Origin: Nitrospirota bacterium
GTDB lineage: Bacteria > Nitrospirota > Nitrospiria > SBBL01 > JAADHI01
DNA length: 38,918 nucleotides
Reading direction: 5' to 3'
Assembly: GCA_029261195.1 (NCBI GenBank)
Contig: JAJDBU010000048.1
Span: 69,814 to 108,731 of the forward strand
This document shows, piece after piece, positions 1 to 38,918 of the stretch. The notes under the pieces are model-generated. The model had not been told where the DNA came from. It worked only from the letters and a program-made list of their open reading frames with translations, and searched no databases. Within the stretch, counting starts at the first letter, position 1, and the number at the start of each line of letters is the position of its first letter. Made by a program: the position numbers and the translations under genes.

Positions 1-2
1 AC

Positions 3-212
3 AGCGATCACGAAGTTGAGATTTCCTCTGTGGAAGACGCTTTCTCGACCAGCTCTAAAACGCAGCTTGCTCCGGATGCGCAGACCTTCTTTATCACACA
101 CAACGCTTTGCCGGTTTTTTCTCGGGAGACACAAGCCCGTTTCTCGAGGCTTTCACCACCCGTAAAAAACGAGTCACATCTTTCTCTTCGCACGACCATC
201 CTCATCATCTGA
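3..212 (+). CDS. C-terminal end of an unknown small protein (5' end outside window)
   Basis: The frame is open from the window edge to a TGA at 210-212, giving at least 69 residues. An internal GTG at 30 could start a 60-residue version, but no good ribosome-binding site precedes it, so I read this as the tail of a gene that begins upstream. It ends about 90 bases before the efflux outer-membrane factor and on the same strand. Metal RND operons often begin with a small secreted protein, so this could be such a leader gene (CzcI-like position), but the residues show no motif I recognise. A non-coding explanation remains open. Confidence 0.3.
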   Translation, partial: SDHEVEISSVEDAFSTSSKTQLAPDAQTFFITHNALPVFSRETQARFSRLSPPVKNESHLSLRTTILII

Positions 213-299
213 TTCCTCCAAAATAGTCACACCTGATTTCCGTTTTGTTCCTTTTTACAAGGCAAGGGCAGAGCTGTTTAATCATTTTTGGAGGAGACC

Positions 300-1670
300 A
301 TGTCCATCAAAGCACTTGTTTTATTATTTGTTTTTTCTGCAATCAGCTTAAGCGGCTGCATGTTCAACGTGCATCCCAATCCGAAAAAGCCCAATCCAAT
401 CGACAATACGCTTACAAGCACGCCTTCATTTCGACCGAATGAAACCGACCAAGTTTCTGAAAACGCACAAGAGACCACCGGGGTTCTCACCCTGGGCGAA
501 TCTCTTTCACTCGCCTTGATGAAAAACCCCGCGCTTGCGGCATTTTCCTGGGAAATGAAGGCCCGCGATGCGGCAAGGATTCAGGCCGCCCTGCTTCCTA
601 ATCCTGAACTCAACTTTGAAATTGAAAATTTCGCGGGCTCCTCCCCCCTTCAAGGTGTGGATCAAGCAGAAACAACGATCTCGCTGGGCCAATTGATCGA
701 GTTGGCAGGGAAGCGAAGCAAAAGAGAACAAGTCGCATCCTTAAACCGCGATCTGGCCGGATGGGATTATGAAACCCTGCGTCTTGACCTTTTCACCGAA
801 GTCACCAAAAGTTTTATCGAAGTACTGGGTGATCAGAAAAAAGTTGCGCTCTCTGAGGATTTACTCAAGCTGGCAAAGCAGCTTTCAGAGGCCGTTTCAA
901 AGCGGGTGAATGCCGGTAAAGTTTCCCCAGTCGAAGAAATCAAAGCAAATGTGGCACTCGCATCGGCTAAAATTGACTTAGACCGTGTAAAGCGAACATT
1001 GCAGGCCTCCCGGAAAGTATTGGCAGCGATGTGGGGAAGCACCTTTCCTAAGTTCCAGTCCGTCAAAGGCGCACTGAGTGTGCCGACATCTCTTCCGGCC
1101 TTCGATCAACTGATTGATCGCCTGTCGCGAAACCCAGAACTTGCACGTTGGGCGACTGAACTCGCCAGGCGCAAAGCAGTCATCCATCTCGAAAAGGCAC
1201 AATCGACCCCCGATATCACAATCGGAGGAGGCTTCAGACAGTTTAATGAATCCGACGCGACCGCATTTGTAGCAGGCATTTCTATCGATTTGCCGGTATT
1301 CGATCGAAACCAGGGCCGCATTGGTGAAGCCCAGGCGCAGCACTCTAAGGCTCTCGCAGAGCAACATGCCACTGTCCTTAGGCTCAGAACCATGCTTTCC
1401 GAGGCCTACCGTACCTTGTCCACGACCCATGCTGCCGCAGAAGGGCTAAAGAATGAGCTGCTTCCAGGTGCGGAACTTACATTTGAGGCGGTCAGTGAAG
1501 GTTATCGCCTTGGAAAATTTGACCTGCTGGATGTGCTGGATGCGCAGAGAACATTGGCGCAAGCACGGGCACAATACCTACAGGCACAAATTGATCACCA
1601 GCAATCACTTGCAGATGTGGAACGCTTGATCGGAGAACGCTTGGATCGGAAAAAGTTTATTACAAAATAG
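300..1670 (+). CDS. czcC: Outer-membrane efflux lipoprotein, CzcC/CusC (TolC) family
   Basis: 456-residue TolC-family outer-membrane factor, the exit duct of a tripartite metal efflux pump. The ATG at 300 is chosen because GGAGGAG (290-296) sits just before it and because the product then opens with a lipoprotein signal (hydrophobic stretch, then LSGC). Translation from the TTG at 288 would run through the ribosome-binding site. The mature part starts with the family's 'LTLGESLSLALMKNP' helix and the 'LLPNPEL' turn, and has the usual two internally repeated halves ('YRLGKFDLLDVLDAQRTL' in the second). Length is normal for the family. The adaptor gene follows 28 bases downstream on the same strand and the pump gene after that, so the three form one transport complex. 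The metal cannot be read from this protein. Confidence 0.92.
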   Translation: MSIKALVLLFVFSAISLSGCMFNVHPNPKKPNPIDNTLTSTPSFRPNETDQVSENAQETTGVLTLGESLSLALMKNPALAAFSWEMKARDAARIQAALLPNPELNFEIENFAGSSPLQGVDQAETTISLGQLIELAGKRSKREQVASLNRDLAGWDYETLRLDLFTEVTKSFIEVLGDQKKVALSEDLLKLAKQLSEAVSKRVNAGKVSPVEEIKANVALASAKIDLDRVKRTLQASRKVLAAMWGSTFPKFQSVKGALSVPTSLPAFDQLIDRLSRNPELARWATELARRKAVIHLEKAQSTPDITIGGGFRQFNESDATAFVAGISIDLPVFDRNQGRIGEAQAQHSKALAEQHATVLRLRTMLSEAYRTLSTTHAAAEGLKNELLPGAELTFEAVSEGYRLGKFDLLDVLDAQRTLAQARAQYLQAQIDHQQSLADVERLIGERLDRKKFITK

Positions 1671-1698
1671 TATGTAAGTTTAAACAGGGAGATTGTTC

Positions 1699-3654
1699 AT
1701 GGAAACCAAGGACACACAGAAAGATAAAGAAAAAAAAGGGACGCCGGTCGTCCCTATTATAGTCACCCTCGTTCTCATCGGTGTAGGGGTGGCCTGGTTT
1801 ATCTCGTCGAATCCATCAAAAAAAGACATTGCCCTTGCGGTCAAAAATGAAGAAAACCACAAAAGTGAAGAAAAACACGAAGAAGACGATGGCCACGGGC
1901 ATGACGAAGAACATGACGAGCACGGAGATGAAGAAGGGCACGATGAACATGAAGACGAGGGCATCAAACTTTCGGAAGCGGAAATGAAGGAGTTTGGCAT
2001 CAGACTGGCGAAAGCCGATGCAGGGACGCTCAGTCGTTATGTCTCGCTTCCGGGAGAAGTCCGTGCGAACGAAGACCAACTCGTCCACATCGGTCCTAAA
2101 ATTCCAGGCGTTGTGCGGAAGGTTCGGAAAACAGTCGGCGATACCGTTCGTACAGGTGAGATCATGGCGGTGTTAGAAAGCAAGGAGATGGGCGAAGCAA
2201 AAATCACCTACTTCAAGACAAAAACCGAGATAGACATCAGCGAAGCGAATCTTGAAATTGCCCGCGCACAAGTCGATGTCGGACGGACAAAACGAGACGT
2301 CGCCTTAGAACAGGTCAAGGTTGTCCGCACAGCAATTGAGGCAGCAAAAAACCAGGTGACCGTTGCCGCAAACAACCTAAAGGTGACACAGATCAATCTG
2401 GAAACCGAAAAAAACCACCTGAATATTGCTGAAACCAATTTCAAATGGCAAACGACAGTTCATGACAATACCAAGGCATTGCTTAACAAGCTCCATGAGC
2501 ATGTATCGCTTGAGTCCATTTCAGAGACTTTCGAGGGACGGGCCGTCGGAGAAAACCGGGCGCGGCTGATCAATGCCTATGCTGATTTAAATTTTACCAG
2601 AGCCGCCTTCGATCGAGAGAAAGATCTTTGGCAGAAAAAAATATCGAGCGAATCGGAGTATTTAAATGCCAAAAAGAACTACGAAAAAGCAAAATCGACC
2701 TCGGAATCGATTCACGAAGAGGTGGAATTTCAAAATCGTATTGCCCTGATGGAAAAGGAACAATTGGTGAAAGTTGCTGTACAAGGGGTCAAACGGGCAG
2801 AACAGGAAACAAAAATCGCTGAACAGGCCATCATCACCGCAGAGCAGTCGGTGAAGGCCGCTGAACAAAGCTTGAAGGCCGCACAGCAGAATGTCACGGT
2901 CGAAGAGCAATCATTGAATATTGTTAGAAAGAACATGAGCTTATCTGAAAAAAACCTTGAACTGTCTCGCTCTGAAGTGCGGGCAGTCGAAGGCCGCCTT
3001 CGTATTGACGGCATGACCCCTGCGGAGTTGAAAAAGCTTCGGAAGAAAAAAGAAGCGGATGACGATATCGCCTTATATCTGATTCGCTCCCCGCAGAAAG
3101 GTGTCGTTATCGAAAAACATATTACCCTGGGAGAGGCCCTTGACGCCTATGACAAGTCCTTCGTCGTTGCCGACCTGAGCAAGGTTTGGGTTGATCTCAG
3201 TGTCTATCAAAAAGACCTCCCCTTTGTTGAAAAAGGCCAGGAAGTCGTCATCGAAGCGGGCAAGGAACACATTAAAACGGTGGGGAAAATCGCCTATGTC
3301 GGGCCAATCGTCGGAGAGGAGACTCGGACGGCCCTTGCCAGAATCGTCATCGAAAACAAGGAGGGTAAGTGGCGGCCAGGTCTTTTTATTAATGCAAAGA
3401 TTGCAGTGGGTGAAATCGATTTAGACCTTATTGTTCCGAAGTCGGCCATTCAAAAAATGAAAGATCAGACCGTCCTGTTTGTGATGGAACATGGTGAATT
3501 GAAACCGCAGCCGGTGCAACTCGGCCGGATCGATGAAACCCATGTCGAAATTACCGAGGGAATTAATCGGGGTGATACCTATGTGGTGGAAGGCGGGTTT
3601 ACGCTGCGGGCACAACTTGGCAAAGGAGAGCTGGGCGATGGGCATAATCATTGA
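1699..3654 (+). CDS. czcB: Periplasmic adaptor (membrane fusion protein), CzcB-like, His-rich and unusually long
   Basis: 651-residue adaptor linking the RND pump to the outer-membrane factor. The ATG at 1699 follows AGGGAG at about 1685-1690. The order is: one inner-membrane anchor (about residues 17-36); a His/Glu/Asp-rich stretch (about 52-87, with eight histidines), a likely metal-binding segment; a lipoyl/barrel part; a very long alpha-helical hairpin (about 165-460) rich in Ala, Glu, Gln and Lys; then beta-barrel and membrane-proximal domains. The product ends in GHNH. CusB-type adaptors are about 400 residues and CzcB about 520, so this hairpin is long. The gene sits between the outer-membrane factor and the pump. 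The His-rich region suggests divalent metals such as Zn, Co or Cd, but this is inference. Confidence 0.9.
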   Translation: METKDTQKDKEKKGTPVVPIIVTLVLIGVGVAWFISSNPSKKDIALAVKNEENHKSEEKHEEDDGHGHDEEHDEHGDEEGHDEHEDEGIKLSEAEMKEFGIRLAKADAGTLSRYVSLPGEVRANEDQLVHIGPKIPGVVRKVRKTVGDTVRTGEIMAVLESKEMGEAKITYFKTKTEIDISEANLEIARAQVDVGRTKRDVALEQVKVVRTAIEAAKNQVTVAANNLKVTQINLETEKNHLNIAETNFKWQTTVHDNTKALLNKLHEHVSLESISETFEGRAVGENRARLINAYADLNFTRAAFDREKDLWQKKISSESEYLNAKKNYEKAKSTSESIHEEVEFQNRIALMEKEQLVKVAVQGVKRAEQETKIAEQAIITAEQSVKAAEQSLKAAQQNVTVEEQSLNIVRKNMSLSEKNLELSRSEVRAVEGRLRIDGMTPAELKKLRKKKEADDDIALYLIRSPQKGVVIEKHITLGEALDAYDKSFVVADLSKVWVDLSVYQKDLPFVEKGQEVVIEAGKEHIKTVGKIAYVGPIVGEETRTALARIVIENKEGKWRPGLFINAKIAVGEIDLDLIVPKSAIQKMKDQTVLFVMEHGELKPQPVQLGRIDETHVEITEGINRGDTYVVEGGFTLRAQLGKGELGDGHNH

Positions 3655-3672
3655 TTTTTTGGTTTTTTTTCC

Positions 3673-3777
3673 GTAGGGGCGGACCTATGTGTCCGCCCTT
3701 CTCGCGGGATATTTTCTGCACATATTGCGGGATAAATGGAAACAAAGGATAGGGCGGACACGTAGGTCCGCCCCTAC
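3673..3777. repeat. MITE-like palindromic repeat between adaptor and pump genes
   Basis: Two 27-base arms (3673-3699 and 3751-3777) are inverted copies with one mismatch. Each arm is itself a hairpin: GGGCGGAC, a six-base loop, GTCCGCCC. The ends read GTAGGGGC...GCCCCTAC. Between the arms is about 50 bases with a short imperfect repeat (GCGGGATA twice). No ORF of its own is seen. The GTAGGGGCG-type inverted-end layout is typical of dispersed non-autonomous elements in many bacterial genomes. It fills most of the 172-base gap between adaptor and pump and would fold in the mRNA. Confidence 0.75.
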
Positions 3778-3826
3778 ATTCGATGATGACATCTAAAACA
3801 TCTCTCACAAAAGAAGGAAGATAAAA

Positions 3827-6800
3827 ATGCAGAAACTGATTGATTTTATACTCCGTAATCGTCTCTTGATGATGATTTTCGGGGCGCTCATCTTGGTTGG
3901 AGGCTATGCCAGTTACCTTCGTCTCCCCGTGGATGCCTTTCCCGATGTGACTCCGGCCCTCGTTCAGGTCTTTACAGAAACCGAAGGACTTGCCCCCGAA
4001 GAGGTCGAGCGTTACGTCACTTATCCGGTCGAAGTGGCCATGAACGGTCTGCCTAAGCTCAAGCAAATCCGCTCCGTTTCAAACTTCGGTCTCTCAGTGG
4101 TGAACATCTATTTTGAAGACGGCACCGACATCTATTTCGCCCGACAGCTCGTCAACGAGCGCTTACAACTCGCAAGAGAATCCATCCCCGAAGGTTTCGG
4201 GGAACCGGGAATGGGTCCAATATCCACCGGCTTAGGGCAGATTCTTTTCTTTTTTGTTGAAGACGAAACAAAGGAGCGAGGTCCAGAGGAAATGCGGAAA
4301 ATCATGGACTGGTTGATTAAGTTCAACCTTCAGACCGTGCCCGGCATTACAGAAGTCCTCTCCTTGGGCGGCGAAGTGAAACAGTTCCATGTCCTGGTTC
4401 GGCCAAATGATTTACTGCGCTACAAGCTGTCTTTAAGTGAAGTCGTTGAAGCGGTCAAAGCGAATAACGCCAATGTCGGGGCACAATACATTGTGAAAGA
4501 TGCCGAACAATTTCTAATTCGCTCCGTCGGTCTGGCAAAGTCGATTCCCGATCTGGAACGTATTATTGTGAAGTCTGTTGATGGCACGCCCATTTTTTTA
4601 GATCAAATCGCTGACATTGAAATCGGCGGGGAAATCCGGCAGGGATTGGCGACACAGGACGGCCAAGGCGAAACCGTCGTCGGCATGGTACTTAAATTGA
4701 TCGGTACCAATACCTCAGCCGTCATTCGTGATGCCAAGATACGGATGGAAGAGATTAATAAGATTCTCCCCCCCGGCATTAAAATGGTGCCTTATTACGA
4801 TCAGGCCACGCTAGTTGCCAAGTGTGTCAAGACAGTCACCGAGGCCCTGTTTCAAGGGATTGTCCTTGTCGCCTTGGTCTTGCTCGTTTTTATGGGGGGA
4901 ATCCGACCCAGCATCGTGGTTGCACTTTCAATCCCCTTTTCGATCTTTTTCGCCTTTATCATGATGAATCTCTACGACATCTCTGCCAACCTGATGTCCT
5001 TGGGAGGACTGGCCATCGCCATTGGTATGATGGTCGATGGCACGATCGTCATGGTGGAAAATGTCGATCAGCGCCTAAGGGAATCGCAGGAATCGGAATC
5101 ACGCATTCATGTCATCGCCCGTGCCTGCTCAGAGGTCGCACGTCCGATTCTTTTTGCCATCGCCATCATCATCATCGTTTTTATCCCCCTCTTTACCCTA
5201 CAGGGGGTTGAGGGAAAAACCTTCAAACCCCTGGCCTATACCGTGGCCCTTGCAATGGGCGGATCACTTATTTTTGCCATCCTGCTCTCGCCTGTGATTT
5301 CAAGCTTTCTGATGCGGCGGCCCAAGGGAAGCGAAATGGCTAAAGAAAGCTTCATCGTGAGAATGCTTTTAGCGCCCTATCGTCCCCTTGTCACCGCCTT
5401 TGTGAGATACCGCTCTTTGGCCGTGGGACTGGCGGTCTTGATGCTTTTTGGCGGTGTGGCGATTTTTGGACAACTGGGCTCGGAGTTTGTCCCACGCCTG
5501 AATGAAGGCGATTTGCTGGTACGTGCGACCATGGCTCCTTCAATTTCACTGGATGAAGCGGCGATCACGATCACCCGATTTGAACGCCGTCTGAAACAGC
5601 AGTTTCCGGAAGTCATTCGCGTGGTCTCACGAGTCGGTCGTGGTGAGGTGGGTGCCCATGCCGACCCTGTGAATAATGCCGAAGCCTTTGTCGGCCTCAA
5701 ACCGCAAGAAGAATGGACCACCGCTAAAACACCGGACGAACTCTACGCCAAGATGAGCGAAGCCTTTGAAAATTTCCCCGGTGTGCGTTTCAACTTTACC
5801 CAGCCGATTGCAGCAGCAGTTGATGAACTTTTAACCGGAACTAAGGCCGAATTGGCGATCAAGATTTTCGGGGAAGACATGGAGGTTTTGAAAGAAAAGG
5901 CTGCTGAGATAGAAGCTGTCATTCGCTCCGTACCGGGATCAGCCGATGTGCAGAAAGACCAAGTCACCGGCACACCTCAGCTTCGCATCATCGTGGATCG
6001 GGAGGCGATTGCACGTTACGGCATCAATGTCGAAGACGTACAGATGGTCATCCGAACGGCGGTCGGCGGAGAAAAAGCGGGGCAGATTTTTGAAGGCATC
6101 CCCCGTTTCGACATCCTCGTGCGTTATGAAGCCAAGAGCCGGGATCGGACAGAGGCCATTCGTCAAATTCTGATTCCTTCGCCTGACGGCGTCATGGTAC
6201 CGCTGTCCGACCTCGCGACCATTGATGAGATCGTCGGTCCGAGACAGATCACACGGGAAGACAACCAGCGTTTTATCACGGTGCAATGCAATGTCCGTGG
6301 ACGCGACATGGGTTCCTTTGTTGCAGAGGCGCAAGCTGCCATTGATCAAAAAGTGCAGTTACCGCCCGGCTACTTAGTGACCTGGGGCGGACAATTCGAG
6401 TTGCAGCAAGAGGCCAACAAACGGCTGGCCGTCGTCGTGCCCGTGACTTTAGGCATTGTGTTTTTGCTGCTTTTCATGAGTTTTAATTCACTTAAAAACT
6501 CCGTACTGATCATCCTCAATATTCCGCTGGCCCTGGTTGGCGGTGTGGTCGGTCTTTGGCTGACGGGTCAAAACCTTTCGGTTCCCGCCTCCGTCGGTTT
6601 TATCGCCTTATTTGGCATCGCCCTGGAGAACGGCATGGTCTTGGTGACCTATTTGAATGAGCTACTGCAAGAAGGCGTCTCAATCGACAAAGCCTCGATT
6701 CAAGGGGCTTGCCGCAGATTACGACCTGTTTTGATGACAGCGATTACTACGGCCTTGGGTTTGATTCCTCTTCTTTTTTCTTCCGGAACGGGCAGTGAAG

Positions 6801-6928
6801 TCCAGCGACCTCTTGCAACCGTGGTGATTGGTGGTTTGGTGACGTCAACGATTTTAACCCTATTGGTGGTGCCTGCACTTTACAAGTGGTTTGCGGTTAA
6901 ACCTGTGCCCGCCGCGCAGCCCGAGTAA
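3827..6928 (+). CDS. czcA: Heavy-metal RND efflux pump, CzcA/CusA family
   Basis: 1033-residue inner-membrane proton/metal antiporter of the HME-RND family, full length. ATG at 3827 follows GAAGGAAG. TM1 opens the protein, followed by 'LPVDAFPDVTP' and the porter domain. TM4 carries 'AIAIGMMVDGTIVMVEN' (about residues 395-411), with Asp404 and Glu411 as likely proton-relay residues. This looks like CusA's AIAIGxMVD pattern and lacks the first Asp of the DFGxxxDG pattern of classical CzcA, although the following Gly is CzcA-like, so metal specificity is ambiguous. The second half repeats the topology and ends 'LVVPALYKWFAVKP'. It works with the two preceding products. A truncated, very similar second copy of its 3' end lies at 11453-11932. 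Confidence 0.95.
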   Translation: MQKLIDFILRNRLLMMIFGALILVGGYASYLRLPVDAFPDVTPALVQVFTETEGLAPEEVERYVTYPVEVAMNGLPKLKQIRSVSNFGLSVVNIYFEDGTDIYFARQLVNERLQLARESIPEGFGEPGMGPISTGLGQILFFFVEDETKERGPEEMRKIMDWLIKFNLQTVPGITEVLSLGGEVKQFHVLVRPNDLLRYKLSLSEVVEAVKANNANVGAQYIVKDAEQFLIRSVGLAKSIPDLERIIVKSVDGTPIFLDQIADIEIGGEIRQGLATQDGQGETVVGMVLKLIGTNTSAVIRDAKIRMEEINKILPPGIKMVPYYDQATLVAKCVKTVTEALFQGIVLVALVLLVFMGGIRPSIVVALSIPFSIFFAFIMMNLYDISANLMSLGGLAIAIGMMVDGTIVMVENVDQRLRESQESESRIHVIARACSEVARPILFAIAIIIIVFIPLFTLQGVEGKTFKPLAYTVALAMGGSLIFAILLSPVISSFLMRRPKGSEMAKESFIVRMLLAPYRPLVTAFVRYRSLAVGLAVLMLFGGVAIFGQLGSEFVPRLNEGDLLVRATMAPSISLDEAAITITRFERRLKQQFPEVIRVVSRVGRGEVGAHADPVNNAEAFVGLKPQEEWTTAKTPDELYAKMSEAFENFPGVRFNFTQPIAAAVDELLTGTKAELAIKIFGEDMEVLKEKAAEIEAVIRSVPGSADVQKDQVTGTPQLRIIVDREAIARYGINVEDVQMVIRTAVGGEKAGQIFEGIPRFDILVRYEAKSRDRTEAIRQILIPSPDGVMVPLSDLATIDEIVGPRQITREDNQRFITVQCNVRGRDMGSFVAEAQAAIDQKVQLPPGYLVTWGGQFELQQEANKRLAVVVPVTLGIVFLLLFMSFNSLKNSVLIILNIPLALVGGVVGLWLTGQNLSVPASVGFIALFGIALENGMVLVTYLNELLQEGVSIDKASIQGACRRLRPVLMTAITTALGLIPLLFSSGTGSEVQRPLATVVIGGLVTSTILTLLVVPALYKWFAVKPVPAAQPE

Positions 6929-6977
6929 TCGACGATTTAAAGCTAATTAAAAATGAAACAACAACCTGAAAGGAGAA

Positions 6978-7295
6978 ATGATGAAAGAAGTAAAAGCCTA
7001 TATCAAACCGCACAGACTTTCACCCGTGACCTTGGCCTTACACGAGATTGAAGGACTCAGCGGAATGAGCGTAATTGACGCACGGGGTTATGGCCGAAGC
7101 CGGACACAAGTGGGAGACTACGTCCCGCACGTCAAGATAGAGGTGGTCTGCCTGGACAATCTTGTCGATACCGTGGTCACGACCATTGAAAAAGCCGCCT
7201 ACACAGGTTTACGCGGGGACGGGAAGATCTATGTCAGCCCTGTCGAAAACGCCGTGCGGATCGAAACCGGGGAACACGGCGAGAGCGCGGTGTAA
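6978..7295 (+). CDS. PII-like signalling protein with shortened T-loop
   Basis: 105-residue PII-superfamily protein (104 if the second ATG at 6981 is used; AGGAG lies at 6971-6975). The nucleotide-binding B-loop and C-terminal signature are intact ('TGLRGDGKIYV', then 'RIETGE'), so ATP/ADP binding is likely. The T-loop is clearly shorter than in GlnB/GlnK: only about ten residues separate the 'GYGRS' strand from 'VKIEVV', and the segment bearing the uridylylated tyrosine is absent. Canonical nitrogen signalling by uridylylation is therefore unlikely. It lies 49 bases after the pump, so it probably senses energy state or metal for this efflux operon. PII variants beside metal RND genes are a known non-canonical group; the partner here is not shown by the sequence. 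Confidence 0.88.
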   Translation: MMKEVKAYIKPHRLSPVTLALHEIEGLSGMSVIDARGYGRSRTQVGDYVPHVKIEVVCLDNLVDTVVTTIEKAAYTGLRGDGKIYVSPVENAVRIETGEHGESAV

Positions 7296-7414
7296 GACCG
7301 GAAGCACAATAATGCATCAATATGCAGGTCGATTCATTTCGGCGTTCTAGGCGATCTACTTCTTTTTTGAGAATCAATTTTATAATAGATTCAACACAAA
7401 TAAAGGAGGATATC

Positions 7415-8269
7415 ATGAAAAGAAAAATCAGCTTGATTGCAATTTTGTTGTTTCCTGCCCTGTTGTTTATGGGCTGTGGTTCTACGATCAGTCCTGGGAA
7501 CATGGGTCTTCGATGGCAGCCTCTGACCTCTGGATTAGGAAATGAACCGCTGAAAGAAGGTTTCCATGCACATATGCCGTGGAACGATGTCCTGGTGATG
7601 TCAGTCCAGTGGCAGAATTTTACCGAGCGGATTGATGTGCTGACGCGGGATGATCTTCATATTGAGATAGAGGCTTCAGTGCTAGTCAAACCTCTGGTCA
7701 AGGAATTGTCTCAACTGAAACTTACGATCGGATCAAATTTTTATCCAAGCGTGGTAAAACCTGAGTTTCTCACTGTTGCCAGAAATACCTTAGCAAACTA
7801 TTTACTTGTGGAAATTCCAGAAAACAGTCCGGAGATTGAGCGCCAGATTTTACAAGGATTGAAAGAGCGGATGAAGGGAAAGCATATTGAAATTGACAAT
7901 GTCACCATCAGCGACATTGATTTCACGAGCGGTGTACTGCGGGCCATCGAGACGAAGCTTGCGAAGGAGCAGGAAAAGGTTCAAAAGGATTTTGAGCTTG
8001 AAATCGCTGTTAAGGATGCTGAAATCGCCAGGGCCAGAGCAAAAGGAGAGGCCGATTCGCTTCAGATCCGAGCCATCGGACAAGCGGAGGCCCAGAAGAT
8101 TCGGGCAGCAGGCCAGGCAGAAGCCCAGCGGATTATTGATCTTACCCTGACGCCGCAGTTTTTGCAGTTCAAGGCTTTTGAAAGTCCTAACGCTAAATTT
8201 ATCTATGTGCCAACGGGCAGAGACGGACTGCCGATCATTGTAAATCCTGAAACCGGACCGTCGCATTAA
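7415..8269 (+). CDS. SPFH/band-7 (prohibitin-like) domain lipoprotein
   Basis: 284 residues from ATG 7415, preceded by an excellent AAAGGAGGA (7402-7410). An upstream TTG at 7322 in frame would bury the ribosome-binding site and the signal peptide. The N-terminus is a lipoprotein signal with lipobox LFMGC (Cys21). Residues about 25-190 form an SPFH/band-7 fold ('ERIDVLTRDDLHIEIEASVLV'), followed by a charged coiled coil (about 190-245) with alternating Glu-Ala and Gly-Gln-Ala-Glu-Ala repeats, as in prohibitin and HflK/C tails. Most SPFH proteins have a membrane helix; a lipid anchor instead is unusual and places it on the periplasmic face. It sits 119 bases after the PII-like gene and 6 bases before the P-type ATPase. 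A scaffold or quality-control role for the transporters is inference. Confidence 0.85.
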   Translation: MKRKISLIAILLFPALLFMGCGSTISPGNMGLRWQPLTSGLGNEPLKEGFHAHMPWNDVLVMSVQWQNFTERIDVLTRDDLHIEIEASVLVKPLVKELSQLKLTIGSNFYPSVVKPEFLTVARNTLANYLLVEIPENSPEIERQILQGLKERMKGKHIEIDNVTISDIDFTSGVLRAIETKLAKEQEKVQKDFELEIAVKDAEIARARAKGEADSLQIRAIGQAEAQKIRAAGQAEAQRIIDLTLTPQFLQFKAFESPNAKFIYVPTGRDGLPIIVNPETGPSH

Positions 8270-8275
8270 AAAAGG

Positions 8276-10183
8276 GTGGAAGAAGTAGACGACACACACT
8301 TTAACGGAACCTGGTGGCGATGGCCTCCCTTGCGCAACGGTTTGATTGCCGGTTTGCTGGCAAGCATGGCTTTTGCCTTGGCACACCTGGGGTTTATTGC
8401 GGAGGCCTCAGAAAATATTCTGTACATGCTGTCCTTGCCGATTGGCGGGTATTTTTGGGTCTGGAAAGGTATTGGAGAACTCGTTTCGGAAGGAGAAATC
8501 GGCATTGACCTCCTGATGATCGGCGCGGCCACAGGTTCTGCAATCCTCGGTCTTTGGGATGAAGCGGCTTTTCTTGTTTTTCTCTATGCAACGGCGGAAG
8601 GTTTGGAAGAATATACTTATGCCCGTACCAGATCGGCCATTCGTGCTCTGCTCGACTTGGCCCCGAAAGAAGCCTGTCTACTCAAAGGGGGGCAGGAAAT
8701 CATTGTACCCGCCGAGCAACTAGCGCCCGGAGATCTATTTCGCGTGCGTCCGGGTCAGTCCATCCCGACAGACGGTCTCATACGAGGCGGCACATCGAGT
8801 CTTGATGAATCTCAAATTACCGGTGAATCCGTACCCGTCGATAAAGGTTTGGGCATGAAGGTTGTTGCCGGTTCACTCAATCGCCAGGGATCTCTGGAGG
8901 TGGAAGCCACTGCTGCCTTTACCGACAATACACTGAACAAGATGATCCACCTCGTCGAGTCAGCCCAGGAACAGAAGGGAAAGGCGCAGCAATGGATCGA
9001 CCGCTTTGGTCGCCGCTACAGTCCGGCAGTATTGGGGATTGCATTCTTCATGGTACTCATCCCCTGGTTTTTTGGCTTGAATCTTTCTGAATGGGCTTTG
9101 CGTGCCGTCGTCCTACTTGTGGCAGCAGCACCCTGCGCATTGATCATGTCGATGCCGGTCGCGATGGCTGCGGGAATTGGATCGGCGGGGAAACGTGGAA
9201 TCCTGATCAAAGGTGGTGTGCATCTGGAACATTTGGGTGTGATTCGTGTGGTGGCTTTTGACAAAACGGGTACCCTAACAAAGGGGGTGCACGAAGTCAG
9301 CGCCCTGGTAACACTGAAAGGAAATGAAGCAGAATGGCTCTCCGTGGCAGCCGGATTGGAAGATCATTCCGAGCATCCCCTTGGAAAAGCGATTCTCAAG
9401 AAGGCAAAGTCATCGGGAAGTTCACCGGCAAAAATCCTTCAGTTTGAGGCATTGACCGGCGCGGGCGCAAAAGGCCTTTTAGCTGGGGTGACTTGGTATA
9501 TCGGAAACCCCGATCTTTTTTTGGACATGGGAACCGCTTTAGATTCCGTTTCCGAACAGATTAAGACCCTTCAATCATTGGGAAATACCGTTGTCCTCAT
9601 TGGGACTAAAATGGAGCTGCATGGCATGATCGGGTTACAGGATCAAGTTCGGACCGGGGCATCTGATGCGATAGCCAAGCTTCATCAAATGGGCATAAAA
9701 ACCGCTATGCTGACTGGGGATAACCTGCTAACTGCAAATGCCGTCGCGAACTCACTCGGCATTGATGATGTCCGGGCAGGATTGAAACCAGAAGAAAAAG
9801 TGCAGGCGATCAAAGACCTTGAGAAACAAAGTGGAGCGGTTTTAATGGTCGGCGATGGCGTCAATGATGCGCCTGCCCTGGCCGCCGCGACCTGCGGCGC
9901 GTCGATGGGCGCAGCGGGAAGTGATGCCGCAATTGAGGCCGCAGATGTCGCCTTGATGGCAGATGACCTCGCCAAAATCAAAGAAGCCCTTTGTTTGGGT
10001 CGCGTAGCCCGCCGAATTAGCAAACAAAACATTATTTTTTCTCTGATTGTTCTGGGCTTGCTGATCCCCGCGGCGCTCGGCGGTGTTTTGAGTGTCGCCG
10101 CCGCGGTCTTTTTTCATGAAACCAGCGAACTCATGGCGGTTGCTAATGGCTTAAGGGTGGCGCGGTTCGTGAAACCAAGGTAA
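8276..10183 (+). CDS. P1B-type heavy-metal-transporting ATPase with APC metal motif
   Basis: 635-residue P-type ATPase exporting a metal ion across the inner membrane. The start is GTG 8276, six bases after the previous stop; the ribosome-binding site is weak, suggesting coupling. There is no N-terminal CxxC heavy-metal domain. The actuator motif TGES is at about 182-185, the membrane motif is APC (285-287) where copper and zinc pumps have CPC, the phosphorylated Asp is in DKTGT (329), the P1B-specific His-Pro is in SEHPLG (about 367-368), and GDGVNDAPAL is in the hinge. All residues needed for catalysis are present. P1B enzymes with SPC or related variants often handle Co, Fe or Zn, but I cannot assign the metal. 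It complements the RND pump by moving cytosolic metal to the periplasm. Confidence 0.92.
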   Translation: MEEVDDTHFNGTWWRWPPLRNGLIAGLLASMAFALAHLGFIAEASENILYMLSLPIGGYFWVWKGIGELVSEGEIGIDLLMIGAATGSAILGLWDEAAFLVFLYATAEGLEEYTYARTRSAIRALLDLAPKEACLLKGGQEIIVPAEQLAPGDLFRVRPGQSIPTDGLIRGGTSSLDESQITGESVPVDKGLGMKVVAGSLNRQGSLEVEATAAFTDNTLNKMIHLVESAQEQKGKAQQWIDRFGRRYSPAVLGIAFFMVLIPWFFGLNLSEWALRAVVLLVAAAPCALIMSMPVAMAAGIGSAGKRGILIKGGVHLEHLGVIRVVAFDKTGTLTKGVHEVSALVTLKGNEAEWLSVAAGLEDHSEHPLGKAILKKAKSSGSSPAKILQFEALTGAGAKGLLAGVTWYIGNPDLFLDMGTALDSVSEQIKTLQSLGNTVVLIGTKMELHGMIGLQDQVRTGASDAIAKLHQMGIKTAMLTGDNLLTANAVANSLGIDDVRAGLKPEEKVQAIKDLEKQSGAVLMVGDGVNDAPALAAATCGASMGAAGSDAAIEAADVALMADDLAKIKEALCLGRVARRISKQNIIFSLIVLGLLIPAALGGVLSVAAAVFFHETSELMAVANGLRVARFVKPR

Positions 10184-10206
10184 GACAAAAACAAAGTGAG
10201 AATATA

Positions 10207-10341
10207 ATGAAGAGATTGACCATATACTTCATGGGATTGTTGATGTTTTCCACCATGACCTCAGGTTGTACTTCTTTAGGTCCAGTATTTTACCATGAGC
10301 CGCGAAGATGCCAACAGAATTCATCCTCACAGCCGTCATAA
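10207..10341 (+). CDS. Small putative lipoprotein (44 aa), possibly the 5' part of a frameshifted gene
   Basis: An ATG at 10207 opens a 44-residue frame ending in TAA at 10339-10341. It begins MKRLTIYF, continues with a hydrophobic core and reaches a lipobox (TSGC, Cys at about residue 21), a convincing lipoprotein signal, then runs only about 23 polar residues. It overlaps the next ORF, which starts at 10295 in another frame. The small size, the overlap and the fact that a signal peptide is followed by so little mature protein suggest that this is the start of the downstream ORF separated by a one-base shift near 10300-10340. It could also be a real short lipoprotein. Confidence 0.5.
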   Translation: MKRLTIYFMGLLMFSTMTSGCTSLGPVFYHEPRRCQQNSSSQPS

Positions 10342-10801
10342 AGACACACATAAAAGATTATCCCTTGAGGAAAGTCGGACGATTAACAAGCTCTACGGAG
10401 AGGAGATTAGTCAAGAAGGGAACTTTATAGTTTATTACAATGCCCGGCATATGAAGCCTTTGTATCCGCTCACAAAGGGTAATATCTTCCTGGTACATAC
10501 AAATGAGGAAAAGAATAAATCATTGACACTTCTGGTCTGTACAACAAAAGGGCGAGTTGATGAGGTGATACTCAAGAGCAATTTCGTTGTCGGAGGCAAG
10601 CGGGTGATACCTGCTGAATTTCTGGAGCAATTTATCGGGCGGTCTCTAGGAGATTCATGGGAAATGGCAAAAGTCCCTTCAGATTTCCTTTCATTGCCGA
10701 ATAAGATTCGACCAATTTCGGGTTATCCAAAAATTTCCGAAGAGCTTGCTAAGGCGATGCGCAGGGTATTGGTTTTGGCAAGTGTTTTGGAGATTAAATA
10801 A
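10295..10801 (+). CDS. Hypothetical protein, possibly FMN-binding-like; may be a frameshifted lipoprotein body
   Basis: 168 residues from ATG 10295 with no clear ribosome-binding site. The frame is closed by a TAG at 10277-10279, so it cannot extend far upstream. The C-terminal half ('RVDEVILKSNFVVGGKRV', then 'EFLEQFIGRSLGDSW', then 'PISGYPKISEELAKAM') resembles the layout of FMN-binding domains of secreted redox proteins, where an 'SGAT' threonine carries FMN; here the site reads SGYPK, so covalent flavin is unlikely. That match is by eye and weak. The preceding lipoprotein signal in the other frame suggests an exported protein whose gene has shifted frame. It lies 112 bases after the ATPase and just left of IS debris, so decay is plausible. 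Confidence 0.5.
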   Translation: MSREDANRIHPHSRHKDTHKRLSLEESRTINKLYGEEISQEGNFIVYYNARHMKPLYPLTKGNIFLVHTNEEKNKSLTLLVCTTKGRVDEVILKSNFVVGGKRVIPAEFLEQFIGRSLGDSWEMAKVPSDFLSLPNKIRPISGYPKISEELAKAMRRVLVLASVLEIK

Positions 10802-10844
10802 CGATCATTTCAGGTGAAACGACTCATTCTATTGATATGCCGCA

Positions 10845-11457
10845 GAAATGTGTTATTATTTTAAGAAAAGTAACACGATATGCAAATAGACGGAACAGAT
10901 TGAACGCCATGTTTTACTTGCCAGGCTTGGACTTCGTTGATAACAGCATCCGTCACCCGAGAAATGAGGGTGTGTGAAACCTCTGCTCCGTACATCTCTT
11001 TAAAGGCTGCGGCAATATCTCTGCTGGTCATCCCTCGAGCAAAGAGGGCCAATATCTGATCATCAAATTCAGTAAATCGGGTTTGACCTTTCTTGACCAC
11101 TTGAGGCTCAAAAGACCCCTTTCTGTCCCGGAGTGTCGCAATTCCGATTTCTCCAAAATCCCCTTTGAGCCTTTTTCTAGAATAGCCGTTGCGGCTATTC
11201 CCTGAGTTGCGACCTGTACTCGCGTAGGGCTCATAGCCCAGAGATTCTTCCATTTCGCCTCCTAGAGCCGCCTCAACCGACAACTTCAACAAGGCTCGAC
11301 TTAGGGTAGATAGGTCTTTTTCTGCTTTTAAGCCCTTGGCCAATTCTTTGGCAAGTGCCTCTATTTTTTTCTCGTCCTGCATACTGTCCATCCCCTCTCT
11401 TCAAATTCTTGAAGAATAGTATTCAATCAACAGTTACACAATTTATTTTACAGGCTC
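10845..11457 (-). mobile_element. Truncated or internally deleted IS256-type insertion sequence
   Basis: The transposase fragment is flanked on its 5' side by a plausible IS256-type terminal sequence: read on the - strand from about 11457 it is GAGCCTGTAAAA, then an AATTGTGTAAC block, which fits the family's ends. The left end is less certain. A weak inverted match (AACACATTTCTG read on the - strand, near 10843-10856) could be the other terminus of an internally deleted copy. The element separates the island's last ORF from the RND remnant and probably caused or followed the deletion of that gene's 5' part. Confidence 0.55.
10921..11382 (-). pseudogene. IS256-family transposase, N-terminal fragment
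   Basis: About 154 residues match the N-terminal DNA-binding part of Mutator/IS256-type transposases: 'LLKLSVEAALGGEMEESLGY', the Asn/Gly/Ser-rich 'GRNSGNSRNGYSRKR' and 'FDDQILALFARGMTSRDI'. The best start is ATG 11382, as GAGGGG lies at a suitable distance; an ATG at 11391 abuts it. After 'NEVQAWQ' (about 10921) the reading frame diverges and stops at 10861. Full-length enzymes are about 400 residues, and none of the catalytic DDE domain is present. Transposition by this copy is not possible. Confidence 0.85.
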
Positions 11458-11932
11458 TTTGCTGATTGTTTTTCTCCTGCTTTTCAGCAGTTTTAACTCC
11501 CTCAAAAATTCCCTGCTGATTCTACTGAATATTCCGCTTGCCCTGGTTGGCGGCGTCATTGCGCTTTGGATGACGGGACAAAACCTGTCTGTTCCAGCAT
11601 TGGTTGGTTTTATCGCGCTGTTTGGTATTGCATTGGAAAACGGCATGGTCTTAGTGAGCTATCTGAACGAACTACTGAAAAAAGGCATTGAGATAGACGA
11701 TGCCGCAATTCAAGGGGCCTGCCGAAGACTGCGACCTGTCTTGATGACAGCGATTACGACCGCCTTGGGTTTAATGCCTCTGCTTTATTCTTCGGGTACG
11801 GGGAGCGAAGTGCAACGCCCACTTGCAACGGTGGTCGTCGGCGGATTGGTGACTTCGACAATATTAACCTTGTTGGTGGTGCCGGCGCTTTATAAGTGGT
11901 TTGCTGTCAAACCGGAGAACACGACGGTTTGA
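11453..11932 (+). pseudogene. 3' remnant of a second CzcA/CusA-type RND pump gene
   Basis: About 155 residues align without gaps to the C-terminus of the intact pump at 3827-6928, from 'LLLF' near TM10-11 to 'ALYKWFAVKP', with most residues identical (for example 'GACRRLRPVLMTAITTALGL' in both). About 870 upstream codons are missing, and the homologous part begins within a few bases of the IS256 end, so no start codon or porter domain remains. The substitutions are mostly conservative, showing that the copy was under selection before it was cut. It is evidence for a former second, related efflux operon or a tandem duplication at this place. Confidence 0.9.
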
Positions 11933-12067
11933 AGTGACTCAAGTTTTTCTCCACCGAATACAAATCTAAGACGATAAAAATGATTAGCGGCTACCTTTCA
12001 GGCATAGATCTACATGCTTGTTGGAGTCAGAGCTTTCTTGCCACAACATTCTATTTTTGAGATCGGA

Positions 12068-12691
12068 TCAGAATACGACAGTCCACTGCCGGATCTGCGC
12101 TTTGGAGGCTCCGGCCAAGGCAGACGCGACTGCGACGCCTGCTGCGCCGTTGCTCAGAATCGAGTGAACATGAGATTCTTGAATGCCACCAATGGCATAG
12201 ACTGGGAGGACGACCTTCTTACAAAGAACACCTAGAGACTCAATGCCAAAGGGAAGGCGCTCGGACAGCTTTGTTTCAGTTGCGAAGATCGGCCCGAAGC
12301 CGATGTAATCAACCGCCTTTTTTTCAGCCTCAAGGGCCTCTTCCAGGCTGTGCGTTGATAAGCCGATAATTGCCTGATCTCCCAGTAAGGCTCGGGCTGC
12401 CGACACCGGGAAATCGTCCTGCCCGAGATGCACCCCGTCGGCCTCGACCGCCATTGCGATATCGACCTCATCGTTGATGATCAACTTCACATTGGATTGA
12501 CGGGTCAACAGACGCAAACGCTCGGCGCGTTCATAGATTTGCCCTCTCAAGCCCGATTTATCCCGGTATTGGATCAGACGGACTCCCCCGTCAATTGCCG
12601 CTTGAATGGTCTGAAAAAAGGATCCGGAGTCGTCCCCGCTGCAATCATAAAGGCAAGGGTCTGCTATGAGGTATAGGGCCGGAAAATCCAT
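12068..12691 (-). CDS. thiE: Thiamine-phosphate synthase ThiE
   Basis: 207-residue TIM-barrel enzyme that joins HMP-pyrophosphate and thiazole phosphate to make thiamine monophosphate in the cytosol. Family landmarks are in order: 'LYLIADP' at the start, 'GVRLIQYRDK', 'LIINDEVDIAMAVEADGVHLGQDD' split as NDE...HLGQDD, 'GLSTHS', 'DYIGFGPIFATETK' and 'VYAIGGI'. Length is normal. It is the last gene of the - strand housekeeping run, 17 bases after accC. The stretch between its stop and the RND remnant (11933-12067) holds no gene or clear hairpin. Other thiamine genes are not in the window. Confidence 0.92.
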   Translation of the reverse strand: MDFPALYLIADPCLYDCSGDDSGSFFQTIQAAIDGGVRLIQYRDKSGLRGQIYERAERLRLLTRQSNVKLIINDEVDIAMAVEADGVHLGQDDFPVSAARALLGDQAIIGLSTHSLEEALEAEKKAVDYIGFGPIFATETKLSERLPFGIESLGVLCKKVVLPVYAIGGIQESHVHSILSNGAAGVAVASALAGASKAQIRQWTVVF

Positions 12692-12708
12692 TCTAAACGG
12701 GCAGATTC

Positions 12709-14058
12709 CTAGGACTTCGGTGTCGCGAGGAAGTGATCAAGATAGTTTGTGGAGAAACGTCCTTTGATAAAAGTCGGATCATTAAAGACCCGTTTGTGAA
12801 GGGGGATGCTGGTTTGAATCCCTTCGATGACAAATTCAGAGAGGGCGCCTTTCATCTTTGCAATTGCCCCGTCACGAGAGCGTGAATGGACGATGAGTTT
12901 TGCAATGAGGGAGTCATAATAAGGACTGATGACGCTCCCCATATAACTGGCAGAATCAACACGAATACCCGGCCCACCCGGCATGTGAAATGCGCTGATG
13001 GTTCCGGGAGAGGGGGTGAAGTTTTCCGGGGACTCCGCATTGATTCGACACTCAAAGCTGTGGCCTAAGAGTCTTACCTGGCTCTGTTTGACAGAGAGCG
13101 ATTGTCCCGCTGCAATTCGGATCTGTTCTTTCACCAGGTCAATGGCGGTCACGCACTCGGTCACCGGGTGCTCAACCTGGATACGGGTATTCATCTCGAT
13201 GAAATAAAAATTGTGATCTTTGTCGAGTAAAAATTCAACGGTTCCGGCATTGACATAGTGCGAAGCATTCACTGCTGCGGTGGCCGCCTTGCCGAGTTCC
13301 CTGCGCAGTTTCTCATCAACGACGGGAGAGGGGGATTCTTCAATCAGTTTCTGGTGTCGGCGTTGAATGGAACAATCTCGCTCCGGCATGTAGATCATCT
13401 TCCCTTTGTCGTCAGCCAGGACCTGTATTTCGATATGACGGGGCTCCGTGAAGAAGCGCTCCATGTAGACGCCGTCGTTTCCGAATCCTGCTTTCGCTTC
13501 CATTTTTGCCGCCTGAAAGGCATTTTGGAATTCGCCGTCTTCATGAACCACCCGCATGCCGCGACCACCTCCGCCAGCAACGGCCTTAATGATAATCGGG
13601 TAGCCGATTCTCCGTGCAACCTTAAGCCCTTCTTCCACATCCGTAATGACACCGTCGCTGCCTGGAATAATCGGCACGCCGTTTTTTTCCATCAGCTCTC
13701 TGGCCTTCGCCTTGTCTCCCATTAAGGTAATACACTCAGGCGCAGGGCCGATAAACTTGATGCCGGCCGATTCACAGGCATCCGCGAAGTGGCTGTTCTC
13801 GGCCAAAAACCCGTAACCGGGATGGATGGCCTCGGCGCCGGTAATCTCTGCGGCACTTAAGATATTCGGAATGTTTCGGTAGGAAAGGGCGGCATCGGCC
13901 GGACCGACACAAACGGCTTCGTCGGCAAAGCGCACATGAAGGGATGCCGCATCCGGCTCTGAATAGATGGCGACACTCTGCACGCCTAATTCACGGCAGG
14001 CACGAACAATACGGAGCGCAATTTCTCCGCGATTTGCGATTAGTACTTTACGAAACAT
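12709..14058 (-). CDS. accC: Biotin carboxylase subunit of acetyl-CoA carboxylase
   Basis: 449 residues, exactly the usual length. It carboxylates the biotin of AccB with ATP and bicarbonate, the first step of fatty-acid synthesis. It starts '[17 protein letters not shown]', then shows the ATP-grasp Gly-rich loop 'GGGGRGMR', '[18 protein letters not shown]' and '[12 protein letters not shown]', all diagnostic and intact. ATG 14058 lies five bases after the accB stop, so the two are cotranscribed. Pyruvate carboxylase subunits are similar, but the adjacent accB fits acetyl-CoA carboxylase. Confidence 0.97.
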
Positions 14059-14063
14059 AGCGC

Positions 14064-14516
14064 TTAAGCCGGTTCAATCGTAAATAGGGCTTCACCGAAC
14101 GCGACGGCAGTGCCCTCATCCACGTTGATCTTCACAACTCTGCCGTCCACATCGGATTCAATTTCATTCATTAATTTCATCGCCTCAACAATACAGAGTG
14201 TCTGTCCTTTTTTGACCAGGTCACCCAATTCGATATAGGGGCTGACGTCGGGAGAGGAGGATCTGTAAAAGGTCCCGACGATCGGAGAAGTGACTTGATG
14301 TAAGTTCGAGTCTGGCTCTTGGTTGGGCGTTTTTTCAGTAGATTCGCTTGAAGAAGGCGCCTGAGCAGGCACTGGAATGCCTCTCGGTTCCAGGGCGACA
14401 GCGACTTCCCTGCGAAGTAGAATGCGTTGATCTGAATCCTCCACTTCGATTTCTGTCAAGTCGTTTTCGTTCAACAAGGCAATCAATTTTTTAATCTCTT
14501 CTAAGTTCATGCCCAT
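14064..14516 (-). CDS. accB: Biotin carboxyl carrier protein of acetyl-CoA carboxylase
   Basis: 150 residues. The N-terminal helix '[21 protein letters not shown]' (split after 20 residues: [20 protein letters not shown]) is typical of AccB. A Pro/Ser/Glu-rich flexible linker follows (about 45-72), then the biotinyl domain with the biotinylated lysine in 'EAMKLMNE'. The start ATG 14516 follows GAGG. It lies directly before accC and 53 bases after efp on the same strand. It carries carboxybiotin between AccC and the carboxyltransferase, whose genes are not in the window. Confidence 0.96.
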
Positions 14517-14569
14517 CCTCTAATTTTGAATAATGGTTGACTTGCTCACCTACTGATCGGGGCCGACCC

Positions 14570-15133
14570 TTATTCCTTGATCCGCTCGACAAAGTCGCCC
14601 GTTCGGGTATCAATTTTAATCAAGGTACCCTCTTCGATATACAAAGGCACTTTGACCACGCCACCTGTTTCCAAAGTGGCCAGTTTCGTTCCGCCTGTTG
14701 CCGTATCTCCTTTAAAGCCCGGAGGGGTTTCTGTAATTTTCAGGGTCACAAAGAGAGGCAGATCTACATTCAGGGGTTTGCCCTTGTAAAACAGGATTTT
14801 CACAATCATGTTTTCTTTAAGGAGATCCTTTGCCGATCCGACTTGGGCCTCTGTGATGAATAGTTGATCATAAGTATCGGTATTCATGAAGTGGTATTCA
14901 TTGTCCGCCGCATAGAGAAATTGCATCTCCTGATCTGAAAGATCGGGCTCGTTGAGACGCTCACCTGAACGAAAGGTCTTTTCCAGTAGGTTCCCGGTTT
15001 TCAGGTTCTTGAGTTTTGAGCGAACGAAGGCCCCGCCTTTTCCCGGTTTGACATGTTGAAATTCCACGATCTGGAAAGGATCCCCGTCGATTTCGATCTT
15101 GGCTCCGTTTCGAAAATTTGCGGTTGAAATCAT
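14570..15133 (-). CDS. efp: Translation elongation factor P
   Basis: 187-residue EF-P, which relieves ribosome stalling at polyproline. The three-domain layout and length are normal. The tip of domain I reads 'VKPGKGGAFVRSKLKNLKTG', with the lysine of PGKGGA at the position that is modified in many bacteria. The modification enzymes (EpmA or EarP) are not visible here, and Lys rules out the EarP/Arg type. Its ATG overlaps the aroQ stop by four bases (ATGA), implying translational coupling. Confidence 0.97.
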   Translation of the reverse strand: MISTANFRNGAKIEIDGDPFQIVEFQHVKPGKGGAFVRSKLKNLKTGNLLEKTFRSGERLNEPDLSDQEMQFLYAADNEYHFMNTDTYDQLFITEAQVGSAKDLLKENMIVKILFYKGKPLNVDLPLFVTLKITETPPGFKGDTATGGTKLATLETGGVVKVPLYIEEGTLIKIDTRTGDFVERIKE

Positions 15134-15594
15134 AGGGTTTGTCCTTTTCTTTTTAAGTCTTCTTCAAGATGCTTGATGATGCCTAACATTCCCAGGATGT
15201 AGCTCTGGGGGCCAAAGCCTGTCACCTGAGCGATGACTACATCTGCCAGCAGTGAGTGATGCCGAAACTTTTCTCTGCGATAGATATTGGACAAATGCAC
15301 CTCGACAGCCGGAATTTTTACGGCTAGCAGTGCATCCCGAATCGCAATGCTTGTATGGGTGTAGGCTGCTGCGTTGATGACGATGGCATCGATTCCGGAA
15401 GACCTCGCTTCCTGAATACGATCAACAAGTACCCCTTCCGAGTTCGATTGAAAAGTGCTGACATCGGCTCCGTTTTCTTTGGCGCAGACAGAGAGTTGCT
15501 CATTGAGCTCTGAGAGCCGTATTGAGCCATAGTGCGCCTTCTCCCGTTCGCCGAGCAAGTTCAGGTTCGGGCCATGCAAGACAAGAATTCGCAT
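15130..15594 (-). CDS. aroQ: Type II 3-dehydroquinate dehydratase
   Basis: 154-residue shikimate-pathway enzyme that dehydrates 3-dehydroquinate. Landmarks: 'LVLHGPNLNLLGERE' at the start, the flexible lid with Arg and Tyr ('GERE...HYG'), 'FQSNSEG', 'INAAAYTHTSIAIRDAL' and the catalytic His in 'EVHLSNIYRREKFRHHS'. Many homologues read SNHEG where this one has SNSEG. The ATG shares one base with the stop of the Roadblock gene upstream, and its stop overlaps efp, so it is embedded in one transcript. aroQ-efp-accB-accC is a widespread order. Confidence 0.95.
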   Translation of the reverse strand: MRILVLHGPNLNLLGEREKAHYGSIRLSELNEQLSVCAKENGADVSTFQSNSEGVLVDRIQEARSSGIDAIVINAAAYTHTSIAIRDALLAVKIPAVEVHLSNIYRREKFRHHSLLADVVIAQVTGFGPQSYILGMLGIIKHLEEDLKRKGQTL

Positions 15595-15956
15595 CAGACT
15601 TCGATCTCTTCCAGCAAGGAGGCAACACTCATTTTTGCGTAAAACCGTCCTTTCCCAAACCCTCTTTCAGGTGAAATCGTCATCAAAAGAAAATAGTCCG
15701 CACTGATCTTTCGAATGACAAGATTAAACTTTTCGTTTGAGACGCAACACTCTTCTGTTGCACCGAGTTCGCATGCATTCCCTGCCTGATCTGCGACAGA
15801 CCATAAGCGACCATACTCGGCTGCAAGCATCGCCATGTCCAGGGAAGGATCAGTCTTGTATTCATCGACGATAATGCCGTCCATATCTGAAATCGCGACA
15901 CCGATAAGTGCGTCAACCTGGGAAGCCATAAGCTGTAGATGTTCCTGAAAACTCAT
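15594..15956 (-). CDS. Roadblock/LC7 (MglB-like) domain protein
   Basis: 120 residues from ATG 15956, which overlaps the stop of the preceding TPR-like gene as ATGA; a longer frame to 16013 would overlap that gene heavily. The fold is recognisable by 'LMASQVDALIGVAISDMDGI' (split: QVDALIGVAISDMDG), 'AAEYGRLW' and 'ISADYFLLMTISPERGFGKGRFYAKM'. Bacterial Roadblock proteins bind Ras-like small GTPases (MglA type) and act as activators or scaffolds in polarity and motility. No small GTPase gene is in the window. Its position inside a metabolic operon and its coupling to the TPR-like protein suggest the two act together; the role is unknown. Confidence 0.75.
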   Translation of the reverse strand: MSFQEHLQLMASQVDALIGVAISDMDGIIVDEYKTDPSLDMAMLAAEYGRLWSVADQAGNACELGATEECCVSNEKFNLVIRKISADYFLLMTISPERGFGKGRFYAKMSVASLLEEIEV

Positions 15957-16246
15957 ACCCGACGCGCCGTTTGAATGCGTTCCAGCCACGCTTGCAAGTA
16001 TGAGATCCGCCATGCCCTGGCGCTGTCCTGGCGGCCCGTTTCTACCGGGGTCTTTGACATCGCCGGTTTGCCCTGCATGTGAGACAAGGCTTGTCCCAGC
16101 CGCATTTTGCTCTCTAAGTCGGAAGGATTTTTCAGCAGTAGTTTTTTGTAGATTTCCGCTGCCTCCCGATAAGCGCCTTGATCAAAGTAAAGACTTGCAA
16201 GGGTTGCAGTCGAAAAAACATCTTGAAATGCCGCTTGTCCGCTCAT
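15953..16246 (-). CDS. Short TPR-like protein coupled to the Roadblock gene
   Basis: 97 residues from ATG 16246, preceded by CGGAG about eight bases away; an in-frame TTG at 16282 would add 12 residues but lacks such a site. Residues about 11-48 make one clear TPR unit ('ATLASLYFDQGAYREAAEIY', then 'LLLKNPSDLESKMRLGQAL'), followed by a Lys/Pro/Thr-rich stretch and a C-terminal helix. One TPR alone is too short for a stable superhelix, so it probably binds a partner, most simply the Roadblock protein, whose start codon overlaps this stop. It is the first gene after the promoter at 16388-16415. Confidence 0.65.
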   Translation of the reverse strand: MSGQAAFQDVFSTATLASLYFDQGAYREAAEIYKKLLLKNPSDLESKMRLGQALSHMQGKPAMSKTPVETGRQDSARAWRISYLQAWLERIQTARRV

Positions 16247-16387
16247 CCGATGCTCCGCATCCGGGGTCTCTTGGAACACCAACTATTCATGGCAATAGCA
16301 CACAATCTTAGGTTTCATCAATTTTTACCGGCTTCGGCCAATGGGATTAATATCCGGGGTCTCGGATTTTCGATTTAATGAGCTGGG

Positions 16388-16415
16388 ATCATAGCAAATC
16401 ATAGAAAAAAGTCAA
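16388..16415 (-). promoter_or_regulatory. Sigma70-type promoter for the TPR-Roadblock-aroQ-efp-acc run
   Basis: On the - strand TTGACT (16410-16415) and TATGAT (16388-16393) are 16 bases apart, five of six matches in each box. The -35 box overlaps the coaBC stop codon. Transcription would start near 16380, about 135 bases before the TPR-like start, allowing the downstream genes independent expression from yicC-gmk-rpoZ-coaBC. Confidence 0.6.
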
Positions 16416-17623
16416 GGGAGGGATGGAAGGGGAATGGTCCGTATTTTGAGCGTTTCTTCCAGGATTTTCCCGGCCAACAGCCGCTTCGACATTTTCGGCA
16501 GGGCAGTGGCCTCGCCCGCTCGCTTGATCAGATGCACAATATTGGTTTCTACGTCAAAACCGGCCCCCTCCAGAGTCACATCATTTGCGACAATCAGATC
16601 CAGACGCTTGTTCTTAAGTTTCTTTGTTGCATTTTCGATCAGGTTCTCCGTTTCCGCCGCAAAGCCGACGACCAGCTGGTCGTCTCGCCCTAAGGCCCGT
16701 GTTTCCAGAATATCCGGGGTTTCTTCCAAGTCAAGTGTTCTCACCGATCCGGTCTTTTTGATCTTCTGCTTTGCAGTCGAAACCGGACGATAATCACTCA
16801 CAGCCGCCGTCATAATGACGATGCTTGATGCGTAGAGTTTGAGATTAAATGCTTTTTCCATTTCAGCAGCGCTTCTAACGGAGATCCGCTCCACACCCGA
16901 AGGCGGGGAGAGTTGAGTCGGGCCGCTGATGAGGGTGACATCAGCACCCCATTGTGATGCGACCTCCGCAAGGGCATAACCCATCTTTCCGGAAGAGCGG
17001 TTTGAGATAAAACGCACCGGGTCAATCGCTTCCTCTGTCGGCCCGGCTGTAATCAAAACGACCTCTCCGGATAAAGGAGGATGGTTCTCAAATAGCAGGG
17101 TCATCACCGCTTCAGTGATTGTTTGCTCGCAGGCCAGGCGGCCGACTCCCTCTTTGCCCGAGGCAAGCGGACCGCTCTCAGGTTCGATTACCTGAATACC
17201 TCGTTTTTTTAAAAGAGAAATATTTTCCCGAACGGCAGGATGGTCCCACATGCCAAGGTCCATTGCAGGGGCAATGAGGGTCGGGGCCTTTGTGGCTAAT
17301 AGCAGGGTTGAAAGCAGGTCATCGGCTAAACCGGCTGCCATCTTTGCAATAAAGTGGGCGCTCACCGGTGCAATCAGAACAAGATCAGCTTCCTCGGCAA
17401 GCCGCAAGTGCGCCATGTCGTTTTCGGGATCAAAGAGACTGCTGAGTACCGGTTGACCGGAAAACACCTTCAGGGTCAGCGGGGAAACGAATTCATGGGC
17501 GGTCGCAGTCAGAACAACATTGACACAGGCTCCCGCCTTCGTCAACTCTCTGACTAAGTGGAGGGATTTGTAGGCGGCGATGCTGCCGGTCACACCCAGC
17601 AGAATTTTTTTTCCTGCCAGCAC
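16412..17623 (-). CDS. coaBC: Bifunctional phosphopantothenoylcysteine decarboxylase/phosphopantothenate-cysteine ligase
   Basis: 403 residues from GTG 17623, chosen because AGAGG lies upstream and the product then begins 'MLAGKKILLGVTGSIAAYK', the normal start; a GTG at 17653 would add ten residues without a ribosome-binding site. The N-terminal CoaC half is an FMN flavoprotein with 'PAMDLGMWDHPAV' (substrate Asn of the PAMN motif is Asp here) and the Cys-containing flap 'GVGRLACEQT'. The C-terminal CoaB half has 'ITAGPTEEAIDPVRFISNRS', 'SSGKMGYALAE' and 'VGFAAET'. It makes phosphopantetheine for coenzyme A. The neighbours rpoZ and gmk form the familiar order. The Asn-to-Asp change in CoaC is notable because that Asn contacts substrate. 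Confidence 0.95.
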   Translation of the reverse strand: MLAGKKILLGVTGSIAAYKSLHLVRELTKAGACVNVVLTATAHEFVSPLTLKVFSGQPVLSSLFDPENDMAHLRLAEEADLVLIAPVSAHFIAKMAAGLADDLLSTLLLATKAPTLIAPAMDLGMWDHPAVRENISLLKKRGIQVIEPESGPLASGKEGVGRLACEQTITEAVMTLLFENHPPLSGEVVLITAGPTEEAIDPVRFISNRSSGKMGYALAEVASQWGADVTLISGPTQLSPPSGVERISVRSAAEMEKAFNLKLYASSIVIMTAAVSDYRPVSTAKQKIKKTGSVRTLDLEETPDILETRALGRDDQLVVGFAAETENLIENATKKLKNKRLDLIVANDVTLEGAGFDVETNIVHLIKRAGEATALPKMSKRLLAGKILEETLKIRTIPLPSLP

Positions 17624-17674
17624 GGACTTGCCTCTTTCAGGGGGAGGTATCACGGAGAGATCGAAAGGAAAGCT

Positions 17675-17708
17675 GTAAGGATTCAGTATGGCCCTGCTGA
17701 ATCCTTAC
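17675..17708. terminator. Hairpin between rpoZ and coaBC
   Basis: A perfect 12-base inverted repeat (GTAAGGATTCAG at 17675-17686 and CTGAATCCTTAC at 17697-17708) with a ten-base loop lies just after the rpoZ stop. On the - strand the following bases (AGCTTTCCTTTCG) are only moderately T-rich, so it may be a weak terminator, an attenuator or an mRNA-stability hairpin lowering coaBC relative to rpoZ. Confidence 0.5.
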
Positions 17709-17715
17709 AAAAATC

Positions 17716-18108
17716 TTATTCCGTTTCGTCAGGCTCTTCAGATTGTTCGGGCTCCGGCATTTCGACCGCCTTCATTGCCTCCCCGAGATAAATGCTGAGA
17801 TCTTTTTTAACATCGCCCGCCAATTGCTGTTCCCTCTCAGCAAGCATCGCCTGACGTCTGATCTCTTCACGACGCCGTCTCTCTTCCCGGTGTGCAGAAA
17901 CGGCATCCGCACCATAAAGGATGTCCAGTTTACCCGAAAGAATCTCTTCAATGGCCAGAGTGGATTCCTTCTGGGCCGGTCGGGGAGTAACCATCGGTTT
18001 TGCGCCTTCTATAATCTGCCTTGCCCGCTGGGCGGCAACAATCACCAGACGAAACCTCGAATCAATGATCTTGCGATCAATGTCAATCGGTACTGATACG
18101 ATATCCAT
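17716..18108 (-). CDS. rpoZ: RNA polymerase omega subunit
   Basis: 130 residues. The N-terminal 65 residues carry the omega fold: 'DSRFRLVIVAAQRARQI' and 'TLAIEEILSGKL'. The remainder is a charged helix (Arg/Glu-rich, about 72-100) and an acidic tail ending DETE, making it longer than the ~90-residue E. coli protein; such tails occur in other phyla. Its place after gmk and before coaBC is the classical order. Omega helps assemble RNA polymerase and in many bacteria forms part of the ppGpp site. Confidence 0.92.
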   Translation of the reverse strand: MDIVSVPIDIDRKIIDSRFRLVIVAAQRARQIIEGAKPMVTPRPAQKESTLAIEEILSGKLDILYGADAVSAHREERRRREEIRRQAMLAEREQQLAGDVKKDLSIYLGEAMKAVEMPEPEQSEEPDETE

Positions 18109-18138
18109 GCTGCTCCTCTCTAGGTATTCAGTTGTCTA

Positions 18139-18810
18139 CTACCGTTTGCAGGAAATAAAGCGATTCTCAATCCATTGATAATCATCTTGCCTCATACGGA
18201 TACGTTCCGCAAGGATTACCGACTCCAAATTGTCAATTGCCTCTTCAACGGCCTTGTTAATGATCAAGTACTGATATTCTTTATAGTACCTTATCTCGTC
18301 TTTAGCCTTTATCAATCGCCTCGACATTTCTTCCGGAGACTCCGAGCCTCGTGCAGTCAAACGTTTTTTTAGAATATCAAATGACGGAGGCAACACATAA
18401 ATGTAGACACCCTCTGCGGAACGCTGCTTGAGCAGCATCGCGCCCTGAGAGTCAATGTCGAGGATCACATCAGTACCGGAAGCAGTCCACTCCGCCAATA
18501 AGTTCTGAGAGGTCCCGTAGAAATGGCCGTGCACCTGAGCCCATTCAATAAAATCTCCCTGCTCGATTCTCTTTTTAAAGGAAGCCTCATCAATAAAAAA
18601 ATAATCTCTGCCGTCGACTTCGCCCACTCTCGACGGACGAGTCGTATAAGAGATCGAATATTGAAGATGATCAAGTCGCTGGCTCACAGCTCTGCACAAG
18701 GATGTTTTTCCAGCTCCAGAAGGTGCCGATACAACAAACAGGATGCCCTTTCTATCCACACACGCCCCTTCGGCACCCTGTTCTTCTATTCGGAAAAGCA
18801 GCTTGCTCAC
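18139..18810 (-). CDS. gmk: Guanylate kinase
   Basis: 223 residues with an ~18-residue N-terminal extension before 'KGILFVVSAPSGAGKTSLCR', which holds the P-loop (SGAGKTS). GMP-binding residues follow in 'SYTTRPSRVGEVDGRDYFF' and 'FIEWAQVHGHFYGTS'; the lid and 'VILDIDSQGA' are intact. It converts GMP to GDP. The GTG at 18810 shares a base with the yicC stop and has no ribosome-binding site, so it may be coupled; an internal GTG (18759) near the family's usual start is an alternative. Confidence 0.95.
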   Translation of the reverse strand: MSKLLFRIEEQGAEGACVDRKGILFVVSAPSGAGKTSLCRAVSQRLDHLQYSISYTTRPSRVGEVDGRDYFFIDEASFKKRIEQGDFIEWAQVHGHFYGTSQNLLAEWTASGTDVILDIDSQGAMLLKQRSAEGVYIYVLPPSFDILKKRLTARGSESPEEMSRRLIKAKDEIRYYKEYQYLIINKAVEEAIDNLESVILAERIRMRQDDYQWIENRFISCKR

Positions 18811-19676
18811 TATGCAATATTTTGGACCTGCTCCCTGACTTTCTCAAGTTCACTTTTCATCTCAACAACCTGCATCGAAACATCCTGGTCACTTGACTTC
18901 GAACTGATCGTATTGACCTCCCGATGCATCTCCTGCACGAGAAAATCCAGGGAACGGCCGATACTACCCTCTTTGCGCAGTATCATCTTAAACTGATCTA
19001 CATGCGCTGCAAGCCGCGTTCTCTCCTCTGAAATATCAGAGCGCTCCGCAAAAATCGCGACCTCTTGTGCCAGGCGCAGTGGATCAATCTCTATGCCCCG
19101 AGACAAAGCCGCAACACGGCTTGTCAAACGTTCGTGATAGGTCGCCAGAATCTCTTTTTCTTTTGACTTGATTACAAAAAGCCTTTTTGACAACGATTGA
19201 AGGCGGGCGCGCAGGTCGGCTGAAAGGGCCTTCCCTTCATTTTTTCTCATCTTCTCTAGAGCCGACATCGCATGAATGAGGGTTTTATCCAGCATCTTCG
19301 TCAATGCTTCAAGCGGCTCATTTGCCTCGGACAGCGTAATCACACCTCGAAATTGACTGACCATTGCAATGTCAATTTCTCCCGAAAGGGACAACTGGTT
19401 CTTTAAACTCTCAAGAAGTTTCACATAAGATTCAGCTGTTTCAAGATCAAGATTCAAACGACTTTCGGAGTCTGATGCACCGCTGATTGCCACTGAAACT
19501 TCAATCCGACCACGAGTAAAACGGCCCTTCACCTGTTTTTTTATTTTTTCCTCGAGTGTGCTGAAGAGACGGGGAAGACGAACAACGACATCACAGTATC
19601 GATGGTTCACAGAGCGCATCTCAACAGTCAGGGCATAAGCTTTGTGCTGTCCCTCAGATCTTCCAAAACCCGTCAT
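18810..19676 (-). CDS. yicC: YicC-family protein (endoribonuclease-related)
   Basis: 288 residues, starting 'MTGFGRSEG' and containing 'EMRSVNHRYCDVVVRLPR', 'GRIEVSVAISG' and the C-terminal 'DFLVQEMHREVNTISSKSSD', all hallmarks of the family. Most relatives begin two to four residues earlier (M-x-x-SMTGFG); here the codons before the ATG encode I-Q-S, with ATT where the usual start would be, so either the ATG at 19676 or a rare ATT start is used. YicC proteins are linked to RNA turnover and stress. It is the first gene of the - strand run, about 40 bases after a consensus promoter. Confidence 0.92.
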   Translation of the reverse strand: MTGFGRSEGQHKAYALTVEMRSVNHRYCDVVVRLPRLFSTLEEKIKKQVKGRFTRGRIEVSVAISGASDSESRLNLDLETAESYVKLLESLKNQLSLSGEIDIAMVSQFRGVITLSEANEPLEALTKMLDKTLIHAMSALEKMRKNEGKALSADLRARLQSLSKRLFVIKSKEKEILATYHERLTSRVAALSRGIEIDPLRLAQEVAIFAERSDISEERTRLAAHVDQFKMILRKEGSIGRSLDFLVQEMHREVNTISSKSSDQDVSMQVVEMKSELEKVREQVQNIA

Positions 19677-19722
19677 GCTCTGAATCGTCGCGATATTGTG
19701 TGCCTCAAAAGAACAAACCCGG

Positions 19723-19751
19723 ATTATAGGTTCAGAGATATTTCATGTCAA
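19723..19751 (-). promoter_or_regulatory. Perfect-consensus sigma70-type promoter of the yicC operon
   Basis: Read on the - strand: TTGACA (19746-19751), a 17-base spacer, TATAAT (19723-19728). All twelve positions match consensus and the spacer is optimal. Transcription would start near 19716, giving a leader of about 40 bases before the yicC ATG. Confidence 0.82.
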
Positions 19752-19885
19752 TCTGTGAGGAGAACCCAGGATCGGTGATTGATCTTGGAAATTATTCCGC
19801 ATGTAATCATATAAACCTACAATGATCAAAGCGCCATAACGCATTTGAATTCAGTCATCAAGAATTTGCCTGAACACAGAATCAG

Positions 19886-22181
<2,296 letters not shown>

Positions 22182-22204
22182 ACCGTAGAAACCAATACAC
22201 CTCA

Positions 22205-22247
22205 GCCAGCTTCAGGAGGTTACTCTCCTGAAGCTGGCATTCTCTTT
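22205..22247 (+). terminator. Rho-independent terminator after isocitrate dehydrogenase
   Basis: A perfect 14-base stem (GCCAGCTTCAGGAG at 22205-22218 and its inverse at 22225-22238) with the six-base loop GTTACT is followed by ATTCTCTTT. It lies 23 bases after the stop. Because the stem is perfect it may also end lipA transcription from the other side, although no T-tract favours that. Confidence 0.8.
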
Positions 22248-22303
22248 ACAAACCAAGAAAAATAGCCAACACCCGCACAGAACAAATAACAATGTCTCTT
22301 TCT

Positions 22304-23215
22304 TTATTTCGAGGAAGAAATTTGTATGAGCGCTAAGGCAGAGACCTGTTCTGCGGCATGATAGGAGCTTCGCACAAGCGGCCCTGATTCGACATGGGCA
22401 AGACCCATGTTCTCGCCAAGACCCTTTAAATGCTGAAAAACCTCCGGTGAAATAAAATCTTCCACCGGCAGGTGTTGAGCCGTCGGTTGCAGGTATTGAC
22501 CCAGGGTCAGGATGTCGCAGTCGATCTCTACAAGATCAGTCATGACTGCTTGAAGTTCGGCTTTGCTTTCCCCCAGCCCCAACATCAAACCCGTCTTCGT
22601 TCGAAATCCCGTTTTTTTTGACCACTCAAGGATCTTAAGTGAACGCTCGTAACGAGCCTGTGGCCTGACACGGCGATAGAGAGACGGAACTGTTTCGATG
22701 TTGTGGCTGATTAGATCAGGGCGTGCGGCAAGCACAAGATCAAGGGAGACCTTCTTTCCTTGGAAATCAGGTATCAGGACTTCTATCGTGCAATTCGGAC
22801 TACGCTCCCTGATCCTATAGATCGTTTCAGCAAAGATTTCTGCACCGCCATCAGTCAATTCGTCACGGTTCACTGAGGTAACCACAGCATACTTAAGTCC
22901 AAGTTTGGCGACGGCTTCAGCCACATGCATCGGTTCGTCAAGATCAATCGGGCCAGGTTGCCCCAGTTTTACCGCACAAAATCCACAGCTTCGTGTACAA
23001 ATCTCACCGAGGATCATAAAGGTAGCCGTCCCGGCATTCCAGCATTCCCAAATATTCGGGCAGTGGGCCTCCTCGCAAACCGTGTGTAGATTGAGTTCTC
23101 TTGCAAGGCGACGAATTTTCAAGTATTTTTCTTGGGTCGTGGGCTTGACTTTAAACCAAGCTGGAAGTCGTGTTGTTCTCACTTGCGGTGGGGTGAGAAA
23201 ATTTTGTTTTGGCAT
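22304..23215 (-). CDS. lipA: Lipoyl synthase
   Basis: 303 residues from ATG 23215; a GTG at 23230 would add five. Neither has a clear ribosome-binding site, and the N-terminus reads as a small duplication (MPKHR-MPKQ). This radical-SAM enzyme inserts two sulfurs into octanoyl groups. Both iron-sulfur motifs are intact: the auxiliary cluster 'CEEAHCPNIWEC' and the radical-SAM 'CTRSCGFC'. The C-terminal 'RSSYHA' serine that ligates the auxiliary cluster is present. The gene is not beside lipB here. It diverges from the membrane-protein gene at 23274 across a very short gap. Confidence 0.95.
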   Translation of the reverse strand: MPKQNFLTPPQVRTTRLPAWFKVKPTTQEKYLKIRRLARELNLHTVCEEAHCPNIWECWNAGTATFMILGEICTRSCGFCAVKLGQPGPIDLDEPMHVAEAVAKLGLKYAVVTSVNRDELTDGGAEIFAETIYRIRERSPNCTIEVLIPDFQGKKVSLDLVLAARPDLISHNIETVPSLYRRVRPQARYERSLKILEWSKKTGFRTKTGLMLGLGESKAELQAVMTDLVEIDCDILTLGQYLQPTAQHLPVEDFISPEVFQHLKGLGENMGLAHVESGPLVRSSYHAAEQVSALALIQISSSK

Positions 23216-23254
23216 TCTATGTTTTGGCACTCTAATGATAATCTCGTGTTAAAC

Positions 23255-23268
23255 CATCATATATGATG
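23255..23268. promoter_or_regulatory. Perfect 14-base palindrome between lipA and the divergent membrane-protein gene
   Basis: CATCATATATGATG equals its own reverse complement and lies in the 43-60-base gap between the divergent starts. It contains TATGAT on both strands, so it may be a shared -10 region, an operator, or both. No good -35 box is visible on either side. Confidence 0.4.
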
Positions 23269-23273
23269 TACTT

Positions 23274-23993
23274 GTGAAGAGGGAGACGTCAAGAGATCGC
23301 AGGGCAGAATGGTTTGTGCCCAGCTTTGGCCCCCTTAAATTCCGGGTTTATGTCGGACTGCTCTTTCTCCCCTACACCGGGATGGTACTCGCCTTTACTG
23401 TTATCGGGGCGATGCTGGCAGAGAGAATCTTCTGGGATCGGGTTGCCGCGATTATCATGATCTACTTTCTTGCCTTAGGCATTGCGGCCCATGCCCTTGA
23501 TGCGATTGGCGGCCAGGGCAAGACCTTACCCTGGGGCAATCACTTTGAAAAAAAAACGCTTTGGTTACTTGCCTTCGGCAGCCTGATTCCGGCCTACGGT
23601 ATTGGATTTTATTACATCCTATTTGCTACACCCCTGCTCCTTGTGATTGCCGTCTTGGAAGGTTTTTTCCTTTTTGCGTACAATCTGGAGCCCTTTGATG
23701 GACGGTTTCACTCCGATGGCTATTTCGCATTTTCCTGGGGAGTGCTTCCCGTTTTAGGGGGCTACATCATCCAGACCAACCAGCTTTCCTTGTCCGTGAT
23801 CGTTATTGCAGCGGCGATGGGGCTTTTCAGCTTCGTCGAAATCAATGCCTCTCGTCCCTACAAAGAGATCAAACGATCCGGTGAAGCTAACTTTCTTCCC
23901 TTTCAAGTCAAATACGAAAAGATTCTCAAAGGCATCAGCCTCGGAGTTATTCTGCTGGCGCTTAGCATGGTCTTTCGACGACTCAATCTGTGA
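23274..23993 (+). CDS. Polytopic membrane protein, possibly UbiA-related
   Basis: 239 residues from GTG 23274, with about seven hydrophobic segments. The pattern of an aspartate-bearing loop after TM2 ('AHALDAIGGQGKTLPWGNHF'), a central pair of helices, then 'FAYNLEPFDGRFHSDGYFAF' and 'GVLPVLGGY' recalls UbiA prenyltransferases, but the usual NDxxDxxxD and second DxxxD motifs are not intact, so enzymatic activity cannot be assumed. No ribosome-binding site is seen, and if TATGAT at 23262-23267 is the -10 box, the transcript would start at or near the GTG. Assignment is by eye and tentative; otherwise it is an unknown inner-membrane protein beside lipA. Confidence 0.6.
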   Translation: MKRETSRDRRAEWFVPSFGPLKFRVYVGLLFLPYTGMVLAFTVIGAMLAERIFWDRVAAIIMIYFLALGIAAHALDAIGGQGKTLPWGNHFEKKTLWLLAFGSLIPAYGIGFYYILFATPLLLVIAVLEGFFLFAYNLEPFDGRFHSDGYFAFSWGVLPVLGGYIIQTNQLSLSVIVIAAAMGLFSFVEINASRPYKEIKRSGEANFLPFQVKYEKILKGISLGVILLALSMVFRRLNL

Positions 23994-24035
23994 GCGCTTG
24001 CAGGGTTTAGATCTCGAATATGGTGTGTAATGCGA

Positions 24036-24065
24036 TTGACTGACAGCATCTTACTATGCTACAAA
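24036..24065 (+). promoter_or_regulatory. Candidate promoter for rpsF-ssb-rpsR
   Basis: TTGACT (24036-24041) and TACAAA (24060-24065) are 18 bases apart, with five and four consensus matches. The leader to the rpsF TTG would be about 80 bases. Leaders of ribosomal-protein operons often bind their own S6:S18 product, but I see no clear structure of that kind here. Confidence 0.4.
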
Positions 24066-24150
24066 ACCTCTTTTCCGATCACAGGTATTTCCCGTTTGTT
24101 ATCGTTAGCGGTCGGAAAGATTGACTGTATCTTGGTGAAGGAGGAATCTA

Positions 24151-24582
24151 TTGGGAACAAAAAGTAAGAGTAAGCCTGTGAGCGAGCCCTTAGAAGAAGT
24201 TGGACCACTCATCTTAAGGCCTTACGAAACATTTTTCATTATTAAATCATCCTTGAGCGATGACGAAATCACCGCCATTGTTGACAAAATAAAAGGGGTG
24301 ATTGAGGGAGAAGGCGGAGAAATCGTTGCGGTGGATAATTGGGGCAAGAAAAAGCTGGCCTATGAAGTCCAGAAGGAGCGAAAAGGAGTCTACATCGTCA
24401 TTCATTTCAAAGGCCCCGGCAAATCTATTTTTGAAATAGAACGGAACTACCGCATCACAGAACCCATTATCAAGTATATGACCCTCATCATTGATGAGGG
24501 TAAACTGGGACAAACCGCTCCGGTTCGAGAAGAAAAGGTTTATTCTTCCCGCGGGAGAAACGATGGGCAGAGGTTTAGATGA
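24151..24582 (+). CDS. rpsF: 30S ribosomal protein S6
   Basis: 143 residues from a TTG start at 24151, supported by a strong AAGGAGG at 24138-24144. About 23 residues precede the usual beginning 'RPYETFFIIKSSL', an extension with several Lys/Ser/Glu. The S6 fold continues with 'AVDNWGKKKLAYEVQKERKG' and 'ERNYRITEPIIKYM'. Its stop overlaps the ssb ATG (ATGA). It pairs with S18 on the small-subunit platform; the genes form rpsF-ssb-rpsR. Confidence 0.95.
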   Translation: MGTKSKSKPVSEPLEEVGPLILRPYETFFIIKSSLSDDEITAIVDKIKGVIEGEGGEIVAVDNWGKKKLAYEVQKERKGVYIVIHFKGPGKSIFEIERNYRITEPIIKYMTLIIDEGKLGQTAPVREEKVYSSRGRNDGQRFR

Positions 24583-24977
24583 GCAGTTTCAATAAGGTCA
24601 TCCTTATTGGCAATCTCACCAAAGATCCCGAGATCCGCTATACCCCTAGCGGCACGGCGGTTTCTAATTTTGGCTTGGCTGTGAATAACCGATACAAACA
24701 GGGTGAAGAATTCAAAGAAGAGGTCTGTTTTGTCGATATTGTTGTTTTTGGAAAACAGGCCGAAAATAGCGGGCAGTATCTATCAAAGGGACAGAGCGTT
24801 TTGATCGAAGGTCGACTCCAGCAGCGCCGATGGGAAAGCGACGAGGGACAGAAACGAAGTAAACACGAAGTCATCGCTCAAACCGTTCGCTATCTTTCAA
24901 AAGCCCAAGCAGCTTCTCAGCCAGAAGGAGGAGAGCCCTACGCCCCCGAGCAGGGAAGTTCCGAGGTGCCGTTTTAG
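24579..24977 (+). CDS. ssb: Single-stranded DNA-binding protein
   Basis: 132 residues. The OB fold is recognised by 'FNKVILIGNLTKDPEIRYTP', 'FVDIVVFGKQAENSGQYLSK' and 'SVLIEGRLQQRRWES'. The C-terminus reads EVPF, a form of the acidic DxPF tip that recruits repair and replication proteins. It lies between the ribosomal protein genes, overlapping rpsF by four bases, as in many bacteria. Confidence 0.95.
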   Translation: MSSFNKVILIGNLTKDPEIRYTPSGTAVSNFGLAVNNRYKQGEEFKEEVCFVDIVVFGKQAENSGQYLSKGQSVLIEGRLQQRRWESDEGQKRSKHEVIAQTVRYLSKAQAASQPEGGEPYAPEQGSSEVPF

Positions 24978-25008
24978 ATTCGTGTGATCAACATTCAGGA
25001 GAGTTTAA

Positions 25009-25236
25009 GTGGAAAAAAGATATTTTAACCGGCGACGGGTTTGCCGGTTCTGCAATGAAAAGAAAACAGAAATCAACTTCAGGGAAACCTACACCTTGAA
25101 AGGTTTCCTTACGGAACGCGGTAAAATTATTCCAAGACGTATTTCCGGAAATTGTTCCTCACATCAAAAGGATCTTACCCGGGCGATCAAACGAGCTAGA
25201 AATATCGCTTTCTTAGCCTTTGCTCAGGAACGCTAA
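25009..25236 (+). CDS. rpsR: 30S ribosomal protein S18
   Basis: 75 residues from GTG 25009 with AGGAG upstream. The motif '[12 protein letters not shown]' retains a CxxC pair, and a further Cys appears in 'SGNCSSHQK', the zinc-type (C+) form of S18 rather than the Cys-free form that cells use when zinc is scarce. '[12 protein letters not shown]' is typical. It is third in rpsF-ssb-rpsR. Confidence 0.93.
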
Positions 25237-25269
25237 GGAGACAATCCCAAGGGTGAGTAGGAATCTAAA

Positions 25270-25680
25270 ATGACCGCTAAAGAAGACGCAGCAGAGGAAG
25301 AATTCCAGTCTGCGGTAGAAAATATCGGAATCAATCGCAGACGTTCTGCGAGGAATTCTTTCCTTGTCGTGGAAATTAAAGGGAAGCACGCCAATAAGGT
25401 TTTTCTCGCCTCTGCCGAAAATCTCGGCAAAGGAGGGGCCTTTCTCCCGGGTCGCCAGGATTTCAAAGTGGGCGATCTTTTTCCGATTGAGTTCGTCCTT
25501 CCGGACAATAAAACCACCGTTTCCTGCATGAGTGAGGTGGTGTGGAAGAAAAAATATGAAAAAGACGGTCTCCAGGCAGCGGAAGGCATCGGCATCAAGT
25601 TTCTTGATATGGCGCCTGAGCAGGAAAAGGTCATCGGCAAATGGGTCGACAAAGAAGAAAAGAAAGAATGTATCCAATGA
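25270..25680 (+). CDS. PilZ-domain protein, likely c-di-GMP binding
   Basis: 136 residues. A charged N-terminus (1-23) leads to 'INRRRSARNSF', which supplies the RxxxR of PilZ domains, then 'AENLGKGGAFLPG', equivalent to (D/N)xSxxG but with Gly in place of Ser, and 'VWKKKYEKDG' and 'GIGIKFLDM' as in the final barrel strands. c-di-GMP binding is plausible, though the altered Ser could weaken it. Its stop overlaps the start of the nuclease gene, so the two are coupled. Single PilZ-domain proteins usually act as adaptors; the target is unknown. Confidence 0.78.
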   Translation: MTAKEDAAEEEFQSAVENIGINRRRSARNSFLVVEIKGKHANKVFLASAENLGKGGAFLPGRQDFKVGDLFPIEFVLPDNKTTVSCMSEVVWKKKYEKDGLQAAEGIGIKFLDMAPEQEKVIGKWVDKEEKKECIQ

Positions 25681-26213
25681 TGATGCGACACAAGAAAAAA
25701 GCACCTTTTCATTACCGTCTTTCCATCCGATTTTTCCTTCTTCTCCTCCTTGTTGTAAGTTGTGACTCCTTTGCATCCGCACAGGGTCTGTTTGAATCAA
25801 CAGTATTAAAAGTCATCGACGGAGACACGATTCGCCTTGAAGACGGTCGCGTCGTACGCTACCTCGGTATTGATGCCCCCGAGCTTCGGAAAAAGGTCAA
25901 TAATCGCTGGATCCTCAGCCCAGAACCTTACGCCGAGGAAGCCACGTCCTTCAATAAAAAATTGGTCGAAGGAAAACAGGTACTCATCGAAATGGACCCG
26001 GCCAAAAAGAGGGATAAGTTTGGGCGTCTCACAGCCTATGTCTATCTTGTCGGCAGCAAACTTCTGGCCAATGAAGAATTACTTAAAGCGGGCCTGGCGA
26101 AAGCTGAAAAACTTCCCGTTTTCATGAAACACAGAAAACGCTTCTGGTCCATCGAAGAAATGGCATGGCACGACAAACGAGGCATGTGGGCGGATTCCTC
26201 AATTACCCCTTAG
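25677..26213 (+). CDS. Exported staphylococcal-nuclease-like (thermonuclease) protein
   Basis: 178 residues from the first of three consecutive ATGs at 25677 (ATGA overlap with the PilZ gene). A signal peptide (about 1-36) has the alternative readings of a lipobox (VVSC) or a signal-peptidase I site (SASA/ASAQ). The domain has 'VIDGDTIRLEDGR', 'RYLGIDAPE' (Arg and Glu equivalent to the catalytic Arg35/Glu43 of the Staphylococcus enzyme) and 'DKFGRLTAYVY' (the second catalytic Arg), so a calcium-dependent nuclease is likely. A role in nutrient or DNA scavenging is inference. Confidence 0.85.
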   Translation: MMMRHKKKAPFHYRLSIRFFLLLLLVVSCDSFASAQGLFESTVLKVIDGDTIRLEDGRVVRYLGIDAPELRKKVNNRWILSPEPYAEEATSFNKKLVEGKQVLIEMDPAKKRDKFGRLTAYVYLVGSKLLANEELLKAGLAKAEKLPVFMKHRKRFWSIEEMAWHDKRGMWADSSITP

Positions 26214-26214
26214 T

Positions 26215-26691
26215 ATGGAGACACCCCTCCCTAATTTTTACTTCATGGGGGTTCAGTTTATTCATCTGCTTGCCCTCTCAGTATGGGTCGGCGGCATACT
26301 GATCATCCAGGCAGTCGTCGTCCCGAGCTTCTCATACATCAAGCCCTCTCAACAGATTTCATCCGCTATGCTTGCAGTGATCCTTCAGCGCTTTCATCAG
26401 CTTACCCTCTTCTGTGCTGCAGCGCTTGTTTTGACGGGCATTATCAAGTTCTGGTCCTGGGAAAATCTAACGCCCTGGAATCTGACCCGATATGTTGCCA
26501 TCTCCCTGATGACGGCTGTTTCACTCTATGCCTTCTTTAAAATTTCACCCCAATTAAAACAATTTAAGCTTGGCCAAGACTCTGAACCCTCTCAGGGAAT
26601 CGATGAACGCGCTGTGCGGCTCTACCGGCAATCAAGGCCTTTGATGCTCATCGCACTGAGCTGCGGTCTGACCGCGCTGTTGCTGGCCTGA
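26215..26691 (+). CDS. DUF4149/TMEM205-like four-helix membrane protein
   Basis: 158 residues with four hydrophobic helices. The first reads 'FIHLLALSVWVGGILIIQAV', with a His and the Trp-Val-Gly-Gly motif typical of the DUF4149 group; the second to fourth follow, with 'LQRFHQL' before TM2. The ATG is one base after the nuclease stop, so it shares that transcript. Function is unknown; the family includes putative metal- or heme-related membrane proteins. It ends the + run; the gap to 26839 lacks a clear terminator. Confidence 0.7.
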   Translation: METPLPNFYFMGVQFIHLLALSVWVGGILIIQAVVVPSFSYIKPSQQISSAMLAVILQRFHQLTLFCAAALVLTGIIKFWSWENLTPWNLTRYVAISLMTAVSLYAFFKISPQLKQFKLGQDSEPSQGIDERAVRLYRQSRPLMLIALSCGLTALLLA

Positions 26692-26839
26692 AGACGACGG
26701 AAAAAACATCACAAGTGTCTGTCGCCCCAGTATGAAGAGACCGGTTTAGGGAAGCCCTGATTAAGTCTGGTTTGAATCTTTATCTGTAAGAATCACTTCC
26801 GATGACAGGCATGAGCAAATATTTGTGCCGGGATTTTAC

Positions 26840-29800
26840 TCATCCACCACCCGCCTCGCAGGCGTTACCGATGCCATCGCCATCCGTGTCGAGCTGGTCC
26901 GGATTCGGAGTGAAGGGACAATTATCAAGGTCATCTCGAATACCGTCGTTATCATTATCGATGATCCGAAGTTCGCAGGCATCTCCAATCCGGTTACCAT
27001 TGGTGTCAATTTGATCCGGATTAGTGATGTTAGGACAGTTATCCTCTGTGTTGGGAACGCCGTCTCCGTCCGTATCTCTCGCTAACGCAATGTTTGGCGC
27101 AGTGAGTTTCACTGTGTAGCTACTGTGCGGGTCAAGACGAATTTCAAAGCCTCCGGTGGAAAGGCTTGAAATACAGTCTGTGCTTGGCACACAACTGTCT
27201 TCCTTTTTTTCTCCCAGAAAGGAAAACTCAACATTGCCCACAAAGGAGCAGATGATCCCCAATGTCCTACATGTACGCCCTTTTACCACAACCGATGATG
27301 ACTTTCCGTCATCGACCTTCAGACGAACACTTGAAAGGCTTCCCTGCTCTGAGAGGTTTACCAGCACATTGCCGGCCATGGGGCGAGTCGAACTTTCCGG
27401 GTCCGAGCGGATCGTCGTCATCTCAAGTGGCAGGTCAAAAATGATAAAACGGCCGGTACTCCCCGTACGATCAAGGTTGGGATCAATGCTTAAAGCGTTG
27501 TTGAAGTAGCGGACCGATCCGACGCTTTTTCCTTCGCTGTTACGCGCTTCAATCACAATACCATCTGCAAGGCGATCGCTACTTGCCAGAAGACTTAAGT
27601 TGTCGGATAAGGTATTCACAACAACAAAATCGTCTTCTCCATCCTGATTAAAATCACCCGCAACGAAACTTTTCGGCCCATTGCCTACGGGAAAAACAGA
27701 AGAGACGGTGTTAAATAGACCATTACTCTGCCCGAGCAGGACGACAAGCTGCTGGGTTCCTCCATTGAGGACTGCCAGATCTTTCCGCCCATCTTCATCA
27801 AAATCGAGCAGGATCATCGCCTGAGGAAAGCTGATGGCAGCGTTGAAGGGAAAGGGACAATTGTCGATACTCGCTGTTTCCGGATTGCAATCGACCTTGG
27901 TAAAACTGCCATTGCCATCCCCTAAAAAGGTCGAAATATCATTCGACCCGGCATTGCTCACAACAAGATCTAGATGACCATCCTTGTTGATATCTTCGGT
28001 AAGAATGGCACTGGGATCAGCTCCGGCGGATAAGGTGGTAATTGGTGTTGCCCGGCTTAGAAAAAAGGTAATGTCAGGTGAACTGGAACCGACAACAGCA
28101 AGATCAAGCCTCCCGTCCCCATCAAAGTCACCCGCTGCGATGGCGCGGGGAGTGGAAGCGACCTCACAGGGCGTAGATGCGCAGGGAGAGCGGGTAAGTG
28201 AAAAAGCGCCGTTTCCGTCCCCGATCATAACGGTGATGCGGCCAGGGCTAAAGCTTTCGTTAGCGACCGCTAAATCGACGCTACCATCCCGGTCAAGATC
28301 CTCGGCTAACACAAAAACAGGCCTTTCCAGGCCGCCAGTCGTTAGATCGGGCAGCGGAGTAAAACGGCCATCTCCTTCGCCGATGAGCAACGAAAGACTG
28401 TTATGCCCGTAATTGGCAACAACGAGGTCACCTCGGCCGTCATTATTAAAATCGGCAAGGGCAATCGATCGTGGGTCCGCACCAACAGGAATAACGGCAT
28501 GGGGGGAAAATCCGCCCCCCACCTGGCCGAGAAATATTTCAACTTGTCCCACAGGCCCTTTAACATTCACCACTGCAATGTCCAGAAAACTGTCGGTATT
28601 AAAAAACCCGGCGACGATTGACTGGGGGGCAGTCCCACTTAATACCGGGGCTGTGACCGCATCAAGCCGACTTTCAATCACTTTTCCAGCCACGAGTCCT
28701 TTTTCTAAATCAAGGCCCAGACCAGAGGCTTCCGCCAAGGCCTGAAGCTCTGCTTGACTTGTTATAAAAAGGGACTCACCGCCATGGGGTTTCAGTGTGG
28801 TTTTGACCCGAGTATTCAAAGTGCTCACTGCACCGTTTTTCTCAGCCTTGACAACGAAGGTCGCATTGCTGGGGAAGGGAACGCCCTCGGACGGTACTTT
28901 AAAGTCTTCCGATGAAAAGCCGCCCTGCTCTCCCAGGATCGAGAGACTGACGCCGGATACGTCGTTACCGCGCAAGTCGGTCACCGTACCGGAGACAGAA
29001 ACATTCACAGGCACATGATTGACCGTGATGGAGGCAAGGGTAACGCCATCGTTGTAGATTCTGGAGATGATGTTTCCTGAGTCATCTGAGGAGTTGGTTT
29101 TAATCATAATCAAACCGGATGGCAGACCCTTGATGAGATAGCGACCGTCTTCCGAGCTCTCATTCAGAGTTGGGTCAACAATGCCTTGTTTATTGAAATA
29201 AAAAACCCTTCCGACAGCATCTCCAGTTCCAATTGCATTATTGCTACTGTCGACAACCTGAGTCACAAGTAGTTTGACTTGGTCGACACGTCCACCCACA
29301 CGGCGATTACGCACACGCCCCAGGATCGCTCCAAGGCCATTCCTTTCCCCGATCAAAGTACTCGAAATCACCTGAAGTTCCTTCACCAGGTCGTCGCTTC
29401 CGGTGATTATTTCTTGATAGCTTGGCACATGACCCACAGCATCGACACGAGTGATAAAGCGGCTGTTGGCCAATACGGGCGTAACATCGTTTACATTGGC
29501 TGATAGTGGAATGGCATAAGCGCCGGTAGCACTGGCGTTTGGAATAATGTCGGCAACTCCAAGCAGGTCGATTGAGGCACCATCGATCTTCGCTCCATTT
29601 TCATCGACTACATTGCCCGACAGGGCGAGGGTGCTGGATTGATCTGCTCGCTGGATAGGAAAAAGCTCAACTTGCTCCAAGCTGACTCCCTCCGAAAAAA
29701 CCCTCGTTCGGAGACTACCGGACGATTTGTCTTTTCCTGTAGGGCCACTGCTATCGACGATTGCGTCGGCCTTGAGAAAAATATCTCCAGGCGGCAGGTT

Positions 29801-30916
29801 GAAGATCAGGAAGCCTCCATTGTTCGTGGTCAGGGACAGGCAGCAATGGGGACGCGCTTTTCCATCAAAATAAATAATTTTACCGACTTCGGCGCCAGAG
29901 GCATCAGTCGCAAAGATTTTCGCATTTTCCTTTTTTCCTCCTGATTCGATTGCCGATCCCAAAATAATTCCGCGATTTGCAAGCAATGTGACGCCGGCTT
30001 CGCTAGCAAGCGATGCGATCTCTTGAATGGAAATGCCATTCAGGTTGTGAACAATTTCCTGGGTAATCGTTCCCGCCTGAATCAGACTGAGATCGCTCCT
30101 TCTAAATTGATAGGTATCATGGTGGGCGGCAGCCGTGACTTTGACTAGAAAAAGACTCTCCGAGCCGAACCCGCTGCCAGCATAAGCACCCGTTTCGCTT
30201 GATGTTAGTTTGCCGCCTAAGCCTGAAAAGATGAGTTCTGCCAGCGCAATTGGAGTGACATCGTCCCGTTCCCGGACTAGACCGTTCATTCCGACACTCG
30301 GAATGGCAACCGGAAAGACGGACATCTTGACCATGGAGACACCACCGCCGAAGGAGGTTAATTGTGTGCCGCCTCGACCTCCCCGAACCGCTTTGAGGTA
30401 ATATTCACCGGGGGGAACATTCAAAGCGGTGAAACTCCCCGAAGGGGCGGTACCGTTCACGTTAATAAACTCTGGCACACCGTTAATGCTGTTATAAATA
30501 ATAGGACCTGCGATTTCCCCGGAAGCATCTTTTAACCCTGCCTTGATGTCACCCTTTGTATCAAGAAGGATATTTCCGGTGCTGTCGGTACTTCCAATGG
30601 CGACATTTCCCACGCCAGTTCCAGTGAGACCCACGACAATGCCGCTAATCACGCCGTTTTTCGGGTCCTGAGCCGGGCTACTGGATGCGACGACAAGGTT
30701 GGTCACATCTGCAGCTGAGATGATCTGAAGATTCGCCTCAAGCCCGGAGATTTCTTCCGTGCCGGTTTTGAAATCGAAAGTATGCGTGGTGACGAAGGGA
30801 ACCTCCGTAATCCCGGAAAAGTTTTCTCCAACCGGAAACGGATCAGAATTACAGCCGTAAAATAAGCGGGCAAAACAGAAAAGGAGGAATATTTTTTTTA
30901 TAATGACTCTCTTCAA
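26840..30916 (-). CDS. Giant surface lipoprotein: four repeat modules, FG-GAP beta-propeller and TSP3-like calcium repeats
   Basis: 1358 residues; TTG start at 30916 (no ATG nearby). The N-terminus ends in a lipobox (LFYGC, Cys22). Four diverged modules follow, each with a helix, a V/I-x-G-x-V strand, an I/V-x-YF(N) motif and a G-R/G-F/Y-x-I-x-x-LPPG loop, as in carboxypeptidase-regulatory/Ig-like domains: about 63-290, 295-510, 512-715 and 717-1275. The fourth is interrupted at about 763-1112 by seven FG-GAP repeats (for example 'FNNDGRGDLVVAN', 'FDGDGRLDLAVV'), the number of a closed propeller. Residues 1281-1355 are thrombospondin type-3-like repeats ('DTDGDGVPNTEDNCP') that bind calcium. 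It lies 21 bases after the TPR-barrel gene. Adhesion or ligand-binding at the cell surface is likely; nothing catalytic is seen. Confidence 0.85.
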   Translation of the reverse strand: MKRVIIKKIFLLFCFARLFYGCNSDPFPVGENFSGITEVPFVTTHTFDFKTGTEEISGLEANLQIISAADVTNLVVASSSPAQDPKNGVISGIVVGLTGTGVGNVAIGSTDSTGNILLDTKGDIKAGLKDASGEIAGPIIYNSINGVPEFINVNGTAPSGSFTALNVPPGEYYLKAVRGGRGGTQLTSFGGGVSMVKMSVFPVAIPSVGMNGLVRERDDVTPIALAELIFSGLGGKLTSSETGAYAGSGFGSESLFLVKVTAAAHHDTYQFRRSDLSLIQAGTITQEIVHNLNGISIQEIASLASEAGVTLLANRGIILGSAIESGGKKENAKIFATDASGAEVGKIIYFDGKARPHCCLSLTTNNGGFLIFNLPPGDIFLKADAIVDSSGPTGKDKSSGSLRTRVFSEGVSLEQVELFPIQRADQSSTLALSGNVVDENGAKIDGASIDLLGVADIIPNASATGAYAIPLSANVNDVTPVLANSRFITRVDAVGHVPSYQEIITGSDDLVKELQVISSTLIGERNGLGAILGRVRNRRVGGRVDQVKLLVTQVVDSSNNAIGTGDAVGRVFYFNKQGIVDPTLNESSEDGRYLIKGLPSGLIMIKTNSSDDSGNIISRIYNDGVTLASITVNHVPVNVSVSGTVTDLRGNDVSGVSLSILGEQGGFSSEDFKVPSEGVPFPSNATFVVKAEKNGAVSTLNTRVKTTLKPHGGESLFITSQAELQALAEASGLGLDLEKGLVAGKVIESRLDAVTAPVLSGTAPQSIVAGFFNTDSFLDIAVVNVKGPVGQVEIFLGQVGGGFSPHAVIPVGADPRSIALADFNNDGRGDLVVANYGHNSLSLLIGEGDGRFTPLPDLTTGGLERPVFVLAEDLDRDGSVDLAVANESFSPGRITVMIGDGNGAFSLTRSPCASTPCEVASTPRAIAAGDFDGDGRLDLAVVGSSSPDITFFLSRATPITTLSAGADPSAILTEDINKDGHLDLVVSNAGSNDISTFLGDGNGSFTKVDCNPETASIDNCPFPFNAAISFPQAMILLDFDEDGRKDLAVLNGGTQQLVVLLGQSNGLFNTVSSVFPVGNGPKSFVAGDFNQDGEDDFVVVNTLSDNLSLLASSDRLADGIVIEARNSEGKSVGSVRYFNNALSIDPNLDRTGSTGRFIIFDLPLEMTTIRSDPESSTRPMAGNVLVNLSEQGSLSSVRLKVDDGKSSSVVVKGRTCRTLGIICSFVGNVEFSFLGEKKEDSCVPSTDCISSLSTGGFEIRLDPHSSYTVKLTAPNIALARDTDGDGVPNTEDNCPNITNPDQIDTNGNRIGDACELRIIDNDNDGIRDDLDNCPFTPNPDQLDTDGDGIGNACEAGGG

Positions 30917-30937
30917 GCTCGCTTTTAAAAACTCCGC

Positions 30938-33900
30938 CTAAAAACTCCGGATGATCTCCAAGTAAAATCGGTCACTGTCTTTGAAAAATCCGATAAAATC
31001 AAACTCGCCAACCCGCGCTCCGCGATCACCGACAAAAAAGTCAGCGCCGAAGCGAAACTTAACATTGTCTGAAATGCGTGCCTCCACAACTGGGCGTAAT
31101 AAAATATCATCTTCATTGACAAAATACAATATTAGAGATTGAACAACAATCCGCTCATTCATAAAGGCTTTCCTCAGAAAGAGAGAGGCAACTGTATCAA
31201 CCCGGTCTTGAAGGATGATTTCGGTCCAATTGAGAATATATTGCTGTAGAAATGACAACGACAGATCAGTCCCCCAATACGTCACATCAAGACCGACGGC
31301 ATACTTCATATAATCCCTCTGCGCCTCTCCGAGGGTGGGATTTGAAGTCCCCACCGTTAGGAGCGTGCCAAAAAATTTATCGAAGACATAAGCGTATTCA
31401 GCATTAAGCACAAAGCGGCCAATACTCTTGGAAAGCATTGTTCCAAATATCGTGATTCGCCTCTGCTCCGGGAAAAAGTCAGGCGCCCTGATCGCCGCTC
31501 CGAATCCTCCCCCGGAACTGCCATCCAGTGACCGGAAGCTTGTCGGAAAATCGTCCCAGGTATAAAATGCGGTCATCCCAAGCTCAAGACCGTTGAAATT
31601 CTCCATCATACGAAAAGCGACTTCACTGTTATCGAAAGCCTCCAGATTGACTGATAGTTCGGAATCAATGAAAGATTGGGTTGCCTTAAAGCCCGGAAGG
31701 ATTTCAAACTGCTCGAATTCAGAGCCTTTCGGGGCCGGTCGATGTGGGACAACCTCCGGAATCCAAATGAATTCAAATCGACTATCCCCGTAAAAATAGT
31801 TAGTGCGAAGCATCATGAGGGGAATAAAACGGTCATCGGTTTCCCGAAGAATAAATTCTGAGAAATCAAAAGGATTAACCTCATCGGTTACGCGTGCACC
31901 TGCGACAACTCCCCAGCGAACAATTTGACGTCCAATACGAAAATCGACATTTTGAAAGTTAATATCTAAAAAAACCTCTCTGAATTCAAATCCATGCCGA
32001 TTGATGTCGACCGACCTTGAATTCTCAATCTCAATGGAGGCGACTTCTTCAGAGCTAGGGTTTTGAGGGAGTTGCGTCAAGATTGTATTTGGAAAACGTC
32101 TGGGGCTGATTGTATCGATATCAACCAGGTCGTAGATTGCATCGTAGAAACTGCGTGTCCGGACTGTGGCAGAGATTTGGCGTGAGAGGGCGTATCGGCT
32201 GTTCAGGCGAAAGAGAAAGAGTGATTTTGTAAAAGTAACCGGTTCCTTGAACCTGTAGGCCGTTTCATTTTTAAGAACACCATTTAGTCTGAGGTTTTCC
32301 CGAACCGATGAAGGGAGCAAACGCTCTACAATAGATTTTTCCTCATCCTGGTCCCAGCCGACCCAGCGTTCAAAAGACGTCTTTCCAGAGAGACCTTCCC
32401 CGAAATGAAAACGGAGCATCAACCTCGCTTCGAAACCATCTAAACGAAGTTTCAGAAACTTCGCCCGGCCCCCCTCAACAACTTGGTCGGCTGCACAGTC
32501 GATAGTGGAAAGGGTGTCGCCCTGTACCGATGTATCATCTCTCAGCCTACAGGGATTGTCATTGACTGCCGGAACACCTGTTAAATCTGCGAAATCAGCG
32601 GGAAATTCCCGCTTCACCTCAAGCTTCGCAGCCTCAGCAATACGGTAATTAAGATCCAGACCAAGCGAGAGCCATGACCGGATAAAAAAAGCACCTCCAA
32701 AGCCAAAATGCGTTGAAAAGCTCGTCGAACGCGCCTCTATTGAGCCCATTGACGCAAAGGCATTGCCAATCGGAGGATTCGTCACCTTCACAAGCGAGTC
32801 AATTGTCAGATTAGAAAAGGTCCCGCCGAACAAACCGATATTGAGATAAAAGCGTCCGACACCCGGATCATTGAAGAAGGCGTATCGCCAAGTCAATAAT
32901 AGCTGATTGATCGCCAGATTATAACGCGTGCTTCTCGGGACGGGAATCGCATCTTCGGTCGGAGAAAGCAGGAGTGGTACTGTATCGTGGGCAACGGTCT
33001 TGTTTTGCCATTCTGAAATAGAAAACACGAGGGCATGACGTGGCTTCATTTCCCACTCAATCTCAATGCCATTGCTCAAGCTTCCTCCGATAGGCTCTGT
33101 TTTAAGATTTTTCTCATCCGACAAAAAAGTAGGGTTTGAAGGAAGAAGGTGGTTCGGATCCTGAATGATCACATGCTTAGGATCTCCGATGATCGCATTT
33201 AAATTTTTAAGCGAGGGTTCAAAATATCCGACGGTCAGTGCGACTGAAATCTGTTTTTGAAAATTTCTCCATCGAGGGTAGGGACGTTTAAGGTCCATCG
33301 CCGCACTTGCGCCAAAGATAAAAAGTTCGCGATCATAGTCTCCGAGGGAAGCGACATGTCCGTCAGCGAGAGAACGGGTCTGTCCTGCCCCGGAGGACCC
33401 GTCCTGTCCGGCATTTAGGCTAAGCGGATCGATCGCTGCTGCCGTGGGCAGATTCGATCGGTTTTTCTGTTTCACGTAGCCGAGAAAGAGGGAAACTCCC
33501 GGCTCGGGTCGATAGTTCAAGCCCACATTGAAATTTGTAAACTCATTCCGCCGCCGTTGTATCTCTCCCCTGCTCAAGGAAAGTGAGTCGGGATGACGAA
33601 ATCTTATATAGCGCTTTGTCAGACCGACAGTTCCACTTAAGCTCGGCAAGATAGGACGAGAATAGTTGATGGAAAACACTTGAGCGCGTCTCCGCTGATC
33701 ATTTGCATCGATGTCATTGTCAAGGAAGCTGTAGCTGAGTCCGATCCGTCCGAGGTTGTTTTGATTGAGTTTAAGGTTTTGAAATAGGGAAAGACGTAGC
33801 GTTCTTTTGTGTGAGTTGAAAATCGAATTGTTGGAAAGTTTTAATCGCTGGAGATCAAAATGCAGGTTCGTCTCACTCGGGAAAGCCCTGAACTTGATCA

Positions 33901-35686
33901 CCTCCGCCCTGTAGGTTGTACTCGAAAACGATTTTTCATTCGGCTCTCGAACCCCACCGCTCCGTCCTGTGTCAAAATCAAGACCCTGTACCAACATATA
34001 GTTCGGAAGATTCCAAAGTGAAACAAGGGAAAGCCCTTCGTTAATAAAAAAAATCTGAGTACGATGAAACAGCTTGGTGTTCAGTGCGAGTCGAAGTGAG
34101 ACCCGGAAACGCTCTTTCTTTTTAAGAAAATAAATCAAACCGAGCGAAACACTCGATTCAATTTCAGGGACATGCTGCTCTGTCCGATTGCTATTGCTAT
34201 CATAGGTAAGGGACGTACTTGAAAAATCAACGTGGAAACGTTTTTCATAAAAATCGATTCTGCCTTGGGCAAGCTTTTTCCCCTTGCTGTCTTCTTTTCC
34301 GGGAAAATCAGTGACCTGGTGGTAGGCCTCTAAGGCTTCGTCTATCCGATTCTGTTTTTCATAAAGACTGGCAAGGGCGAGTCTGGGTCTTTCGTGGTAG
34401 GGGTACATACGTGCCGCTTCTTGAAAGGCTTCCAGGGCAGGCACGACCTTTCCTTGGCGTTCATAAGCCTCACCCAGCCCAATTCGACTCAGAAGGTGAG
34501 TTGTGTTGATCTGGATCACTCTTTTAAATCGTCTCTCAGCGAGGCTTAACTCACCCCTGAGAAGCGCAATCAGGCCCAAACTGTAATGGGCGTAGACCTG
34601 TTCCGGCAGAAATACTACAGCCTGAAGGAATTCCGTCCTTGCATTTTTAATGTTTCCCTTTTCTAAGTGCTCAGTTCCCTTTTTTAAGAGAGTTTGTACA
34701 GCTTTGGCAATCTCCTCCGTTTCACCGATCTGCCTCAGTTTTTGCGATGCGAGTTTTCCATCTCCTTCATCTTGATTTTTTGCCTCCGAACGAACGGTTT
34801 TATACTCCAGAATTGCGCGGCCGACTTCACCCTTTGTTTCGTATATCTGGCCTAAGAACAGACGTGCAGATAAAAAATCAGGTTTCTTGTTGAGCGCGGC
34901 CTTCAAAAAATCGGAGGCAGTATCAAGTTGTTTTTTCACCTCATAAATTCTTCCGAGATTATAAAGAGCAAAGGCATTGTCCGGATCCATTAAAAGGGAT
35001 TTCTGAAATACATCTTCCGCCCGCTTAAAATCACCAGCGTTTAGAGCTTCAATCCCTTCATCAAAAAACTGCTTGCCTTTCTTTAATAACAATTCTATCC
35101 GTTTTTGCGCTTGCTTGCTTTCCGCCGTTTTCCCATTGAGTGAAGTAACGGTTTGGTAGTGCTTCCTTGCCTTTGAAATATTTCCTTCAGTTTCGTAGAG
35201 AATGCCTAGAAGGAGATAGCCTCTTGGATAATCCGGTTTAATGGCGATAACACGTTCAAAGGCCCCCTTTGCCTTTTCATTAAGACCTTTAGCCGCATAA
35301 GCCTGACCAAGTAAGAGTTGGCCTACCAGTAATTTTTTGTCGATCCTGACGGCTGATTCAAAGGCTTCAATCGCAAGATTTAGATGATTTTTCCGGGTAT
35401 AGATCACACCAAGACTCAGGTATGAAGGAGTATGGTTACTATTTTTTGAGAGAACAGACCGGAACATTTCGAGTGCACCGTCGAGGTCGGCCTGCTCCAT
35501 CCGTCTACGGCCTTCCTCAAAATACTCCCTTTCGGTCGACGGGACAGGGACTTGGCCGTAGGTCAGAGTGGGAACACCGAATCTAAAAAAAAATAAGATC
35601 AGTGTCAGAAGAAATAGTTTCAATTGGAAAAAGTGAGCTGGATTTTTCCGCAGTTTGTAACGTTTTATTTGGAACGAGTCCGGCAC
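30938..35686 (-). CDS. TPR protein fused to two outer-membrane beta-barrels (second is DUF1302-type)
   Basis: 1582 residues; GTG 35686, 22 bases after the predicted transcription start. Layout: signal peptide (1-44, cut after TYGQ); about eight to ten TPRs (54-460), for example 'PDYPRGYLLLGILYETEGNI' and 'PDNAFALYNLGRIYEVKKQL'; a first barrel (about 482-1095) of alternating aromatic strands that ends in RFHF, a terminal beta-signal; a linker; then a DUF1302-like barrel (about 1127-1582) with 'FREVFLDINFQNVDFRIGRQ', 'RWGVV' and 'VNPFD', ending in Phe. TPRs would face the periplasm. TPR-plus-barrel resembles polysaccharide exporters such as BcsC/PelB, but two successive barrels in one chain is unusual. 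It is followed immediately by the giant lipoprotein gene. Confidence 0.85.
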   Translation of the reverse strand: MPDSFQIKRYKLRKNPAHFFQLKLFLLTLILFFFRFGVPTLTYGQVPVPSTEREYFEEGRRRMEQADLDGALEMFRSVLSKNSNHTPSYLSLGVIYTRKNHLNLAIEAFESAVRIDKKLLVGQLLLGQAYAAKGLNEKAKGAFERVIAIKPDYPRGYLLLGILYETEGNISKARKHYQTVTSLNGKTAESKQAQKRIELLLKKGKQFFDEGIEALNAGDFKRAEDVFQKSLLMDPDNAFALYNLGRIYEVKKQLDTASDFLKAALNKKPDFLSARLFLGQIYETKGEVGRAILEYKTVRSEAKNQDEGDGKLASQKLRQIGETEEIAKAVQTLLKKGTEHLEKGNIKNARTEFLQAVVFLPEQVYAHYSLGLIALLRGELSLAERRFKRVIQINTTHLLSRIGLGEAYERQGKVVPALEAFQEAARMYPYHERPRLALASLYEKQNRIDEALEAYHQVTDFPGKEDSKGKKLAQGRIDFYEKRFHVDFSSTSLTYDSNSNRTEQHVPEIESSVSLGLIYFLKKKERFRVSLRLALNTKLFHRTQIFFINEGLSLVSLWNLPNYMLVQGLDFDTGRSGGVREPNEKSFSSTTYRAEVIKFRAFPSETNLHFDLQRLKLSNNSIFNSHKRTLRLSLFQNLKLNQNNLGRIGLSYSFLDNDIDANDQRRRAQVFSINYSRPILPSLSGTVGLTKRYIRFRHPDSLSLSRGEIQRRRNEFTNFNVGLNYRPEPGVSLFLGYVKQKNRSNLPTAAAIDPLSLNAGQDGSSGAGQTRSLADGHVASLGDYDRELFIFGASAAMDLKRPYPRWRNFQKQISVALTVGYFEPSLKNLNAIIGDPKHVIIQDPNHLLPSNPTFLSDEKNLKTEPIGGSLSNGIEIEWEMKPRHALVFSISEWQNKTVAHDTVPLLLSPTEDAIPVPRSTRYNLAINQLLLTWRYAFFNDPGVGRFYLNIGLFGGTFSNLTIDSLVKVTNPPIGNAFASMGSIEARSTSFSTHFGFGGAFFIRSWLSLGLDLNYRIAEAAKLEVKREFPADFADLTGVPAVNDNPCRLRDDTSVQGDTLSTIDCAADQVVEGGRAKFLKLRLDGFEARLMLRFHFGEGLSGKTSFERWVGWDQDEEKSIVERLLPSSVRENLRLNGVLKNETAYRFKEPVTFTKSLFLFRLNSRYALSRQISATVRTRSFYDAIYDLVDIDTISPRRFPNTILTQLPQNPSSEEVASIEIENSRSVDINRHGFEFREVFLDINFQNVDFRIGRQIVRWGVVAGARVTDEVNPFDFSEFILRETDDRFIPLMMLRTNYFYGDSRFEFIWIPEVVPHRPAPKGSEFEQFEILPGFKATQSFIDSELSVNLEAFDNSEVAFRMMENFNGLELGMTAFYTWDDFPTSFRSLDGSSGGGFGAAIRAPDFFPEQRRITIFGTMLSKSIGRFVLNAEYAYVFDKFFGTLLTVGTSNPTLGEAQRDYMKYAVGLDVTYWGTDLSLSFLQQYILNWTEIILQDRVDTVASLFLRKAFMNERIVVQSLILYFVNEDDILLRPVVEARISDNVKFRFGADFFVGDRGARVGEFDFIGFFKDSDRFYLEIIRSF

Positions 35687-35714
35687 AGACAGATCTTAGA
35701 AGAATAAGCATACG

Positions 35715-35743
35715 ATTATATGGAAAAGTATAGCATTTATTAA
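35715..35743 (-). promoter_or_regulatory. Promoter of the TPR-barrel gene
   Basis: On the - strand TTAATA (35738-35743), a 17-base spacer and a perfect TATAAT (35715-35720). Transcription would start near 35708, leaving only about 22 bases of leader before the GTG. It lies just after the terminator of the preceding gene, so the TPR-barrel and lipoprotein genes form their own unit. Confidence 0.55.
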
Positions 35744-35769
35744 CGACTATCAGGCCTAGATAAACAAAT

Positions 35770-35806
35770 AAAAAGGGAGAAACTCTTTTCATGTCTCTCC
35801 CTTTTT
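35770..35806 (-). terminator. Rho-independent terminator after the tandem secreted-protein genes
   Basis: Arms AAAAAGGGAGA (35770-35780) and TCTCCCTTTTT (35796-35806) pair over 11 bases with a 15-base loop. Read on the - strand the right side ends in TTTTTATTTGTTT, a good T-tract, 40 bases after the stop of the gene at 35846. Confidence 0.75.
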
Positions 35807-35845
35807 AGAATGTAAAAAAAATAATTTTACGTTGTTAGCAAATCA

Positions 35846-36691
35846 TCATCGACCGCCGCCACCACCGATCTCTTGACCATCATCTCCGACGGACTGGCCT
35901 GCACCCGTCGGGGCAGACGCTTCGGGAAAATTCCCCACATTGTAAACAAAGGAACCATCGGTCACTAAATCAAAGCCACCTTCCTTGATGGATTGGCTCC
36001 AAAAGATTGTGCCACCTATGCCACCAATCCGCGGAGCTGCCGGATTCGTGCTGTGGGCCTCAAACTCAACAATCTGAACCTCATTTCCTGCGCTTGGGAT
36101 ACCCGAAAAATTAAGGCCTTCGGTGAAAGTGGTTTGCTTCATGGTCTGCGCAAAGGTAGAGGTTCCATCCGCAAAGTACTCAAAATTATTCGAGAACTCC
36201 ATCTTTACACCCGATTTTCCGACCGCCTCTGCAACAACTGGATTCGTCGGTGATACTGCCTCACCCGTATTGAGGAAGTTCATCACTGGAAGCGGCAAAC
36301 TAAAAGTAAATGCACTTGAATCATTGCAATTACTGCCGCAACTTGACTCTGTTGGGATAATCATTCCCTGATCCTCTGGCCGGCTAGACTGCTTGCCTAA
36401 GTCGGCGTCATTGTTTCTCCTGATTTCACCGAACATGCTATTTGTTAAAGCGCCAGCTGTTGTTCCCCCTGCTTCAGATGTTGTATTTACACAGGTAAAA
36501 CATTTATCCGGGTCACCGGCACCGGTTACTGCATTAATCAAATTTGATGGATCAAATCCAAATTCTGAACTCCCTGAAATACTGGTTCCGGTCTCTACAA
36601 CAAAGTTCTGAGCCAAGACTAAATTTCCGGAGAAAAAAATGATCAGCCCGAATCCAGCAATTATGAAGGTTAATTTTTTCATAAATCTCAT
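35846..36691 (-). CDS. Secreted protein of unknown family, paralog B (CFTC/SCGxNC motifs)
   Basis: 281 residues; signal peptide (about 1-27, cut after LVLA, mature start QNF). ATG 36691, with a second in-frame ATG at 36682 (MKKL). No known domain is recognised. It shares a long conserved region with the paralog at 36796: 'QNFVVETGTSISGS', then 'CFTC' (Cys64, Cys67), 'GGTTAGALTNSMFG', 'SCGSNCNDSSAFTFSLPLP' (Cys118, Cys122), 'GVKMEFSN', 'QTTFTEG' and 'QSIKEGGFDL'. The middle and tail differ, and it ends in GGGGGR. All four cysteines are conserved between the copies, which suggests two disulfides or a metal site; with no histidine after CFTC it is not a c-type heme motif. The two genes likely arose by tandem duplication. 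Confidence 0.8.
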   Translation of the reverse strand: MRFMKKLTFIIAGFGLIIFFSGNLVLAQNFVVETGTSISGSSEFGFDPSNLINAVTGAGDPDKCFTCVNTTSEAGGTTAGALTNSMFGEIRRNNDADLGKQSSRPEDQGMIIPTESSCGSNCNDSSAFTFSLPLPVMNFLNTGEAVSPTNPVVAEAVGKSGVKMEFSNNFEYFADGTSTFAQTMKQTTFTEGLNFSGIPSAGNEVQIVEFEAHSTNPAAPRIGGIGGTIFWSQSIKEGGFDLVTDGSFVYNVGNFPEASAPTGAGQSVGDDGQEIGGGGGR

Positions 36692-36725
36692 ATTCCCATT
36701 TCTCCATGCTAAAAGTTCAATGTAA

Positions 36726-36759
36726 GTAAGCGTGGCAAGAAAAAACTTGCCACGCTTAC
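36726..36759 (-). terminator. Perfect 14-base hairpin between the two paralogs
   Basis: GTAAGCGTGGCAAG (36726-36739) pairs fully with CTTGCCACGCTTAC (36746-36759); the six-base loop is A6 (T6 on the - strand). It begins about 37 bases after the upstream stop. No T-run follows the stem on the - strand, so partial termination or mRNA stabilisation, setting the ratio of the two paralogs, is more likely than full termination. Confidence 0.55.
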
Positions 36760-36795
36760 ACGATGCTTAGGAATACCTTATTTCAGCAATACCTA

Positions 36796-37623
36796 TCAAG
36801 GGATTTGCTGTCCATCAGCTCCTGTCGACTGACCCGAACCGGTGGGTGTTGAGGCTGAGGGAAGAGAACCGGATGTCGGATCGTAGTCAAAATTACCAGA
36901 CGATAGACCCAAATTGAAACCGCCTTCCTCAATACTCTGTAACCAATTAACACTTGCCGTTGCTGTACTGGCACTGACAGATTCCGGACTGGAGCCACTG
37001 GCTTCAAAAGAGACAATTTGAATTTCATTACCACCCATTCCTTCAGTGAAAGTCGTCTGCGACATTGACTGCTCAAATGTCGAGCCATCATTAACGCCAT
37101 CACCATCGACATCTCCAAGGAAGTTAAATGTATTAGAAAATTCCATTTTGACGCCTTTATTCCCTACAGTTTCAGGGGTGCTCGGATTTGTGGTGGCGAC
37201 AAGATCCCCGGTACTGAGGAAGTTTTGGGTAGGAAGCGGGAGACTAAAAGTGAATGCACTAGAATCATTACAGTTAGTACCGCAACTCGCTGCCTGGGGG
37301 ATGAGCATGCCTTGATTCTGCGCGTGAAATGACTTGTCACCGAGGTCAGCCTCGGCATTTGGCCTGATTTTTCCAAACATACTGTTTGTCAAGGCCCCGG
37401 CAGTCGTTCCTCCGGCATTCGGGTTTTTGCAGGTAAAACACCTTGTTGCGTCGCCGGTACCGTCTATCGCATTAATCAATCTTTCCGGATTAAATCCAAA
37501 TTCCGTACTCCCTGATATGCTGGTTCCGGTCTCTACAACAAAGTTCTGAGCCACGGCATTACCACCGACTAAGAATATGGAAAGCCCTATGCTCGCCGCA
37601 GTGAAGGCAATGATCCTTTTCAT
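36796..37623 (-). CDS. Secreted protein of unknown family, paralog A (CFTC/SCGxNC motifs)
   Basis: 275 residues; ATG 37623 with GGGGGAG about nine bases upstream, a strong ribosome-binding site. Signal peptide about 1-25 (cut after NAVA), mature start QNFVVETGT as in paralog B. Conserved cysteines are Cys62/Cys65 (CFTC) and Cys114/Cys118 (SCGTNC). A short insert, 'DVDGDGVNDGS', looks like a calcium-binding loop and is absent from B. The C-terminus is rich in Ser, Gly and Thr. Low complexity in the tail and high Gly/Ser/Thr content suit an exported or surface protein. It is the first of the pair, after its own promoter. I recognise no family and assign no function. Confidence 0.8.
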   Translation of the reverse strand: MKRIIAFTAASIGLSIFLVGGNAVAQNFVVETGTSISGSTEFGFNPERLINAIDGTGDATRCFTCKNPNAGGTTAGALTNSMFGKIRPNAEADLGDKSFHAQNQGMLIPQAASCGTNCNDSSAFTFSLPLPTQNFLSTGDLVATTNPSTPETVGNKGVKMEFSNTFNFLGDVDGDGVNDGSTFEQSMSQTTFTEGMGGNEIQIVSFEASGSSPESVSASTATASVNWLQSIEEGGFNLGLSSGNFDYDPTSGSLPSASTPTGSGQSTGADGQQIP

Positions 37624-37717
37624 CGTTTTATACTCCCCCCTTTGCTCTCGATTTTATCAAGAGATTTTGAAATTAAATTACAACAATTCAAGAATTTCTT
37701 CCTATGAGAATAGCTTG

Positions 37718-37746
37718 ATGTTACTGTAATCCATCAAGCCAGTCAA
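37718..37746 (-). promoter_or_regulatory. Promoter of paralog A overlapping an inverted repeat
   Basis: On the - strand TTGACT (37741-37746), a 17-base spacer and TAACAT (37718-37723), with five and four consensus matches. An 8-base inverted repeat, GCTTGATG (37713-37720) and CATCAAGC (37732-37739), covers the spacer and -10 box and could be an operator. The leader would be about 90 bases. Confidence 0.5.
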
Positions 37747-37786
37747 CCCCCTCGAAGGGGGGGGGGGCAGATACCCCTTGGACCTA

Positions 37787-38668
37787 TTATCTGCGCCCCC
37801 CTCGAACAAGCATACGCTCTGAAAAGTCAGCATCGACAAGCCCTGTGTTGTTTTTAACCTCACTAATGTCAAAGATTGTTTTATGTTTTGTCTGAACATT
37901 CATGATTTCCGAATTTTCCCAAACAAGCACCTCCCCGACCTTTTGCCACTTGATGTGTTGGATTTTGAGAGGTTTATTATTACGATCATAAAACTCGACC
38001 TTGCGGGCAACCCAATTTTTTTTAGAAATAAAAAACAGCTTCTTTCCATACGGGCTGTCTTTTTCTTTTGGGACACTTTCTACTACATAGCAGGTTTCGC
38101 CCAAGCTCCGGCATTTCCCAGATCCCGCATGGAGCAAATGGTGTTCATCTTCATCCAGCCGTCTCGCTCCCATATCGGCGAATGTCAAATCCGAACCCAT
38201 AAAGGAATCATGCTGATCGCGCACACTCATCCTGCGTACACTCCTTAGGGTCGGCAGATAAAGCCAAAGATCGTCAGGCTTGCCTTCGACAGCATAATCC
38301 CAGATTAAAAACCCTGTCCCTTTTTGATCTGGAGGAAATTCGGTGAAAAAGACACTTTTACTGTCGAGTCCGTTCTTCCCTCCATAATGTTTGTGCAGGC
38401 GCAGGGTTTCAATCTTCCTTTTATTGCCTTGAGCGTCAATGAGGATCATCGTTACTAGAGAGCTTTGGTCCATTGTCATGTTAACGGTCTCAAGTTTTTC
38501 CATGATCTCAAGCGCTGTCAGTCTGTTATCTTCGTCTGAACTGATTACGATATGCGTAGAGTGTTCTGAGTTTTTCTTGAGAGTTACTTTTTCTGTTGTG
38601 GAACACCCACTACTAACAAGGGAAAAGAAAACAAAACAAAGGACAAAATCCGACATGTTTCTTAACAT
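37787..38668 (-). CDS. LolA-like outer-membrane lipoprotein-sorting (TP_0789-type) lipoprotein
   Basis: 293 residues; ATG 38668 with TAGGA a suitable distance upstream (a second ATG at 38656 is possible). The lipobox is SSGC (about Cys22). The family is shown by 'FTEFPPDQKGTGFLIWDYAV', 'DLWLYLPTLRSVRRMS', 'DSFMGSDLTFADMGARRLDE' and 'WVARKVEFYDRNNKPLKI': an open beta-barrel that carries lipophilic cargo across the periplasm. Such genes commonly sit beside MMPL/RND-type lipid transporters and DUF1302 barrel genes; a DUF1302-type barrel is indeed downstream here, while no MMPL gene is in the window. It is the first of the five-gene envelope block, running right to left. Confidence 0.82.
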   Translation of the reverse strand: MLRNMSDFVLCFVFFSLVSSGCSTTEKVTLKKNSEHSTHIVISSDEDNRLTALEIMEKLETVNMTMDQSSLVTMILIDAQGNKRKIETLRLHKHYGGKNGLDSKSVFFTEFPPDQKGTGFLIWDYAVEGKPDDLWLYLPTLRSVRRMSVRDQHDSFMGSDLTFADMGARRLDEDEHHLLHAGSGKCRSLGETCYVVESVPKEKDSPYGKKLFFISKKNWVARKVEFYDRNNKPLKIQHIKWQKVGEVLVWENSEIMNVQTKHKTIFDISEVKNNTGLVDADFSERMLVRGGRR

Positions 38669-38796
38669 TCTAATTCCTACCTTCTGCTCAGATTATTCGG
38701 CTCATAGGGTCATAAATAAACACACATATATTCCACTTAAACCCATTAAGTATATTTAATTAGAGAGCAAAAATGCAAGCCAAAGCCTCTTCCAAT

Positions 38797-38847
38797 ACAA
38801 GATGAGTCTGAACTGAGGAGTTGTTTCTAACGCAAGATGAGTCTGAA
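38797..38847 (+). repeat. Two direct copies of a 15-base sequence before a transposase-like gene
   Basis: CAAGATGAGTCTGAA occurs at 38797-38811 and 38833-38847, with a partial third copy (AGTCTGA) at about 38850-38856. They lie at the likely left end of an insertion sequence and could be transposase-binding sites. Confidence 0.6.
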
Positions 38848-38860
38848 GTAGTCTGATCCT

Positions 38861-38893
38861 GTTCATAATGGAGGGATGAAGACCATTATGAAC
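38861..38893 (+). promoter_or_regulatory. Inverted repeat enclosing the start of the right-edge gene
   Basis: GTTCATAATGG (38861-38871) and CCATTATGAAC (38883-38893) pair perfectly over 11 bases. The loop holds most of the GGAGGG ribosome-binding site and the ATG at 38876; the second ATG at 38888 lies in the right stem. Folding would hide one or both starts, a common way to limit transposase translation. Confidence 0.6.
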
Positions 38894-38918
38894 GACACAC
38901 AATTAAAAACCATTGAAG
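38876..38918 (+). CDS. Start of a transposase/integrase-like gene (cut by window edge)
   Basis: Only 14 codons are present, from ATG 38876 (or 38888): M-K-T-I-M-N-D-T-Q-L-K-T-I-E. The 'TQLKTIE' beginning resembles the first residues of some integrase-core insertion-sequence transposases, and the repeats upstream fit an IS end. The identification rests on few residues and context. Confidence 0.35.
   Translation, partial: MKTIMNDTQLKTIE

Follow-up and report, generated by a model that had tools for sequence, protein, structure and literature searches.

A probable fusion, arisen once in one Nitrospirota family, of three outer-membrane barrel proteins that are separate in relatives and may serve in export

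An uninterrupted frame of 1582 codons and its neighbours

The window analysed here, a stretch of 38,918 nucleotides whose end is the end of contig C43 of the source genome (3.04 Mb in 77 contigs), carries on its minus strand at positions 30938-35686 a gene for a signal peptide, a TPR domain and three predicted outer-membrane barrels. The gene has a GTG start and 1582 codons without an internal stop, as the initial annotation had stated, and the chance of an open frame this long arising from base composition alone is about 5e-38. Full-length homologues with 45-52% identity were found in three other genomes of the same family (G001, G002 and G003). In addition, the copy in G007 leaves one contig at residue 830 and resumes on another from residue 784, with a nearly identical peptide on both pieces, so that this gene is interrupted only by contig ends. 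Among the 396 Nitrospirota genomes searched, only the four intact cases pass E 1e-125. An assembly chimera was ruled out by the gene order, which is common to five genomes. An open frame of 1654 aa listed for G013, together with similar values elsewhere, was rejected as a further fusion because stops are present between the genes. Short matches to the start and the end of the fused protein were also seen in G005 (G005:C42:6721-7401 and G005:C46:9-338), which possibly represent a further fused gene in pieces.

Read from its sequence, the N-terminus (residues 1-44, 35555-35686, minus strand) is a putative signal peptide region with a positive start, a hydrophobic run and a likely cut near LTYG-Q. 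The TPR domain covers residues 51-465 (34292-35536, minus strand; Pfam TPR_2 6.7e-36, TPR_16 8.4e-35), in agreement with the repeats first noticed up to about residue 460, and by inference it is periplasmic.

Directly downstream lies a gene on the minus strand (26840-30916) for a putative lipoprotein of 1358 aa with Pfam matches to FG-GAP and, at the C-terminus, to thrombospondin type 3 (TSP3) repeats. In all TPR-barrel/barrel-3 loci examined, whether fused or split, the gene after barrel 3 encodes a homologue of this FG-GAP protein; the N-termini are lipoprotein-like (signal plus Cys) in most, and the TSP3-like tail was seen in the fused loci. Upstream, also on the minus strand, two paralogous genes encode putative secreted proteins of 281 aa (35846-36691) and 275 aa (36796-37623), which carry CFTC and CGxNCND motifs, have no Pfam match and are possible cargo. 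A homologue of the first lies upstream in all five fused genomes, and the second matched the same homologues. They are followed by a gene for a LolA-like periplasmic carrier (37787-38668, minus strand; PF17131, 160.6 bits), just past which the contig stops, so that the region farther upstream lies outside our view. The LolA-like gene was rejected as a fixed partner of the fused gene, since a family-wide search showed that it adjoins the fused gene in only three of the five fused genomes and is present in all eight family genomes, including relatives where no fusion was found.

Three gene families in one chain

BLAST searches with separate parts of the protein led to three independent gene families. 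All three also occur as stand-alone genes: those related to the TPR domain with barrel 1 encode about 890-1360 aa, those related to residues 806-1105 about 240-480 aa, and those related to the C-terminal part, which are of the DUF1302 type, about 450-565 aa. Homologues of the three families end at about residue 797, at residue 1095 and at residue 1582, respectively. Combined with the predicted strands, these ends place barrel 1 at residues 481-798 (33293-34246), barrel 2 at residues 812-1096 (32399-33253) and barrel 3 at residues 1132-1582 (30941-32293), all on the minus strand. The linker between barrels 1 and 2 (residues 799-811, 33254-33292, minus strand) lies between predicted strands, and the stand-alone barrel-1 genes stop at its start; the linker between barrels 2 and 3 (residues 1097-1131, 32294-32398, minus strand) is mostly without strand in the model.

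Barrel 2 is 41% identical to a stand-alone gene of the source genome (G000:C55), and barrel 3 is 44-48% identical to stand-alone genes. The C-terminal barrel ending in Phe had been described as DUF1302-like; residues 1162-1436 score 41.9 bits for DUF1302 (PF06980; cut-off 23.2), and the chain indeed ends in Phe. The motif RFHF (residues 1092-1095) had likewise been taken for a true barrel end, which the homologues bear out, since the stand-alone relatives of residues 812-1095 stop there. Residues 482-1095 had been read as a single strand region, and here the two-barrel count of the initial annotation fails: this region splits at residues 799-811 into a TPR-linked barrel of 14 strands and a barrel of 8 strands, and the latter occurs elsewhere as a separate gene.

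The assignment of barrel 2 as a predicted 8-strand barrel is supported by homology and strand prediction. Its in/out alternation was reached by none of 1000 shuffles, and OMP_b-brl gave weak matches in 6 of 13 members of the family (best 6.7e-5).

All tabulated stand-alone genes end in Phe (barrel-1 16/16, barrel-2 10/10, barrel-3 17/17), and four more stand-alone barrel-2 genes have a terminal Tyr. All five fused proteins have lost the terminal Phe of barrel 1, which is replaced by Met in the window protein and by Thr or Ala in the others, while that of barrel 2 is kept in all five. These end signals bear on the possibility that the single chain is cleaved after synthesis, either in the periplasm or as it is assembled, to give three ordinary barrels. 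The linkers without strand in the model and the occurrence of each module as its own protein in relatives would suit such cleavage; however, the uniform loss of the barrel-1 Phe fits a chain that is not meant to end there, and we consider cleavage improbable.

Structure prediction and fold matches

AlphaFold2 was run on residues 466-1582 with an alignment of 27 rows, in which stand-alone rows of single-barrel fragments favour separate domains and barrel 1 had only fused rows; stand-alone barrel-1 pieces were left out and barrel-2 pieces were trimmed, MAFFT having placed their C-termini onto barrel 3. The model (mean pLDDT 70.5) contains groups of 14 strands (residues 481-798), 8 mostly long strands (812-1096) and 18 strands (1132-1581), and because its pTM is 0.59, it does not give the arrangement of the barrels. 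Structure prediction of this region had been suggested in the initial annotation as a check on two successive barrels; the barrels are indeed predicted as separate, and the strand groups number three instead of two.

VIA-align matched model residues 16-336 with CymA (Z 22.7, 274/312 residues) and model residues 663-1073 with OmpT (Z 23.2, 284/302 residues), which means that chain residues 481-801 and 1128-1538 each align separately with a nearly whole known porin. Barrel 3 aligns with 16-strand porins (best Z 23.2). Barrels 1 and 3 fill the fold matches listed for the full-chain model, which thus have no bearing on the fold of barrel 2. When modelled alone, barrel 1 gave a complete 14-strand barrel (pLDDT 82.6, pTM 0.76) that matched CymA (Z 23.0), OmpG (Z 21.2) and the PgaA barrel (Z 16.9). 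Searched as profiles against solved structures, barrels 1 and 2 returned TPR matches and otherwise none that were significant.

A composite barrel of about 40 strands had been proposed as an alternative to separate pores. Barrels with as many as 36 strands in a single chain have been described (PMC13067283), and the loss of the terminal Phe from barrel 1 would suit this alternative. In the full-chain model, however, the first and last strand groups each match a nearly whole porin, barrel 1 folds alone into a complete barrel, and every module occurs elsewhere as a complete gene, all of which makes one composite barrel very improbable. Taken together, the models and the homologues predict three barrels in one chain.

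Split parents and origin of the fusion

The initial annotation proposed a fusion of a TPR-barrel gene with a DUF1302 gene and a search for split homologues. Such homologues are present, including a pair in the source genome itself, where a TPR-barrel gene (4652-7882 of locus L038), a DUF1302 gene (7870-9567) and an FG-GAP gene (9568-13494) are consecutive. Therefore, the fusion stands, with three barrels as its partners and not two. The stand-alone barrel-2 gene of the source genome lies on another contig (L039), where it adjoins an MMPL/RND gene. In G004, G011, G013 and Ca. Manganitrophus GAC4, barrel-2, secreted-protein, TPR-barrel and DUF1302 genes occur in this order in one cluster, and the copies in Ca. 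Manganitrophus GAC4 are broken by frameshifts. Since barrel 2 lies outside the TPR-barrel/DUF1302 pair in the split clusters, the fusion needed more than the loss of a stop: barrel 2 had to move between the two. In another genome, G023, the TPR-barrel and DUF1302 genes (L054, 5401-9942) share a reading frame and are separated by just one stop, so that a single mutation would join these two genes.

Maximum-likelihood trees were built for each barrel module with the five fused forms. In each tree the fused forms group as a single clade (support 98/98, 100/100 and 100/100), which fits a single origin of the fusion; the trees do not single out one of the split loci as the parent. Because relatives make the same three pores separately, the protein can be regarded as a traceable natural fusion. 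Taken together, these results favour, with a probability of roughly 0.6, the reading that the gene is a fusion, arisen once within one Nitrospirota family, of three outer-membrane proteins that are separate in relatives, and that its product is likely an exporter.

Comparison with known systems

Chains with more than one outer-membrane barrel were implied at first to be near unheard of; they are in fact a class already described by Solan et al. 2021 (PNAS e2104059118), as related in PMC11494523, PMC8592465 and PMC9603273. The present protein has the at least two outer-membrane barrels per chain that define the class, barrels 1 and 3 by model and barrel 2 by homology and strand prediction. The largest group of the class is GfcD/YjbH, and GfcD has one barrel of 12 strands and another of 13 around a periplasmic domain (PMC11494523). 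In contrast to GfcD, the fused protein has strand groups of 14, 8 and 18, which belong to three different families and follow a TPR domain. The combination of a TPR domain with three unlike barrels whose parents are traceable was not found in the literature examined, the dataset of Solan et al. 2021 lying outside that search.

Slam or type 11 secretion proteins are TPR-containing DUF560 (PF04575) barrels (PMC8406197). The fused protein resembles them in its N-terminal TPRs followed by a 14-strand barrel and in the lipoprotein gene nearby, but it lacks a PF04575 match above the cut-off and carries two more barrels. PF04575 gave no match at E 1 or better in barrel 1 of the window, which was scanned without most of the TPRs; among ten barrel-1 members only one, a trimmed member, matched (E 0.0015, below the cut-off), and stand-alone TPR-barrel proteins showed none among the matches listed at E 0.01 or better. 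Since this sequence test fails, we say that the fused protein may work like Slam, not that it is Slam. The polysaccharide export porins PgaA, BcsC and PelB also combine a TPR domain with a barrel; however, barrel 1 is closer to the 14-strand CymA and OmpG (Z 20-23) than to the barrel of PgaA.

The DUF1302 family points to other partners. In AmeABCD of Castellaniella defragrans, a DUF1302 protein with LolA-type and HAE3 partners has been described as an exporter involved in monoterpene tolerance (PMC6394551), and in P. putida (PP_0765/0766/2018/2019) DUF1302 and DUF1329 proteins, with an efflux transporter, have been linked to growth on Tween 20 (PMC10866462). Both systems join a DUF1302 barrel to a LolA-type carrier (DUF1329/LolA) and an RND pump, whereas in the present protein the DUF1302 barrel shares its chain with two other barrels, and the gene for the pump lies at another place in the genome. 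Compared with an AmeABCD-type cassette, the locus has a DUF1302 barrel and a LolA-like gene but, as far as the contig reaches upstream, no HAE3 RND gene.

Proposed function

On the observed frame, homology, module boundaries, one-clade clustering and neighbourhood, we base a model of how the protein may work. Three neighbouring barrels would span the membrane in a fixed 1:1:1 ratio, with short linkers in the periplasm connecting them, as prediction and homology suggest. The TPR domain would gather cargo in the periplasm, and barrel 1 would pass it outward, as in Slam or other TPR-barrel exporters; the cargo would probably be the adjacent giant lipoprotein or the small upstream secreted proteins. 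Barrels 2 and 3 would probably add a branch for hydrophobes or lipids, since both belong to families with links to HAE3 RND transporters and LolA-like carriers. We infer that the fused protein is most likely a tethered outer-membrane export complex of a Slam-like TPR-barrel and barrels of the hydrophobe-export type. In its full form, our proposal is more tentative: a two-branch export station that couples a TPR-barrel for protein export, in a fixed 1:1:1 ratio, with two barrels of hydrophobe-export families and in which BAM inserts three unlike barrels, the first without a terminal Phe, is possible, and we put it forward with reserve.

The same three-barrel chain might instead serve wholly for the export of hydrophobic small molecules or lipids, with an HAE3 pump, a LolA-like carrier and the barrels as exits, the TPR domain merely holding the complex. 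HAE3-like RND genes lie directly beside barrel 2 in the RND-bearing barrel-2 loci, including that of the source genome, whose RND has its best match to the HAE3 model (E 1.4e-62, below the cut-off of that model). An RND gene adjoins stand-alone barrel-2 genes in the source genome and several other lineages, not in the clusters of the G004/G011/G013 type. The ties of DUF1302 families to HAE3 and LolA-type proteins and the LolA-like gene in the same locus would also suit this explanation. However, no RND gene was found beside the fused gene in the source genome, which has its closest RND genes on other contigs, with the HAE3-like one at G000:C55. The inconstant adjacency of the LolA-like gene, its occurrence in relatives where no fusion was found, and the giant lipoprotein gene that is always next downstream also speak against it, and we regard export of hydrophobes alone as rather unlikely.

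Multi-barrel outer-membrane chains are known mostly from prediction. The fusion is a test case for how cells, through BAM, insert such multi-pore chains, and since its parents still exist unfused in relatives, and in part in the source genome, it can be set directly against them. Such a comparison reveals which internal end signals were kept (barrel 2, RFHF) and which were lost (barrel 1). The fusion itself is evidence that the TPR-barrel, the 8-strand barrel of RND operons and the DUF1302 barrel work together; it connects two families of which little is understood and supplies DUF1302 with partners that can be tested.

In other Nitrospirota (loci L077, L078, L079 and L081), a LolA-like gene, a DUF1302 barrel, an HAE3-like RND and barrel 2 lie in that order in compact clusters, which appear to be a four-gene export cassette. 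A metal efflux cluster of a TolC-like protein, an adaptor, a CusA/CzcA-type RND pump and a heavy-metal P-type ATPase is encoded in the window at positions 288-10183.
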